64,000 bases of DNA from Cryobacterium sp. PH29-G1. Lineage in GTDB: Bacteria; Actinomycetota; Actinomycetes; Actinomycetales; Microbacteriaceae. The position numbers were made by a program, and so were the translations under genes. Every line of letters starts with the position of its first letter. Positions within the stretch are counted from its first letter, which is position 1. The stretch spans positions 62,001-126,000 of the forward strand of contig NZ_JASISY010000008.1 in NCBI RefSeq assembly GCF_030063365.1, in the 5' to 3' direction. Of the stretch, positions 1 to 64,000 are shown in pieces. Under the pieces are notes generated by a model that did no database searches, had not been told where the DNA came from, and was given only the letters and a program-made list of their open reading frames with translations.

Positions 1-440
1 GGAGTTGAGCTGTTCGCCGCGGTGGCGAGTTCCTCGAAAAGATTCAGCAGCCAAAGCTTCTGGTTCGACGCAACGCGGTGCGCCGGATGGGCTGGGTTGG
101 GGAACTCGGCCAGTGCATTGATGAATGCGCATCCGCGGGGGTTGGTCGTATTCCACGTGCGGAGGGCGACGAAGGGCGCGGCTACTGCCTCGACCGGAGA
201 GTCGCAGGCAGCAACCGTGGCGCGAACAAGTGACTGCCAGCGCTGTTCACGCTCCTCCAGGTAGGCCACCACGAGGTGGTCTTTTGAGCCGAACTGGTTG
301 TAGAGGGTGCGCTTGGTTACGCCGGCGTGTTCGGCGATCAGATCAACACCGACCGCCGTGATTCCTCGATCGTAGAAGAGGTCGCCGGCCGCTGCCAGCA
401 CGCGATGACCAGCAGGGGTCATGAGCTTTGCTTCCGCCAC
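1..440 (-). CDS. TetR/AcrR family transcriptional regulator (C-terminus cut by window edge)
   Basis: The reading frame starts at GTG 440 and runs off the left edge, so only about 146 N-terminal residues are seen. The start is supported by an AAGGAA ribosome site about 6 nt upstream. Residues ~5-50 form the TetR helix-turn-helix: a first helix (HRVLAAAGDLFYDRG), then the recognition helix VTKRTLYNQFGSKDHL, which is typical of the family. The ligand-binding part follows, with a WNTTNPRGCAFINA stretch like that in repressors related to YxaF/LmrA. It is divergent from the quinone oxidoreductase at 514, so it probably represses that gene and itself from the shared 73-bp intergenic region. The ligand cannot be read from the sequence. 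Confidence 0.9.
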   Translation of the reverse strand, partial: MAEAKLMTPAGHRVLAAAGDLFYDRGITAVGVDLIAEHAGVTKRTLYNQFGSKDHLVVAYLEEREQRWQSLVRATVAACDSPVEAVAAPFVALRTWNTTNPRGCAFINALAEFPNPAHPAHRVASNQKLWLLNLFEELATAANSST

Positions 441-453
441 GAGACATTCCTTT

Positions 454-495
454 ACCGATCGGTGTACTGTAGCGTGAGTTCACAGATCAGTATAC
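454..495. promoter_or_regulatory. Candidate TetR operator in divergent promoter region
   Basis: Between the TetR gene and the MDR gene lie a perfect 10-bp palindrome ACCGATCGGT (454-463) and two related 11-mers in direct orientation: GATCGGTGTAC (457-467) and GATCAGTATAC (485-495), 28 bp apart. TetR regulators usually bind palindromes in such divergent spacers. Assigning these elements as the operator is inference. Confidence 0.45.
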
Positions 496-513
496 CTCTA
501 AGGAGTTCAGTAA

Positions 514-1563
514 ATGGGCATTCCCCAGACCATGCGTGCCGTGCGCATCACACAACACGGAGGACCGGAGGTTCTTGATCTCGCCGAGGTGCCCGTGCCG
601 GTTCCACAGGCGGGAGAAGTCCTGATCCGGGTCAGCGCCGTTGCTCTGAACAACACCGATTTATGGACTCGGGAAGGTGCCTACGGGCGCCCGGGAGACC
701 CGACGGCGCTGTCGGGTTGGCGTGGTCCGATCGATTTCCCGCGCGTTCAGGGCGCGGATGTCGCGGGCCGGGTCGCAACCGTCGGCACCGGCGTAGACGC
801 AGGTCTCGTGGGACAGCGAGTGGTCGTCGACCCGACAATTTACGACTCCGAAGGACCCGACGCGAACCCGGTGGGCCTGATGGGTAGCGAATGCGACGGC
901 GGGTACGCCGAGTATGTGGTCGCCCCGGAGAATCGTGTGCACGATATGACCGGGTCCCCGCTCACCGACGATCAGCTGGCCGCGTTGCCGACCGCTTTCG
1001 GCACTGCGCTGGGAATGATCGAGCGAGGCAGGCTGAAAGAGAACGAGACCGTGCTGGTCTCGGGAGCGTCCGGCGGTGTCGGCATTGCGCTTGTGCAGAT
1101 CGCCCGCGCCCGCGGTGCCAGAGTGGTCGCCATCAGCAGCGGATCCAAGATCGATACGGTGCGCGAGGCGGGCGCCCATGAAGTCGTCGACCGTGCGGGA
1201 GACATCGCCGAGCAGGTGCGCGCTGCTGCCCCGGAGGGTATCGACGTAGCCCTCGATGTCGTCGCCGGGGAACTGGTCAGTGACGGACTACCGCTGCTGC
1301 GCGAAGGGGGCCGCTGGGTGATCGCCGGCGCCCTCGGCGGGTACGGCGTGAGCTTCGACGTGCGCCGTCTCTACCTACACAACGCGCAGTTGATCGGCTC
1401 CTCGATGTACACACCCACGCATTTTGAGATGCTCATGAACATGGCGCGGCGGTCCGAGATTCACCCCATCATCGCCGCGACCTTCCCGCTGGAGCAGGCT
1501 GCCTTGGCGCAGGAAGAGCTGGCCCGCAGAGGACACGTCGGCAAGATCGTCTTGCACCCATAG
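514..1563 (+). CDS. Zinc-free MDR superfamily NAD(P)H:quinone oxidoreductase-like protein
   Basis: A 349-residue member of the medium-chain dehydrogenase/reductase family. Residues ~8-125 form the GroES-like domain and residues ~155-290 the Rossmann fold. The nucleotide motif is SGASGGVGIALVQIARA, followed by the HEVVDR stretch typical of quinone reductase/crotonase-type MDRs. The catalytic-zinc Cys and His of alcohol dehydrogenases are absent (NNTDLWTREG at the usual site), which supports reduction of quinones or activated alkenes with NAD(P)H. The ATG at 514 has an AAGGAG ribosome site at 500-504. It is divergent from a TetR gene, which suggests induction by an electrophile or quinone. The exact substrate is unknown. 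Confidence 0.88.
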   Translation: MGIPQTMRAVRITQHGGPEVLDLAEVPVPVPQAGEVLIRVSAVALNNTDLWTREGAYGRPGDPTALSGWRGPIDFPRVQGADVAGRVATVGTGVDAGLVGQRVVVDPTIYDSEGPDANPVGLMGSECDGGYAEYVVAPENRVHDMTGSPLTDDQLAALPTAFGTALGMIERGRLKENETVLVSGASGGVGIALVQIARARGARVVAISSGSKIDTVREAGAHEVVDRAGDIAEQVRAAAPEGIDVALDVVAGELVSDGLPLLREGGRWVIAGALGGYGVSFDVRRLYLHNAQLIGSSMYTPTHFEMLMNMARRSEIHPIIAATFPLEQAALAQEELARRGHVGKIVLHP

Positions 1564-1648
1564 CGGAAAGCATCCGGGCGCCGGCCGCTCGAAACCGGGT
1601 CGCGACTAAAGCCACGATAATTCCGAAACGACCATCCGGGCAAAACGA

Positions 1649-1693
1649 AACCCCCTACTCCCCAGTGAAACACTGGGATGTAGGGAGTTTTTC
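1649..1693. terminator. Bidirectional hairpin terminator between MDR gene and tRNA-Ser
   Basis: A long stem (CCCCCTACTCCCCAGTG pairing with CACTGGGATGTAGGGAG, loop AAA) is flanked by TTTTT on the plus strand and TTTCGTTTT on the minus strand. It can stop both the plus-strand MDR transcript and the minus-strand tRNA-Ser transcript. Confidence 0.8.
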
Positions 1694-1694
1694 G

Positions 1695-1784
1695 TGGCGG
1701 TACCGGTGGGATTTGAACCCACGGTGGAGTCTCCCCCACACGACTTTTCGAGAGTCGCACCTTCGGCCGCTCGGACACGGTACC
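1695..1784 (-). tRNA. tRNA-Ser(CGA)
   Basis: A 90-nt class II tRNA with an encoded CCA. The acceptor stem is GGTACCG/CGGTACC with discriminator G. The anticodon stem is CGACT/AGTCG with loop CTCGAAA, so the anticodon is CGA, reading UCG. There is a long variable arm (GTGGGGGAGACTCCAC type) and a canonical T-loop TTCAAAT. It is followed directly by the bidirectional terminator. Confidence 0.97.
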
Positions 1785-2019
1785 GCCGTCGATCCTAGTA
1801 GAGACTTGGGGCGGAAGCGAATCGGCGAACGGTTCGAGTTGCCGGCGGCATTTCACATTGCGCGGGGACTGCGCCGCTACGCGGGAGGTAGAACTGGCGC
1901 GTATTGGCGCACGTCCCGCGCACCGCGTTTCATCGCGCTCCGAAACACTCGGCCATCCCGAAGATCCCGAATCGCGAACGTGCAGCAGACACACGGATAC
2001 CGCGGAGTAGCCTCAGCGG

Positions 2020-2799
2020 GTGACCTCACCTACCCCCCGCATCCGCTCTACAATCGCTGGCGGTGCACTCTTCGTCGCGACCAGCATCGTGGTGGCATCG
2101 ACCTGGTTCCGCCGCGACCACGAGCAGCAGAAGGCCATCCTCAACAAAACCCTGCCGGTGCACTCGGCCTGGTGGCGCGACCACGCCATACAGTCAGGAG
2201 AGCTGCTCTACGTTGCGATCGGCGATAGTGCCGCCCAGGGCATCGGAGCTTCCAGCCCGAACAAGAGCTACGTCGGCGTGCTCGCCGATCACCTGCGTCT
2301 CGTCACTGGTCAGACTGTGCGCGTCGTGAACCTCAGCGTGTCGGGCGCAACGGTGGCTCTGGCCGCGCGCGACCAGCTGTCCCGTTTCGAAGCGCTTAAG
2401 CCCGACCTCGTCACGGTCGCGATCGGCGCCAACGACATCGCCCAGTGGAACCCGGAGCGGTTCGAAGCGGGCATTCGCACCGTCTTTACGGCGCTGCCGC
2501 CGACCGCCCTGGTCGCCGACGTGCCGTGTTTTCACCTGCCGCACAACGAAGTCAAGGTCGCGGTGGCGAATGAGATCATTCGTCGGGTTGCCGCCGAGCA
2601 CGAGCTGACCGTGGTTCCCCTACACGCGACGACCAAACGGGCGGGCATTCGCAGCATTACGACGCACGTCGCTAAAGATCTGTTTCATCCCAACGATCGC
2701 GGCTACCGGTCGTGGGCCGAGGCGTTTCTGCCGGCGCTCAGCGCCGACGTCGCCCATCGCTTCTCGGAGGTCGGCCAAGCAGCGGACGGCACCGATTAG
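2020..2799 (+). CDS. SGNH/GDSL-type esterase/hydrolase, membrane-tethered
   Basis: A 259-residue protein that starts with GTG at 2020 without a clear ribosome site. An N-terminal hydrophobic segment (~residues 10-28) probably anchors it or acts as an uncleaved signal. The SGNH hydrolase blocks are present: block I VAIGDSAAQG with the nucleophile Ser, block II Gly in NLSVSGAT, block III GAND, and block V DLFHPNDRGY with the catalytic Asp/His. Such enzymes cleave esters or thioesters of lipids or polysaccharide acetyl groups. The substrate cannot be inferred here. It lies just upstream of radA in the same direction, separated by 76 bp. Confidence 0.88.
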   Translation: MTSPTPRIRSTIAGGALFVATSIVVASTWFRRDHEQQKAILNKTLPVHSAWWRDHAIQSGELLYVAIGDSAAQGIGASSPNKSYVGVLADHLRLVTGQTVRVVNLSVSGATVALAARDQLSRFEALKPDLVTVAIGANDIAQWNPERFEAGIRTVFTALPPTALVADVPCFHLPHNEVKVAVANEIIRRVAAEHELTVVPLHATTKRAGIRSITTHVAKDLFHPNDRGYRSWAEAFLPALSADVAHRFSEVGQAADGTD

Positions 2800-2875
2800 A
2801 CCCGGTATGCGCCTTACCACCGTGCTGGAACCATGCGCGCGGTCGTGTGTCGGTGGCCCCGGCTAGGCTCAAAAC

Positions 2876-4237
2876 ATGGCAAAATCCGTTTCCTCCTTTC
2901 GCTGCTCCGAGTGCGGCTGGACCACCCTAAAATGGGCGGGCCGCTGCGGCGAATGCCAGCAATGGGGCACCGTCGTCGATGCCGGCCAAACTGCCGGCAT
3001 CACCCGCAAGCTCAAGGCCATCACTCTCGTGGGCGATGGCATCGCCCGTCCCATCACCCACGTTGAAACGGATGCCGCCGCCCATTGGCCGACCGGCATC
3101 AATGAGTTCGACCGAGTGCTCGGCGGCGGTATTGTTCCCGGCTCCGTCATTTTGCTCAGTGGTGAGCCCGGCGTCGGTAAGTCCACGCTGCTGCTCGAAG
3201 TCGCTTCCAAGGCCGCCGCAGCGAAGAGCCGCGTGCTCTATGTCAGCGCCGAAGAATCCGTGAGCCAGGTACGGTTGCGGGCCGAGCGCACCAACGCGCT
3301 CGAGCCGGAGCTGTATATCGCCGCCGAAACCGACCTCGGCGTCATCCTCGGACAGATCGACGCCGTCAAGCCCGACCTCATCATCATCGACTCGGTGCAG
3401 ACGGTGTCGAGCGCCCTGTCCGACGGTTCGCCGGGCATGCCCAGCCAGGTGCGGGAAGTGGCATCCACCCTGATTCGGGTGGCCAAAGACCGCAACATAC
3501 CGGTGCTGCTCGTGGGCCACGTCACCAAAGACGGTTCAATTGCCGGGCCACGGGTGCTCGAGCACCTGGTCGATGTGGTCTGTCAGTTTGAGGGCGACCG
3601 GCAGACGTCACTGCGCTTCGTTCGTGCCCTCAAAAACCGCTTCGGGCCCACCGACGAGGTTGGCTGCTTCGAGATGACCGGCGACGGCATCGCCGAGGTA
3701 CCCGACCCTAGCGGGCTGTTCCTTAGCCGGGCCACCGAGCCGGTCGACGGCACCTGTGTGACCGTGGCGTTAGAAGGTCGTCGGGCCATGCCCGTCGAGG
3801 TGCAGGCGCTCGTCACCGACACCCAGGCCCCCAATCCCCGACGCGTCACGAGTGGCGTCGACTCAGCGCGTGTGGCCATGTTGCTCGCGGTGCTTCAGGA
3901 ACGCGCCGGCATGAACCTGTCCACCAAAGACGTCTATGTGTCGACGGTCGGCGGCATCCGACTGAACGAACCGGCCGCCGATTTGGCGATCGCGTTGGCT
4001 ATCGCGTCGGCGTTCACCGGACTGGCCGTGGCCCACAACGTGGTCGCGTTCGGCGAGATCAGCCTGGCCGGCGAGGTGCGCGGTGCGCTCATGTCGAAGC
4101 AGCGGGTGAACGAGGCCGTGCGGCTCGGCTTCACCACGCAGATCGACGCCGCCTGCGGGTCGATCCACGCGGCGGTCGCCCTCGCTCTCGGTACCAGTCG
4201 CAGTTCGCGCGATGCCGAACTTGATCGCGCCTTCTAA
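2876..4237 (+). CDS. radA: DNA repair protein RadA
   Basis: A 453-residue RadA/Sms ATPase, a RecA-like helicase that promotes branch migration during homologous recombination. The order is an N-terminal zinc finger (CSEC...CGEC, residues ~10-26), a Walker A GEPGVGKST near residue 100, Walker B LIIIDSVQT, the RadA signature KNRFG near residue 255, and a C-terminal Lon-protease-like domain. Length and motifs are complete. In many Gram-positives disA (c-di-AMP synthase) follows radA. Here the next gene is convergent instead, so disA must be elsewhere if present. Confidence 0.97.
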   Translation: MAKSVSSFRCSECGWTTLKWAGRCGECQQWGTVVDAGQTAGITRKLKAITLVGDGIARPITHVETDAAAHWPTGINEFDRVLGGGIVPGSVILLSGEPGVGKSTLLLEVASKAAAAKSRVLYVSAEESVSQVRLRAERTNALEPELYIAAETDLGVILGQIDAVKPDLIIIDSVQTVSSALSDGSPGMPSQVREVASTLIRVAKDRNIPVLLVGHVTKDGSIAGPRVLEHLVDVVCQFEGDRQTSLRFVRALKNRFGPTDEVGCFEMTGDGIAEVPDPSGLFLSRATEPVDGTCVTVALEGRRAMPVEVQALVTDTQAPNPRRVTSGVDSARVAMLLAVLQERAGMNLSTKDVYVSTVGGIRLNEPAADLAIALAIASAFTGLAVAHNVVAFGEISLAGEVRGALMSKQRVNEAVRLGFTTQIDAACGSIHAAVALALGTSRSSRDAELDRAF

Positions 4238-4250
4238 GAGCCGAAGATAC

Positions 4251-4269
4251 GCCGGGTCCTCGACCCGGC
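4251..4269. terminator. Possible terminator hairpin between convergent genes
   Basis: A perfect 8-bp stem GCCGGGTC/GACCCGGC with loop CTC lies just after the radA stop and before the end of the convergent small gene. There is no T-run, so it is a weak or factor-dependent terminator at best. Confidence 0.35.
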
Positions 4270-4300
4270 CGTCCGCTCGTCCCGCGGAACCCTCCGTGGG

Positions 4301-4708
4301 CTAGTCGGCCTCGTCCTCGCCGAGCTGCGGGCTCAGCGCCTTCAACAGGTCCGCCGGGGCAGCCTGCATGACGTTGGGTCCGGCGATGTCAAAGAAGACC
4401 ATCTCCAGGGTCGACGCGTGCACGGTGAGAAACTCCCGCAGCCATTGGCCATCGCACACCATGACCTGGGGGTTGGGGTCGTCGGGAACGGTGCGCACGT
4501 AATTCTCTGCCGCGGAGAACAGCAGAAGCATCCGCTTGTCGGAGCCTTCACGGCCGAACACGCGCACCTGCGCGGCCTCGCCGTTGACCACGAGTTGCGG
4601 CACGATCATGTAATCGTTGCGCAGCGCGTAGGCCACAGCGACGACGTCTTGCGCCGCCAGGGCGGCGGCGAGCGCCTCGGAACGGGTATTGGCAGTCGTA
4701 TCAGTCAC
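4301..4708 (-). CDS. SseB-like small protein of uncertain function
   Basis: A 135-residue soluble protein. The start is uncertain: GTG 4708 gives MTDTTANT, and an upstream in-frame TTG at 4720 adds four residues. Neither has a strong ribosome site. The middle carries the pattern YMIVPQLVVNGEAAQVRVF, then MLLLFSAAENYVR, which resembles the SseB N-terminal domain (a regulator-like fold with no known catalysis). The tail is acidic (GEDEAD). It may be co-transcribed with the membrane protein ending at 4788. The family call is tentative and no function is claimed. Confidence 0.6.
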   Translation of the reverse strand: MTDTTANTRSEALAAALAAQDVVAVAYALRNDYMIVPQLVVNGEAAQVRVFGREGSDKRMLLLFSAAENYVRTVPDDPNPQVMVCDGQWLREFLTVHASTLEMVFFDIAGPNVMQAAPADLLKALSPQLGEDEAD

Positions 4709-4787
4709 CCATTCATTCAATCAGGCAGGGCCGTGCCCGCCCAGCTGAGCACACATGCCACGAGCGAACGCGCATCACGTTGGCTGG

Positions 4788-5435
4788 CTACTGCAGAATC
4801 ATGAGCGCCGGGTCGGCCGCCTCAACGCCGTCCACGCTCACGTGCAGGTAGTACGACGCTCCCCCGGCGGGAACGGCGGTTCGCGTTTCGTCCTGGCAGG
4901 TATCAACGGCCGAGCGGGTGCGGTCCCAGGTGATCGGCGTTGCCAGCGGCATAACCACACCCGGTTTGAGCGTCACTTCGGCGTCGACCGGGTCGGTCTG
5001 GCAGTCGGTCGAGGTCCAGTAGACGTCCTGGCCGCTCATCACGGTGAACACCTGCTTGCCAGTTCCGGCGTTGATCACACAGTCGGTGGTACCAATATTG
5101 GTCAGGCTCAGGGACAGTTGCGGCAACGCGTCGGCCGCGTAGCTGGTCTCGTCGGTGATGGCCGCAACCTGCACTGCGGCCGGATCGCAGGCCGCGCCGT
5201 CGACGGCGGTGGCCACCTCGGGAAGGGTGGTGGCGGCATCCGTCGGCGTGGCCGACTCGGTCGTGTCGGTCGCCGGCGTTTTCGGAGAATCGGCATTACC
5301 GTTGCTGGCGCCGGGCTTCACGATGATGAGAAAGAGTATGACGAGCACGGCGAGCAGCCCGAGCCCTACTACGAAACGCCGGCGCCGGTACACCTTGCTG
5401 GACTGGCGGCCGACCGGTTGCTTGATCGTCGACAT
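4788..5435 (-). CDS. Single-pass membrane protein with extracytoplasmic beta domain, hypothetical
   Basis: A 215-residue protein. A basic cytoplasmic tail (VYRRRR) is followed by one transmembrane helix (~residues 24-42), a Thr/Pro/Ala-rich linker (~45-75), and a C-terminal domain with four Cys (AACDPA, TDCVIN, TDCQTD, DTCQDE) that probably forms disulfides outside the cell. The TLKPGVVMP and LSLTNIG stretches resemble beta-sandwich domains of the DUF4232/telokin type. It has the same architecture as the protein at 49580-50302 but no strong sequence likeness. Function unknown. Confidence 0.7.
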   Translation of the reverse strand: MSTIKQPVGRQSSKVYRRRRFVVGLGLLAVLVILFLIIVKPGASNGNADSPKTPATDTTESATPTDAATTLPEVATAVDGAACDPAAVQVAAITDETSYAADALPQLSLSLTNIGTTDCVINAGTGKQVFTVMSGQDVYWTSTDCQTDPVDAEVTLKPGVVMPLATPITWDRTRSAVDTCQDETRTAVPAGGASYYLHVSVDGVEAADPALMILQ

Positions 5436-5514
5436 GCCCCAAGGCTATTGATGTTCGGCGCCGGCAGCCGGTAATGGCGCGCGTGTCGGGGCCAATTGCT
5501 GCCGGAATGCACGA

Positions 5515-5555
5515 AGCCCGCCCGCCACCGAAAGTTCTCCGGTCGCGGGCGGGCC
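5515..5555 (-). terminator. Hairpin terminator downstream of the nuclease/nucleotidase gene
   Basis: The inverted repeat GCCCGCCCGC/GCGGGCGGGC sits 28 bp after the stop of the large surface protein, with an inner CCACCG/CGGT pairing. The T-tract is poor. Confidence 0.6.
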
Positions 5556-5582
5556 CGTTTGTTCAGCGCTCTGGGCCGTGGA

Positions 5583-8500
5583 TTACTCCAGGCCGCGACG
5601 GCGGCGCTTCAGCATGAGCGCGGCACCGAACACCAGCAGAAAACCGCCGGCGTACAGCCACGGGGTCGTGTCCGTTCCGGTGTTGGCAAGGACGGCTGAG
5701 CTGGATTCCGCAACGGTAATGTCGGTCCAACCCAGAACGTTGCCGTCGGCGTCCTGCACGATGATGCGGTGTGCGCCTGCCGACAGGTTGCTTGGCAGGG
5801 TGGTGCTTACGTTGCCCTGAGCATCAACCTGCAGCCAGCCACCGAGTTGCACCGGCGTGGAACGAACCCACACTGAGACGAATTCGCCGGCGTGCTGCGC
5901 GCCGACGCTAATCGTGATGGCCTCACCCGCACGATACAGCCCCTTGTTGGTCTTAATCATGTGCTGCAGAGCCGCGGTGAGGGCGGCTTCGCCAGCGGAT
6001 GACGCGGGCACTGTCGGCAGCATCGGCACCGTCGGGCCCGGAACTGTCGGGTCCGTCGGATCGGTCTGGTTGACCGCGATGGCGAGGCGCACGATCGTGC
6101 CCGACTCCGCCGCTATCAGCTCGAGCACGCTGTTGGCGGCAGCATCGGCCGGCACGGTGACGGCAACCGTGGCGGTACCGGTCGAATCAACGGATGCCGT
6201 ACCCACGTCGGTGCCCGACCAGCGCAGCGCGAGCTGCGTGTTCTTCGGAGCTCCGAGCGACGTGAGGTTGAGGTTGCCGACCGTGAAGGTGACGGTGTCG
6301 CCCGGGTTGACGGCCGCCGTAGGCGCCCCGGTAATCGAGGCCTGGTTGGCCTTGAACGACGGGGACAGCGGGCTGTTCGTCTGCAGGTAGGAGATCCAGG
6401 CGTCCCGATCGACCAGACCCGAATCGCGGGTGGCCGTACCGTTCGTGAACTCACGGAAGTTGTCACCGCCGGTGAGCAGGAAGTTGAACGAACCGATGCG
6501 GTACGACTGTGCCGGATCGATCTGTGCGCCGTCGATCCAGATGCCCGTCACGCGGTCTCCGGCGGCGCGGCTGGCATCAAAGGTGTAGTTCACGTTGTCG
6601 CTCAGCCCGAGCTGCAGAAACGGACGGCTCGGTATCGTGCCGTCGGCGTTGGTCTGCCACTGCTGCTCAAGAACGGTTTTGAACTGCGCGCCGGTGAGGC
6701 TCGTCGTCCACAGGTTATTCAGGAACGGCAGCACGGCGTTCGCTTCGGCGTAGGTGACGACGCCGTCAGGAGCCTGCGACAGGTCGGCGCGCATTCCGCC
6801 GGGGTTGACGACGCCGATTTCAGCGCCGCCGATGTTGGGGTCGGCCAGCGAATCGCGCAGCGAGTTCGCAACCAGCGAGCCCAGGGTGGAGGGCGCCATC
6901 CGGTCTTCGGAGCAGGGAGCGACTCCATCCGTGCAGGCCCGGGTGATGTCGGCCGTGACCGATCCCACGGGCACGTCACCCAGAATTGCCGCCTCGGCCA
7001 GAGCGGCCGTCGTGATCGACTGAACCTCGGCCACGCGCGGGTAGGCGGCCACGAGATCGGCGTCCTCCGCGGTGGAGCGGGCCACGTTGCGGTTTTGCAC
7101 CGTGGTCGTGTCGCCGGTAGTGAGGTCGTAGCTGAGCACGACCTGGCCGATGTTTGCACCGTAGCTGCCGGTCTGCAGCACGGGGCGGGTCACGCCATCG
7201 GCTGCGCCGGGTACCTGAGCGTCCCACGCGTACTGCTTGTGCGTGTGGCCGGTGAAGATCGCATCGACCTCGGCCGAGGTGTCATTGACGATGCTCGCAA
7301 AGGCTCCGCCGACGGCCAGCTCCTGCTCGAGCGTCGCGCCGTCCGGGATCCCTTCACCGGCACCTTCGTGGTATTCGGCGATCAGAACATCCGCTTCGCC
7401 GTTCAACGGGTCGCCGTCGGTGAGTTGGGCGGCAACGCGGTTGACCGCGGCGACGGGGTCGCCGAAGCTCAGGGTGGCAATTCCGTTGGGCGAGACGAGG
7501 GACGGGGTCTCTTCCGTCACCGCGCCGATCACGCCGACTTTCACGCCGGCCACGTCGATGATGGCGTATTCCTGCATCGCGGGGGTTTCGGTGCCCAGCT
7601 CGTACACATTGGCTCCGAGGTAGTCGAAGTCTGTCGAGTCAGACACCCGGCCGGTGAGGTCGCCAAAGCCCTGGTCAAACTCGTGGTTGCCAACGCTCGA
7701 GGCGGCGAGGGCGAGGGCGTTGAGAACGTCAATGGTGGGCTGGTCTTTCTGCGACGCCGAGGCGAACAGGGAAGCGCCGATATTGTCGCCGCTTGACAGG
7801 AAGAGCGAGTTGTCGTCGCCGTATCCGGCCTTCAGTTCCTCGACGGTTCCCGCGAACTTCACGGTGTTGCCGTCGATGCGTCCGTGAAAGTCGTTGATAT
7901 TGAGCAGGTTCAGCTCGACCGAGGTCGGCGCCGCGAGGTTGAGTCCGAGAACCACCGGGTCGTGATCGGAGGAACGGAACGGATCGGCGGCGTAGAAATC
8001 GGTGACGTTGTTGTTGTACCGGCTGTACTCGAGGGCGACCGATTCGACCGAGTTGATGTTCCAGACATCGACGTCGTTCACCGTGGCGTCTGCCTCGGGC
8101 GAAGCGAACACGTGGTCAAGCGATCCCACCGTGCCGCCGTAGGCATAAGTGTATTCGCCGCTCTTGGCTTCCTGGTTGATGAAGCCGGCGTCGGTGATTA
8201 CTTGGATCGGGTCTTCCAGGTCATAGGCGTTGAAGTCACCGGTGAGGAAAACCCGGTCGATGCCCGTGCTGATTTTGAGCCCGTTGGCGAAGTCCACGAG
8301 AGCCGTAGCCTGATTCACCCGAGACGCGTTGGAGGCGCCCTGGCCGTCGTTCATATCAGCGTCGACCCCGGTTCCGGAACCCTTCGATTTGAAGTGGTTC
8401 ACAATGGCAAGGAAGGTGCTGTCGGCGTCGTCGACCAGCTGGAACGCCTGGGCGAGCGGCTGGCGGGCGTTGCTGAAGGCGGCGGCCCCGGTCAGGATCG

Positions 8501-9896
8501 TGGAGTCGCCGACGGTTTCGATCGAGCCTGCCTTGTAGATGAAGGCTGTACGGATGACATCTTCGTTGGCGGGAAGATCCGCGGGCGAAGCCACGAAAGC
8601 CCAGACGGCGCTTCCGGCGGCGGAGTTGAGCGCGGTCACCAAGTTGGCGAGAGCATCGTCACGATCCTTGCCGAATGCGGCCGAGTTCTCGATTTCCTCG
8701 AGCGAGACCACGTCGGCGTCGAGGGCGTTGATGGCCGCCACGATCTTTGCCTGCTGGCGTTCGAAGTTGACGCTGTTCGCGGCGCCGCGGGCGTCGCATC
8801 CGCTGCGAACCGTGATCGGGTTGTCGGCCCGGTCGGTGTAATACGAGCAGCCGGTGAGCGAATCACCGACGGTGGAGAAGTAGTTCAGCACGTTGAAGCT
8901 CGCGAGTCGAACGTCGCCGCCCACATCGCGGGGGGTCATGGTGCGGGTGTCGGCGAACGTGGCGGGTTGCACCGTGGCAGCGTTTGCCGCGGTGAGGGCC
9001 TCGGTGGGCTGAAACTTCCAGGCGCTGAAGCGGTAGTCAAGGATGACGGGTTTGGTGAAGGTCACGGCCGCGCCGATGCGCAGCGGGTCAGCAACGGTGA
9101 GATAGGGAACCGGAATGTCGCGGTCGGCGCCGGTGAGGTAGTTCGTGCTCGCACCGTCATCGAGGGTCACGGCGCGCGCCGCGTTGGCCGCGATAGCCGC
9201 AGTGTATTCGTTCGTTCCCGGCCGCGCGGTGACCGTCGGGTTGACCAGGGGGGTCGTTCCGGCGGCGAGGCCGATCTCGGCGTACTGGTTGGTCGAGTAG
9301 TTGTTCGTCACGGTGAAGTCGCCCTGCGGCGCGATCAACATGCCCTCGAGCGACTCGCGCGCGGCATCCGTTTCAGGCAGTGCCACGGTGGCCGGCGTCA
9401 CATCAACGATTCCGGTCGCGTCGATGGGGGTGATATCGCCGAGCGACGTCACATTGAGGTCGGTGAGACCGTAGTACTCTGCGACCTGTCCGGTGACCGA
9501 CAGGTAGTCGCCCACCGCAACGGATGCCGCGAGGCTGCCCGTATAGACGAACAGGCCGTCAGACGCGTCGTGCGTGCCCAGGTCGATCATGCCGCCGGTT
9601 CCGGCAGTCTGCAGATAGAACCCGTCGAACCCGCCGGTCGGGTAGGCGGCCGTGACGATGCCCTGCGTTTTCACCGTGGCGCCCACGAGGGGGCTCGTGT
9701 CGGTCGTGCCCTGGATGGCGTTGATCGGCGTCACCTCACTGGGGGTCCCGGTCGTGGAGTCATCGGCTTCGATGACGACCCCGGTTCCGGCGGGATTGGC
9801 GCTGGCCGGTACGGCAATGAGCGGGGCGGCCGCGAGGCTCACCCCGACAAGTGTGGCAAAGACCAGCCTCGAACGGCTGCGAACGACGGATGACAT
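5583..9896 (-). CDS. Cell-wall-anchored ExeM/NucH-type nuclease fused to UshA-type 5'-nucleotidase
   Basis: A 1437-residue protein. ATG 9896 is chosen because AGGAG lies 6 nt upstream and a signal peptide follows at once (SRLVFATLVGVSLAAAPLIA, cut after the ASA region). Domains in order: an OB-like ExeM domain (~35-320); an endonuclease/exonuclease/phosphatase domain (~330-680, RLASFNVLNYF, LTGDFNAYD, SSDHDPV); a 5'-nucleotidase metallophosphatase (~685-980, LNINDFHGRID, GNHEFDQ, GHTHKQ); its C-terminal domain (~1000-1230, VNPGGMRADL); an Ig-like part; and a C-terminal sorting signal LANTG, hydrophobic helix and RRRR tail. The enzyme probably degrades extracellular DNA and dephosphorylates the released nucleotides for phosphate and nucleoside uptake. 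LAxTG suggests a class E-type sortase. No sortase gene is in the window. Confidence 0.92.
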   Translation of the reverse strand: MSSVVRSRSRLVFATLVGVSLAAAPLIAVPASANPAGTGVVIEADDSTTGTPSEVTPINAIQGTTDTSPLVGATVKTQGIVTAAYPTGGFDGFYLQTAGTGGMIDLGTHDASDGLFVYTGSLAASVAVGDYLSVTGQVAEYYGLTDLNVTSLGDITPIDATGIVDVTPATVALPETDAARESLEGMLIAPQGDFTVTNNYSTNQYAEIGLAAGTTPLVNPTVTARPGTNEYTAAIAANAARAVTLDDGASTNYLTGADRDIPVPYLTVADPLRIGAAVTFTKPVILDYRFSAWKFQPTEALTAANAATVQPATFADTRTMTPRDVGGDVRLASFNVLNYFSTVGDSLTGCSYYTDRADNPITVRSGCDARGAANSVNFERQQAKIVAAINALDADVVSLEEIENSAAFGKDRDDALANLVTALNSAAGSAVWAFVASPADLPANEDVIRTAFIYKAGSIETVGDSTILTGAAAFSNARQPLAQAFQLVDDADSTFLAIVNHFKSKGSGTGVDADMNDGQGASNASRVNQATALVDFANGLKISTGIDRVFLTGDFNAYDLEDPIQVITDAGFINQEAKSGEYTYAYGGTVGSLDHVFASPEADATVNDVDVWNINSVESVALEYSRYNNNVTDFYAADPFRSSDHDPVVLGLNLAAPTSVELNLLNINDFHGRIDGNTVKFAGTVEELKAGYGDDNSLFLSSGDNIGASLFASASQKDQPTIDVLNALALAASSVGNHEFDQGFGDLTGRVSDSTDFDYLGANVYELGTETPAMQEYAIIDVAGVKVGVIGAVTEETPSLVSPNGIATLSFGDPVAAVNRVAAQLTDGDPLNGEADVLIAEYHEGAGEGIPDGATLEQELAVGGAFASIVNDTSAEVDAIFTGHTHKQYAWDAQVPGAADGVTRPVLQTGSYGANIGQVVLSYDLTTGDTTTVQNRNVARSTAEDADLVAAYPRVAEVQSITTAALAEAAILGDVPVGSVTADITRACTDGVAPCSEDRMAPSTLGSLVANSLRDSLADPNIGGAEIGVVNPGGMRADLSQAPDGVVTYAEANAVLPFLNNLWTTSLTGAQFKTVLEQQWQTNADGTIPSRPFLQLGLSDNVNYTFDASRAAGDRVTGIWIDGAQIDPAQSYRIGSFNFLLTGGDNFREFTNGTATRDSGLVDRDAWISYLQTNSPLSPSFKANQASITGAPTAAVNPGDTVTFTVGNLNLTSLGAPKNTQLALRWSGTDVGTASVDSTGTATVAVTVPADAAANSVLELIAAESGTIVRLAIAVNQTDPTDPTVPGPTVPMLPTVPASSAGEAALTAALQHMIKTNKGLYRAGEAITISVGAQHAGEFVSVWVRSTPVQLGGWLQVDAQGNVSTTLPSNLSAGAHRIIVQDADGNVLGWTDITVAESSSAVLANTGTDTTPWLYAGGFLLVFGAALMLKRRRRGLE

Positions 9897-10091
9897 GGAT
9901 CTCCTCTTATCTAGGACGATGGTCGTGTCATTGCACCCGTGGTCGTGCTGCGAAAAGTCTCCCCGGTCATAGGTCGGCAGGTGCAATAGTTCGCAGCCTA
10001 CCGACGACCCGTGTCTAGGGGGTAAACTCCTCGTATTTTGCTCTTTTGAGCACGAGCCGTGCCGTGTTGGGGTCGATCCAGCCCAGCGGGA
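9897..10091. other. Intergenic region upstream of the surface nuclease
   Basis: 195 bp between argA's end and the start of the nuclease. On the minus strand it carries the ribosome site of the nuclease gene. I see no convincing terminator after argA and no clear operator. Confidence 0.4.
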
Positions 10092-10604
10092 TCAGTGCAG
10101 CCGCTTCACCATGCGGGTGTTGCCGAGCGTGTTCGGCTTCACCCGGGCGAGGTCGAGAAACTCGGCGACACCCTCATCGGGTGAGCGCACGAGTTCGGCG
10201 TAGACGGCCGGGTCAACGGTCTCGGTGCCCATGTCGTTGAACCCGTTGCGGGTGAAGAAACCCACCTCGAAGGTGAGACAGAACAGTCGGCTCAGGCCGA
10301 GCTCGCGGGCATCCGCTTCGAGGCGTTGCATCAGCGTGTAGCCCACACCGTGGCCGAGCCGCTGGGCATCGACGGCGAGAGTGCGCACTTCGCCGAGGTC
10401 TTCCCAGATCACGTGCAGAGCACCGCAGCCGATCAACTTGCCGGAGGAGTCAACGGCCACTCGAAATTCCTGCACCGCCTCGTAGAACACCACCCGGTCT
10501 TTGCCGAGCAGAATGCGCTGCTGCACGAGCGGCTCGACGAGCGCTTCAATGCCGGGTACATCGCTCGTGCGCGCACGGCGCACCGAATATTCCAGTTCAC
10601 TCAT
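10092..10604 (-). CDS. argA: Amino-acid N-acetyltransferase (actinobacterial-type N-acetylglutamate synthase)
   Basis: A 170-residue single-domain GNAT enzyme. The acetyl-CoA motif is RTLAVDAQRLGHGVGYTL, and the C-terminal GFFTRNGF motif is typical of the N-acetylglutamate synthase branch. It resembles the stand-alone GNAT form of mycobacteria, which acetylates glutamate or glutamine as the first step of arginine synthesis, rather than the two-domain E. coli ArgA. The assignment rests on family likeness. It lies downstream of clpC beyond a strong terminator, so it is probably transcribed separately. Confidence 0.82.
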   Translation of the reverse strand: MSELEYSVRRARTSDVPGIEALVEPLVQQRILLGKDRVVFYEAVQEFRVAVDSSGKLIGCGALHVIWEDLGEVRTLAVDAQRLGHGVGYTLMQRLEADARELGLSRLFCLTFEVGFFTRNGFNDMGTETVDPAVYAELVRSPDEGVAEFLDLARVKPNTLGNTRMVKRLH

Positions 10605-10682
10605 GGCAGACGTCCCTTTCGTGGCCCAGGCAGGTCAAACAACTAGTCTATGGACGCTTGAGCAACCCTTTTTCCATTCCTC

Positions 10683-10779
10683 GCGCATTACTCCTGCAAA
10701 TTGCGGGCATCCGTACCGGTGACCGGCGGAAAGACACGGGGTGGCGCCTGGGCGTCGTGAAATTGCAGGAGTTATGCGC
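10683..10779. repeat. 20-bp imperfect inverted repeat flanking a 57-bp core
   Basis: Left arm GCGCATTACTCCTGCAAATT (10683-10702). The right arm (10760-10779) reads, as its reverse complement, GCGCATAACTCCTGCAATTT: 18 of 20 positions match. The core is GC-rich and contains GCATCCG. It sits between argA and the clpC terminator. It could be a mobile-element relic, a REP-like element or an RNA stem. Confidence 0.75.
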
Positions 10780-10787
10780 TGGGACAC

Positions 10788-10839
10788 AAAAAAATGGGCC
10801 GAACCCGTGGAGACCGCGGTCTCACCGGGTTCGGCCCAC
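10788..10839 (-). terminator. Strong rho-independent terminator of clpC
   Basis: On the minus strand TGGGCCGAACCCG pairs with CGGGTTCGGCCCA, with an inner palindrome GAGACCGCGGTCTC, and is followed by TTTTTTT. It starts 10 bp after the clpC stop. Confidence 0.93.
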
Positions 10840-10849
10840 TCTGACCGGG

Positions 10850-13375
<2,526 letters not shown>

Positions 13376-13512
13376 ATGATCGCTCCCTTGGCGCCAGGGC
13401 AGTTGGTGCCGTTACATCGAGAGTAGCCAGCCTGCGCCGCTCGCGCGTGTTTGTTCGCCCTAGGCGTGACGGATACTGTGCGCCGCCCCCGTCCGCCCCC
13501 GCCGGACGGTCG
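13376..13512 (-). promoter_or_regulatory. clpC upstream region with a weak ClgR-like half-palindrome
   Basis: The 137 bp between clpC and the end of cls must hold the clpC promoter. On the minus strand it contains CGCGAGCGGCGC, which fits a CGC-N5-GCG pattern loosely like the ClgR sites of actinobacterial clp genes. The match is short and could be chance in GC-rich DNA. Confidence 0.2.
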
Positions 13513-14976
13513 TTATTGTACGGCCGAGGTGAGCCGGGCGAGGTTGTCGAGGATGGTGGAGCGCAGGGGTTGCTTGCGCCATTCCTCCAGGGTCAGCTCA
13601 CGGCTGTTGCGACGGTTCTCGTCTTCCATGGCGCGCAGATTGCGCACGAACGAGCGCCCGCGCACCATGAGCGACACTTCCATGTTGAGGCTGAACGAAC
13701 GCTGGTCCATATTGCTCGACCCGACCACCGCGACCTCATCATCGATGGTGAAGTGCTTGGCGTGCAAAATGTAAGGCGCCTTGTACATGTAAATGCGCAC
13801 GCCGGCGGTCAGTAGCTCCTCGTAGTAGGAACGCTGGGCGTGGTAGACGACAGCCTGGTCGCCGATCTCCGACACGAAGAGTTCCACGTGCAGCCCGCGC
13901 TGCACGGCTGTCGTTATGGCGTACATGATCGATTCGTCTGGCACGAAGTACGGGCTGGTGATGATGATGCGATCCTGCGCGTAGTAGAGCAGGGCGAGGA
14001 ACAGCCGTAGGTTGTTCTCTCCCTTGAACCCGGGGCCGCTCGGCACCACCTGGCAGTCGAGGGCGTCCGTCACGGGCCGCGGATGCACCGGCTCGATGTC
14101 GCGGGTGAGAAGCTCGTTGGTCTCGCTGTACCAATCCGTGATGAAAATCGCGTTGAGCCCCGACACGATCGGGCCTTCCAGCCGGGTCATGAAGTCTTTC
14201 CACTGCAGGCCACGTCGAATGTTGCGCTTCATGTTGTACGAGCGGTCGATGATGTTCTGCGATCCCATAAACCCCACCAGCCCATCAACGATGAGCAGCT
14301 TGCGGTGGTTGCGCAGGTCTGGTCGTTGCCATTTGCCCTTGAACGGCTGCACCGGAAGCATGAGCTCCCACGAAATGCCGGCATCCGTCAGTCGTTTCTT
14401 GGTTTGACGAAAGCCGGGCTTGCGCATGGACTGAATGTGGTCCATAAGCACCCGCACTCTTACGCCACGGTTGTGAGCATTCTCCAGCGCGTCGAAGAAG
14501 GGCGCCGTGGTGTGGTCGAGCGAGAGAATGTAGAACTCGACGTGCACGTATTTTTTTGCCCGGTCGATGTCGGCGATCATGGTGTCGAAGGCCACCTGGT
14601 ATTCGCCGATCAGGCTTGCCGTGTTGTCACCGACGAGCGGCATCGCTCCGAGATTCCGGTTCAGTTCGACGACCGATTCCAGCCAGGTCGGCCACGGGTG
14701 GTCGCGGCGAACCAGTTCCATGCCGTCGGTGCTGTTGAGAATGAACGCGTTGATTTCATCCTGCATCAGCCGGCGCTTCTTCGGCAGCGTACGGTAGCCG
14801 ATCAGCAGAAAGAGCAGAACCCCGAGGTAGGGAATGAAGAAGATGGTCAACAACCAGGCCATGCCCGACATGGGACGTCGGTTGCGCGGCACCACGATGA
14901 TGGCAACGACTCGTACGGAGAAGTCAACGATCAGGGCCAGCAGAACGGTGATGGTCGAGCCGTCGACACCGAACAT
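13513..14976 (-). CDS. cls: Cardiolipin synthase (phospholipase D family)
   Basis: A 487-residue membrane enzyme that condenses two phosphatidylglycerols, or PG and CDP-diacylglycerol, into cardiolipin. Two N-terminal transmembrane helices (~6-26 and ~38-60; the second contains WLLTIFFIPYLGVLLFLLIG) are followed by two PLD domains with HxKx4D motifs: NHRKLLIVDG (~220) and HAKHFTIDDE (~400). A WRKQPLRSTILDNLARL C-terminus is also typical. The ATG at 14976 lies 5 bp after the stop of a 59-codon membrane ORF, so the two are probably co-transcribed. Confidence 0.95.
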   Translation of the reverse strand: MFGVDGSTITVLLALIVDFSVRVVAIIVVPRNRRPMSGMAWLLTIFFIPYLGVLLFLLIGYRTLPKKRRLMQDEINAFILNSTDGMELVRRDHPWPTWLESVVELNRNLGAMPLVGDNTASLIGEYQVAFDTMIADIDRAKKYVHVEFYILSLDHTTAPFFDALENAHNRGVRVRVLMDHIQSMRKPGFRQTKKRLTDAGISWELMLPVQPFKGKWQRPDLRNHRKLLIVDGLVGFMGSQNIIDRSYNMKRNIRRGLQWKDFMTRLEGPIVSGLNAIFITDWYSETNELLTRDIEPVHPRPVTDALDCQVVPSGPGFKGENNLRLFLALLYYAQDRIIITSPYFVPDESIMYAITTAVQRGLHVELFVSEIGDQAVVYHAQRSYYEELLTAGVRIYMYKAPYILHAKHFTIDDEVAVVGSSNMDQRSFSLNMEVSLMVRGRSFVRNLRAMEDENRRNSRELTLEEWRKQPLRSTILDNLARLTSAVQ

Positions 14977-14981
14977 CGGGT

Positions 14982-15161
14982 TTAGGTGACCGGTTTGTCG
15001 AGACCGAGCCTGGCGCGTTCTTCGGCTTCGATTTGGGCGTACACCTTACGTTCGGTGCGGTCGGCGCGCAGGATTGAGCGCATCAGCATCCAGAAGACGA
15101 GGCCGAGCAGGATGGTGGGCACGACCGAATAGATCGCGTTTCCCCAAAAGTTCTCAATCAC
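14982..15161 (-). CDS. Small single-pass membrane protein (59 aa)
   Basis: A short ORF starting at GTG 15161. An N-terminal transmembrane helix (IYSVVPTILLGLVFWMLM, residues ~10-27) is followed by a charged amphipathic tail (RADRTERKVYAQIEAEERAR). Codon use and the tight 5-bp spacing to cls argue it is real. The TM-plus-acidic-helix layout recurs in small actinobacterial membrane proteins. It may assist or scaffold a neighbouring membrane enzyme, but no function is known. Confidence 0.75.
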   Translation of the reverse strand: MIENFWGNAIYSVVPTILLGLVFWMLMRSILRADRTERKVYAQIEAEERARLGLDKPVT

Positions 15162-15195
15162 GGTCCTAGCCTACGCGTAAAGGCTGCGATCCCGG

Positions 15196-15342
15196 CTACT
15201 TGCTGAGCAGGCCGATGATGCCGCTGCTCAGAAAGTACACGCCGATGCCGCCGACAATCACCCAGAGAGCGATGCGGCTCATCGACGGCGGCTTGCGGCC
15301 GCCCTTGTCGGGCTTTAATTCGTCGTCAGGCAGGAAGCTCAT
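15196..15342 (-). CDS. Small membrane protein (48 aa) coupled to lysS
   Basis: The ATG at 15342 follows the lysS stop directly (TAAATG), so translation is probably coupled. The protein has a charged N-terminus (DDELKPDKGGRKPP) and one transmembrane helix (IALWVIVGGIGVYFLSSGIIG). The high density of Gly in the helix and the coupling suggest a real gene. Function unknown. Confidence 0.75.
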   Translation of the reverse strand: MSFLPDDELKPDKGGRKPPSMSRIALWVIVGGIGVYFLSSGIIGLLSK

Positions 15343-16872
15343 TTATTTCACCAGGGGAAAGAGGATCGTTTCGCGAATGCCGAGGCCCGTCAATGCCATC
15401 AGCATTCGGTCGATGCCCATGCCCATGCCGCCGGTCGGCGGCATGCCGTACTCCAGAGCGCGCAAAAATTCTTCATCGAGGCGCATGGCCTCGGGGTCTC
15501 CCCCGGCGGCGAGGCTCGCCTGTTCAATGAAGCGTTCGCGCTGCACGACCGGGTCAACCAGCTCGGAGTAGCCGGTGGCCAGTTCGAAGCCGCGCACGTA
15601 AAGGTCCCATTTCTCGACGACGCCGGCCACGGAACGGTGGCCGCGCACGAGCGGGCTGGTGTCGATCGGAAAGTCCATCACGAAGGTGGGGCGCACGAGG
15701 TCACCCTTGACGAAGTGCTCCCACAGCTCTTCCACGTACTTACCGTGAATGGGGTGATCAATCTCAATGCCTTCCCGCGCGGCGAGGGCGACAAGGTCAG
15801 CGAGCGGTGTCTCGGGGGTGATCACGATGCCGGCTGCCGCCGACAGGCTGTCGTACATGCCGATGCGGTCCCAGTCACCACCAAGGTCGAACAGGGTGCC
15901 GTCAGCCCAGGTCACCACGTGTGAGCCGGCGATGGCGAAGGCGGCATCCTGAATCAACTTTTGGGTGAGATCGGCGATGGAATTGTAATCGCCATACGCC
16001 TCATAGGCCTCGAGCATCGCGAATTCGGGCGAGTGGGTGGAATCGGCGCCCTCATTGCGAAAGTTGCGGTTGATCTCGTAGACGCGGTCGATGCCGCCGA
16101 CCACGGCGCGCTTCAAAAAGAGTTCCGGTGCGATGCGCAGGAAGAGCTCGGTGTCGAAGGCGTTGCTGTGGGTCTGGAAGGGGCGAGCGGATGCGCCGCC
16201 GTGCATCACCTGCAGCATCGGGGTCTCGATCTCGATGAACTCGAGGTCAGTGAATGTCTTGCGCAGGCTCGCAACGGCCTTCGAGCGGGAGAGTACGTTG
16301 GTGCGGGCCTGTTCGCGGCTGATCAGGTCGAGGTAGCGGCTACGCACCCTGGTCTCTTCGCTGAGTTCGCTGTGCAGGTTGGGCAGCGGCAGCAGCGCCT
16401 TGGCGGCGACCTGCCAGTCGGTGACCATGATCGACAGTTCGCCGCGACGGCTGGAGATGACCTCGCCGGTGACGAACAGATGGTCGCCCAGGTCGACCAG
16501 GTCCTTCCACGAGGCGAGGGACTCCGCACCGACGGCGGCGAGGGAGACCATCGCCTGAATCCGGGTGCCGTCGCCACTCTGCAGGCTCGCGAAACAGAGC
16601 TTGCCGGTGTTGCGCAGGTGCACGATGCGGCCGGCCAAGCCGACGATGACGCCGGTGGTGGCATCCGCTTCGAGGGTGCCGAAATCGGCGCGCACGGCCG
16701 GAATCGTGTGTGTGACCGGTACCGACACCGGGTAGGCCCCGCCAGCAGGGCTCGCGGCAGCCGCGTTCAAGCGGTCGCGCTTGCCGAGGCGAACGGCCTT
16801 CTGCTCGTTCATCTCCGCGTCGGAGAAGCCCTCAGCGTCGTCGTGCGAGGCGGTGGTGGGGTTCTGGCTCAT
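15343..16872 (-). CDS. lysS: Lysyl-tRNA synthetase (class II)
   Basis: A 509-residue class II synthetase that charges tRNA-Lys. An N-terminal OB-fold anticodon-binding domain (~60-165) is followed by the catalytic core with motif 1 (FIEIETPMLQ), motif 2 (FRNEGADSTHSPEFAMLE) and motif 3 (GMGMGIDRMLMALTG). Length is normal for the bacterial enzyme. It lies 49 bp downstream of panC on the same strand and is followed directly by the 48-aa membrane ORF. Confidence 0.97.
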   Translation of the reverse strand: MSQNPTTASHDDAEGFSDAEMNEQKAVRLGKRDRLNAAAASPAGGAYPVSVPVTHTIPAVRADFGTLEADATTGVIVGLAGRIVHLRNTGKLCFASLQSGDGTRIQAMVSLAAVGAESLASWKDLVDLGDHLFVTGEVISSRRGELSIMVTDWQVAAKALLPLPNLHSELSEETRVRSRYLDLISREQARTNVLSRSKAVASLRKTFTDLEFIEIETPMLQVMHGGASARPFQTHSNAFDTELFLRIAPELFLKRAVVGGIDRVYEINRNFRNEGADSTHSPEFAMLEAYEAYGDYNSIADLTQKLIQDAAFAIAGSHVVTWADGTLFDLGGDWDRIGMYDSLSAAAGIVITPETPLADLVALAAREGIEIDHPIHGKYVEELWEHFVKGDLVRPTFVMDFPIDTSPLVRGHRSVAGVVEKWDLYVRGFELATGYSELVDPVVQRERFIEQASLAAGGDPEAMRLDEEFLRALEYGMPPTGGMGMGIDRMLMALTGLGIRETILFPLVK

Positions 16873-16921
16873 GCGGTTCTCCGTTGGTGCTGTCAGTTCA
16901 AGTGTGAGCGGATACTGCGGG

Positions 16922-17794
16922 TCACCCGAGACGGATCGCCACGTTGTCGATCAGCCGGGCGGTGCCGACCCTCGCGGCCACGAGCATCCGGGCCGGCCCG
17001 TGATAGTCGCCCGGCACGACCAGAAAAGTCTGCGGGTGCACGATCACGAGATAGTCCAGTTTAACCAGCGGTTCGAGGTCAATGCGCGCGTGCGCTGCGG
17101 CGAGGGCGGCAGTCGGGCCGTCCGGACCGGCCGCGGCGGCGGCACTCAGCCCGGCGAACAGCGCCTGTGCGGCAGTGTGCTGCGGCTCGTCGAGGTAGCG
17201 ATTACGGCTCGACAGGGCCAGCCCGCTCGGTTCGCGCACGGTTTCCACGACCTCGATCGCGCTGCACACGTTGAGATCGGCGACCATCCGCTGCACCAGA
17301 AACACCTGCTGCCCGTCTTTTTGGCCGAACACGGCTGCGTCGGGTGTCACGATATTGAGCAGTTTCGCAACAACCGTGAGCATGCCGTCAAAGTGGCCCG
17401 GGCGTGCAGCGCCCTCATACAGGGAGCCGACCTCGCCGGTAACGACCCGGGTATCGCTCGCCCCGCCCGGGTACATCTCGCGGGCACTCGGCGCGAACAC
17501 AAACGTCACATTTTCGTTCGCTAGGGCTGCGAGGTCGGCGTCGAGCGTGCGCGGATAGCTGTCCAGATCTTCGCCGGCGCCGAATTGCAGCGGGTTGACG
17601 AATATCGACACGACCACGATGTCGCCGAGCGCGTGCGCCCGGCGCACCAGCGCGAGGTGACCGGCGTGCAGGGCTCCCATGGTCGGCACGAGCACGATTC
17701 GGGTGTCTGCGCCGGTCAGCGCCGCGCGCTCGCGGGCCTGCCCCAGACGATCGCGCAGTTCGGGGATGGTGCTGAGTACTTCAATGTTGTTCAT
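16922..17794 (-). CDS. panC: Pantothenate synthetase
   Basis: A 290-residue enzyme that joins pantoate and beta-alanine with ATP, the last step of vitamin B5 synthesis. It has the HxGH nucleotide motif (MGALHAGHLALVRRA), FVNPLQFGAGEDLDSYPRT, FGQKDGQQ and the KMSKS-equivalent LALSSRNRYL. The ATG overlaps the stop of the upstream DUF2520 gene by 4 bp (ATGA), the last of a series of overlaps running from folE. Confidence 0.96.
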   Translation of the reverse strand: MNNIEVLSTIPELRDRLGQARERAALTGADTRIVLVPTMGALHAGHLALVRRAHALGDIVVVSIFVNPLQFGAGEDLDSYPRTLDADLAALANENVTFVFAPSAREMYPGGASDTRVVTGEVGSLYEGAARPGHFDGMLTVVAKLLNIVTPDAAVFGQKDGQQVFLVQRMVADLNVCSAIEVVETVREPSGLALSSRNRYLDEPQHTAAQALFAGLSAAAAAGPDGPTAALAAAHARIDLEPLVKLDYLVIVHPQTFLVVPGDYHGPARMLVAARVGTARLIDNVAIRLG

Positions 17795-18552
17795 TCGACC
17801 TCCCGGTCGTCGTCAAGCGGATGCTGATGGTGCTCAATCTCGTCGAATCCCGCCAGGTCGAGTCGGCCGCCGCTCGTGCGCCCGAGGGCGTTCTCCATTG
17901 CAGAGCGCAACAGCGGTCCAAGGATAGCTCCCGGCTGCTCAAGGCCGATCCCGGCCAGCAACCCGGTGGCCTGCTCCACGATCGAGGTCGAGAAGGAGGT
18001 GGCGATCTGAATGGCTTCGGCATAGCTGGCCCGGTCGTTCTCGTCGACGATGAGCGGTTCGCCGCCCATTTCTACGGCGAGCGCCTGGCCGATCGGCAGC
18101 ACCGGGCCGGGCGCGGTCACGGCAAAGTAACTGTCGGCGAGCCGGGCCAGGTCGAGGCTGGTGCCGGTGAAGGCCATGGCCGGGTGGATGGCGAGCGGGA
18201 TCGCGCCAGCGGCCTGCGCCGGCGCGAGCACCGCGGTGCCGTAGCGCGCGGAGGTGTGCAGAACGAGCTGGCCCGGCCGCCACGTGTTCGTCGCGGCGAG
18301 GCCCTGCACGAGGCTCGCCAACTGCGAGTCGGGTACCGCAATGATGACCAGTTCGCTGCGTTCGACGACCTCGGGCACGGTCAGAATAGGGACCAGCGGC
18401 AAGATGGCTTCGGCGCGGTCCCGGCTCGCCCGCGAGATCGCCGAAATGCCGACAATGGCGTGGCCGGCCCCCGCGAGGGCCGCGCCGAGAATGGGGCCGA
18501 CGTGGCCGGCACCGATGATTCCCACGCCGAGGCGTCCCGGTTTGACATTCAT
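17791..18552 (-). CDS. Rossmann-like and DUF2520 domain protein
   Basis: 253 residues from ATG 18552, chosen because it overlaps the upstream stop by 4 bp and opens directly into the Rossmann motif GVGIIGAGHVGPILGAAL. The domain order is an N-terminal NAD(P)-binding fold (~5-135), then the helical DUF2520 domain (AIHPAMAFTGTSLDL... through the ATGLLAGIGLEQPGAILGPLL region). The layout resembles ketopantoate reductase and 6-phosphogluconate dehydrogenase-like enzymes. The constant position before panC in actinobacteria invites a role in pantoate supply, but that is inference and no panE is seen here. Confidence 0.88.
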   Translation of the reverse strand: MNVKPGRLGVGIIGAGHVGPILGAALAGAGHAIVGISAISRASRDRAEAILPLVPILTVPEVVERSELVIIAVPDSQLASLVQGLAATNTWRPGQLVLHTSARYGTAVLAPAQAAGAIPLAIHPAMAFTGTSLDLARLADSYFAVTAPGPVLPIGQALAVEMGGEPLIVDENDRASYAEAIQIATSFSTSIVEQATGLLAGIGLEQPGAILGPLLRSAMENALGRTSGGRLDLAGFDEIEHHQHPLDDDREVE

Positions 18553-20252
18553 TCGGCTGCTCCTGGCGTTGCTGTCGGCGTGGTGGGAGCCTCGGTCTGA
18601 CTCCAGTGATGGCTGGTGTCGGCGCGGGCCGAGCGCACCGCGCCCGTCGACATCCAGGTGAAGAGCACCAACGCTTCGTCGACGTCGAGGACGCTGAGGG
18701 AAGCGGAAACCGGGCCGGAAACCGTGTGCAGATCGGCCGAGGCGAGGCGCAACCGACGGCGCACGGGGCCCTGGCTGATGCCCACGCCCTGCATGCGGGC
18801 TAGGGGCACGAGAATCAAGTCGCGGGAGAGTACGCCGCGCCGAATCAGCGCGACGTTGCCCGAAACCGCCCAGCCGGTGCGCCACCACGAGAACGGGCGC
18901 AGCCAGACCGCACGCGCTGGCGCGTTGCTGTAGAAATCGGCAATGCCGGCATCGCGTTTGCGACCGCCCAGCATGCCGTTTTCGATCAGGGCACGATGAG
19001 TATCGGTGTCAAACCCGGGCAGCACCATTTGGAGCACCTTTTCGACGTCGGCCAGAGTACCGACCGGCAGGATGATGGAGCTCGTGGCGGGGGTGGAACT
19101 ACGACCGGAAGCCTGCCCTGCCGTGTTGATGTTGATCTGCCACCAGCCGGACCGGCGCCAGAGAATGGGCTGGGATACCTTGATCGCATGGATGCGCCCC
19201 GGCGGCAGGGTCTGGTTGCTCGTGGAGAGCAGACCGAAGCCGATACGCACCCCATCGGGAGTGCCCGCGATCGTGAACCGCAACTGTTTGGTGATGCGGG
19301 AGAAGTAATAGCCGACGCTGCCGATCAGGCCCGGCAGTACGGCCACGAGCACCCAGCCGCTACTTCCGGCGATCACACTGGTGATGAGCCCGAAGACGGC
19401 CAGAATCAGAAAGACGGTGAAGCCGCTGAGCACGACAGACCCGATCAGCCGCCCCGGTGGGATGCGCACGACCGACTCGGGTGGGGCGGCATCCGGGTCC
19501 AGCTCCGGGGCCACAAACTCGCTGTAGCGGGCAGCCGCGAAATCACCGAAGGCGGAATGCGGGGTGGCCGCGGCATCGTCACCGGGTGCGATCAGCGCCG
19601 GGTTCACGTGTGGTGCCGGCGTCACGGCCGAGGGCGACGTGACGAATGGTGCGGCGAGCGCATCCGGCGGGGTGGTCGGTTGTCGAGCCTGGCGCAGGCC
19701 CGAGGCGAGGTGCAGCAGGTCTCGGCGCAGGTCATCCGCAAGCTTCGAGCCGAGGTAGGCCAGTTGCACGTTGCCGTCTTGTCCGGCCACCGTGATTTCG
19801 AGCCGGGCCGCGCCGAACAGACGGGGAAACAACGGTCGGGCCAGGTTGACGCCCTGCACGCGGTCCAGACGGGCCTTGCGATTGCTGCGAAAGATGAGTC
19901 CGGTGCGCACCTCGACGATTTCGCCGCTCACGCGAAAGGTATGCATGCGCCAGGAGAGGTAAAACACCACGAGAATGACGATGAGCACGCCCGCGATGAT
20001 CAGAAGTGCCCAGCCGAGGGCTCCGCGTTGATAAATCTCGTCGATCGGGTTGCCGGCGTAGTTCTCTTCGCCGATGAACAGGTCGATGAGCCGTTCGCGC
20101 AGGTTGGCGACGAGGAAACCGATAATGGCCACCATGAAGATGCCGCCGCGCAGCAGCGGTGTGGCCGGGTGCAGGTGATGCCATTCACCGTCGGTGAGGT
20201 CGGTGCGCGGCACCGCGCGGGGCGCCGGAACCGCAGCGACCGGATCGCTCAC
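18549..20252 (-). CDS. PH domain membrane protein (YdbT-like, bPH2 repeats)
   Basis: A 567-residue membrane protein. Two hydrophobic hairpins sit near residues 33-50 and 78-98, and a further TM pair near residues 270-320. These alternate with three bacterial PH (bPH2) domains, recognised by FRVSGEIVEVRTGLIFR, LDRVQGVNLARPLFPRLFG and MQGVGISQGPVRRRL. A Pro/Ala-rich linker follows the first PH domain. It pairs with the next smaller PH protein, the same ydbS-ydbT pairing known from Bacillus. Its ATG overlaps the ydbS-like stop by 4 bp. YdbST-type proteins are tied to membrane stress and bacteriocin resistance in Bacillus. The role here is not known. Confidence 0.88.
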   Translation of the reverse strand: MSDPVAAVPAPRAVPRTDLTDGEWHHLHPATPLLRGGIFMVAIIGFLVANLRERLIDLFIGEENYAGNPIDEIYQRGALGWALLIIAGVLIVILVVFYLSWRMHTFRVSGEIVEVRTGLIFRSNRKARLDRVQGVNLARPLFPRLFGAARLEITVAGQDGNVQLAYLGSKLADDLRRDLLHLASGLRQARQPTTPPDALAAPFVTSPSAVTPAPHVNPALIAPGDDAAATPHSAFGDFAAARYSEFVAPELDPDAAPPESVVRIPPGRLIGSVVLSGFTVFLILAVFGLITSVIAGSSGWVLVAVLPGLIGSVGYYFSRITKQLRFTIAGTPDGVRIGFGLLSTSNQTLPPGRIHAIKVSQPILWRRSGWWQININTAGQASGRSSTPATSSIILPVGTLADVEKVLQMVLPGFDTDTHRALIENGMLGGRKRDAGIADFYSNAPARAVWLRPFSWWRTGWAVSGNVALIRRGVLSRDLILVPLARMQGVGISQGPVRRRLRLASADLHTVSGPVSASLSVLDVDEALVLFTWMSTGAVRSARADTSHHWSQTEAPTTPTATPGAAE

Positions 20253-20791
20253 AGCCCGGCCCGACGACTCTCCGCGAGCTCGACCAACCGGTCGCGGAGG
20301 TTCTCGGCGTCGGCCTCGGCGAGGCCGGGAATCGAGACCCCGGCCGATGCCGCGGCCGTCACGAATTTAAGATCGGCCAGGCCGAGCCAGCGCGCGACCG
20401 GGCCGCGGTTGATGTCGATCAATTGCATGCGCCCGTAGGGCACCGCAACGAAACGTTGAAACAGTATCCCGCGGCGAAAGAGCAGGTCGTCTGCCCGCAG
20501 TTGATAGCCGATGGCACGCACGCGGCGCGGTTCGAATACCAGGTTGACCACGGTCACGACGAGCACCGCGATACCCACCCACAGTGCCCAGGTCTGGTCG
20601 AGCAGCAGCCAGAGCAGGGTCGCTCCGCCGCAGATGACGACGCCGTTGACGATGGTACCGACAATCTCCACCAGCACGTGTTTCGGAGAGACTCGCTTCC
20701 ATTCCCCGACGTCGGGCAGCTCCAGCCGCTCCGACGGATCGGGCGAGTGCGCTTCGGGCAGGCTGGCATCAGGCACTTCGCGTTCAGGCAC
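20249..20791 (-). CDS. PH domain membrane protein (YdbS-like)
   Basis: 180 residues: an N-terminal soluble stretch, two adjacent transmembrane helices (~49-68 and 71-88) and a C-terminal bPH2 domain (RAIGYQLRADDLLFRRGILFQRFVAV..., with the signature YGRMQLIDINRGPVARWLG). It is the small partner of the 567-residue PH protein and overlaps both neighbours (8 bp with DUF3180, 4 bp with the large PH gene). A membrane heterocomplex of the two is likely by analogy with YdbS/YdbT. Confidence 0.88.
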   Translation of the reverse strand: MPEREVPDASLPEAHSPDPSERLELPDVGEWKRVSPKHVLVEIVGTIVNGVVICGGATLLWLLLDQTWALWVGIAVLVVTVVNLVFEPRRVRAIGYQLRADDLLFRRGILFQRFVAVPYGRMQLIDINRGPVARWLGLADLKFVTAAASAGVSIPGLAEADAENLRDRLVELAESRRAGL

Positions 20792-21254
20792 GCGTACCTC
20801 CGGACTCGTCGGTGTCGTCGTCGGGCGGAAGGGTGCAAAAATGTTCGGCTACGAGGCCGGCCGCCAGCATGACGGCGCCACCGATGGCCATGCCGATCGC
20901 GAGCCAGAGCGACGTGAGCGCGGGGACCACCGATCGGGTCAGCACGTACAGCACCACGCCGAGGGCGGCGCCGAGCAGCAGTGAGGCCGACAGCGACGTC
21001 GCCTTGGAGAGCACGGCAACCCGCATCGCCCAGAATGGATCGATGCGCCGCAGCGCCTTGCGCCGGCTGCTCTGGCGTACCTGCCGGGCCAGACTCACGA
21101 CGAGCGCGCCCAGCAGAACCAACGTCAACGGCAGGGTTACCGGGGGAACCACAATCGGGGCTCCCGATGCCGCGAAGGCGATCTCAACCAGAAAGCCGAT
21201 CACCAGGCCGATCAGCAGAACGGCGAGCAGGCCGGTCGCGTGCGAACGCTTCAT
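20784..21254 (-). CDS. DUF3180 family membrane protein
   Basis: A 156-residue protein with four predicted transmembrane helices in two pairs (residues ~7-28, ~37-57, ~82-105, ~113-135) and a short acidic tail (DDDTDESGG). It matches the DUF3180 family, which is specific to actinobacteria and sits after folK in most of them. No function is established. The ATG overlaps the folK stop by 4 bp. Confidence 0.88.
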   Translation of the reverse strand: MKRSHATGLLAVLLIGLVIGFLVEIAFAASGAPIVVPPVTLPLTLVLLGALVVSLARQVRQSSRRKALRRIDPFWAMRVAVLSKATSLSASLLLGAALGVVLYVLTRSVVPALTSLWLAIGMAIGGAVMLAAGLVAEHFCTLPPDDDTDESGGTRA

Positions 21255-21790
21255 CGCGGCACGCTCGGCGCCGAGTCGGGGGGCGTGGCATCCGCTATGC
21301 GGCGCACGGTGTTGGCGGTCGCGGCCAGCAGGTCGCGCACCAGCCCGCGGCCGGGGATGGCGGCGTCCGCATCCAGGTCGAGCCAGGGAGCGAGCACGAA
21401 GTCGCGTTCCGCTGCCCGCGGGTGCGGCAGGGTCAGGCGTTCATCATTGACGCTCATCTGACCGAACACGATGAGATCGATATCGAGCGTGCGGTCACCC
21501 CAGCGTTCGGCGCGCACCCGACCGTGCTCAGCCTCGATGGCGTTGACGGCGTGCAGCAGGGTGTGCGGGTCGCCGATATAGTCCATGGTCAGCACGGCAT
21601 TGAGATAGCGCGGGGCGGTCTCGTCCACACCGTCGAGTTTCACGGCGGCGGATTCATAGACGGGCGACAGGGCGACGAATGCGGCACCGGGCAGAGCCGC
21701 GAGATCGCGCACGGCACCGGTCAGGGTCCCCGCCCGGTCGCCGAGGTTGCTGCCGAGGGCCAGCACGACGCGTGTTGCGGCACCGGTCAT
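21251..21790 (-). CDS. folK: 2-amino-4-hydroxy-6-hydroxymethyldihydropteridine pyrophosphokinase
   Basis: A 179-residue HPPK of the folate pathway; it pyrophosphorylates the hydroxymethyl pterin made by FolB. Signature elements: ALGSNLGDRAGTL at the N-terminus, DRTLDIDLIVFG (metal-binding Asp pair) and LPHPRAAERDFVLAP. It is complete and overlaps folB by 4 bp. Confidence 0.96.
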   Translation of the reverse strand: MTGAATRVVLALGSNLGDRAGTLTGAVRDLAALPGAAFVALSPVYESAAVKLDGVDETAPRYLNAVLTMDYIGDPHTLLHAVNAIEAEHGRVRAERWGDRTLDIDLIVFGQMSVNDERLTLPHPRAAERDFVLAPWLDLDADAAIPGRGLVRDLLAATANTVRRIADATPPDSAPSVPR

Positions 21791-22149
21791 GGCCGCGACC
21801 GGGTGATCTGCACGGCTACGTCGGTAAAGGGCACCGATATCGGAGCGGATGGCTTGTGAACCGTGACCCGCACCCGGAGCGCCGGCGCATGGGCGAGCAC
21901 GACGTTCGCGATGCGTTCCGCAACGGTTTCGATGAGGTCGACCGGGTTGTGTCGGGCCGCGTCGGTGACCTCTTCGGCCAGTTCGCCATAGTGGATGGTC
22001 TGGGTCACGTCGTCGCTCGCAGCAGCCGTCATCAGATCCAGCCAGACGGTCACGTCAATGACGAACTCCTGGCCGTTTTCTTTCTCAAAATCGTAGACGC
22101 CGTGGTGGGCGTTCACCCGCAGGCCGGTGAGGGTGATCGAATCAGTCAT
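21787..22149 (-). CDS. folB: Dihydroneopterin aldolase
   Basis: 120 residues from ATG 22149. A longer upstream frame exists, but it only shadows folP, and homologues start at MTDSITLTGLRVNAHHGVYDF. The catalytic motif GVYDFEKENGQEF, the Lys near the C-terminus (VHKPSAPI) and the usual length are present. It cleaves dihydroneopterin to 6-hydroxymethyl-dihydropterin and glycolaldehyde. The start lies inside the folP end (8-bp overlap). Confidence 0.95.
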   Translation of the reverse strand: MTDSITLTGLRVNAHHGVYDFEKENGQEFVIDVTVWLDLMTAAASDDVTQTIHYGELAEEVTDAARHNPVDLIETVAERIANVVLAHAPALRVRVTVHKPSAPISVPFTDVAVQITRSRP

Positions 22150-22999
22150 GGGTCCATTGTGACGGACGTTGCATGCCGCCCGGCACGTCTCTCGGTGTTC
22201 CCATCGTCGATCGCGCCACACTGTCGAGCACAGTGAGGGCCGCGCGGGTCGCCGCGACGTCGTGCACGCGCACCGCCCACGCGCCTGCCTGGGCGGCCAG
22301 CACGCTGACGACGGCCGTCGGCAGGTCGCGGGCGATGACCGGTGCGCCATCCGGCAGCACCGCAGCGAGAAAGCGTTTACGCGATGCTCCGACCATCACC
22401 GGGAGGCCCAGTTCGGCGAATGCGTCAAGCCGGTTGATGAGCTGCCAGTTGTGCTCGGGTTTCTTGGAGAACCCGAGTCCGGGGTCAAGCACAATCCGCT
22501 CCCGATCCACCCCGGCCGCTGTCAACGCGTCGACCCGGGCACCCAGAGCGGCGATGACGTCGGTGACAACGTCGTCATACTCCGCCAGGGTGTCCATTTG
22601 TTGGGCGTGAGCACGCCAGTGCATCGCTACATAGGTGAGGCCGGTTTCGGCCGCGACCGCGGCCATGCCGGGGTCGGCGAGCCCACCGGACACGTCATTG
22701 ATGATGCTCGCGCCCGCTTTCGCCGCAGCGAGGGCCGTCGCGGCGTTGAGCGTGTCGATGCTCAGCCGCAGCCCCTGCCTGGCCAGTTCGGTGACCACGG
22801 GAATGATGCGGCGTTGTTCCAGTTCCGGCGTGACGCGGGTGGCACCGGGCCGGGTAGATTCACCGCCCACATCGATCAGATCGGCGCCCTGAGCGTGCAG
22901 CAGCAGACCGTGCTCGATAGCGGCATCCGTTGACGCCCACTGTCCGCCGTCGCTGAAGGAATCGGGGGTGACATTGAGCACACCCATGATGAGTGTCAT
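22142..22999 (-). CDS. folP: Dihydropteroate synthase
   Basis: 285 residues from ATG 22999, chosen because it overlaps the folE stop (ATGA) and because the family begins just before GVLNVTPDSFSDGG. The pterin-site motif DVGGESTRPGA, the NDVSGG segment and the KKPEHNWQLINRL region with GASRKRFL are all present. It joins p-aminobenzoate to the pterin pyrophosphate and is the sulfonamide target. Confidence 0.97.
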   Translation of the reverse strand: MTLIMGVLNVTPDSFSDGGQWASTDAAIEHGLLLHAQGADLIDVGGESTRPGATRVTPELEQRRIIPVVTELARQGLRLSIDTLNAATALAAAKAGASIINDVSGGLADPGMAAVAAETGLTYVAMHWRAHAQQMDTLAEYDDVVTDVIAALGARVDALTAAGVDRERIVLDPGLGFSKKPEHNWQLINRLDAFAELGLPVMVGASRKRFLAAVLPDGAPVIARDLPTAVVSVLAAQAGAWAVRVHDVAATRAALTVLDSVARSTMGTPRDVPGGMQRPSQWTHD

Positions 23000-23565
23000 C
23001 CGCCCGCCGCAATGAGCGCGATGATTTCGGCGCGGGCCGCCGGCTCGGTCAGGGAACCGCGGGAGGCCATGGTCACGGTCGAACTGGCGCTCTGTCGCGG
23101 GCCGCGGGTGCCGACACAGCCGTGCACGGCATCCAGAACGACGAGCACGCCGAGGGGATCGAGCCCCTGTTGCAGCGCGTCGGCGATCTCTTCGGTGAGT
23201 CGTTCCTGCAGTTGGGGCCGCGCCGCGATGGTCTCCACCACGGCGGGCAACCGACCGAGGCCCACAACTCGATCGCGGGGCAGGTACGCCACATGAGCGG
23301 TGCCCAGAAACGGCAGCAGGTGGTGTTCGCAAACAGAACGGAAGGCGATATCGCGCAGCAGAACGAGTTCACCGGTGCTGTCACCGACGGGCACGAAGTC
23401 CTGCAGCAGGTCCTGGGGGTCCTGGCCGAGTCCCGCGAAGAACTCGGTGTAGGCATCCGCTACTCGTCGTGGCGTGCTTTCCAGGCCGACCCGCTCGGGA
23501 TCCTCACCGATAGCAGCGAGAATCTCCGAGACGGCCGCCTGGATGCGCGCCCTGTCCACTGCCAC
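22996..23565 (-). CDS. folE: GTP cyclohydrolase I
   Basis: A 189-residue type IA enzyme that opens the folate pathway from GTP. The zinc ligands are visible (CEHHLLPFLG with Cys and His, and HGCVGTRGPR with the second Cys), together with the TPRRVADAY and GLGRLPAVVE motifs. It starts 6 bp after the ftsH stop. Confidence 0.97.
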   Translation of the reverse strand: MAVDRARIQAAVSEILAAIGEDPERVGLESTPRRVADAYTEFFAGLGQDPQDLLQDFVPVGDSTGELVLLRDIAFRSVCEHHLLPFLGTAHVAYLPRDRVVGLGRLPAVVETIAARPQLQERLTEEIADALQQGLDPLGVLVVLDAVHGCVGTRGPRQSASSTVTMASRGSLTEPAARAEIIALIAAGG

Positions 23566-23571
23566 GAGCGC

Positions 23572-25581
<2,010 letters not shown>

Positions 25582-25665
25582 GGTGACCTCAGGCTAGCGC
25601 TCGATGACAAGGGAATGCCGTGTGTTCGCCCAAAGGAGAACTCAGGCTGATGCGCTGGTGCGCTC

Positions 25666-26238
25666 CTAGAGCGCGGCGGCCGCGACGGTGGAGTAGACGT
25701 GCGGGGCCAGAATACCCACCGAACGCAGGTTGCGGTATTTCTCGTCGTAGTCCAGGCCGTAGCCGACGACGAACTTGTTCGGAATGTTGAAGCCAACGTA
25801 TTTCACGTCGATATCAACGCGCGCGGCATCCGGTTTACGCAGCAGCGCACAAATTTCAATGGATGCCGGACCGCGGGTTTTCAGGTTCGCCAACAGCCAC
25901 GACAAGGTCAGGCCGGAGTCGATGATGTCTTCGACGATGAGCACGTTGCGCCCGGAGAGGTCGGTGTCAAGGTCCTTGAGAATGCGCACGACGCCGCTGG
26001 ACTGCGTGCCGGAGCCGTAGGAACTAACGGCCATCCAGTCCATGGTGATCGGGTGATGAAGTTCGCGGGCCAGATCGGCCATGACCATTACCGCACCCTT
26101 GAGTACGCCCACCAGCAGCAAGTCGGTGCCCGCGTAGTCGATTTCGATCTGACGGGACATCTCGGCCAGACGAGCTCGAATCTGCTCCTCGCTGATCAGG
26201 ATCTCGGTGAGGTCGCCGTCAATGTCGCGAGGTTCCAT
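25666..26238 (-). CDS. hpt: Hypoxanthine phosphoribosyltransferase
   Basis: A 190-residue purine-salvage enzyme that converts hypoxanthine or guanine plus PRPP to IMP or GMP. The PRPP loop is [17 protein letters not shown], and the PPi loop lies near [17 protein letters not shown]. The C-terminal [16 protein letters not shown] is the classic HPRT signature. It is placed between tilS (22 bp) and ftsH, the usual tilS-hpt-ftsH order. Confidence 0.97.
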
Positions 26239-26260
26239 GTGGAAAGATCATTCCTTTGTG

Positions 26261-27241
26261 TCAGGTGGGTCCAGGCGCGGAGAAAATCAATATTCCGTCC
26301 TGCCGTATAACTCTAATACCTGGCAGGCTGAGCGCCCCCTGTCCGCGCCAATCAGTCACGAGGGCCGCCACGGCCAAGGTCTGACCGCGATTCAGCGACA
26401 CCCCGCACAGATTGTGCACTCCGACACGGATCATGCGTTGCCGCACGGCCGGCGATTGCGCCGCGAGCGCGGCCGCCGAGATCTGTCCGTGCGCCCAGTG
26501 CACGTGTAGCGCCGACTCGGCCAGCTCATCGAGGGCATCGGAATCTTCCCGCAGGGCGTCGGCGGTACGGGCAAGCGCTACCCCGATACCGGGACCGAGC
26601 TCGCGTTCCAGTAGCGGCAGCACCGTTTCGCGCACCCGCACCCGGGCATAGCGCGGGTCAAAATTCTGCGGATCGGTCCAGAACTCGAGGTGCGCATCCA
26701 CGCAGAACGCTCGGGTGACCGCTCGACGGATGCCCAGCAACGGTCGAAGAATCGGCCCGGTTCGCGCCGCCATCCCGCGCAGGCTCGTCGGTCCGGAGCC
26801 GCGAGCGAGGCCGAGCAGCACGGTCTCGGCCTGATCATCGAGGGTGTGCCCCAGCAGAATGGCGCTCGCTCCGCTCTGTGCGAGGGCTTCGTCAAACGCT
26901 GCGTACCGCTCGGTGCGGGCCGCCGCCTCCGGTCCGGTTCCGTCGCTGTCCACGTTCACGCTCATGATCAGGACCGGATCGAGACCGAGTCGGCGGGCGG
27001 TCTCGGCGGCCGTCGCCGCGACATCCGCTGACCCGTCTTGCAGGTTGTGGTCGACGATGACCGCCCCGGCCCGAATTCCGGCGCGCCCCGCTTCAAAAGC
27101 GGTCGCCGCGGCGAGTGCGAGCGAATCGGCCCCACCGCTGAGGCCCACCAGCACGAGCCCCTCGGCCGGCAGCAGCGCGCGCACGGCCCGGCGAATATCG
27201 GCGATGGCCGGGGTGAGGCGCGGGCGGCGGGTGGTTTCCAT
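26261..27241 (-). CDS. tilS: tRNA(Ile)-lysidine synthetase
   Basis: A 326-residue N-type ATP pyrophosphatase that converts C34 of tRNA-Ile(CAU) to lysidine, so that AUA is read as Ile. The PP-loop is [15 protein letters not shown] near residue 32. The motifs [31 protein letters not shown] (metal site) and RPLLGIRR follow. The C-terminal extension is shorter than in E. coli, as in actinobacteria. It is divergent from ppa, with 45 bp between the starts. Confidence 0.95.
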
Positions 27242-27286
27242 CCAGTAACGTTATCCGCAGACTTAGATCAAGGGAGAAACAAGGCC

Positions 27287-27778
27287 ATGGCCGAATACGA
27301 CGCAGTCATCGAAATCCCCCGCGGGAGCCGCAACAAGTATGAGGTAGACCACGAAACCGGTCGGGTTTACCTCGACCGCGTGCTCTACACGAGCTTCATG
27401 TACCCGACCGATTACGGCTACTTCGAGAACACGCTGGGCCTCGACGGCGATCCCGTCGACGTTCTCGTGCTGCTTGATTACCCGCTCTTTCCGGGCGTTG
27501 GCGTGTCCGTTCGCCCCGTCGGAGTGTTCAACATGACCGATGACGGCGGCTCAGACGCCAAGGTCATCGCCGTTCCGGCCGGCGACCCGCGCTGGGACCA
27601 CATCCAGGACGTCCTCGACATTCCGGAGTACACCCGCAAGGAAATCGAGCACTTCTTCGAGCACTACAAGGACCTTGAGCCGAACAAGTGGGTCAAGACG
27701 GAGGGCTGGGGCGACGCTGCCGAAGCCAATCAGATCGTGGTTGACGGCATTGCCAAGCTGGCCGAAGAAGGTCACTAG
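27287..27778 (+). CDS. ppa: Inorganic pyrophosphatase (family I)
   Basis: 163 residues from ATG 27287, which has an AGGGAG site about 10 nt upstream. A longer upstream frame is only the tilS shadow. It hydrolyses PPi to drive biosynthesis. The family I signature [10 protein letters not shown] carries the metal-binding Asp residues. [13 protein letters not shown] and [11 protein letters not shown] are also diagnostic. It ends before a strong bidirectional terminator. Confidence 0.97.
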
Positions 27779-27789
27779 CTCGCACGAAA

Positions 27790-27838
27790 AACGGGCTTCC
27801 CCCACCGGTACGCCGGCGGGGGAAGCCCGTATTTATTT
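27790..27838. terminator. Bidirectional terminator between ppa and the NlpC/P60 gene
   Basis: ACGGGCTTCCCCC pairs with GGGGGAAGCCCGT over a 13-nt loop, followed by ATTTATTT on the plus strand and preceded by AAAAA (T-run for the minus strand). Confidence 0.92.
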
Positions 27839-29258
27839 AAGCGGCCGGTCGGCCCACGTAGGGTGCCACGGCCCAGGACGACCAGATGCTGTGTATCCGC
27901 ACGCTCGCTGAGGGGTTGGGCGCTTCGAGGACCTGGCCGTTGCCCACGTAAATCGCCACGTGGTAGTAGTTGCCCGGGCTGCCCCAGAACACCAGGTCGC
28001 CCACCCGTACCTGAGCGAAGGAGACGAGCTTGCCCTGCTGCGACATGGTGTTGTACTGGTTCGTCGCCGAGTGAGATCCAATGTACACGCCGGCTGCAGC
28101 GTAGGCCGCCTTGGTCAGGCCTGAGCAGTCCCACGAGTCGGGACCGGAGCCCCCAAAGACGTAGCGGTCACCGAGCTGGGCGCGAGCGAACGCGAGGGCA
28201 GTGTCAACAACACCGGCATTCGGCGCCGGAGCCGGAGTCGAAGCCGCGGGCGCTGCCGGTGCGGCTGGTGCAGCGGGTGCAGCCGGCGCAGCGGGCGCTA
28301 CGACCGCGACGGGGGCGACCGGCGTCGAGCCAGAACCTGAACCAGAACCAGAACCAGAACCGACTGCGGTGGCCGGGGTGCGACCGGCTTTCGCCGCTGC
28401 GGCATCCGCTATCACCGCAGCGGATGCCTGCGCCTTCGCGAACGCGGCGGCCGCGGCAGCGGCATCCTCGCCGGCCTGAAATGTGCGCTCGGCTTCCGCC
28501 GTGGTGTCTTTGAGCAGGGCGAGCTGCTCAAACAGCTCGCTCGACTTGCGCTGCTGGGTGTCGTAAGCGCTCTGGGCTGCGGTAGAACTGGCGGTGGCCG
28601 CGTCGAAGGTGGTCTTGGACTCCTCCGTGAGGCGTTCGCGTTCTGCGGTCGCCGATGTGGCCTGCTTACCGAGGGATTCGGCCGCGTTCTTGTCCTGCAC
28701 GGCTTCGGTATAAATCTGCTCGGATTGCTCGCTGAGCTTGCTGGCCGTTCCGAGCTGATTCAGCAGGTCGTCCGCGCTGTTGCCGTTCAGAAACAGGTTG
28801 AGCGACAATCCGTTGGCTCCGGATTTGGCCAGGTGTGCGGCGATCAGGCCGGCGCGCATCTTCGACGTCGCCGCGGTGGCGTCAGCCGCTTCAGCCTGCT
28901 CGTTCAGGCTGGTTTCCCGCGCGGTGGCCGCATCCAGGGCATCTTGCGTCACGCGGTAGGCCTCGGCCGCGATCTGCGCGGTCGTGACCGCCTTCGCGGC
29001 CTGACTCGCCAGTCCGTCGAGTAGGTCGCCGAGCGTGGCGATCTCGGCCTGTTTTGTCGATTCGTTCTGCTTGGCCTTTTCGACGTCGTTCCAGCTGGGG
29101 TAATCGGGCGCAGCGAATGCCGCGCCACCGCCGGCAGCCACGGATGCCGTGACCGCCGAAACCGCTCCGATTGCCACCGCAGAGAGCAGTCGCTTGGATG
29201 TTGTACGAACCCGTGCGCGTGCCGTCGTGCCAACTGTTGTCGTGCTGCTCTTAGCCAA
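27837..29258 (-). CDS. Secreted NlpC/P60 peptidoglycan endopeptidase with coiled-coil domain
   Basis: 473 residues from TTG 29258. This start has GGGGAG 6 nt upstream and overlaps the stop of the preceding M23 gene by 8 bp. A signal peptide (~residues 20-49, ending AAFA) is followed by a long Ala-rich coiled coil (~52-290), a Gly-Ser repeat linker of alternating GS (DNA hexamer GAACCA near 28330-28360), an Ala/Pro stretch and the NlpC/P60 domain (~365-473). The catalytic Cys lies in WDCSGLTKAAY and the His in YYHVAIYVG. It probably cleaves the peptide stem of peptidoglycan outside the membrane, with the coiled coil as a regulatory arm as in RipC/CwlO-type enzymes controlled by FtsEX. Confidence 0.93.
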   Translation of the reverse strand: MAKSSTTTVGTTARARVRTTSKRLLSAVAIGAVSAVTASVAAGGGAAFAAPDYPSWNDVEKAKQNESTKQAEIATLGDLLDGLASQAAKAVTTAQIAAEAYRVTQDALDAATARETSLNEQAEAADATAATSKMRAGLIAAHLAKSGANGLSLNLFLNGNSADDLLNQLGTASKLSEQSEQIYTEAVQDKNAAESLGKQATSATAERERLTEESKTTFDAATASSTAAQSAYDTQQRKSSELFEQLALLKDTTAEAERTFQAGEDAAAAAAAFAKAQASAAVIADAAAAKAGRTPATAVGSGSGSGSGSGSTPVAPVAVVAPAAPAAPAAPAAPAAPAASTPAPAPNAGVVDTALAFARAQLGDRYVFGGSGPDSWDCSGLTKAAYAAAGVYIGSHSATNQYNTMSQQGKLVSFAQVRVGDLVFWGSPGNYYHVAIYVGNGQVLEAPNPSASVRIHSIWSSWAVAPYVGRPAA

Positions 29259-30630
29259 GTGATGCTCCCCGGTCGGCCATAAATGGAACAGGATTGATGC
29301 GGTTTCCACCGATCCATACTTCGTAGTGCAGGTGGCACCCCTGAGCGGCCCCGGTTTCACCGGAATAGGCGATGAGCTGCCCGGCCGCGACGGTCTGCCC
29401 GCTACTCACGTTGTAGCCACCGTCACGAATGTGGGCGTAACCGGTTGACACATTGCCGCTGTGGCTGATCTTCACGAAGTTGCCGTAGGTGCCGAGGCGT
29501 CCGGCCCAGGTGACGACGCCAGCATTGGCGGCGTAGATGGGCGCGCCACAGCCGGTCCCGAGGTCTGTGGCGTAGTGAAAGCTGCCGCTGCACGCGCCGC
29601 CGTTGCAGATGACCGACCGGGGGCCGTAGCCGGCGGTAATGCGTCCGCTGGCCGGCACGGCCCAGCCAGACGTGTTCACCGATCCCCCGGAGTTGCCGGA
29701 TCCGCCGGAGCCGCCGCTGTTCGCGGCTGCTGCAGCTGCCGCAGCCGCCGCCGCAGCCCGGGCCGCCGCAGCGGCCGCCGCGACACGAATAGCTTCAAGT
29801 CGGGCGCGCTCGGCTACGCCGGCCTCATATCCGGCTGTCGTCGTCGCCTGGGCGTCGCGCATGAACTGCAACTGCTGTTCCAGCTCCGCACTCTTGACTT
29901 CGGACTCGACCAGGGCGCTGGCTGCCGCCGCGGCTGCGTCCTGCGCCGCCGCTAGTGCTTCTTCAGCGGCGACACGTAGGGTTTCGCGTTCGGTCTGCGC
30001 CACCTTGGCCTGGTCGCTGAGCGACTGGGCGTTGTTTGTGGCCGACTGTGCCGACTCATAGACGTCTGAGCTGCGCTCAACGAGTTTGCTCATGTTGCCA
30101 AGTTTCGCCAGCAGCAGGTCGGCATCTGCACCGTCACCCTCCCCCTCGAGAAACAGGTTCACGCTGAGATCGGTGCCGCCGGTGCGGTAGAGCTGGGCGG
30201 CGAGCTGGCCAGCCTGTTTGGTGGCCGCATCCGCTGTGCTCTTACTGGAATCGGCTTGGGACTGAATGTCGGCCGCGCGGCGGGTGGCGTCGTCGAACTC
30301 CTGCTGGGCGGTTTCAAGTTCGCTCGCGCTCTTTTCGGCGGCGGCCTGAGTTTCCTGAACCTTCACCTGCAAGCCGGCGATGAGATTTTCGATAGCGGTC
30401 ACCTGCGCGGCAGCCGAGGCGGTGTTCGCCTTGGCGTTCTGTAGGTCCTGCCACGAGGGGTAGTCAATGGCGCGGGCCGGAGCGACGGGGCTGACCAAGG
30501 TAATCAGAAGGGTCATGGCCGCCATGATGCTGGTGAGCGCCAGGGTATGTCGTGGCCACCGATGGCTCACATGCGAGCTGCTGGCGGACATCAAAATTCC
30601 GCGGCCGGTCACACTTCTAGTACGAATCAT
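29251..30630 (-). CDS. Secreted M23 (LytM-type) peptidoglycan peptidase with coiled-coil domain
   Basis: 459 residues from ATG 30630 (the start could also be a GTG nine codons upstream; both lack a strong ribosome site). The signal peptide is ~30-55 (LALTSIMAAMTLLITLVSP). Coiled coil ~60-310 starts with IDYPSWQDLQNAKAN, matching PDYPSWNDVEKAKQN in the downstream NlpC protein. The M23 domain (~335-459) has HYATDLGTG (first His and Asp zinc ligands) and GCHLHYEVW (HxH motif). Both catalytic features are intact, so it should be an active endopeptidase. It is translationally coupled to the NlpC gene, giving two hydrolases with a shared regulatory arm. Confidence 0.93.
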   Translation of the reverse strand: MIRTRSVTGRGILMSASSSHVSHRWPRHTLALTSIMAAMTLLITLVSPVAPARAIDYPSWQDLQNAKANTASAAAQVTAIENLIAGLQVKVQETQAAAEKSASELETAQQEFDDATRRAADIQSQADSSKSTADAATKQAGQLAAQLYRTGGTDLSVNLFLEGEGDGADADLLLAKLGNMSKLVERSSDVYESAQSATNNAQSLSDQAKVAQTERETLRVAAEEALAAAQDAAAAAASALVESEVKSAELEQQLQFMRDAQATTTAGYEAGVAERARLEAIRVAAAAAAARAAAAAAAAAAAANSGGSGGSGNSGGSVNTSGWAVPASGRITAGYGPRSVICNGGACSGSFHYATDLGTGCGAPIYAANAGVVTWAGRLGTYGNFVKISHSGNVSTGYAHIRDGGYNVSSGQTVAAGQLIAYSGETGAAQGCHLHYEVWIGGNRINPVPFMADRGASLG

Positions 30631-30639
30631 TGTTTCCCA

Positions 30640-30785
30640 ACAGGCTTGAACAGTCACGACGTGCGCTGACGCAGACTCCTCAGAGTAACAAAGCGGGCAC
30701 GATTCACCCAGCGTCCTTAGCGATCTCCCCCCGGAAATGCCCGCTGGTCCGCCCATCCGGGGGGCGCGGCATCAAGGCCAATCGC
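30640..30785 (-). promoter_or_regulatory. Candidate c-di-AMP (ydaO/yuaA-like) riboswitch leader, partly degenerate
   Basis: The leader of the M23 gene contains, in minus-strand order, GGCGGACCAGCG (30753-30742), a GC-rich arm and CGCTGGGTGAATCG (ending 30700). The arms CCAGCG/CGCTGG pair. The GGACC...stem...GGGTGAATCG arrangement is the hallmark of the ydaO class, which in actinobacteria often precedes cell-wall hydrolase genes. The conserved 3' element around CAGCTAACC is not clearly present (TTTGTTACTCTGAGG instead), so this may be a divergent or decayed member, or a false match. Confidence 0.4.
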
Positions 30786-30886
30786 TAAATATTGATCATT
30801 CCAACGGATGCTGCGCGCGCCGATTTGGCCTTCGCGCCACAAGACCGTATGCTTACTCTTCGGCAGCCATGAAATCTGTGGCTCAC

Positions 30887-30959
30887 GGCCCCATCGTTTA
30901 GCGGCCTAGGACGGCGCCCTTTCACGGCGTTAACACGGGTTCGAATCCCGTTGGGGCTA
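30887..30959 (+). tRNA. tRNA-Glu(UUC)
   Basis: A 73-nt tRNA. Acceptor stem GGCCCCA/TGGGGCT, anticodon stem GCGCC/GGCGT around loop CTTTCAC (anticodon TTC), T-arm ACGGG TTCGAAT CCCGT. CCA is not encoded. Confidence 0.96.
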
Positions 30960-31042
30960 CGCAAAATGCACGTGCACAAAGTAGCAAGAAAATAGAATAG
31001 TCTTACCTAGTGCCTCACACACAGATTCACAGTTTTACTCGA

Positions 31043-31116
31043 GGCCCTGTAGCGCAGTTGGTTAGCGCGCCGCCCTGTCACGGCGGAGGTCGCCGGTTCA
31101 AGTCCGGTCAGGGTCG
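31043..31116 (+). tRNA. tRNA-Asp(GUC)
   Basis: A 74-nt tRNA. Acceptor stem GGCCCTG/CAGGGTC, anticodon loop CTGTCAC (GTC), T-arm GCCGG TTCAAGT CCGGT, discriminator G. CCA is not encoded. Confidence 0.96.
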
Positions 31117-31126
31117 CAAAGGCAAT

Positions 31127-31152
31127 AGCCCTTTCGAAAGGAAGGGCTTTTT
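31127..31152 (+). terminator. Terminator after tRNA-Asp
   Basis: AGCCCTTT, loop CGAA, AGGAAGGGCT, then a run of T. It separates the Glu-Asp unit from tRNA-Phe. Confidence 0.85.
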
Positions 31153-31185
31153 TCCTTAGAAGATGCGTTTTTGACGCAGCTTTGG

Positions 31186-31261
31186 GGCCCTGTAGCTCAG
31201 TTGGTAGAGCGTTCGACTGAAAATCGAAAGGTCACCGGATCGACGCCGGTCGGGGCCACCA
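31186..31261 (+). tRNA. tRNA-Phe(GAA)
   Basis: A 76-nt tRNA with an encoded CCA. Acceptor stem GGCCCTG/CGGGGCC, anticodon loop CTGAAAA (GAA). The T-arm is ACCGG ATCGACG CCGGT, so position 54 is A rather than the usual T. Confidence 0.95.
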
Positions 31262-31264
31262 CCG

Positions 31265-31313
31265 CCACTCCCTAGGAGACTCGCTTGCGAGTATCTCGGG
31301 GAGTGGTTTTTTT
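31265..31313 (+). terminator. Terminator after tRNA-Phe
   Basis: CCACTCCC pairs with GGGGAGTGG, with an inner CTCGC/GCGAG hairpin, followed by TTTTTTT. Confidence 0.92.
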
Positions 31314-31710
31314 ATGTCCATTTTCGGGCTCCGGCTCGGCCACGTTTTCTCCCCGTGGCCACATTTTGGACACAATTGAAATAGCGATCATCATGACCGC
31401 AGCACGCGGGTGTTTCACTGTCGGGGGGCATGAGAAGCTGGGCGTTTGCGGTCACAGCCCGCACACCAGCAACCTTGTTAGCAGCGATCGCTACGCCGAG
31501 TCCCGTGCCACAGATGAGCAGAGCTCTGTCGAACCCGCCGCGAGCGACCCGCACTGCCGCTGCTACAGCTATTACCGGGTACGGCGCGTGGCCTTCTCTA
31601 TCGACTCCAACGTCAACAACGACCTCGACAAGACCATCCTCTTCAAGGTCAGCTTTGAGCTTCTCTTTATTGGAATATCCCGCGTCATCAGATCCGATAA
31701 AGATTCTCAG
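31312..31710 (-). pseudogene. Decayed RpiB/LacAB-family sugar-phosphate isomerase (DerI-like)
   Basis: An open frame of ~132 residues reads RIFIGSDDAGYSNKEKLKAD, EVVVDVGVDREGHAPYPV and ALLICGTGLGVAIAANKVAG, plainly the RpiB/tetrose-4-phosphate isomerase family. The first codon would be CTG with a TGA nine codons upstream and no ATG or GTG. After GVRAVTA the sequence jumps straight to NAQLL, so a block of about a dozen residues with the family's HDSFSVERSVLS-type segment is missing. The normal C-terminus is replaced by an unrelated tail. A start-less, internally deleted remnant is the best reading. In actinobacteria such isomerases sit in erythritol/erythrulose loci. The FCD regulator next door may be a leftover of one. 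Confidence 0.75.
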
Positions 31711-31780
31711 CGGGTTGGAGGCGACAACGTTGGAACGTCAAGTACCCCGCATTTGGCATGGTCCGCGTCGACATACAATC

Positions 31781-31830
31781 CTCCAACTCGACCTCAGACA
31801 CAACTTGTCGGAGGAGTAGAGTAGTTGGAG
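31781..31830. promoter_or_regulatory. Inverted repeat upstream of the GntR-family gene
   Basis: CTCCAACT (31781-31788) and AGTTGGAG (31823-31830) form perfect 8-bp arms 34 bp apart, 37 bp before the regulator's ATG. This is a possible autoregulatory operator. The spacing is long for a single dimer site. Confidence 0.35.
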
Positions 31831-31866
31831 TAGTACGTAGATGCGTCCAGAGACTGAAGAGGCAAC

Positions 31867-32538
31867 ATGGCATTGGTGATCCAGCGGAACCGGCTGGCCG
31901 CGCAGACGGCAGAGATACTCTTGGGGCGAATTCGTTCCGGCGAGTGGCCGCTGGGACACAAATTGCCAGCAGAGACGACCTTGGCGCTAGGGGTGGGTGT
32001 CGGGCGTTCCACGCTGCGCGAGGCAATCCGAGAGCTCGCCGGCAAGGGCGTGCTCGACAGCCGTCAAGGCTCGGGCGTCTTCGTGATCTCTACCGATATC
32101 ACCGAGGACTGGGATGTTGTGCTGCGTCGCGTGTCAATTTTGTCTGTCTTTGAGGCTCGTATCGCGATCGAAGCCGAGGCCGCCTCCCTCGCAGCGCACC
32201 GGCGGACCCCATCAGATTTGCGAGCGATACGCCGAGCATTTGCACGCCGCTCCGATGCGAACCTTTCCGTCGAAGATTTTGTCGACGCCGACATGAGGTT
32301 TCACCGCGAGGTCGTCGCAGCAGGTCACAATGACGTCATGATGGAACTGTTCGATGGTTTCGTACCGCGAGTCCGCCTGGCAATGATAGAGATGCTCAAG
32401 TTGCGACCAATCGGCAATTCAGAAGACGACGAATCAGCACACGGCGCTCTGGTCGAAGCGATCGCCGACCGAAACCCGGCAGCTGCTGCCCAGTCCAGCA
32501 GGGCGCATCTTGCCGGCATACATCGCGCTCTCTCGTGA
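31867..32538 (+). CDS. GntR family regulator, FadR/FCD subfamily
   Basis: A 223-residue regulator. An N-terminal winged helix (~8-72: IQRNRLAAQTAEILLGRIRSG, LPAETTLALGVGVGRSTLREAIRELA, GSGVFV) is followed by the all-helical FCD ligand domain (~95-215), with the conserved metal-site pattern FHREVVAAGHN and a final HLAGIHRAL. FCD proteins sense carboxylic acids or sugar derivatives and usually repress. It lies next to the isomerase remnant. Its stop overlaps the start of the ABC ATPase by 4 bp, so the pair is one transcript. Confidence 0.92.
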   Translation: MALVIQRNRLAAQTAEILLGRIRSGEWPLGHKLPAETTLALGVGVGRSTLREAIRELAGKGVLDSRQGSGVFVISTDITEDWDVVLRRVSILSVFEARIAIEAEAASLAAHRRTPSDLRAIRRAFARRSDANLSVEDFVDADMRFHREVVAAGHNDVMMELFDGFVPRVRLAMIEMLKLRPIGNSEDDESAHGALVEAIADRNPAAAAQSSRAHLAGIHRALS

Positions 32539-33353
32539 CCATCGACTCCACCGTTGTCGAGCTTCGTAGCGTCACCTTCCGACGCGGCAATCGCACCATC
32601 CTTGACGCGGTCGACCTCACGGTTCGAGCGGGCGAGCATTGGGCTCTCCTCGGACCTAACGGTGCCGGGAAGAGCACCATCCTCGGCTTCGCCGCCGCCG
32701 TTACGCACCCGACCTCCGGGTCTGTGCAGATCTTGGGCCAAAGACTCGGTCGGGTCGAATTGCAGGCGCTCCGTCGGTCCATCGGACACGTCAACCCTCG
32801 TCACCCGCTGCAGTCGCCCCTCACGATTCGCGATCTGGTCCTGACGGGCTTGACCGGCTCCATCGAGACCCCGCCTCGATGGGAGCCCACACTCAAACAA
32901 ATCCAACTCGCGGCGGAGCTCATCAACCAGATGGGGCTGACCGGCAAAGACGGAGACCGATGGCCGACCCTTTCGCAAGGAGAGCGCGGGAGAGCACTCA
33001 TCGCCCGTGCCCTGATCGCCGAACCGGATTTGCTCCTTCTCGACGAGCCCACAACCGGGCTCGACGTCGCTGCGCGTGAACAACTCCTCGAAACCATCGA
33101 CGCACTTGAGCACGACTTCCCGCGACTCGCATCAATCCTCGTTACCCATCACCTCGAAGAGCTACCGTCCACGACGTCCCATGCCGCTCTCATTGCGCAA
33201 GGTCGCATTTTCAAAGCAGGGCTGGCAGAACAGGTCTTGACCACCGAGAACGTCACCGCAGCATTCGCCCACCCTATCCGCGTCGGACAACACGATGGCC
33301 GGTGGTTCGCGCTCCCCGGGCGCAAACGCTCCCGCGAACTCACCAGGTTCTAA
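32535..33353 (+). CDS. Orphan ABC transporter ATPase (ModF/YlmA-like)
   Basis: 272 residues from GTG 32535, overlapping the regulator's stop. A complete nucleotide-binding domain: Walker A LLGPNGAGKST, signature LSQGERGRALIARAL, Walker B LLLLDEPTTGLD, switch His in VTHHLEELP. The His-His and ELPSTTSHAALIAQG stretches resemble the ModF/YlmA branch of soluble ATPases. There is no permease or binding protein nearby, so it may serve a transporter elsewhere or act as a soluble ABC protein. Confidence 0.88.
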   Translation: MTIDSTVVELRSVTFRRGNRTILDAVDLTVRAGEHWALLGPNGAGKSTILGFAAAVTHPTSGSVQILGQRLGRVELQALRRSIGHVNPRHPLQSPLTIRDLVLTGLTGSIETPPRWEPTLKQIQLAAELINQMGLTGKDGDRWPTLSQGERGRALIARALIAEPDLLLLDEPTTGLDVAAREQLLETIDALEHDFPRLASILVTHHLEELPSTTSHAALIAQGRIFKAGLAEQVLTTENVTAAFAHPIRVGQHDGRWFALPGRKRSRELTRF

Positions 33354-33394
33354 TTTCGGCAGTTGAGCACTCGGGGTCCGAAGCTAGCGCTGCA

Positions 33395-33419
33395 CCTGCG
33401 GCAGGATGCCTGCCGCAGG
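33395..33419 (+). terminator. Hairpin after the ABC ATPase gene
   Basis: A perfect 9-bp stem CCTGCGGCA/TGCCGCAGG with loop GGATGCC, followed by AAGTCTTTC. The T-run is poor, so termination is probable but not certain. Confidence 0.55.
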
Positions 33420-33448
33420 AAGTCTTTCACGCACCCCACACTCAACTC

Positions 33449-33478
33449 GCTCTTATCTCGCTCATAGAAAGCTCATAG
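33449..33478 (+). promoter_or_regulatory. Three direct repeats at 11-bp spacing (response-regulator-type operator)
   Basis: GCTCTTAT (33449), GCTCATAG (33460) and GCTCATAG (33471) recur exactly one helical turn apart, about 270 bp upstream of the lipoprotein gene. Tandem direct repeats of ~11 bp are the classic target of OmpR/PhoB-family regulators. No two-component gene is adjacent, so the regulator would act in trans. Confidence 0.55.
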
Positions 33479-33746
33479 GGAGCGCTGCTGAGATGTACCT
33501 GTCACCAACAACCGACAGGGGCCACCGTGGTTTCCGCCAAAAATGATCGCCATCGAGCGGGCTATCGCCTTCGAGCGAGCTGAAGTTTGCGTCGAGACGA
33601 CTCACCAGCCATGACCGAACCACGCTGATCGTCGAAACGAGCGCACCGCGCGCGGCGATACCGAGCTTCCTCCCAATCTTTCCCCCACCACACGAGCGCG
33701 GATTCTGCGCCGACACTTTTCGCCGACACTTCTCAAGGAGCGCAAT

Positions 33747-35294
33747 ATGAAAAACAGGAAATACACCCTCGCTGCGGCAACCAGTACGCTCATAATCGGT
33801 GGCCTGCTGCTCGCTGGATGCTCGTCGCCGGCGGCAGACACCGCCACCACGACCGCGACAACTTCCTCCAGCATCTCGTCGTTCACCACGGGGGCAGTCG
33901 CCACCGAGGTGCTCGCGGCCAACGCGAACTCAACGACGGTGAACGACGACGAGTGGACGACGGACGGCGCAGTGACGATCACGCTGAGTGGTACGACAGC
34001 ATCCGCAGACGGCGACGGCGTTGCCCTCACCGGTTCAACCGTCACCATCTCTGCCGCCGGAACCTATGTGGTGACCGGGCAATTCGACGGGCAAGTCGTT
34101 GTCGACACCGACCAGGAAGGCGTTGTCGCCCTGATCCTCTACGGCGCGGAGATCTCCAGCTCAACCAGTGCGGCGATCGCGGTACTGAACGCCGAGGACG
34201 TCGCCGTGTCCCTGAGCGGAACCAATGTGCTCACCTCAACCGGCGACGATGACGAAGCCAACGCCGCACTGTTCAGCGACGCTGACATGACAATTTCCGG
34301 CGATGGCTCGCTCACGGTCAACAGCAGTCTGAACGACGGGATCACGAGCCAGGACGACCTCATGGTGTTGTCAGGGAACATCTCGGTCACTGCCGGCGAC
34401 GACGGGCTTCGAGGGAAAGACTCACTGACCATCGCGGGCGGCAGCGTCACGGTGGATGCCGGAGGCGACGCACTGAAGTCCGATGACGAAACTGACGACA
34501 CGCGTGGATTCATTCTCATCTCCGGCGGAACACTCGACTTGGTCGCGGGCGACGACGGCATGCAGGCGCAGACCGACCTGGTGATCACCGGTGGGGAGAC
34601 GATGCTCACGGCGACGGATGACGGGCTCAAGTCCGAGGTCAACCTGGTTGTCGCCGGCGGCACCACCGCTGTCGAGAGTTCTTACGAAGGCGTCGAGTCG
34701 TACTACATCACGATCGAGGGAGGCGCCCTCGACGTTCACGCCAGCGACGATGGGATCAACGCCACCAGTGGCACCAGCACAACCACAGACGTTGGGGGCA
34801 TTGAAGAGGCCGACGACGGCGCGTGGGTCACAGTCAGCGGCGGGGAGACCACCGTCGAGGCAGAGGGCGACGGCATCGACTCCAATGGTTCGGCACTCTT
34901 CACCGGCGGTACCGTCACGGTGTTCGGCTCATCGAGCGACCGGGAGGGCGCACTCGACACCAACGGGTCCCTGGTCGTCGATGGCGGAACCGTACTCGCG
35001 GTCGGAACTACCGGTATGGCTGTCTCCCCCGACGCGTCATCCGCTCAAGGATGGTTTTCCGCCGCCCTCGACCAGACCTATGGCGCTGGCGAGAGCGTGC
35101 AGGTGCTTGACGACAGCGGCGCGCTCATCATGGAGTTCAGCTCGGCAAAAACGTTCCAGTCCGTCGTGCTCTCTGACGCAAGTCTCGTTGCGGGATCGAC
35201 GTATACGGTCACGGTCGGCGATCAGACCGCCGGAACCGTCGTCGAAGGCGTCGCAGCCGCTGGCGGAATGGGAGGCGGACCAGCAAGGCCGTGA
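33747..35294 (+). CDS. Lipoprotein with carbohydrate-binding beta-helix domain (Cthe_2159-like)
   Basis: A 515-residue protein. A lipobox LLLAGCSS gives a lipidated Cys near residue 26. A Thr/Ser-rich stretch is followed by repeated ~20-residue rungs such as GDGSLTVNSSLNDGIT, AGDDGLRGKDSLTIAGGSV, GGDALKSDD and GDDGMQAQTDLVITGG, covering ~60-460. These Gly/Asp/Asn-rich turns typify the Cthe_2159 family, whose founding member is a calcium-binding beta-helix that binds acidic sugars such as polygalacturonate. The C-terminus ends in GGMGGGPARP. A role in binding acidic polysaccharide at the cell surface is inferred. Confidence 0.85.
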   Translation: MKNRKYTLAAATSTLIIGGLLLAGCSSPAADTATTTATTSSSISSFTTGAVATEVLAANANSTTVNDDEWTTDGAVTITLSGTTASADGDGVALTGSTVTISAAGTYVVTGQFDGQVVVDTDQEGVVALILYGAEISSSTSAAIAVLNAEDVAVSLSGTNVLTSTGDDDEANAALFSDADMTISGDGSLTVNSSLNDGITSQDDLMVLSGNISVTAGDDGLRGKDSLTIAGGSVTVDAGGDALKSDDETDDTRGFILISGGTLDLVAGDDGMQAQTDLVITGGETMLTATDDGLKSEVNLVVAGGTTAVESSYEGVESYYITIEGGALDVHASDDGINATSGTSTTTDVGGIEEADDGAWVTVSGGETTVEAEGDGIDSNGSALFTGGTVTVFGSSSDREGALDTNGSLVVDGGTVLAVGTTGMAVSPDASSAQGWFSAALDQTYGAGESVQVLDDSGALIMEFSSAKTFQSVVLSDASLVAGSTYTVTVGDQTAGTVVEGVAAAGGMGGGPARP

Positions 35295-35371
35295 CTGGGT
35301 CGTCCGCACAGCACAGCGCGAAATTCGCCAGAACCCCGGAAACTCGTTGAACGCAGACTTGTCTTCGGGGG

Positions 35372-35695
35372 TCAGTGCGGGCCATCGACGAGCTTGAGGC
35401 CCACGATGCACCCGATCAGGCCGAGCAGCAGCGCAATTTTTACCCACGACACGCTGGCATCGCCGCTGATCATCGCCCAGGTCACAGTGAGCGCTGCCCC
35501 GATTCCGACCCACACGGCGTAAGCCGTCCCAACCGGAATCTCCCGCATCGACCACGCCAAACCGGCCATGCTGAGCGCAAGGGCGCCCCCAAAGACAACC
35601 GTCGGCCAGAGTTTGGTGAAACCCTCGGATTTTCCGAGCGCCGTTGCCCAGACAGCTTCGAGCACTCCGGAGACTACGAGCAAAATCCACGACAT
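35372..35695 (-). CDS. sugE: SMR family exporter, guanidinium exporter type (SugE/Gdx)
   Basis: 107 residues from ATG 35695, which has GAGGAG 8 nt upstream. Four transmembrane helices are seen. The conserved Glu of helix 1 is in VVSGVLEAVWATALGKSEGF, and WSMREIPVGTAYAVWVGIGA and KLVDG close the family pattern. The GKSEGFTKLWP loop resembles the Gdx subtype rather than EmrE. The guanidine-III riboswitch directly upstream independently supports export of guanidinium in exchange for protons. Confidence 0.93.
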   Translation of the reverse strand: MSWILLVVSGVLEAVWATALGKSEGFTKLWPTVVFGGALALSMAGLAWSMREIPVGTAYAVWVGIGAALTVTWAMISGDASVSWVKIALLLGLIGCIVGLKLVDGPH

Positions 35696-35709
35696 GACTG
35701 AAACTCCTC

Positions 35710-35753
35710 GGCCAGTCTTGTCGCGTTCCGGGTACTGATCCGTCGTCCGGGGC
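35710..35753 (-). promoter_or_regulatory. Guanidine-III (mini-ykkC class III) riboswitch
   Basis: On the minus strand the leader reads CCGGACGACGGATCAGT, then ACCCGGAACGCGACAAGAC and TGGCC, ending at the ribosome site. This aligns block by block with the known guanidine-III pattern CCGGACGAGG-stem-ACCCGG-NNN-GGACAAGAC-stem. CCGG/CCGG can form the pseudoknot, and ATCAGT/ACTGG(C/T) the P1 stem. It abuts GAGGAG, so ligand binding most likely controls translation of the exporter. Confidence 0.82.
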
Positions 35754-35867
35754 CGCATTCCACGGCCTAGTTGAAGTCTAGACACACCCACTGGGCAACA
35801 TCTGTGCAGAGTCGAGACCCGCCTCGCGAACGGATGCCGCAGTGCGACTTTTCCACGTGCGAAACGG

Positions 35868-36917
35868 TTAGGCCACGAAGGCGCGGTAGGCGTCGTCGTT
35901 GGCGCGCAGCACGCGCAGCACGTTCTGATCGCCCAGCTTGGCGAGATCGACGTCGCTCCAGCCGCGACGCCCCAGCTCCTCAAACAAATTGGGATACTCC
36001 GACACGTTTGCCAGGCCGATCGGCATGTCGGGGCAGCCGTCGAAGTCGCCGCCGAGCCCGATGTGATCGACTCCGGCCACCGCGCGGGCGTGCTCGACGT
36101 GGTCGGCAACGTGCGCCACCGTTACGACCGGCTTCTCCCCCACCGATCCGGCGTCCTCCCAGCGTCGGTATTCGGCCGAAATAAACGCCGGCACAAAGGT
36201 GATCATCTGAACACCGTCATTGGCGGCGAGCTGGGCGAGAATCGCATCCGGCACATTGCGCGGATGCGGATTGAGCGCGAAACACGAGGAGTGGCTGAAC
36301 AAAAGGGGCAGCGCTGTGGCATCGAGGGCGTCCTGCATGGTGGCCGCGGAGACGTGCGACAGGTCGATCATCATTCCAATCCGGTTCATCTCCGCGATGA
36401 CGGCCCGGCCGCGCTCATTGATGCCATTGTGGGTCACAGCACCGACAGCGGCATCCGCCCACTCGGTCGACGAATTCCAGGTCAGTGTCATATAGCGCAC
36501 GCCCAGTCGGGCGTACTCGCGCAGCACAGCGAGTGAATTATTCATCTGGTTGCCACCCTCGACTCCGAGAAGCGACGCAATTGTGCCGCGCCGCTGGGCG
36601 CGCTCGACATCATCCGCGGTGACGGCCCGTTCGAAATCATCGGGATAGGCCGCAATCAGCCGGTGTACGAAGTCGATCTGCTCAAGAGTGGCCTGCACCG
36701 AATCGGTGCCCTCGAGGTCGGTGTGCACCCATACCGACCAAAACTGGCCCTGTACCCCGCCCCGGCGCAGTTTGGGGATATCCGTTTGCACTGCGCTGTG
36801 CCCAGAATCGCACTCGTAGTCGAGCCCGGCGACCGAATAGTCACGGTGCTCACGGCACGCCCACGCGAGGTCGTTGTGGCCGTCGATAACGGCAAATTTC
36901 GGAATGCTTACGGTCAT
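35868..36917 (-). CDS. Membrane dipeptidase (peptidase family M19)
   Basis: A 349-residue zinc dipeptidase of the renal dipeptidase family. The HxD zinc ligands are in VIDGHNDLAW (~residues 14-16), the bridging Glu is in LLGVEGGNQM, and the remaining ligands and substrate site are in MMIDLSHVSA, LFSHSSCFALNPHPRNVPDA and VDHIGLGGDFDG. It hydrolyses dipeptides, often including D-amino acids, beta-lactams or dehydropeptides. No signal peptide is seen, so it is probably cytoplasmic. It is transcribed toward the riboswitch-controlled exporter but is likely a separate unit. Confidence 0.92.
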   Translation of the reverse strand: MTVSIPKFAVIDGHNDLAWACREHRDYSVAGLDYECDSGHSAVQTDIPKLRRGGVQGQFWSVWVHTDLEGTDSVQATLEQIDFVHRLIAAYPDDFERAVTADDVERAQRRGTIASLLGVEGGNQMNNSLAVLREYARLGVRYMTLTWNSSTEWADAAVGAVTHNGINERGRAVIAEMNRIGMMIDLSHVSAATMQDALDATALPLLFSHSSCFALNPHPRNVPDAILAQLAANDGVQMITFVPAFISAEYRRWEDAGSVGEKPVVTVAHVADHVEHARAVAGVDHIGLGGDFDGCPDMPIGLANVSEYPNLFEELGRRGWSDVDLAKLGDQNVLRVLRANDDAYRAFVA

Positions 36918-37440
36918 GTGAACTCTTCCCGACGATCGGTGCGGTCATACCAGCCTAGGACCCCGCCATTGGGTGCCTCCGACGGGTGGCTCGATCGCAG
37001 TCCAGGGCGTCCCCCGCCGCAGCCGGGTGCCGCAAACACCGGGTGCCGAGGGTAAAAAGTTTCACGCCAAGACTCAGCAGATGAGCTCACGAAGCGCGCG
37101 ATTACGGGTATTTCTCACCCGGCAGGGCATTTTGTCCCCTGTAGAGGTTACAGCGCCGCCGACTTGAATCGAGGTAGTGTCTGCCAGTAAGTTGCTGAGA
37201 AAGAATCATCTTCTTACGCCCCGCCCCATCCAACGACAAATGCCAGCATCGTCATTTTGTCATTGCCACCACCCGTTCCTGTAAACCCGACTGCTGGGAA
37301 TGAATACGTGAAACAACTCCATTCCGCCGACTCACCGTCACCAATTCTTCCGCAAGCCTTGGGTCGGTCCCGCAGCAACAACCACACCGGCCGCTATCGC
37401 ACCAAGCAGTTTTCACGTTCGACTGTAGGGGGAAAATCGA
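36918..37440. other. 523-bp region before the polysaccharide locus
   Basis: It separates the divergent dipeptidase and the first polysaccharide gene and should hold promoters for both. A GGGGG ribosome site precedes ATG 37441. The small frames inside (for example one at 37257-37448) have no ribosome site or family features and are not called. No clear operator or RNA element was recognised. Confidence 0.5.
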
Positions 37441-38988
37441 ATGAGTGAATCAGATTCGCACCTTTCTTTTGCAAGATCATTCCCGCTCGGCCGCGTGCCC
37501 AGGCTACGGATTGTGGATCGGGCAGTGTCGGAACAACACGACATAGCCCTCGACACTCCCTCATCCGGGCTGATCTGGGCGCAGCGGTACCGCACCAAAC
37601 TGCGCCTGACTGACAGCGCCGTGATCGTGCTCGCGGTGAGCGTTGCGCTGGTCGTCCGATTCGGCGTCAATGGCATTCCCGCCGTTCCGGGGTCTTTCAG
37701 CGCCAATTACTGGCTCGTGTCCCTGCTCATCGTGGCTGCCTGGCTGACCACCCTCGCACTCTTCCACACCCGGGATTCCCGTGTCATCGGTGTCGGAGCG
37801 AGCGAGTACAAGCAGGTTGTCAACGCCAGCGTCATCACTTTCGGCATGCTGGCTATCGCATTCCTGATTCTTCACATTGACATCGCCCGTCTCTACTTCG
37901 TTCTCGCGCTGCCCATCGGCATAGTCGTGCTCGTTTTGGAACGGTGGCTATGGCGCAAATGGCTGCTGCACCAGCGCAAGTTCGGCCACTACCTGTCTCG
38001 CGTGATTGTCGTCGGAAATCGCGAAGACGTGCAGTACGTCGTCAGTCAAATCAACACCAAATCCGGCGCTGCGTACTACATCGTCGGCGCTGCCCTGGAA
38101 AACGGCATCGGCGAGGAGATCTCGGCGGGCGAACGAACGGTGCCGATCGTGTCTGATTTCGACAACGTCGCGTCGGCGGCAGCCGCAATGGGCGTCGACA
38201 CGGTCATCGTGGCCGGTCAGCCGAGCGGCGGCAGCTCCTACATTCGCAACCTCGGCTGGGATCTTGAAGGCACCTCGGCTGAGCTGGTCCTCTCCAGTCG
38301 GCTCACGGATGTGGCCGGTCCGCGCATCCACTTTCGTCCGGTGGACGGCCTGCCACTGATCCATGTCGAGATTCCCCGGTTCGAGGGCGGGCGTCACGCC
38401 CTGAAACGAACGCTGGACGTCGTCACCACCGGTCTCGCTATGTTGCTTCTACTGCCCGTGCTCGCGGTGATCGCCGTGCTCATCAAAATGGACAGTCCCG
38501 GCCCGGTGCTGTTTCGGCAGCAGCGGTGCGGTCGCAACGGTCAGATGTTCCGCATGATCAAATTCCGATCCATGGTGCAGTCCGCGGAAGACGATCTGGC
38601 GGGCCTGCTCGACCAAAACGAAGCGGCGGGGGTGTTGTTCAAGATCCGCAACGACCCGCGGATCACCAGGATCGGCCGCGTACTGCGCAAATATTCGCTC
38701 GACGAGCTGCCCCAGCTGTGGAACATTTTTGTCGGTGAGATGAGCCTCGTCGGACCGCGACCACCGCTCCCCGAAGAAGTGCAGGTCTATGAGACCCACG
38801 TGCATCGTCGCCTGTACATCAAGCCCGGCCTCACCGGCATGTGGCAGGTCAACGGCCGGTCCAACCTCAGCTGGGAAGACAGCGTGCGGCTGGACCTCTA
38901 CTACGTCGAGAATTGGTCGCTCGCCGGTGACCTAATGATCATTTGGCGCACCTTTAAAACTGTCATTCAACCGGTAGGGGCGTACTGA
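37441..38988 (+). CDS. Polyprenyl-phosphate sugar-1-phosphate transferase (initiating PGT, WbaP/CpsE type)
   Basis: A 515-residue integral membrane enzyme that loads the first sugar-1-phosphate onto undecaprenyl phosphate. Four N-terminal transmembrane helices (~55-175) are followed by a CoA-binding-like Rossmann domain (~180-300, RVIVVGNREDVQYVV) and a fifth hydrophobic segment (VVTTGLAMLLLLPVLAVIAV). The catalytic bacterial sugar transferase domain has KMDSPGPVLFRQQRCGRNG, MIKFRSM, KYSLDELPQLWNIFVGEMSLVGPRPP and KPGLTGMWQVNGRS. It opens the polysaccharide locus. The sugar is unknown. Confidence 0.95.
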   Translation: MSESDSHLSFARSFPLGRVPRLRIVDRAVSEQHDIALDTPSSGLIWAQRYRTKLRLTDSAVIVLAVSVALVVRFGVNGIPAVPGSFSANYWLVSLLIVAAWLTTLALFHTRDSRVIGVGASEYKQVVNASVITFGMLAIAFLILHIDIARLYFVLALPIGIVVLVLERWLWRKWLLHQRKFGHYLSRVIVVGNREDVQYVVSQINTKSGAAYYIVGAALENGIGEEISAGERTVPIVSDFDNVASAAAAMGVDTVIVAGQPSGGSSYIRNLGWDLEGTSAELVLSSRLTDVAGPRIHFRPVDGLPLIHVEIPRFEGGRHALKRTLDVVTTGLAMLLLLPVLAVIAVLIKMDSPGPVLFRQQRCGRNGQMFRMIKFRSMVQSAEDDLAGLLDQNEAAGVLFKIRNDPRITRIGRVLRKYSLDELPQLWNIFVGEMSLVGPRPPLPEEVQVYETHVHRRLYIKPGLTGMWQVNGRSNLSWEDSVRLDLYYVENWSLAGDLMIIWRTFKTVIQPVGAY

Positions 38989-38989
38989 T

Positions 38990-40243
38990 ATGACCGCGGA
39001 GAATGACCACCCGGCGACCACCGGCCGCCGGCGTCTGAACATCGCAATGATCGGCACCCGCGGCATACCCGCTGCGTATGGCGGCTTTGAAACTGCCGTC
39101 GAGGAGATCGGGCGACGACTCGTCAATCGCGGCCACGACGTCACGGTTTACTGCCGCCGCGCCGCGCAGCCGGCACCCCGGGAATACCTCGGCATGAGGC
39201 TCGTCGAATTGCCGGCGCTGCGCCACAAGGTTCTCGAAACGCTCAGCCACACCGGGCTGTCGGTGCTGCACGCGACCCTGCACAAACGGGCCGATGTCGC
39301 CTTCGTGTTCAACGCGGCCAACGCCCCGTTCGTTCCCCTGCTGCGGCTGCGCGGAATACCGAGCGTCGTGCACGTTGACGGGCTGGAGTGGAAACGGGGC
39401 AAATGGGGTGGTGCCGGTCGGCGCTATTATCGGTGGGCCGAAGAACTGTCGGTCCGTGAAGCGGATGCCCTCATCGCCGACGCGCAGGGAATCGTCGACT
39501 ACTACCGGGACGAGTTTTCCATCCCTACGGAGTTGATCTCCTACGGCACCCGAATTCTGCACGACACCCCAACCGATCGCCTCGCCGAACTCGGGCTCGA
39601 ACCCGGCGGCTACCACCTCGTGGTTGCCCGGTTCGAACCGGAGAACCACGTCGACGTCATCGTCGAGGGATATCGCGCGAGCGATGCGCGCCTGCCGCTC
39701 GTCGTCGTCGGCTCTGCACCGTACGCCGCCGGCCACATCACGCGCATCGCCGACCTGGCCGCATCTGATCCTCGTATTCGCATGCTCGGCAGCGTGTGGG
39801 ATCAGAACCAGCTCGACCAGCTCTACACGCACGCCAGCACCTACCTGCACGGTCATTCGGTCGGAGGAACCAACCCCTCGCTCCTCCGGGCGATGGGCGC
39901 CGGAACCATGGTGATCGCGTGGGACGTTGTGTTTAATCGAGAAGTTCTCGGCGACAACGGTGCGTATTTCTCACGACCCGACACCCTCAGCACCCTGCTC
40001 GAGGACTCCGAAGCGAGTCCCGACCACGTCGCCGAGGTGGCGTCAGCGCTGCAGCAGCGCGCCGAGCAGCTGTACAACTGGGATAGCGTCACGGCCAGCT
40101 ACGAACAGCTCGCCCGACGTGTGGCCGTCGGCTACAGCACGCACCGGCAAAGCAACGTCCGCGCCGGGGTGTCGACCTGGAGCCTGCCCGACAGCATGAC
40201 TCAACAACCGTCGAATGAACCATCCAGGGGGATCACCTTATGA
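38990..40243 (+). CDS. Glycosyltransferase, DUF1972/GT4 type
   Basis: A 417-residue GT-B enzyme. The N-terminal DUF1972 signature MIGTRGIPAAYGGFETAVEEIGRRL is followed by the GT4 core (VHVDGLEWKRGKWGG, LVVARFEPENHVDVI, YLHGHSVGGTNPSLLRAMGAG). This family contains rhamnosyl- and galactosyltransferases of capsule pathways. It starts 1 bp after the PGT stop and overlaps the next gene by 4 bp, so it probably adds the second sugar. Confidence 0.92.
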   Translation: MTAENDHPATTGRRRLNIAMIGTRGIPAAYGGFETAVEEIGRRLVNRGHDVTVYCRRAAQPAPREYLGMRLVELPALRHKVLETLSHTGLSVLHATLHKRADVAFVFNAANAPFVPLLRLRGIPSVVHVDGLEWKRGKWGGAGRRYYRWAEELSVREADALIADAQGIVDYYRDEFSIPTELISYGTRILHDTPTDRLAELGLEPGGYHLVVARFEPENHVDVIVEGYRASDARLPLVVVGSAPYAAGHITRIADLAASDPRIRMLGSVWDQNQLDQLYTHASTYLHGHSVGGTNPSLLRAMGAGTMVIAWDVVFNREVLGDNGAYFSRPDTLSTLLEDSEASPDHVAEVASALQQRAEQLYNWDSVTASYEQLARRVAVGYSTHRQSNVRAGVSTWSLPDSMTQQPSNEPSRGITL

Positions 40244-41013
40244 CCCGCACTCCGACCCACGCTTCCGCGTCGACCGCAACCTACTTCGATACGGTACGCC
40301 GATTGTCGTCGGCTCAGAAGCCCGCGGCCCGTGGCGCACCGCCGTATTCCGTTTACGTCAATCGCCGGGTCGGGCGTTTTCTCGCGGCGGGCGCCTTTCG
40401 TTTGGGTCTCACCCCGAACAACGTCACCGCGATCAGCGCCGTCTTCACCTTCTGCGCCATCGGGCTACTCGCTATCGGTGAGCCGAGCTGGTGGCTTGGA
40501 ATCCTCGTCTGGCTGTTGCTCGCCATCGGGTACGCCTTCGACTCGGCTGACGGCCAGGTCGCGCGATTACGTGGCGGAGGGTCCCCCTCCGGTGAATGGC
40601 TTGACCATGTCGTTGATTCCATCAAGATATCGACCCTGCACCTCGCGGTACTCGTCACGATGTTCACGCATTTTCCGCTGACAGATTCGGGTTGGCTACT
40701 CGTGCCCATCGGGTTCACCGCCGTGGCCGCGGTGTCGTTCTTCGCAATGATTCTCAATGACCTTCTCAAAGCCAAGCACGCACCGCTGGCCCCCGTGTCC
40801 ACGGCTCCCCGGTCGATGACGCGGTCCCTCCTCGGCCTGCCCACCGACTACGGTGTGCTCTGCCTGGCCTTCGTACTGCTCGGCGCTCCCCCGGCCTTTT
40901 TGGGCCTGTACACCCTGCTTTTCATTGCCAACGCGCTCTACCTCGGCCTTGCGCTGGGCAAGTGGTTCCGCGATATGACCGAGCTGGGCCACGTCGAAAT
41001 CACCCGGCCCTAA
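40240..41013 (+). CDS. CDP-alcohol phosphatidyltransferase family membrane protein
   Basis: 257 residues with about six transmembrane helices. The full catalytic motif D-x2-DG-x2-AR-x8-G-x3-D-x3-D is present as DSADGQVARLRGGGSPSGEWLDHVVD, split here as DSADGQVARLR and GEWLDHVVD. Family members move a CDP-linked alcohol phosphate to a second alcohol (lipid headgroups, inositol phosphate and others). It is embedded in the polysaccharide operon (ATGA overlap with the preceding glycosyltransferase). This suggests a product tied to polysaccharide or its lipid carrier rather than general phospholipid synthesis; this is inference. Confidence 0.9.
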   Translation: MTRTPTHASASTATYFDTVRRLSSAQKPAARGAPPYSVYVNRRVGRFLAAGAFRLGLTPNNVTAISAVFTFCAIGLLAIGEPSWWLGILVWLLLAIGYAFDSADGQVARLRGGGSPSGEWLDHVVDSIKISTLHLAVLVTMFTHFPLTDSGWLLVPIGFTAVAAVSFFAMILNDLLKAKHAPLAPVSTAPRSMTRSLLGLPTDYGVLCLAFVLLGAPPAFLGLYTLLFIANALYLGLALGKWFRDMTELGHVEITRP

Positions 41014-41141
41014 TCGAGCATCCGCCATTCCCCATCGAAGTCCGTGGTGTGTGCCCTGTACTGGGGATGCTTCCCCTCGCCTTCAGACGTGAGTTTTGGT
41101 CAGCTTGATTGTAGTGTGGGCGCAAACGGACGGAGAACGCT

Positions 41142-42623
41142 GTGGAACCCATCGATTATTTGAGGACCATCATCAGACGGTGGCTGCTCATCGTCATTGT
41201 GGGCCTGATTGGCGGCGCGGCGGCGTGGGGCTATGCCTCCACAATTCCCGCCCAGTACCAGGCCACCAACAGCGTCTTCGTCACCAGCGACCGTGGTGAG
41301 ACCACCAGCGAACTTTTGCAGTCGTCAACGTTCACGCAAAACCTCGTCCAGTCATACGCCCAACTCGCCACAACGCCGACGGTACTGGAACCGGTGATCA
41401 GCCGGCTGGGCTTGAATATTTCCGCTCAGGCCCTCGCCGCGCGGGTCACCGCGGTCACTCCGATCAATACGGTGTTCATCAACATCACCGTCACCAGCCG
41501 TTCGGCGGCGCAAGCGGTGTCGCTCGCCGATGCTATATCTGACTCGCTCGCGACCACCGTGGAGAATCTGGCTCCGAAGGGGCCCGACAATTTGCCGTCG
41601 ATCACCTTGAAGACGGTCTCTCCTGCCCAGCTTCCGGGCGCACCTTTTGCGCCCAACACGGAGTTGTTCGTGATTACCGGTTTGCTGCTCGGTCTGGTCG
41701 CGGGCGTGCTCTATGCGCTGGCCCGTGAGGTATTTGACACTCGGGTCAGCTCCGAAAAGGATCTCAACCGCGTCTCGAACGATCCTCTGCTCGGAAAGGT
41801 CGGTCGAAAGAAGCGCACCGACCCGGCCGGCCTGGTGATGAGGGTGATGCCACACAGCGCGCTGGCCGAGGCGTATCGTCGGGTTCGGGCCAATCTGGAA
41901 TTCATCGACGTGGACAGCCCTCCGCGCAGCGCCGTGGTCACCTCAGCGGTCACGCGCGACGGCAAGTCGACGACCGCAATCAACCTTGCCCTCGCGATGG
42001 CGGAACGCTCGTCGCGGGTACTTCTGATCGATGCCGACCTCCGACGTCCGTCGATTTCGGAACTGTGCGATCTCGAAGGCGATGTGGGCCTCACCACCAT
42101 ACTTCTCGGCGATGTCGGTCCAGAAGACGCGATCGTGCGCTGGTCCGACGGGCTCGACGTGCTGCCGTCCGGCGCCGTACCGCCCAACCCCGGCCAATTG
42201 CTCGGTTCGGCGGCGATGAAAACCCTAATGCAGCGCCTCCTGGCGGACTACGACTTCATCGTCGTTGATTCGCCGCCCCTGCTGCCGGCCACGGATGCTC
42301 TCGGCCTGGCACACCTCACCGACGGTGCCATCGTGGTCGCTCGCTATAAAACGACCACCCGCCAGCAGTTGGCCACCACCCTGGAGTCGCTCGAAGCGGT
42401 CAACGCCCGCATTCTCGGCATTGTGCTCAACCAGGTGCGTGAGCGCCGCGCCGAGGTCTACTACGGACCGCTCACCCCGGTGACCGGTGCTATCCAGCTC
42501 ACTCCGGGAACAGCGAGTCGCGTCACGGCGAACATGGTCACGCCCACCCGGGCGCCGCGCACCACCTTCGACAAGACGAGTCTCCGCAAATCGCGCACGT
42601 CGGAGCCGACGCGGGCGTCATAG
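41142..42623 (+). CDS. Wzz-type chain-length regulator fused to BY-kinase
   Basis: 493 residues from GTG 41142, with GGAG upstream. The Wzz domain (~1-190) has two transmembrane helices (~17-37 and ~172-195) and the Pro-rich PAQLPGAPFAPN stretch before TM2. The C-terminal tyrosine autokinase (~230-460) has Walker A in AVTRDGKSTTAINLALAM, Walker A' LLIDADLRRPS and Walker B FIVVDSPPLLPATDA. A single YY pair (EVYYGPL) stands in for the usual tyrosine cluster. The tail is basic. It controls polymer length and Wzy-dependent export. The one-piece form is typical of actinobacteria. Confidence 0.94.
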   Translation: MEPIDYLRTIIRRWLLIVIVGLIGGAAAWGYASTIPAQYQATNSVFVTSDRGETTSELLQSSTFTQNLVQSYAQLATTPTVLEPVISRLGLNISAQALAARVTAVTPINTVFINITVTSRSAAQAVSLADAISDSLATTVENLAPKGPDNLPSITLKTVSPAQLPGAPFAPNTELFVITGLLLGLVAGVLYALAREVFDTRVSSEKDLNRVSNDPLLGKVGRKKRTDPAGLVMRVMPHSALAEAYRRVRANLEFIDVDSPPRSAVVTSAVTRDGKSTTAINLALAMAERSSRVLLIDADLRRPSISELCDLEGDVGLTTILLGDVGPEDAIVRWSDGLDVLPSGAVPPNPGQLLGSAAMKTLMQRLLADYDFIVVDSPPLLPATDALGLAHLTDGAIVVARYKTTTRQQLATTLESLEAVNARILGIVLNQVRERRAEVYYGPLTPVTGAIQLTPGTASRVTANMVTPTRAPRTTFDKTSLRKSRTSEPTRAS

Positions 42624-43669
42624 TGCGGGTCCTCCAGTCGTTTCCGGAGGGGCGCGCCACGACGAATCCCTACCTGCTGCAACTGAGCAGGTCGATCAGC
42701 CCGCATGTGGAGGTGCTCGGCTTCACCTGGCGGCGCGCACTCACAGCACGCTACGACGTCTTCCACGTGCACTGGCCCGAAATTCTGCTGCAGGGCCGCA
42801 CGCCAGCGCGGGCGTTGGCGCGACGGATGTTGGTTCGTCTGTTTCTCGCGCGGCTGCGATGGCGCCGAACGGCGGTGGTGCGCACCGTGCACAATGTACG
42901 CAGCCACGAGTCGTCGCCCCGGCACGATCAACGGCTACTTCGACGCTTCGATGAACGCACCACCGTGTGGATTCGGCTCAATGCGTTCACCCCGGTGCCG
43001 CCGGGCGCACTGGCCTGCACCATTCCGCACGGCGATTATCGTGACTGGTACTCGGCCCAAACGCCGGGTACGCCCATACCTGGCCGCCTCCTCTATTTCG
43101 GTCTCATTCGTGCGTATAAAGGCGTGGACGTCTTGGTCGACTCTTTTCGACAACTCAACAAGAGCGACCCTGAGCCCAACACGCAGCACGCCGTACGGGA
43201 AGCTACGGTAACCACCGCAGCGACGCTGCGCATCGTCGGATCACCCCAATCACCGGAACTGGCCCGACGCCTGCGGGTCGCTGCGGCCGACGACCCACGC
43301 ATCGCGCTCATGCTGCGCCACGCGAGCGATACCGAATTGGTGGATGCCATCGGTGCCGCGCAACTGATCGTGCTGCCGTACGCCGAGATGCACAACTCGG
43401 GCGCCGCCCTGCTGGCACTATCGCTAAACCGCCCAGTATTGGTGCCACGGAACGCTGTGACCACAGCACTGGCCGAGGAGATCGGTGCGGATTGGGTTTT
43501 CACCTATGACGGACCGCTGTCGCCTCAGGTCTTGGTCGACACGATCGCGCAGACACGGCGACCGCGCAGCACTCTCACCCCCGACCTATCGAACCGCCGG
43601 TGGGCTGCCGGAGCAGCCGACCACATAGAAGCGTATGACTGCGCCGTGCGTTCACTGCGATCAGACTAA
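42623..43669 (+). CDS. Glycosyltransferase (GT-B fold, GT4-like)
   Basis: 348 residues from GTG 42623, whose first base is the last base of the BY-kinase stop codon, so it is coupled. The N-terminal part has LLQLSRSI and YDVFHVHWPEILL, a pattern of GT4-like enzymes acting on lipid-linked sugars. RLLYFGLIRAYKGVDVLVDSF opens the donor domain and QLIVLPYAEMHNSGAALLALSLNRPVLVP holds the nucleotide-sugar site. The substrate cannot be inferred. The gene ends inside a 17-bp tandem repeat. Confidence 0.9.
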   Translation: MRVLQSFPEGRATTNPYLLQLSRSISPHVEVLGFTWRRALTARYDVFHVHWPEILLQGRTPARALARRMLVRLFLARLRWRRTAVVRTVHNVRSHESSPRHDQRLLRRFDERTTVWIRLNAFTPVPPGALACTIPHGDYRDWYSAQTPGTPIPGRLLYFGLIRAYKGVDVLVDSFRQLNKSDPEPNTQHAVREATVTTAATLRIVGSPQSPELARRLRVAAADDPRIALMLRHASDTELVDAIGAAQLIVLPYAEMHNSGAALLALSLNRPVLVPRNAVTTALAEEIGADWVFTYDGPLSPQVLVDTIAQTRRPRSTLTPDLSNRRWAAGAADHIEAYDCAVRSLRSD

Positions 43670-43711
43670 CCGGGCGGTCAGACTAGCTGGGCGGTCAGAC
43701 GAGCCGGGGAC
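43661..43711. repeat. Three tandem 17-bp repeats between convergent genes
   Basis: TCAGACTAACCGGGCGG (43661), TCAGACTAGCTGGGCGG (43678) and TCAGACGAGCCGGGGAC (43695) follow each other without gaps, with 15 and about 13 matching positions to the first. The first copy contains the stop codon of the plus-strand glycosyltransferase, and the last ends 8 bp before the stop of the minus-strand one. Confidence 0.85.
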
Positions 43712-43719
43712 GGCGCTGC

Positions 43720-44799
43720 TCAGGACCCGGCGAACAGCCACTCGTCCGCGGCGAGACGACCGTCGACAGCAGGCAAGTCGTCTGCGGCGGGGCGAGGAGC
43801 CCGCAGGGCCTGAACCACGGCATCCGCTAGCTGCTCCGGCGCGCTGTCCGGGTCGACCACGCCGTGGCCATGTTCACTCAACCAGGTCGCGAGGCCGGTC
43901 TCGGTCGTGGTCACGATGCGACAGCCGTGTGCGAGGCCCTCGACGATCGGCAGCCCCACCTGCTCGCGCCACGTGGCCGTCGGCTGGCTGGGTAGCGCCA
44001 GCACGCACGCACGCCGCAACTGCCGGTGAATCTCGCTGCGGGATGGGTCGACGATCAGCTCGATCGTCGGGTCGTTCGCAACGGCCTCGTGCGCCAGACT
44101 CTCCAAAGCGCCTTTGCCGATGAGGGTGAGGCGTGCATCGGGACGAAGCGCGGTCACCTGCGGCCAGGCCGCGAGTATGTTCGGCAGCCCTTTGCGCGGA
44201 ACGAACGCCCCGAGAAAGACCACCCGACCCGAGTCGTTGCCCGTATCCTGCGGGCAACCGCACGGAGCGGGCAAAGCGGGTATGACGGCGGAGATGGCGT
44301 CACGAGCCGGTTCGGGTAGCGCCACACGGTAGGTGACCCGAGCAGCATCCGTGCCGAAGACAATGCGGTCGGTTTGGTGCCACACAAAGCGGGCCGCAAT
44401 ACCGTTGAGAGTGCGGCGCAGTCGCGATCGTGCGCCGCACTCGCGTTCGAATGGATCAGCATTTTCCAGAGCGTAGGTGACGATGGTCGCTGGGCGACCG
44501 CCGAGTCGTGCCCGGAGGCGGAGCGCGCTAATCGCCAGCGCACTGGCCCACACGCTGGACAGCATGAGCGGTTCGCAGATTTCGAGGATCGTGACCGGAG
44601 AACGGGCCAATTTCCAGGCGGCGCTCACCGGGCGGGCCTGCAGAACGACGAGCCCCTCGGTGAGTTCCTCGTGAAAGTCATACCTCTTAATACGATAAAG
44701 AATGGCAGCTGTCGGCAACTCGTGCGCACGCTCGAGGTGCGCGCTGCGCAGGGTGCGGTACAGTCGGGCCCGGTCGGTCAGAATGCGATTGCTAGCCAC
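43720..44799 (-). CDS. Glycosyltransferase family 4 protein
   Basis: 359 residues from GTG 44799, chosen because it overlaps the stop of the upstream GT2 gene by 8 bp. A longer frame to 44880 is only the GT2 shadow. GT-B fold with an acceptor domain (~1-185) and a donor domain opened by VVFLGAFVPRKGLPNILAAW. The C-terminal EQVGLPIVEGLAHGCRIVTTT carries the conserved EX7E-type Glu pair region. It is co-transcribed with the GT2 gene on the strand opposite the PGT operon. Confidence 0.9.
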   Translation of the reverse strand: MASNRILTDRARLYRTLRSAHLERAHELPTAAILYRIKRYDFHEELTEGLVVLQARPVSAAWKLARSPVTILEICEPLMLSSVWASALAISALRLRARLGGRPATIVTYALENADPFERECGARSRLRRTLNGIAARFVWHQTDRIVFGTDAARVTYRVALPEPARDAISAVIPALPAPCGCPQDTGNDSGRVVFLGAFVPRKGLPNILAAWPQVTALRPDARLTLIGKGALESLAHEAVANDPTIELIVDPSRSEIHRQLRRACVLALPSQPTATWREQVGLPIVEGLAHGCRIVTTTETGLATWLSEHGHGVVDPDSAPEQLADAVVQALRAPRPAADDLPAVDGRLAADEWLFAGS

Positions 44800-45766
44800 G
44801 CTTGTACTCGTGATAGACCGACCCCACCGAACCGGCCAGCATCCCCGCGCCCCGAGCGGCCGTACGCAGGCCGCGGGCACGCAACGGCAGCTGTCCGACG
44901 AGTGATCCGGCGAGGTAACGCACTATCCCCCCGCAGACCCGTACGGCACCGCGCGCCTGCAGATTCATCCGAACGAGAAGACGTCGGCCATTTTCCGTTT
45001 CGTCCAGGTTGATCCGACTCCAGGTGTTGCCCATGCGGAACGCACGGTGCAGCACCCACTCCCGGGTGAGACGATCTGCCGGCACAATATCGATGACGGT
45101 GGCTTCATCGCACCAGATCATCTGCCCGCCGCGCTGGTGCAGTTGCCGGGTGAACAGCGAGTCCGACCCGCCGGACAGCCCGAAACGCTCGTCAAAACTG
45201 AGCCCGAGCCGGCGCACCTGGGCGAGATCGAGCAGCAAATTATTCGTGGCGGCCAGTGCTACCGGCGTACCGGTTACGAAACGGCGACGCTCAAAAAATC
45301 CGCCTGCGCGAATCCACTGCTCGGGCTCGATATCGTACTGCGAGAGCACCGGGCCAACGACAGCAGCGGGTCGGTAGGCCGAATAGGTGTCAAGCAGCTG
45401 CACGAGCCAGTGGCTGCTGGGCCGTTCATCATCGTCGATAAAGATGAGCAGATCCGCGTCGCGCCCTTCCTGCAGCGCACGGTTACGAGCCGCGGCGATA
45501 CCCGGCGTTGGTTCGTGCACGTACCGTATGGGTGCCGGCGGGATCGAGGCCGGCTCTCCCTCGTGCACCCAACTGGGCTCGGTCACGAGGGCGCGCGCAC
45601 CGGCATCGGGATCGTTGTCGACGACGACGATCTCTACCGGCGCGAGCACCATCTCGGCTTGGTCGAGCAGCTCCGGCAGGAGTTCCTCAAGGTCAACGGG
45701 GCGCCGATAGGTCAGCACGGCGATGACTACGCGTTGGTCAGTCGTGGATCGGTTGACAGGCGACAT
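44792..45766 (-). CDS. Glycosyltransferase family 2 protein
   Basis: A 324-residue GT-A enzyme with a strong ribosome site (AGAGGAGG) before ATG 45766. The nucleotide-sugar fold is seen in VVIAVLTYRRPVDLEELLPEL and EIVVVDNDPD. The DxD-type metal site is IFIDDDERPSSHWL. The acceptor part has GGSDSLFTRQLHQRGGQMIW and the ADRLTREWVLHRAFRMGNTW segment. The C-terminal ~60 residues are hydrophobic/basic and may lie on the membrane. Confidence 0.93.
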   Translation of the reverse strand: MSPVNRSTTDQRVVIAVLTYRRPVDLEELLPELLDQAEMVLAPVEIVVVDNDPDAGARALVTEPSWVHEGEPASIPPAPIRYVHEPTPGIAAARNRALQEGRDADLLIFIDDDERPSSHWLVQLLDTYSAYRPAAVVGPVLSQYDIEPEQWIRAGGFFERRRFVTGTPVALAATNNLLLDLAQVRRLGLSFDERFGLSGGSDSLFTRQLHQRGGQMIWCDEATVIDIVPADRLTREWVLHRAFRMGNTWSRINLDETENGRRLLVRMNLQARGAVRVCGGIVRYLAGSLVGQLPLRARGLRTAARGAGMLAGSVGSVYHEYKRG

Positions 45767-45838
45767 GACCGACCTCCTCTGTTGTGGTGCGAATGATGCG
45801 GAAGCGACTAAACAACGGTTTCGTGAGTGCGTCTAGGT

Positions 45839-48800
45839 TCAATTGGCTCGCGTCACGATGAGATCATCAAAGGTGGCGGTGACGGGTGAGACAGTAGCGG
45901 TCGACCCCAGGTAGAAGGACAGTCCGACCGCACCGGATGTCTGCAGGGCGGCAGTTGCATCTGTCGCCGTGGTCTGCCACGCGGTTGGCTCCGGGGTGCC
46001 GAGGGCCCAGACCTTGGCGCGAAGGGTGGTCGGCGTCGAACCCGTGACCTGCAGTCTCAGCTGCACCGCACTTCCCGTTGTATAGGTCAGGCCGGTGATG
46101 TTTTGAGCTTTCAGGGTGGTAGCACCACGCATAAGCTGCAGCTGAACCACTCCGGTCGACAGGTTTTTCATCCGCACTCGATAGTCGTCCGTGCCCACGC
46201 GGCGACCGATCAGGGAGGTGTACGCGCCGGAACCGGTCGCATCCTGCTGGAGAGTCGTCGTTACGAGCATGTCGGTGTCGAGCAGGGACACATCGGAGAG
46301 ATAGGCGTTGACGGTTCCTCCGGCGGAGGCCTTGAGCGCTCCGACTCCGCCGCTCACCGAGTAGTTCGATGCGGAACCGGTTGTGGACCAAACTCCACCG
46401 GTGTCTGCGGAGCCCAACCCGGTCGCAACGGTGCGGGAGAACCCGTCGGTGGCCAACGGGCTGGTCGGATCAACGTCCGGCACCAGAACAGTTTGAGTGG
46501 TCTGCGCGGTTGCCAGCGAGTTGTCGGTCACGGTGAGGAGCACGGTGTAACTCCCCGCGGACGCGTAGGCGTGCGACGCGGTCACTCCGGTGCCGGTGCT
46601 ACCGTCACCGAAGTTCCAGGCGTAATTGGTAATGGTGCCGTCACTGTCGGCGGCGGCCGAGGCATCCACCGCAATCGCGAGCGGTGTCGTCTGGTAGCTG
46701 AAAGCAGCGGTCGGCGGCACGTTCGCCGGCGGGTTGGTGGCAACGATCGTTCGGGTCGTAGCCGTGCTGGCCCCGGAGTTGTCGGTGACGGTGAGCGTGA
46801 CCGGGTAACTACCGGCGGACGCGTAGGAGTGCGTAGCGGTGACGCCGGTTGCGACGACGCCATCACCGAAGTTCCAAGCGTAACTGGTGATGGTGCCGTC
46901 GGAGTCGGCAGACCCCGACGCGTCCGCGCTCAGCGTGCGATAGCTGACAGCGCTGCTGAATGAAGCGGTTGGCGGCACGTTCGCCGCCGGACCGGATCGA
47001 CCGACCGAGTTGTGCCGGGCGATCGCGCTGGCGCTGAGAACCGTGTTGTATACGGCAACCTCGTCAATATCAGCCGCGATATAGTCGCTCGTCGGTCGGC
47101 TGGTCCAGCCGCTGAGATTGTCACCACCAATGCGCCAGTACCCCTGGATTGGAGCGGCCGAGGTAGTGTCGGTGCGCTGGGCGGCCAGAGCCCCATCGAC
47201 GTACAACGACATTCCGTTGGCCCCGACCGATGCGACGATGTGGTGCCATTGCCCGTTGTTGTATGCCGCAGTCGTATTCACGGTGCGCAGAATGCCCGGC
47301 TTCACGCCGAACCAGATACGTCCGGCGTTGTCCATATAGACCTGACGATCGTAGGCCGCTGAGGCACCGGTCGCCGCGCTGCCCAGTCCGATGATCTTTC
47401 CCCCGCGGGTGGTGGTGGTCTTCACCCACGCTTCAACGGTGAAGGCGCCCCGTGGCGTCTCGAAGGCGGACGATGCGGCCGTTCCCGCCGTGGTGCCGCT
47501 AAATCGTGAGGCTGTACCCGAGTCTGCGGCGAGCGCCCCGGCCACATTGCGCGTGACACCGGTGCCCGTGGTTTCATTTGAGCCCGCAGCCCAGTCGTAG
47601 GCCGTCGTACCGCTGGGTTCACCGAGCGGCCAGTACGACGAGGGCGAGTCACTCATTACGGTCTTGGCGTAGGCGTTGTACTCGCCGGAACCGGAGACAG
47701 TCACGCTCGTCGGGTTGCCGGTTTTGAGATTGCCCAAGGAGTCTCGAACGCTGACCCGATAGGAATAGGTCTGGCCCGGCGTGAGTCCGGTGTCTGTGAA
47801 GCCCATAGCCGGTCGGGACCAGTCCGTTGACAGGCCGGTCACCGTACCGACGGAGACGCCGTCCCGCAGCACCTCGTAGGTGAGCTGTTCATTGTCCCGG
47901 TCGAATGCCGCTTTCCACCCGATCCGGGCAGTACCGGCCGACAGGGATTCTACGGTGGGAACGAAAGCGGATGCCGCAAAGGCCGCGTTTGCCACGCGCG
48001 GGCCTTCTTTATTGGGGGCGATGGACGTGCTGGCGAAGCGAACCAGCCCCTGCTGGCCCTTGTTGTTCACGTTGGTGAATTCTCCGCCGTAGATCAGGTA
48101 CTGACCGTTGGAGGTGACGGTCCACGGCCCCTGGCCCTGACCGGTGAAGGTGCCCGAATTGATCTCCGGATAGAACGTCAAGATACTGGGGCTTGGCTTG
48201 CCGGTGAAACTAAAGTAACTGCCGACCGCATTGGGGGTGAGAGTGCCGGTTACCGCCGTGGAGAAGGTCATGGTGCGGTGATACGAGCGGGGCGAGGTCT
48301 CGACGGGCCCGCCCATGTTTCCGCAGTAGTGCGTGTGGCCCGTGGTGTACACAACGTTGCCCACCGGAACTGCGGAATACGTGTCGCCATGGCAGTCTTC
48401 CATCCAGATGAGTGATCCGTCGCTCCAGTTGGCACGGAACGTGCCCTCGAAGTTAGCCCCGCTGCCGTAGTCATAGCCGGTACCGAAGGCGCCATCCGCG
48501 GATGAGGTCAGGCTCGTGATGGCACCATTGACGCCGGCATTGCGAATAATCGTGTTCACTGCCCAGGGCAGGGACGCCCCGGTGACCGAGTCCGTGGCGG
48601 CCATGCCATACCCGGGAGCGTCACTGTTGTTGTAGGAGGTGAAGGAACCGCCGAGGAGAACCTTGGTGCCGTCTGGCGAGACCGTCATCGCGTTGACCGA
48701 CCCGCCGACCGGGTTTCCGGTCCAGTTGCGCAGTGCTCCGTTAGACGCGGAAAATGCGGCGATTTGATTGCGGGCGACCCCGCTGGCCGAAGTGAACACA

Positions 48801-49435
48801 CCCCCGACGTAGACGGTATCGCCGTAGATCGCCAGACTCTTCACCGAGGCGTTGACCGTCGGCGCCCAGCTGGAGACGAGCGAGCCGCTGGCCGTGTCGA
48901 ACGCGGCCAGGCGGTATCGAGCCACCCCTCCGACGGTCGTGAAGTATCCTCCAGCGTAGATGCGGGTGCCGTCGGCGGATGCGACGAGTGACCGAACGGT
49001 ACCGTTAACGTCGGGATTAAAGCTCGCGATCAACTCACCCGTTGTGAGATTGTACGCGAGCAGGTTATTGCGCACGACCTCGTTAACTCCCGGGCCTGAG
49101 CCAGCGGGTCGGGCCGTGGTGAATTCGCCGCCGGCGTAGACCGTGTTGCCGACAATCACCTGGGACCAGACGACGCCGTTGATCTGGGTCGTTGGCAGGG
49201 AGTCGGCGGCAACGGTTACCGGGGTGCCGGCATCCACCGGGCTCGTGTCGGCCTGCGCCATCAGCGGGGCCGTCAGAACACCCGCCAGTACGGTCACGGA
49301 TACCGTCGTGCCGGTTAGTACACGCATCCAGCCGGACTGCACCGACCGGGAACCTCCCGTCAGTGAGTCATCGGATCGCGCCGTCGAACGGCTAACGTGC
49401 AGACGATTAGCATGCAGGCGAGACAGAGGGCGCAC
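45839..49435 (-). CDS. Secreted propeller-Fn3-LamG-PKD-PKD surface protein (propeller paralogue A)
   Basis: A 1198-residue protein. GTG 49435 has AAGGA six nt upstream. It gives a long basic n-region and a signal peptide ending LMAQADT (~64). Residues ~75-475 form seven blade-like repeats (VYAGGEFT, IYAGGYFT, VYVGGVFT, VLLGGSFT, FGTGYDYGSG, VYTTGHTHYCG, LIYGGEFT). Then come an Fn3-like domain (~480-580), a LamG/ConA-like domain (~590-800, GAFTVEAWVKT), two PKD domains (~805-975, each with YAWNFGDG) and a C-terminal ~210-residue beta domain beginning DGFSRTVATGLGSADTGG. No anchor is visible, so it is probably released or matrix-bound. Paralogues B and C follow in the same locus. Confidence 0.9.
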   Translation of the reverse strand: MRPLSRLHANRLHVSRSTARSDDSLTGGSRSVQSGWMRVLTGTTVSVTVLAGVLTAPLMAQADTSPVDAGTPVTVAADSLPTTQINGVVWSQVIVGNTVYAGGEFTTARPAGSGPGVNEVVRNNLLAYNLTTGELIASFNPDVNGTVRSLVASADGTRIYAGGYFTTVGGVARYRLAAFDTASGSLVSSWAPTVNASVKSLAIYGDTVYVGGVFTSASGVARNQIAAFSASNGALRNWTGNPVGGSVNAMTVSPDGTKVLLGGSFTSYNNSDAPGYGMAATDSVTGASLPWAVNTIIRNAGVNGAITSLTSSADGAFGTGYDYGSGANFEGTFRANWSDGSLIWMEDCHGDTYSAVPVGNVVYTTGHTHYCGNMGGPVETSPRSYHRTMTFSTAVTGTLTPNAVGSYFSFTGKPSPSILTFYPEINSGTFTGQGQGPWTVTSNGQYLIYGGEFTNVNNKGQQGLVRFASTSIAPNKEGPRVANAAFAASAFVPTVESLSAGTARIGWKAAFDRDNEQLTYEVLRDGVSVGTVTGLSTDWSRPAMGFTDTGLTPGQTYSYRVSVRDSLGNLKTGNPTSVTVSGSGEYNAYAKTVMSDSPSSYWPLGEPSGTTAYDWAAGSNETTGTGVTRNVAGALAADSGTASRFSGTTAGTAASSAFETPRGAFTVEAWVKTTTTRGGKIIGLGSAATGASAAYDRQVYMDNAGRIWFGVKPGILRTVNTTAAYNNGQWHHIVASVGANGMSLYVDGALAAQRTDTTSAAPIQGYWRIGGDNLSGWTSRPTSDYIAADIDEVAVYNTVLSASAIARHNSVGRSGPAANVPPTASFSSAVSYRTLSADASGSADSDGTITSYAWNFGDGVVATGVTATHSYASAGSYPVTLTVTDNSGASTATTRTIVATNPPANVPPTAAFSYQTTPLAIAVDASAAADSDGTITNYAWNFGDGSTGTGVTASHAYASAGSYTVLLTVTDNSLATAQTTQTVLVPDVDPTSPLATDGFSRTVATGLGSADTGGVWSTTGSASNYSVSGGVGALKASAGGTVNAYLSDVSLLDTDMLVTTTLQQDATGSGAYTSLIGRRVGTDDYRVRMKNLSTGVVQLQLMRGATTLKAQNITGLTYTTGSAVQLRLQVTGSTPTTLRAKVWALGTPEPTAWQTTATDATAALQTSGAVGLSFYLGSTATVSPVTATFDDLIVTRAN

Positions 49436-49509
49436 GAGGATTCCTTACTCGGGTGAGGTGCCGGGCCGTCAGCTAGCCGACGCGTTCCTCGGAGTATAGT
49501 GAGAATCTT

Positions 49510-49570
49510 TCACGGATGAATGCCCCCTTTCCGGGGGTGCCTTCCCCTGCCCGTTCGGGGCAGCCCTCAG
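49510..49570 (-). terminator. Possible double hairpin after the membrane-anchored protein gene
   Basis: On the minus strand CTGCCC-CGAA-GGGCAG and CCCCC-GGAAA-GGGGG follow one another within 60 bp of the stop at 49580. There is no proper T-run. The region also separates this gene from paralogue A. Confidence 0.3.
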
Positions 49571-49579
49571 AAACCGCGA

Positions 49580-50302
49580 TCAGCGCGGTGCCGCGCCCTC
49601 AAAGAGCACGATCGGCACGCCAGCGGAGTAATCCACGGCGATGCGCACCCGATCGCGTTGATCGCTCGGCACGGTGAAAACAAAGACTCCCTGCCGGGTC
49701 GCCCCAGGGGGGACCGATTCGGGGAACGGAGCTCCGCCCGAAGCCGTCAGTTCCGTGGCGGGACTCTGTTCGTCGCCGAAGAACAGGTTGACGACAGTGG
49801 ACGTCAACGCCACGGCGTCTGGCGTGTCGTTGCGCACGGACACGGCAAAACGCAGGGACGGACCGCCGACCTCTCCCGGTCCGCGGGCCACTCCGTCGAC
49901 CGCCTCCAGTTTGCCAATGCTGAACACCACGCCGGGCACGGCGGCGGCGGAGTCGGTCAGCGGTACGGGCGCCTGCGCGGCAGGCGGTGCCGGTTCCGCC
50001 ACGACCTCGGTCGGTCCGGGAGCCGCCTCCGGAGGTACTGCAGAAGTCGGGTCGGGCGATGCGTCGGACGATGGCACCGCGCTCGGCGTGGAAGAGGGCC
50101 GTTGGCTCGGCGTGGCGCTTGCGCTAGCCCCGGCCGCGCTCGGCTCGGCCCTATTCGACGCGGCGACCCCGGCGACGACGAGCACGACGATGAGCAGGGC
50201 GAGCACAGCGGATGCGATGATCCACCAGACGCGCCGCCGTTTGTTCGCCTGCCGCCCCGCGGCGGGGCCGGAGCTGTTCTCGACGGGCTGGCGCACTGAC
50301 AT
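49580..50302 (-). CDS. Single-pass membrane protein with extracytoplasmic beta domain, hypothetical
   Basis: 240 residues: a short basic cytoplasmic segment (ANKRRR), one transmembrane helix (~26-48, WWIIASAVLALLIVVLVVAGVA), a ~75-residue Ser/Pro/Ala-rich linker and a C-terminal beta-sandwich-like domain (~130-240). The core of that domain (LRFAVSVRNDTPDAVALTS, VPPGATRQGVFVFTVP) resembles telokin-like DUF4352 domains. It lies between propeller paralogue A and a divergent glycosyltransferase, so it may belong to the cell-surface part of the polysaccharide locus. Function unknown. Confidence 0.75.
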   Translation of the reverse strand: MSVRQPVENSSGPAAGRQANKRRRVWWIIASAVLALLIVVLVVAGVAASNRAEPSAAGASASATPSQRPSSTPSAVPSSDASPDPTSAVPPEAAPGPTEVVAEPAPPAAQAPVPLTDSAAAVPGVVFSIGKLEAVDGVARGPGEVGGPSLRFAVSVRNDTPDAVALTSTVVNLFFGDEQSPATELTASGGAPFPESVPPGATRQGVFVFTVPSDQRDRVRIAVDYSAGVPIVLFEGAAPR

Positions 50303-50427
50303 GGTGGATCTCCAAAATGCTCGGGTGGTTACACGATCGGGTAGAGCCGCCGTGCAACTGTTAAATACACTGCAGCCATTAATACACGGGGCACACCCGC
50401 ATTCCTAGGGGGTGCACGCGCCCCGTA

Positions 50428-50473
50428 CGGGGGTGTCCGCTCACGCTGTCCGGGGGTATCCGCTCACGCTGTA
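50428..50473 (+). repeat. 23-bp tandem direct repeat in the promoter region of a glycosyltransferase gene
   Basis: Two adjacent units (50428-50450 and 50451-50473) share CGGGGGT-TCCGCTCACGCTGT with a G/A difference inside and a C/A difference at the last base, so 21 of 23 positions match. The repeat ends 49 bp before the ATG at 50523 and may be a tandem regulator site. Confidence 0.8.
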
Positions 50474-50522
50474 CAGTGTGAAAACCCGACCCGAGCAGCA
50501 TTCGAACGACGAGGCGACAGAC

Positions 50523-51596
50523 ATGAAAATTGCCATCCTGCACGGCAGCAACGATGCCTATGGCGCCTCCAAGGTGCTGCGCCAGGAGGTGGAGTGCCTG
50601 GTGGCCCTCGGACACGACGTGCTCGTTGTGGTTCCGCACGCCGGCCCACTGGCCACCGACCTGGCGCACTTGAGGCCGGCCGTGTCGGTCGTCGTTGATC
50701 CCTCGTTGGTGGTGCTGCGCCGCAGCAAACTGGCCGACCTGCTGCATCCGCTAACCTTGCGCCGAGACGTGGCCCTGGCCGACATCGTCGTGCTGTGGAC
50801 GCTGGCACTCAGCGCCTACATACCCCTGCTGCGAGTGCGCCGTCGGCGTTTCTACGTCTCGGTGCATGAGCTGCTGCTGGGTCGAGTTGGCGGGCTGCTC
50901 GTGCGCGGGCTGTTGGCCCCCGGCACCTTTCCGGTGTGCGCGTGCAGCGAAGCCACAGCGCACTGGCTGCACGACCATGGCGTGGGCCGTGATCGCTTAA
51001 CGGTCACATCTCCGGTGTTCAGCGAAGTTGAAGCGATCCCCACCCGCGCCGTGCACGACCCGCTGACGCTGGCCGTTGTGGGCAGGGTCAACGGGCACAA
51101 GGGCCACCTCGAAGTCGCCCAGGCGTTCCAATCGCCTTCGCTGTCCGGCTCCGGTTGGAAGCTCCTGCTTTTCGGCGCCCCGTACCCCGGGCAGGATGAC
51201 GCCTTGGAGGACGTGCGGGCGCTGGTGCAACGTGATCCGCGCATTGAATACCGCGGTGAAGCGGCATCCGTGGCGGCCATCGCCGATGAAATCGATGCCG
51301 TTGCCTGTTTTCCATCAACGCCGGAACCATTCGGGCTGGTGCCGATCGAGGCGTGGCGGGTCGGCGTTCGATCCGTCGGTTTCGCCGACGGCGGCGCGGG
51401 AGAAGTTCTCCCGGTAGTTGGCGGCCTGGGGGTGCGCCGCACAAACTCCCCCGCTCGCGACATTGCGGCCGCGCTCGTCGGCTTGGCGATCAGCTTGAAG
51501 ACACAGGCCCCTCTGCCCGCACCGGCTCAGGTCAACCCGTTCTACTCGGCCGGTCGTCGTCGCGAACTCATCGCTCGGGTGGTCGCACGCTGTTAG
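50523..51596 (+). CDS. Glycosyltransferase family 4 protein
   Basis: 357 residues from ATG 50523. A longer frame upstream runs through the 23-bp repeats and has no family features. It opens with the GT4 pattern MKIAILHGSNDAYGASKVL. The donor domain has LAVVGRVNGHKGHLEVAQAF, KLLLFGAPYPGQDDAL and PSTPEPFGLVPIEAWRVGV, with the conserved Glu pair. Its stop codon overlaps that of convergent propeller paralogue B by 4 bp. Confidence 0.93.
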   Translation: MKIAILHGSNDAYGASKVLRQEVECLVALGHDVLVVVPHAGPLATDLAHLRPAVSVVVDPSLVVLRRSKLADLLHPLTLRRDVALADIVVLWTLALSAYIPLLRVRRRRFYVSVHELLLGRVGGLLVRGLLAPGTFPVCACSEATAHWLHDHGVGRDRLTVTSPVFSEVEAIPTRAVHDPLTLAVVGRVNGHKGHLEVAQAFQSPSLSGSGWKLLLFGAPYPGQDDALEDVRALVQRDPRIEYRGEAASVAAIADEIDAVACFPSTPEPFGLVPIEAWRVGVRSVGFADGGAGEVLPVVGGLGVRRTNSPARDIAAALVGLAISLKTQAPLPAPAQVNPFYSAGRRRELIARVVARC

Positions 51597-53479
51597 GTGG
51601 CGGGCACCTCGGGGATCGCACGACGAGTGTCATCCGCTGCCGGCGGTGAATTCGGAGCGCTCTGTTGCCCGGGAAACACCAGATCAGACTCCAGGTCGGG
51701 GGCGGGGTCCGGCAGGGGCAGGACCTCCGGCGCATTTTCCGGAGCTGGCTCCGGGGCCAGCTCCGGGGCCAGCGTCGCATCGGGGATGTTATCCGGCGCG
51801 CTCGGCGCAATGGTTGCGTCGGGCTTCACCTGTGCAGCCCCGCCGGTGGCTTTGATACTCGCCGAAGATCCGGTGACCGAGTTGCCGAACGGGTCGGTAG
51901 CCCGCAGCTGGTACGTGTACGTCGTTCCACCGGATCGCCCGGTGTCGGTCCAGCTGATTCCGGGCCGGTTCCAGTCGGTGGAGAGCCCGGTTAGGGTACG
52001 CACGACGACACCATTACGCAGCACCTGGTAAGTGAGTTGCTCGTTGTCGCGATCATAGTTGGACGTCCAGGTGACCCGCACCGAGTTAGCACTGGGAGTG
52101 CTGAGCGTAGGCTGAAAGTCGGAACTTTTCGCTTTCGGCCCCTCTTTGTTGGGGGCGATCGAGGTAACGGCGAAGCGCGCCAGGCCCTGTTGCCGTTTGT
52201 TGTTCACGATGGTGAACTCACCGCCGTAAAGAACGTATTGGGAGTTGGCCGCGAGATTCCACGGCCCCTGGCTCTGGCCGGTGTAGGTGCCGGTGTTGAT
52301 CTCCGGATAGAACGCCAGCAGGGTCGGCCGAGGCTTGCCCTCGAAGTTGTAATAGCTGCCGCCGGTCACGTTCCGGGTGATAGTGCCGGTGGCAGCCTTG
52401 GTGAAGGTCAGTGTGCGGTGGTAGCTGCGCGGGCTCGTCTCCCCGAAACCGCCGATGTTACCGCAGAAGTGGGCATGGGCCGTGGTGTATACGACGTCCC
52501 CCACCGGCACCGCCGAGTAGGTGTCGCCATGACAGTCTTCGATCCAGACGGTGTTGCCATTCGACCAGCTCGCCCGAAACGTACCCTCGAACATCGCACC
52601 GGAACCATAGTCATACCCGGTGCCGTACACCCCGTCAGCGTCAGAGGTCAGCGACAAAATAGCCCCATTGGGCCCGGCATTCTTAATGAGCTTGCCGATG
52701 TTCCAGGTCAGGCCGGCCCCGGTGCTTGAATTCGTCGCAGCCATGCCGTAGCCCGGCGTCGTCGCGCCGTTGTACGACGTGAACGAACCGCCAATGACAA
52801 CGCGGTCGCCGTTCGGCGAGACCGTCAGCGCGTTGACCGCACCATCGGCAATGCTCCCCTTCCACGCCCCGAGAGCGCCCGTAGCACTGCTGAAAGCGGC
52901 GATTCTTTGACGAGCCTGGCCACTGGCCGAGGTGAAACTCCCGCCGGCATATACCGTGCCGCCAAAAGTTCCCAGGGCCCGCACCGTGCCGTTCGCCGTG
53001 GGCGTCCACGTCGACACCAACTGCCCGGTGGACGCATCGAAGGCCGCGAGGCGTGTCCGCGTTTGCGTGCCCACCTTGGTGAACGCACCCCCGACATAGA
53101 TGCGGGAACCGTCCGGGGAAGCGGTGACCGCCCTGACCGTGCCATTGAGGCTCGGATCAAAAGACGTCATCACACCCGTCGACAGGTCGTATGCCATGAG
53201 ATTATTGCGCGACACCTCGCTTGTACCGGCCGACGCCCCCGCCGGTCGCGCTTTGGTGAATTCACCACCGACGTACACGGTGTTCCCCACGATTACCTGT
53301 GACCACACCACACCATTGATCTGCGCGGTGGGCAGAGAATCCGCCGCAACGGTGCGCGGAATCGCCACAACAGGCGGCGACGTATCCGCTTGGGCCAGAC
53401 CCGCCCCGGTCAGAACCGTCATGGCGAGGGCCGTTAGGGCGATGAGCGCGGGAACCGGGGAACGGAATTGCCACAACAT
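51593..53479 (-). CDS. Secreted propeller-Fn3 surface protein with Pro/Glu-rich tail (propeller paralogue B)
   Basis: 628 residues from ATG 53479, with GAGG about 8 nt upstream. The signal peptide LIALTALAMTVLTGAGLAQADT ends near residue 33. A seven-blade region (~40-440) includes VYVGGEFTKARP, IYVGGAFTKVG, VYAGGSFTSASG, VVIGGSFTSYNG, VYGTGYDYGSG, VVYTTAHAHFCGN and VLYGGEFTIVNN. An Fn3-like domain (~450-545) follows, then a low-complexity acidic Pro/Ala/Glu tail (~550-628, PELAPEPAPENAPE). It lacks the C-terminal beta domain of A and C. No sorting signal is seen. Its DNA is very close to that of paralogue C, which indicates recent duplication. Confidence 0.88.
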   Translation of the reverse strand: MLWQFRSPVPALIALTALAMTVLTGAGLAQADTSPPVVAIPRTVAADSLPTAQINGVVWSQVIVGNTVYVGGEFTKARPAGASAGTSEVSRNNLMAYDLSTGVMTSFDPSLNGTVRAVTASPDGSRIYVGGAFTKVGTQTRTRLAAFDASTGQLVSTWTPTANGTVRALGTFGGTVYAGGSFTSASGQARQRIAAFSSATGALGAWKGSIADGAVNALTVSPNGDRVVIGGSFTSYNGATTPGYGMAATNSSTGAGLTWNIGKLIKNAGPNGAILSLTSDADGVYGTGYDYGSGAMFEGTFRASWSNGNTVWIEDCHGDTYSAVPVGDVVYTTAHAHFCGNIGGFGETSPRSYHRTLTFTKAATGTITRNVTGGSYYNFEGKPRPTLLAFYPEINTGTYTGQSQGPWNLAANSQYVLYGGEFTIVNNKRQQGLARFAVTSIAPNKEGPKAKSSDFQPTLSTPSANSVRVTWTSNYDRDNEQLTYQVLRNGVVVRTLTGLSTDWNRPGISWTDTGRSGGTTYTYQLRATDPFGNSVTGSSASIKATGGAAQVKPDATIAPSAPDNIPDATLAPELAPEPAPENAPEVLPLPDPAPDLESDLVFPGQQSAPNSPPAADDTRRAIPEVPAT

Positions 53480-53723
53480 TGAAGAACCTCTTCTTTGCGC
53501 GATTTGCGGCCGCGGAACTACCGCCGCAGTGCAGAAAATACACCGAGTCCCGCTTCCTGCACAGCCCGCAGGCGGCAGCACTGCGCGGGGCCGAACTGTG
53601 CGAGTGAGTCGCTGACCGGCCGCCCTAGCCACGCCCGGCCAGAAACGCTAGGATTCCTCATTACCGCGCCCCATACTCTCCACCCGAATCGTTCCGCGCT
53701 CCGCGCAGCACCCTGAGAGAAAC

Positions 53724-54245
53724 TTGAGCACCGAAATGGCATCAGACATCGACGAAACCGCCAACGACCCCACGACGCCACTCCGGATCGGCTATGCCGC
53801 CGGCGCATTTGATCTTTTTCATGTGGGCCACCTCAACATTCTCAAGCACGCGAAGAGCCAGTGCGATTACCTGATCGCGGGCGTAGTTTCGGATGAGATG
53901 CTCCAGCTGACGAAGGGAATCACTCCGGTCGTGCCTCTGTTTGAGCGCCTCGAAATCGTGCGGCATATCTCGTTTGTCGACGAAGCGGTTGCCGAAGTCG
54001 TCGAGGACAAGCTGGAGACGTGGCGTCAGGTGCGTTTCGACGTGTTCTTCAAGGGTGATGACTGGCGCGGCACCCCTCGAGGCACTCGCCTGGAGCGCGA
54101 GTTTGCTGAGGTCGGCGTCGACGTCGTGTACTTTCCATACACGGTCAATACCTCCAGCACCATGCTGCGCCGAGCGCTTGACGCGCTGACCAGACCGGAT
54201 CTGAGCGCACGCTGGAAAGCGCACGCAGCCGAGGGGACGTCCTAG
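53724..54245 (+). CDS. TagD-like cytidylyltransferase (nucleotidyltransferase family)
   Basis: A 173-residue protein. The start is TTG 53724 or ATG 53736; GAGAGA precedes the first closely. The HxGH fold is plain: GYAAGAFDLFHVGHLNILKHAK near residue 25, followed by AGVVSDEMLQLTKGITPVVP and FKGDDWRGTPRGTRLE. The RTxGISTT signature of glycerol-3-phosphate cytidylyltransferase is altered to YTVNTSSTMLRR. It probably makes a CDP-activated alcohol from CTP and an alcohol phosphate. In this locus the CDP-alcohol phosphotransferase at 40240 could use that product. Confidence 0.85.
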   Translation: MSTEMASDIDETANDPTTPLRIGYAAGAFDLFHVGHLNILKHAKSQCDYLIAGVVSDEMLQLTKGITPVVPLFERLEIVRHISFVDEAVAEVVEDKLETWRQVRFDVFFKGDDWRGTPRGTRLEREFAEVGVDVVYFPYTVNTSSTMLRRALDALTRPDLSARWKAHAAEGTS

Positions 54246-54322
54246 CCTGTCCCCGCTCCATTGACGTCTGGCCCACAGCGGGGCCGAGCGGATTCCAACA
54301 GTCCGCTCGACCCCGACGCCCG

Positions 54323-56596
54323 CTACTCAGCTGCCTCGGTGACGACTAGTTCATCAAAGGTGGCCGTCGCTGGGGTCGTCGAGACACCCGGCAACAGCGC
54401 AAGGGCCACGTACCCGCGCGATTGCAGCGCGGAGGCCGAGTCACTCACGGAGACCTGCCATGCGGTCGGCTCCGCAGAGCCCGCTTTCCACACCTTGGCA
54501 GCGATCACGGTCGGCGACACCCCGACGACCTGCATTCTGACACGCAACGGCGCGCCGACAGCATCGGTCACGCCGGTCGCACTCGTGGAGGCGAGTGTGC
54601 GATTGGCAGCGCCGGCGATACGAAGGGTCACATCGCCCGCAACGGAATACTGCAGGCTCGCGCGGTACTCGTTTGAGCCGACCTTGCGACCGACCACAAT
54701 AATGGTGGCCGGTGTTCCCTGAGATGTCAGGGTCGCTGTCACGCTCAGGTCAACATCCGTCTGGGACACGGCGAGTAGCCCTGCTCCCGCGATCCGGCCG
54801 GGCTCGATCGTGAAACGGGCCACCCCGTCAGCGACGGAGTAATTGCTGGACGGCGAAAGATTCGCCCACTTGCCTCCCGTGTCAGCGGTCCCCAGCCCCG
54901 AGCCCACGCTGCGCCCGAAGGCATCTTGCGCATAGGTGACAACCGGATCCGGTTCGCCCGATCCGGTTGCCGTCACGGTCGCTGCCGCGCCGGTTACCGT
55001 ATTACCGAACGGGTCAATGGCCCGAATCTTGTAGCTGTAGGCCGTTCCCCCGGTCACACCGGTGTCGGTCCAGGTGATGTCGGGCCGGTTCCAATCCGTG
55101 GACAGCCCGGTTTGGGTTTCGACAACGACGCCATCGCGCAACACCTCGTAGGTGAGCTGTTCGTTGTCGCGATCGTAGTTGGACGTCCAGGTGACGGCGA
55201 CGGTATTGGCCGTCGGCGTGGCCAGGTTGGGCAGAAAGTTTGTGCCGCTCACCCGCGGCCCCTCTGTGTTGGGGGCGATCGAGGTGACGGCGAATCGCGC
55301 CAGGCCCTGCTGTCGCTTGTTGTTCACAATGGTGAACTCCCCGCCGTAGAGAACGTATTGGGAGTTCGCGGTGAGATTCCACGGCCCCTGCCCCTGCCCG
55401 GTGTAGGTTCCGGTGTTGATATCCGGATAGAACGCCAGCAGTGTCGGACTCGGCCGTCCCTCAAAGTTGAAATAGCTGCCCCCGGTCACATTTCGGGTGA
55501 TAGTGCCCGTGGCAGCCTTGGTGAACGTCAGGGTGCGGTGATAACTGCGCGGGCTCGTCTCCCCGAAACCGCCAATGTTGCCGCAGAAGTGAGCGTGGGC
55601 GGTGGTGTAAACCACGTCTCCCACCGGCACCGCCGAATAGGTATCGCCGTGACAGTCCTCTATCCACACGGTGTTGCCATTGCGCCAACTCGCGTGAAAG
55701 GTACCCTCGAACATCGCGCCGGAACCGTAGTCATACCCGGTACCGTAGACACCGTCCTCATCCGAGCTCAGCGACAGGATGGCCCCATTGGGCCCGGCAT
55801 TCTTGATGAGCTTGCCGATGTTCCAGATCAGGCCGGCTCCGGTGCTTGAATCGGTCGCCGCCATGCCGTAGCCCGGAGTCGTCGAACCGTTGTACGACGT
55901 GAACGAACCGCCAATAACAACGCGATCCCCGCTCGGCGAGACGGTCAGCGCGTTGACCGCGCCGTCAGGCACGTTCCCTTTCCACGCTCCCACCACGCCC
56001 GTAGAACCGACGAACGAGGCGATCTTCTGCCGGGATTCCCCGCTGGCCGATGTGAAGCTGCCCCCGGCGTACACCGTGTCAGCGAATGCTCCGAGGGCCC
56101 TGACGGTGGAATTCGCCGTGGGTTTCCACGTTGACACCAACTCTCCGGTAGCCGTATCGAAGGCCGCGAGTCGGGTTCGGGTTTGCGTGCCCACCTTGGT
56201 GAAGGCGCCCCCGACGTAGATGCGGGAACCGTCCGGGGAAGCGGTGATGGCCCTGACCGTGCCATTGAGGCTCGGATTAAAGGATGTCATCACTCCGGTC
56301 GTCACGTTGTAGGCCATGAGATTATTGCGCGACACTTCGCTCGTGCCCGAGGCCGCACCGGCCGGTCGTGCACGAGTGAATTCGCCTCCGACAAACACGG
56401 TGTCACCCACGATCACCTGCGACCACACCACACCGTTGATCTGCGCCGTGGGTAGAGAATCGGCCGCGACGGTTGTGGGCAGAGAATTGTCCGGCGGTGC
56501 CGTGTCGGCCAGAGCACCCTGAACGGGAATAAGAAATGCCCCGATCAGAGACGCTAAAGCGATTAGTGATACTACCGGGGCACGCATTCGCCACAT
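54323..56596 (-). CDS. Secreted propeller-Fn3-lectin-like surface protein (propeller paralogue C)
   Basis: 757 residues from ATG 56596, with AGGA about 8 nt upstream. The signal peptide (VSLIALASLIGAFLIPV) ends before ALADT (~30). The seven-blade domain (~40-440) is nearly the same as in paralogue B (VFVGGEFTRARP, IYVGGAFTKVG, VYAGGSFTSASG, VVIGGSFTSYNG and so on), then an Fn3-like domain (~450-545). The C-terminal ~205 residues, beginning QDAFGRSVGSGLGTADTGG, match the last domain of paralogue A and resemble ConA-like carbohydrate-binding folds. No anchor is visible. It flanks the cytidylyltransferase opposite paralogue B. Confidence 0.88.
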   Translation of the reverse strand: MWRMRAPVVSLIALASLIGAFLIPVQGALADTAPPDNSLPTTVAADSLPTAQINGVVWSQVIVGDTVFVGGEFTRARPAGAASGTSEVSRNNLMAYNVTTGVMTSFNPSLNGTVRAITASPDGSRIYVGGAFTKVGTQTRTRLAAFDTATGELVSTWKPTANSTVRALGAFADTVYAGGSFTSASGESRQKIASFVGSTGVVGAWKGNVPDGAVNALTVSPSGDRVVIGGSFTSYNGSTTPGYGMAATDSSTGAGLIWNIGKLIKNAGPNGAILSLSSDEDGVYGTGYDYGSGAMFEGTFHASWRNGNTVWIEDCHGDTYSAVPVGDVVYTTAHAHFCGNIGGFGETSPRSYHRTLTFTKAATGTITRNVTGGSYFNFEGRPSPTLLAFYPDINTGTYTGQGQGPWNLTANSQYVLYGGEFTIVNNKRQQGLARFAVTSIAPNTEGPRVSGTNFLPNLATPTANTVAVTWTSNYDRDNEQLTYEVLRDGVVVETQTGLSTDWNRPDITWTDTGVTGGTAYSYKIRAIDPFGNTVTGAAATVTATGSGEPDPVVTYAQDAFGRSVGSGLGTADTGGKWANLSPSSNYSVADGVARFTIEPGRIAGAGLLAVSQTDVDLSVTATLTSQGTPATIIVVGRKVGSNEYRASLQYSVAGDVTLRIAGAANRTLASTSATGVTDAVGAPLRVRMQVVGVSPTVIAAKVWKAGSAEPTAWQVSVSDSASALQSRGYVALALLPGVSTTPATATFDELVVTEAAE

Positions 56597-56744
56597 ATCA
56601 GATTCCTATCATTGCTCGTCGGGCAACCCGGGCTGCTCGGGCCGTCGCCCAGGAACGCTTCCGCTCGCACTATAGCGAGAATTCATCACGTTTGTTCAGC
56701 TCGCCCGTGGCTGGCGGGCGCACGGCTGTCGGCCCTGCCTACTC

Positions 56745-56792
56745 AGCGGCCGGCTCAGCGGCCGGCTCGGCGGCCGGCTCGGCGGCCGAGGG
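56745..56792. repeat. Four tandem 12-bp repeats directly after the beta-helix stop codon
   Basis: AGCGGCCGGCTC (56745), the same again (56757), GGCGGCCGGCTC (56769) and a divergent fourth unit GGCGGCCGAGGG (56781-56792). The minus strand reads them in the frame of the preceding gene as Ala-Ala-Glu-Pro repeats after a TAG stop, then a second TAG. They are strongly self-complementary (GGCCGGC...GCCGGCC) and could also fold as a 3' hairpin. Confidence 0.85.
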
Positions 56793-58058
56793 CTAACCTT
56801 GATGGACCTCCACGAGGGTGTCGTCGGGCGTGTAATAGTTGTGAGACATCAGCACCTTCGTGGTCGACGGCGCAATGACCGCGCAGTCGTCGACCCGGGT
56901 ATTGCGACCGAAAGTATTGCCGCTGACAACCACCCCGTGCAGGGGTCCGTGCGCTTTCTCGGCGAGGTTGATGGAGCATCCACCGCCATCGACGATGTTG
57001 TTCGAGATGGTCAAATTGGACACGCCACCGCGGTCCTGTGTCACCTGCACGGAGGCATTCCATGCATCGGTCAGCCGATTGCCATCGATGAGGATGTTCG
57101 ATCCTTCCTGAATCTGAATGGAGTCGTCATGGCTCGGTGTGCCGCCCTGGTTGGGATCTCGGTCATAGTGCAGGTTGTCGTGAAGCCACGAGTCTGTGAT
57201 GGCAACATTCCCACCGGTGAGATGGATGCCGTCAACCACGCCGTGGATATTGACCCGGGTAGCCTCAAAGTTGTAGCCGTAGATTCCCTGAAAGTCGGGT
57301 GACGGCGCGGACGGGAAAAGCTCCGTGTCGATGATGCGCAGGTTCCGGTAACCGCCGAGGTTGCCGATCAGGGCCATCGGGCCGTTCAAGGCTCGTCCAC
57401 GCACGATCGAGTTTTTGATGGTGACGTCGGATGCTTCGACCTTGACCATGCCTCGAACGTCGAGGCTGTCGATTACGGTGCTGGCCTCCGTGATGATCAG
57501 GTCTCCCCAATGCACGGTCAGCGCTGTACCGGCCGGCACACCGGTGTTACTTTCATTCGGGATGCCCACCGTCGACGGCGGAGTGGGCGCCGGAGCCGGA
57601 GCGGGAACAGGCACGGGAACAGGCACGGGTGCCGGTACCGGAATTGGAGCTGGAGCAGGCACAGGCGCTGGCGCTGGCACCGGTAGCGGCGCGGGAGTGA
57701 GAATCGGTTCAGGAACCACCGGTTCAGGAACCACCGGTTCAGGAACCACCGGCTTCAAAATCACCGGCTCCGGAGCCACCGGTGATTTGAGCCGTGCCAG
57801 AAGCCAGCGCAGTTGCGCCGGAGACAGGCCTGATCCCGAGGAGACGTCGGCGGCGGGGCTCACGGACAGCCCAGCGCCCCACGGGGTGACCGTGTAGTTC
57901 AGCGGCGCAGCTTGGGCTGGCACGATTCCGATGGAGGCGCCCATGAGTCCGAGTGCGACAGAAGCGATGACCCTCGGGCGAGCACGACGGAAGGGGGAAG
58001 ATACTTTCTGGTTCGTGGGCAAGCGGTGCAATTTCGCGGTGAATGTCATTAATGTCAT
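56793..58058 (-). CDS. Secreted right-handed beta-helix protein with Pro-rich linker (paralogue 1)
   Basis: 421 residues from ATG 58058, which has AGGA upstream. ATG 58049 is a possible alternative. The signal peptide (~30-52, VIASVALGLMGASIGIVPAQAA) is followed by an LSPAQLRWLLARL helix (~80-95) and a long Pro/Val/Ala linker built of PEPVV and PAPVP repeats (~105-180; DNA 15-mers at 57706-57750). The parallel beta-helix domain (~190-421) includes VIDSLDVRGMVKVEASDVTIKNSIVRG, split across rungs, and SHDDSIQIQEGSNI. The layout suits polysaccharide lyases and hydrolases or binding proteins acting on exopolysaccharide. Catalytic residues cannot be assigned. Confidence 0.85.
   Translation of the reverse strand: MTLMTFTAKLHRLPTNQKVSSPFRRARPRVIASVALGLMGASIGIVPAQAAPLNYTVTPWGAGLSVSPAADVSSGSGLSPAQLRWLLARLKSPVAPEPVILKPVVPEPVVPEPVVPEPILTPAPLPVPAPAPVPAPAPIPVPAPVPVPVPVPAPAPAPTPPSTVGIPNESNTGVPAGTALTVHWGDLIITEASTVIDSLDVRGMVKVEASDVTIKNSIVRGRALNGPMALIGNLGGYRNLRIIDTELFPSAPSPDFQGIYGYNFEATRVNIHGVVDGIHLTGGNVAITDSWLHDNLHYDRDPNQGGTPSHDDSIQIQEGSNILIDGNRLTDAWNASVQVTQDRGGVSNLTISNNIVDGGGCSINLAEKAHGPLHGVVVSGNTFGRNTRVDDCAVIAPSTTKVLMSHNYYTPDDTLVEVHQG
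57706..57750. repeat. Three exact 15-bp tandem repeats inside the beta-helix gene
   Basis: GGTTCAGGAACCACC occurs three times in a row without change. It encodes the PEPVV-type linker repeats of paralogue 1 in frame, so it is a coding minisatellite rather than a regulatory site. Confidence 0.95.
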
Positions 58059-58261
58059 TTCGTGTCCTGCACACGTTTCGGGACGTGCTGGGCGAGGCAG
58101 CTGAAGGGAGCCGCCGGTCGTGGGTACAGCATTTCGTATCGGCAATACTCGGTCAATGAAAAGTTGTGAATACCTTGGGGCGCGCTCGAACGGGACGCCC
58201 CACTGGGGCCGCCGGTAGCGCGTGGAATCGCCGCGGCAGCTAGCGGGGGAACCTAACCGAC

Positions 58262-59266
58262 CTAACCGGCATGCACCGTGACTGTTTTGCTATCGGGCGT
58301 GTAGTAGTTGCGGGCCGTGCTGATCTTGGTCGTTCCGGGCGAAATGATCGCACAGTTGGTCACCTTGGTGTTGCGGCCGAACTTGTTGTCGGTGACCACA
58401 GTGCCGTAGATGGGGCCATAGGCTTTTTGGGCCACGTTGATTGTGCAGGCGCCACCGTCGGCGAAGTTGTTCTTGAAGGAGAAGTTCGACACATCTCCGG
58501 TGTCTTGGGTAATCTGCACCCCGGCGTTGTGGGAGCCGGTCAGGGTGCTTCCGTACACCTTGATGTTGCTGCCCTTTTGAATCTGGATGGAGTCATCGTG
58601 GCTCGCCTTGCCGCCCTGATTCGGGTCACTGGCGTAGTGCAGATTGCCGTGCAGCCAGGAGTCGGCGATGGTGACGTTGCTGCCGGTGATGTGCACGGCG
58701 TCGATGACTCCGTGGATGTCCAGACGGGTCGCGGTGAAGTTGTAGCCGTAGATTCCGTTCACATCGGGAGACGGTTTCGAAGGGTAGAGTTCCGAGTCGA
58801 TGATTTTCAAACCGGAACGTCCGCCCAGATTATTAATCAAGGCCGCCGGGGCGCTGAGGCTTCGACCGCGAATGATCGAGTTTTTGATCGTCACGTTGAT
58901 CGCGTTGATCTTGACGAGGCCGCGAATGTCGAGCCCGCTGATGACCGTGCCGGCCTTGGTGATGTTGAGGTCGCCGGTATAGACCTTGAGTGTCGTCCCA
59001 GACGGAACTCCGGTGGTGTCGGCACTCGCCGTAGCGGTGCGCACGGTACCTGCGGTTGCGGCTTGCGCGGGAGCAGCCAATCCAGCCAGCGGCAGAAGGA
59101 CGGCCAATACAGCCGCAGCCAAGGAGCTGACTCTTCTCTTGCTGAACGAACGTGACGCTTCTGGGCACACAGCGCGAGCTGTGGCATCGATGGTGGCGGA
59201 GGGGTGGCGGCTGTCGTGGCTGGGGGCTGAGGGTCGGCGATGGGAACGTGGGATAGTGTCGCTCAT
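58262..59266 (-). CDS. Secreted right-handed beta-helix protein (paralogue 2)
   Basis: 334 residues from ATG 59266 (no strong ribosome site; a longer upstream frame lacks family features). A long n-region precedes the signal peptide (VSSLAAAVLAVLLPLAGLAAP, to ~residue 70). After a short linker the beta-helix follows (~95-334): VISGLDIRGLVKINAINVTIK, GLKIIDSELYPSKPSPD and SHDDSIQIQKGSNIKVYGS. It aligns with the C-terminal domain of paralogue 1 to the end (VHAG stop versus VHQG stop) but lacks the Pro-rich linker. It may act on or bind the polysaccharide made by this locus. Its activity is unknown. Confidence 0.85.
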   Translation of the reverse strand: MSDTIPRSHRRPSAPSHDSRHPSATIDATARAVCPEASRSFSKRRVSSLAAAVLAVLLPLAGLAAPAQAATAGTVRTATASADTTGVPSGTTLKVYTGDLNITKAGTVISGLDIRGLVKINAINVTIKNSIIRGRSLSAPAALINNLGGRSGLKIIDSELYPSKPSPDVNGIYGYNFTATRLDIHGVIDAVHITGSNVTIADSWLHGNLHYASDPNQGGKASHDDSIQIQKGSNIKVYGSTLTGSHNAGVQITQDTGDVSNFSFKNNFADGGACTINVAQKAYGPIYGTVVTDNKFGRNTKVTNCAIISPGTTKISTARNYYTPDSKTVTVHAG

Positions 59267-59374
59267 GAAGTCATTTCGGGTGGTGCACGTTCGGGTATGC
59301 GCGTAAGGCAACCGCAGGGAGTCGCCGATAGTTATTAGAGTGTTACCCAAAAATGAAAATACGTCAAATTAACT

Positions 59375-60421
59375 TCATGACCTCATCGCTACCGCGGGGC
59401 GCTTCGACGCAATGACCCAGGACTGCACGGGCACCGTGAAAATACCCGGAACCGCGTGGAACCGTCGGTGTAGAGCGAGAGCGAAAATGATCGCCCCGGC
59501 ACAGAGCAGCGGCGGCAGGAAGGTCGTGAGCACGGTCGCAACGTGCACGTCGAAGGCGACCACCATGGCCGCGAACGCCGTCATCGGAAAGGTATGCACG
59601 AGGTAGATCGGCAGGGTGCGCGAACCGAGCGAACGAACGAAGTCGAATGCCGCGATCCGTGCCAGCACCGCCGCGACCGTGATGCCAACGGCCACGGCGA
59701 GCACGCTCAGTACGAGCAGCACGAACGGAACCTTGGTTAGGGTGAACTTGGTCGTGACCACGACCAACGCGCCGTATCCCCCGCACAGCAGCGCGACATG
59801 CCACCACCGCACGCGTGGAACGAGGCGGCGCACCAGCGGCCCAAGGTAGATGGCCGCGATGAAAAACACGAGGTATTTGCCCATTTTGTCCCACGGCGAC
59901 CCCGTGTGCAGCAACTGCGCACCAAACAGCACCGCCACGACCGTGGTGAGGGCAATCTGCAGGAGCGGCGACCACTGCCGCATGAGCCAGGCCAGGGTGA
60001 AGAACAACGGCAGGGCGTAAATAAACCACAAATTTGAGCTGGGGCGCGCGAACAAAGTAACGATGCTGGCCCACGTGGCGTTCGGCCCTCCCGACGGGCT
60101 GATCGGTGGGAGGGCGATCAGAAACAACGTCTGCACGGCCACCCAGACGACGTAAAGGTACAACAGCAGCGAGATGCGCTTGCGAAACAGCTGCCAGTAC
60201 GGCAAACGGATGGCTGAAGCAGCCAAAATCCCCGACATGAAAAAGAACAGGGGCATGCGAAACGTGTCGAACAGCGGATTGAGCGGAGCGAGCGCACCCG
60301 CCAGCCCGACCTGGTCCAGGTACATTATGGCGTGATAGAGCACGACCAGGGTGATTGCGATTCCCTTCGCGACGTCGATCCACGCTTCGCGAGCCGGAGG
60401 GACTGCCGGCGTCGCAGTCAT
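59375..60421 (-). CDS. Acyltransferase family membrane protein (OafA/fucose-4-O-acetylase-like)
   Basis: A 348-residue acyltransferase 3 family protein with about ten transmembrane helices. The N-terminal catalytic signature is AWIDVAKGIAITLVVLYHAIMYL (start of helix 1). FMSGILAAS and LWFIYALPLFFTLAWLM follow. It transfers acyl, most often acetyl, groups to sugars and would decorate the polysaccharide or its lipid-linked precursor. ATG 60421 overlaps the stop of the next acyltransferase by 4 bp. Confidence 0.92.
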   Translation of the reverse strand: MTATPAVPPAREAWIDVAKGIAITLVVLYHAIMYLDQVGLAGALAPLNPLFDTFRMPLFFFMSGILAASAIRLPYWQLFRKRISLLLYLYVVWVAVQTLFLIALPPISPSGGPNATWASIVTLFARPSSNLWFIYALPLFFTLAWLMRQWSPLLQIALTTVVAVLFGAQLLHTGSPWDKMGKYLVFFIAAIYLGPLVRRLVPRVRWWHVALLCGGYGALVVVTTKFTLTKVPFVLLVLSVLAVAVGITVAAVLARIAAFDFVRSLGSRTLPIYLVHTFPMTAFAAMVVAFDVHVATVLTTFLPPLLCAGAIIFALALHRRFHAVPGIFTVPVQSWVIASKRPAVAMRS

Positions 60422-61485
60422 GTCGGCTCCTCACCCGGACGAACCGCGCGCAGACGGCCAGGGCGCGCGTCGAGCTCGGTTATAAAAGGTGGCGGTTCGT
60501 AGGCGTACCGCAGCCAGCTTCGCATCGCGTACCGGTGGAGCGCGAGGGCGAGCAGAACGGCGGCGAGCGCGAGAATCGGCGGCAGCACGGGTGCGATGAC
60601 AGCGACGGCGGGGAAGATCACGGGCAGCGAGAGCACGAACGAAATCAGGATGACGATGGGCGTGTGAGCCAGATAGATGGGCAGCGTAATACGCCCGATC
60701 GCACCGAACCAGCGAACGCCGCGCAGCGTGCGGCTGAACGCAATGCCGCCGACCACGCCGACCAGGCAGTTCACAAAGTACAGGCCGAAAACGTCTCGGA
60801 GTCCGAGCAACGCGATGGCGGCAGTGACGGCCACCCACAGCACCATGGCCGCACCGACCAGCAGGGTATTGTCGACCGTACCGATACGGATGATCCAGTT
60901 GCGCAGGTAGATCCCGGCCAGAAAAAAGAAGTAGTACTTGAGCGAGCCGGACCAGCCCACATTGGCCGTCTCGAGGCCGCTCAGGGCAACGATCGAGACG
61001 GCGCCGGCGACGACGAGTTGGAGCCGTGGATCCACCCGACGGCTGAGCTTGGCGACGACGAAGAAGATCGATAGCGCCCAGATGAACCACAGCTCGAACC
61101 GCGGCAGAATCGGTGACACCGCGAGGCCCAGCACGGCATCGCGCAGGCCGAAGCCCTCACCCTTCATGGTCTGACCGAGCAGGAACACGATGGAGCCGAT
61201 CACCTCCCAGAGCAGGAACACCCAGAGGTAGAGGCGCACTTTCACCGTCCACAGGTCACGCCACGGCTTGAGGAGCCATTTAGGGGCGAACAGCCCAGAC
61301 AAGACAAAGAACAACGGCATGCGCATCGACGACAGCGCCTCGTTGATTTCACGCCAATAGGGGATATCAAAACCGGCCCCGAGCAGCCAATTTGCCGAGT
61401 GGAACAGGGCGACGAGCAGGATGGCGATGCCCCGACCGGTATCAACCCAGCCGATGCGCTCGGTTGCTGTGCCGGTAGCGCTCAT
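60418..61485 (-). CDS. Acyltransferase family membrane protein (paralogue of the neighbour)
   Basis: 355 residues and the same family (WVDTGRGIAILLVALFHSANWL, FVLSGLFAPKWLL, LWFIWALSIFFVVAKL). About ten helices; the C-terminal tail is basic. It overlaps both neighbours by 4 bp (polymerase gene and the second acyltransferase), so three membrane proteins form one transcript. Two acyltransferases imply two sites or two types of acyl decoration, or one modification at different stages. Confidence 0.92.
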   Translation of the reverse strand: MSATGTATERIGWVDTGRGIAILLVALFHSANWLLGAGFDIPYWREINEALSSMRMPLFFVLSGLFAPKWLLKPWRDLWTVKVRLYLWVFLLWEVIGSIVFLLGQTMKGEGFGLRDAVLGLAVSPILPRFELWFIWALSIFFVVAKLSRRVDPRLQLVVAGAVSIVALSGLETANVGWSGSLKYYFFFLAGIYLRNWIIRIGTVDNTLLVGAAMVLWVAVTAAIALLGLRDVFGLYFVNCLVGVVGGIAFSRTLRGVRWFGAIGRITLPIYLAHTPIVILISFVLSLPVIFPAVAVIAPVLPPILALAAVLLALALHRYAMRSWLRYAYEPPPFITELDARPGRLRAVRPGEEPT

Positions 61486-62804
61486 TGCCAGAGCCGCACC
61501 GGCGCCAGGCGCAGCAGCGCGGCATCCGCCTTGGCGGGCGCTGTGCGGGTAATGAGCAGTCCGAGCACGAGAACGAGCAGCACCGAGGAGCTGAAGAACG
61601 GGCCGAAGAGCATGAACCAGACGGCTTTGATGCCCAGGTAGAGCAGCACGGCGCTGGCGGTGTTGCTCGCCACGTGCACGCCGATGCTGCGCACGATCAG
61701 CACGAGAATAACGAGGGCAAGCAGAAGCCCTGGAATGCCCATACCCGCCCAGAAGTCACCGATGATCGAGTGCAGTTCGATGTGCCCACCGAACATGTAA
61801 TTATCGACATACCCGTTATTCGGGTCGTAGTTGATCGCGGCCATACCGCTCTTGGCCGCCAGGACGTCTTGCGGATTGGGCGCGGTTCCCACACCGAATC
61901 CCCACGGCTGATGTTGCATCAGCGCGATTGTCGCGGTGAGTTCGGGACGGCCACCGAGGATGAGCGAACCGGTCTCTTCGAGTTGGGCGACGGTGCGCTG
62001 CTGGGTGGCTTCGCCGAGGGCACCATCAAGAATGAGGGCTTGGATCGCGTTGAAGACGACCAGACCGAGCACGCCGAGCCCGAGCACGGCCCGCAGCGCC
62101 GATGTGCCGCGGGTGGGCCGAGTGGGGCGCATTTGCCAGGCCACCAGCAGCACGGTCAGAAGCATGAAGGCGAACGCGGAGCGGGCATCCGTCATGGTCG
62201 CTACGACCGTGAGCACGAGCGCGACCGCCAGTTCCAAACCGCGGCGGCGCAGTTGGAGGGCTATTCCGAGCAGCAGAATGGTCAGCGCCACCGAGTAGCC
62301 GAACCGCCAGGGGTTTGCCGCGTACAACTCGCTCGACGGCGATACACCGAGCAGGATTCCGGCGCCGTACCAAATCGCGATCTGCGAATCGGGCAGGACC
62401 GTGCGCGCCCAGAGCACGAATCCGACGCCGGAAAGCAAGCCGACCAGACCGGCGATCGCACCGAACGCCTGGCCGAGGCTTGTGTCGTGCGTGGGCGCGG
62501 ACAGGGCTGTGAGCCAGATGCCGGAGCCGATTGCGACGACCCCCACGACCAAGAACAGTCGGGCGCCCCAGAACTGGCGCAGCACCGGAATCCACACTGG
62601 AAACAACGCCACGCAGATCACGGCACCCAGGGTGACGCCCTGGGTGATGTCGAGGCGCATCGCGACGATGAGCAGAACGACCACGGCAATAATTTTGTTG
62701 ACAATGGGCGGTACCCGGTACTCGAAACGACCCGCGCGGGTGCGTGGCGGCGGCACCGCGGCGGGGAGAGCTGCGGTGCCGTTGGAACGTACCTGAGAGG
62801 ACAC
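61482..62804 (-). CDS. O-antigen ligase/polymerase-like (Wzy-type) membrane protein
   Basis: 440 residues from GTG 62804 (a GGTGG-rich stretch lies upstream; a longer frame to 62906 is less likely). About 11-12 transmembrane helices are seen, with a long extracytoplasmic loop near residues 280-350 that contains LEETGSLILGGRPELTATIALM and PWGFGVGTAPNPQDVL, plus DNYMFGGHIELHSIIGDFWAGMGIPG. The E/H-containing loop is the feature of Wzy polymerases and O-antigen ligases. It heads the operon with the two acyltransferases. The polymerase call fits the presence of Wzz and PGT in the locus. Confidence 0.85.
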   Translation of the reverse strand: MSSQVRSNGTAALPAAVPPPRTRAGRFEYRVPPIVNKIIAVVVLLIVAMRLDITQGVTLGAVICVALFPVWIPVLRQFWGARLFLVVGVVAIGSGIWLTALSAPTHDTSLGQAFGAIAGLVGLLSGVGFVLWARTVLPDSQIAIWYGAGILLGVSPSSELYAANPWRFGYSVALTILLLGIALQLRRRGLELAVALVLTVVATMTDARSAFAFMLLTVLLVAWQMRPTRPTRGTSALRAVLGLGVLGLVVFNAIQALILDGALGEATQQRTVAQLEETGSLILGGRPELTATIALMQHQPWGFGVGTAPNPQDVLAAKSGMAAINYDPNNGYVDNYMFGGHIELHSIIGDFWAGMGIPGLLLALVILVLIVRSIGVHVASNTASAVLLYLGIKAVWFMLFGPFFSSSVLLVLVLGLLITRTAPAKADAALLRLAPVRLWQ

Positions 62805-63027
62805 TAGCCACCACCACCCGGGCCGTACAGGAACGATTCGGGCATCGTTTCTTATTGCACAGCCGCATCGTGCACAAGAATAGACGGCACTGGACCGCAG
62901 CGACAAGGGCGATCCACCTCAAACTGAGGGAACGTCACCCCCCGAGAAGGGGACTCGGGGACGGGCCGCATGGCCTGTATAGTGGCGATTTCGTGAGGGA
63001 TTTTCATCGTGCTACCGGAAGCAGCCT
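62805..63027. promoter_or_regulatory. Divergent promoter region between polymerase operon and glycosyltransferase
   Basis: 223 bp between the two divergent starts, with no coding frame. TATAGTG near 62978 could be a -10 for the plus-strand gene. No repeat or operator stands out. Confidence 0.35.
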
Positions 63028-63969
63028 GTGGTTATCAATAAACTCGGTCGGCTCGTAGCCGACGTGCGCCGCGACCCGGCCGACCTGGCGCAGCGCGCCA
63101 GGATCAAGGCGCGCCTCGCCGGCCTGACGGTCGCCAACAGGCTCAGCCGCCGGCCCGCGACCGGAACCGGCGCCGTCGTGGTGAACCTGACCTCCTTCGG
63201 CCACCGAATTGATCTGGTGTTCTACGCCCTCGAAACCATCGCCGCCGGTCGAATTCGCCCCCGGCGGCTCATTCTCTGGCTCGACGACGCAGCGGCAGCG
63301 GCACACCCTCCGGCCACCCTCCTCCGCTTGCAGCGACGGGGCCTGGAGATTCTCCGCTGCCCCGACTACGGGCCACACAAAAAGCAGTATCCCTACGCCC
63401 TGACCGGCCCGACGCTTCCGCTGGTTGCCGCCGACGACGACGTGTTGTACCCGCGCGGATGGCTCGCGGAACTGCTGCGGGCGGCAGGGCGGCATCCACG
63501 TGATGTCGTCGGACATCGCGCCCACACGATCACCTTCGACGGCGACCGCGTGGCACCGTATTCGCAGTGGGTCGCCGCCCTCGGCACCGTCGCGAATTTT
63601 CGAACTCTCTGCACCGGCGTTTCCGGCATCTACTACCCGCTGGAACTACTCGATGCCCTACGTCTGGCGGGTGACACTTTTCTGCGCGCGGCTCCGCGGG
63701 CGGACGATCTGTGGGTCTTTTCGGTCGCGGTGCGCAGCGGGATTCGCGCCCGCCAAGTCGGTGAGCGGCAGGCCGAGTACCCGGCGATTCCTGGATCACA
63801 GCGCGGTACCCTCTACCGACAGAATGTGATCGAAGGCGGCAACGACGCCCAGTTCGCGGCGTGCGTGGGCGAACCCGAACGCGAGCGCATGCTGCGCGAC
63901 GACCCGAGCGACACGGGGGCGGTATCGGCGAGGTCGGCGCTGCGAACGGTCAACGGCGATGGCACCTAG
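63028..63969 (+). CDS. Putative glycosyltransferase
   Basis: 313 residues from GTG 63028, with GGAAG about 7 nt upstream. The first ~50 residues are basic. VVVNLTSFGHRIDLVFYALETIAAG, then GPHKKQYPYALTG and a DxD-type site AADDDVLYPRGWLAEL resemble galactosyl- or mannosyltransferase-like GT-A proteins. The C-terminal FRTLCTGVSGIYYPLEL and DDLWVFSVAVRSG segments recur in this type. It is divergent from the polymerase operon and probably belongs to the same polysaccharide locus, which continues past the window. Confidence 0.75.
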   Translation: MVINKLGRLVADVRRDPADLAQRARIKARLAGLTVANRLSRRPATGTGAVVVNLTSFGHRIDLVFYALETIAAGRIRPRRLILWLDDAAAAAHPPATLLRLQRRGLEILRCPDYGPHKKQYPYALTGPTLPLVAADDDVLYPRGWLAELLRAAGRHPRDVVGHRAHTITFDGDRVAPYSQWVAALGTVANFRTLCTGVSGIYYPLELLDALRLAGDTFLRAAPRADDLWVFSVAVRSGIRARQVGERQAEYPAIPGSQRGTLYRQNVIEGGNDAQFAACVGEPERERMLRDDPSDTGAVSARSALRTVNGDGT

Positions 63970-64000
63970 ACGCCCCCGCGGCCCCGTGCAGACCCGAGGC

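Follow-up and report, generated by a model that had tools for sequence, protein, structure and literature searches.

Paralogous propeller proteins and a membrane partner in actinobacterial polysaccharide loci: a candidate matrix protein family

The window analysed here, a 64,000-nucleotide stretch of the 3.8 Mb genome of Cryobacterium sp. PH29-G1 (G000), carries what is, by its gene content, a Cryobacterium-type Wzx/Wzy polysaccharide locus. Pfam matches place on the forward strand a polyprenyl sugar-phosphate transferase (Bac_transf; 37441..38988), a family 4 glycosyltransferase with DUF1972 (38990..40243), a CDP-alcohol phosphatidyltransferase (40240..41013), a Wzz/BY-kinase protein (41142..42623), a glycosyltransferase slightly under the Pfam cut-off (42623..43669), another family 4 glycosyltransferase (50412..51596, between genes A and B described below) and a glycosyltransferase-2-like protein with a weak match (63028..63969). 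On the reverse strand are glycosyltransferases of family 4 (43720..44880) and family 2 (44792..45766), a secreted right-handed β-helix protein (56793..58145), two membrane acyltransferases (Acyl_transf_3; 59375..61485) and a Wzy-type polymerase (Wzy_C; 61482..62906). A second β-helix paralogue (58262..59350, reverse strand) was recognized with a β-helix profile and has no Pfam match of its own, and a gene for a Wzx-type flippase starts at 63959 and continues beyond the window end. Compared with enzymes by sequence, the β-helix protein gave no meaningful match. A few kilobases outside the locus lies a gene for a Cthe_2159-type carbohydrate-binding protein (33747–35294).

Inside this locus, as a preliminary description had reported, three reverse-strand genes encode paralogous propeller proteins (A, B and C) with different C termini. 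Protein A (1,198 aa from a GTG; 45839..49435, with the Met at 49327 the likelier start) comprises a signal peptide, a seven-bladed propeller core with Fn3 (47678..49243, by alignment), a LamG domain (Laminin_G_3, residues 652–806; 47018..47482), two PKD domains (46481..46978; both domain types from Pfam) and a C-terminal ConA-like jelly roll (CTD; 45842..46480). Protein B (628 aa; 51593..53479) consists of the core with Fn3 (51830..53380, the part modelled) and a Pro/Glu-rich tail that ends in IPEVPAT, with no CTD, and protein C (757 aa; 54323..56596) of the core with Fn3 and a CTD (54329..54958) that is 41.5% identical to that of A. Pfam, alignment and reading of the tails thus agree with the three C termini first described (LamG, two PKD domains and a β-domain in A; Pro/Glu-rich in B; the β-domain in C). 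Hydropathy analysis gave each protein one N-terminal hydrophobic stretch and no second strong one, which points to secretion, and no LPXTG motif was found in any of the three. B-type tails are Pro/Glu-rich both in the window (51593–51800) and at the Cryobacterium loci L037–L052, and PEVPA followed by A, T or D ends them in 10 of these 16 loci, as it does in the window. The stretch between B and C (53480–54322), considered as a possible decayed gene, does not convincingly resemble any of the three propeller genes.

The core is predicted to be a closed propeller. Of 139 hits, 119 non-redundant rows were retained and the three most divergent left out, and across the remaining 116 sequences the core is conserved end to end, at 38–88% identity to B. 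From this alignment, AlphaFold2 modelled the B core as a seven-bladed WD40-like propeller followed by Fn3 (pLDDT 95, pTM 0.92), and in structural comparison the model aligned with complete seven-bladed rings, from which closure is read; its top structural matches were WD40 binding scaffolds. Structure prediction with a blade count had been named beforehand as a check on the propeller: the model has seven blades, and the adverse outcome, no closed propeller, did not appear. The earlier count of seven therefore stands, but not the statement that all seven blades carry a GGxFT-like repeat, as the motif is present in five only. Chance similarity or a repeat artefact is ruled out by the end-to-end conservation in 116 sequences together with the confident model. 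At the superfamily level, all three proteins score above the Pfam curated cut-offs for Rax2 (PF12768; 38.4, 48.4 and 41.5 bits for A, B and C versus 28.8) and DUF5122 (PF17164; 29.5, 35.7 and 37.2 bits versus 27), consistent with the closed β-propeller of the model, although the best Rax2 stretch in B spans only about blades 1–4. The name Rax2 comes from a fungal bud-site protein. A profile of the core matched nine PDB sequences at E ≤ 1 (Fn3-type sequences, two of WD40 type and a CBM32 at E = 0.22), with no enzyme match to the core at that threshold. In the open-licence PMC literature, no description of the propeller family was found among the matches listed (the best 12 of 535 for one query).

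The CTD of A and C was modelled as a lectin-like, ConA-like jelly roll from an alignment of 86 of 88 non-redundant rows (two from propeller-less proteins were left out). Its best structural match was CBM66 of Bacillus subtilis, a likeness of predicted fold with 14% identity over aligned residues; the domain had no PDB sequence match at E ≤ 1 and no Pfam family match. In the DNA surveyed, no relative of the last domain of C exceeds about 44% identity to it. The idea that C is a copy of B with the tail of A is unsupported, since its core is sister to that of B but its tail is without a close relative. Proteins with a CBM66-like tail domain and no propeller occur at L098 (two copies), L101, L102, L103 and L105, and at the two of these loci that were checked (L098 and L101) they contain a β-helix recognized by Pfam.

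Directly upstream of A on the same strand, and ending about 145 bp before the A open reading frame starts, is a gene for a 240-aa membrane protein (acc; 49580..50302, reverse strand) with a Ser/Pro-rich stalk, an Ig-like domain and, close to the N terminus, a single strong transmembrane segment by hydropathy. It came to light in other genera, where a conserved gene separates the CDP-alcohol gene from the propeller gene; the preliminary list of components was right about A, B and C but overlooked it. Partner homologues (74 hits, 42 of them aligned) were present in 57 of the 71 propeller loci: 44 have the partner gene immediately before a propeller gene and in the same orientation, and 13 have it at another position in the locus (0.8–0.9 kb upstream in seven of them, all Arthrobacter); ten loci had no partner despite upstream DNA being present, and four had too little upstream DNA. 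Of 196 genomes sampled from the class, 12 contain the full-length core (>550 bits); 11 of these 12, but none of the 184 without it, have a partner at E ≤ 1 × 10−20 (Fisher P = 4 × 10−17, or 1 × 10−14 if weak partner matches of 1 × 10−8 to 1 × 10−12 in three further genomes are counted; like all our co-occurrence P values, these ignore shared ancestry and so are optimistic), where each search scored only part of the first-look candidates per genome and the identity of the 196 genomes in the propeller and partner searches is taken from identical settings and matching genome labels. The 11 genomes with both genes span six family labels, and one genome (G052) has a full-length propeller without a partner. 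In the genus sample of 25 genomes, all 15 with a full-length propeller had exactly one partner gene. Two genomes (G004 and G007, at L136 and L137) keep the partner and the sugar-transferase end of the locus with no detectable propeller anywhere in the genome, so the membrane protein may act alone. By these sequence comparisons, the membrane partner is the most specific companion of the propeller family that we found. The Ig-like domain is weakly similar to DUF4352 (19.6 bits for the window protein and 26.8 for the L105 homologue versus a cut-off of 25.9) and to the lipoproteins YcdA and YjhA, but acc differs from these in its transmembrane segment, its Ser/Pro-rich stalk and its specific pairing with the propeller. 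One genome (G225, at L140 and L141) carries three partner genes together with five full-length propeller matches, of which one contains an internal TGA.

The association with polysaccharide genes also extends beyond the window. Of the 71 propeller loci (named genomes, up to 10 kb on each side), 61 contain one or more genes for a transferase, Wzz or Wzy, as do 45 of 55 with Cryobacterium set aside; the ten loci without such a gene in the DNA surveyed include several short contigs, and all locus counts come from profiles built on genes of the window and the loci and searched against six-frame open reading frames, some of them clipped at contig ends. In 27 genomes picked for strong propeller matches, 25 of 36 propeller clusters, in 25 of the genomes, lay no more than 20 kb from a gene for a sugar-phosphate transferase or Wzz (PF02397, 61 hits; PF02706, 75 hits), versus 1.9 clusters expected under random placement; omitted from this test were five weak-match genomes (G001, G008, G012, G021 and G036) and 46 of 58 class genomes, which had only partial or distant matches. 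These counts answer the proposal, made beforehand, that homologues be sought and their co-occurrence with polysaccharide loci examined, and they rule out a random genomic spread of propeller relatives. In both genomes that the test scored as misses (G086 and G184), glycosyltransferase and CDP-alcohol genes adjoin a propeller gene (on contigs G086:C5 and G184:C49). For the nine remaining misses (single copies of about 1,325–1,339 aa in G000, G013, G009, G018 and G020, one on C61 of G184 and three in G225), no polysaccharide gene was found adjoining, with a gene-by-gene reading made for the G000 copy (L005) only. Among individual locus genes, that for the CDP-alcohol phosphatidyltransferase was present in 30 of the 71 loci; 22 of these have it on the strand of a propeller gene and less than 2 kb upstream of it. 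Genes for β-helix proteins, as detected with the profile used, were near propellers at 14 of 16 Cryobacterium loci versus 7 of 55 others.

The copy at L005 (G000:C25:206664-208490) is a fourth paralogue of 1,318 aa with LamG and PKD domains and a C-terminal domain of the same type; its neighbours are genes for ferrochelatase, ALAD, an aminotransferase and an ABC transporter, and it has no membrane partner. A copy of similar length (about 1,339 aa) lies away from polysaccharide markers in four related genomes. In a quick tree with SH-aLRT support and many weak forks, the L005 copy groups with third copies that other species carry in polysaccharide loci, the A and B lineages split within Cryobacterium, and the C core is sister to that of B (support 91). 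Propeller copies of Naasia (L060), Galbitalea (L069), Tersicoccus (L076) and Actinotalea (L070) each cluster by genome and Arthrobacter propellers form two clades of their own, suggesting that the propeller multiplied repeatedly. Two loci labelled Planococcus sp. APC 4015 (L072 and L080) have 66–69% G+C and group with actinobacterial sequences, and so are probably mislabelled or contaminant.

Together, these observations are best explained by a family of matrix proteins, A, B and C among them, that bind polysaccharide and have a membrane partner, a reading to which we assign a probability of roughly one half (0.52). The three proteins would be secreted alongside the exopolysaccharide of the locus, with the propeller–Fn3 core as their common, probably polymer-specific part and the variable tails (LamG, PKD, CBM66-like or Pro/Glu-rich) giving each paralogue a different second contact or reach, such that the set could cross-link polymer to polymer, surface or cell. 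The membrane Ig-like protein would be the likely cell-side partner, docking or positioning the propeller at the envelope, and the neighbouring β-helix proteins may trim or modify the polymer. Several observations sit less easily with this reading: the polar residues conserved in blades 5–7 (see below) exceed what a generic scaffold needs and may mean catalysis, the partner persists without a propeller in G004 and G007 and the propeller without a partner in G052, the fourth paralogue and some other copies lie away from polysaccharide markers, and, of the 71 loci, 10 show no polysaccharide gene in the DNA surveyed and 10 have no partner although upstream DNA is present.

The closest known design is that of the Vibrio cholerae matrix proteins RbmC and Bap1, and we think, by analogy, that the A–C family may work as they do. 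RbmC and Bap1 are described as paralogous secreted proteins with different accessory domains and a shared eight-bladed propeller that binds polysaccharide directly, with one gene between polysaccharide clusters and the other outside, among unrelated genes (PMC10102183); RbmB, encoded in the vps–rbm cluster, is described as a lyase with a predicted parallel β-helix (PMC11637428). The likeness thus covers secreted paralogues (here by hydropathy) built on one common propeller, variable domains of carbohydrate-binding type, genes encoded with polysaccharide genes, one copy outside the locus (L005 in the window genome) and a β-helix protein in the cluster, and the earlier statement that no described system is built from such a set was too strong. 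The differences are a predicted seven rather than eight blades, Fn3, LamG, PKD and CBM66-like domains here versus β-prism and crystallin domains in RbmC and Bap1, and a monoderm actinobacterial rather than a Gram-negative host. The nine PDB sequences that the core profile retrieved at E ≤ 1 include no Bap1 or RbmC chain, and distant kinship is possible; because of the blade number and the absence of detected homology, we do not count the A–C family as a member of the RbmC/Bap1 family. We know of no membrane Ig-like partner in the RbmC/Bap1 system.

The main rival to a matrix role, unlikely in our estimate, is that the core is an extracellular enzyme that modifies or cleaves polysaccharide, possibly metal-dependent, with the LamG and CBM66-like tails holding the substrate, and we retain it mainly because of the residue set conserved in blades 5–7. 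Polar or aromatic residues conserved in at least 97% of the 116 rows number 17 in blades 5–7 (E265, W279, D282, C283, H284, D286, Y288, Y298, H302, H304, C306, Y343, Q371, W374, Y382, E388 and R402, in core numbering), versus four in blade 1, two in blade 2 and none in blades 3–4, a density to be read with the greater length of the blade 6 and 7 stretches and with the prior removal of the three most divergent of the 119 rows. Many of these residues fall at the end of strand B or at the D–A junction, which, from the strand register of the model, would put them in loops on one face, and the set may bind a metal, take part in catalysis or recognize a specific sugar. As an active site it would comprise E265, H284, D286, H302, H304 and E388, with a Cys283–Cys306 bridge. 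Most of the set is kept in distant relatives (W279, C283, Y298, H302, H304, C306 and an acid at 265 in 11 of 11, at 221–403 bits from ten loci, and, in those aligning at blade 7, R402 in 10 of 10 and E388 in 9 of 10), but H284 is replaced in all 11 and D286 in 10 of 11, a 184-bit relative is without E388 and R402, and two short relatives of about 425 aa that align in this region keep W279, Y298 and H302 but have lost both cysteines and H304. CBM-type tails usually accompany enzymes; however, the PDB search at E ≤ 1 found no enzyme sequence and the CBM32 as its sole carbohydrate-related match, Pfam points to Rax2 and DUF5122, and the structural matches are headed by binding scaffolds. Polysaccharide lyases with a propeller fold make up families PL22, PL24 and PL25.

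A related and still more tentative idea is that the core is a new extracellular enzyme or ligase, possibly metal-dependent, that together with the Ig-like partner processes freshly synthesized polysaccharide or fixes it to the cell. We consider it improbable to a greater degree that the propeller and its partner belong to the polymerization, export or wall-attachment machinery, receiving the chain from Wzy/Wzx and delivering or fixing it to the envelope: the tightest associations are indeed with the membrane partner and early-step genes, including the CDP-alcohol gene, but accessory matrix proteins better account for multiple paralogues in a locus whose tails diverge and for a copy lying outside it, and G004 and G007 retain the partner and upstream locus genes with no propeller. 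Most doubtful is that A, B and C act as general-purpose adhesins directed at external targets (the surfaces of plants, animals or minerals, or other cells) and only happen to lie in a variable surface-polysaccharide island, for although LamG, PKD and Fn3 are common adhesin modules and the fourth copy sits among haem genes, the association with polysaccharide genes and partner recurs across several families with differing gene orders.

To our knowledge, how exopolysaccharide is retained on monoderm actinobacterial cells is poorly understood. If the enzyme or ligase idea were true, the propeller and Ig-like protein would not be a passive adhesin but a device, so far undescribed, with which monoderm bacteria anchor the polymer. 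The propeller, probably secreted, and the membrane Ig-like protein form a defined gene pair by which such loci can be recognized in several actinobacterial families and which lends itself to clean deletion.
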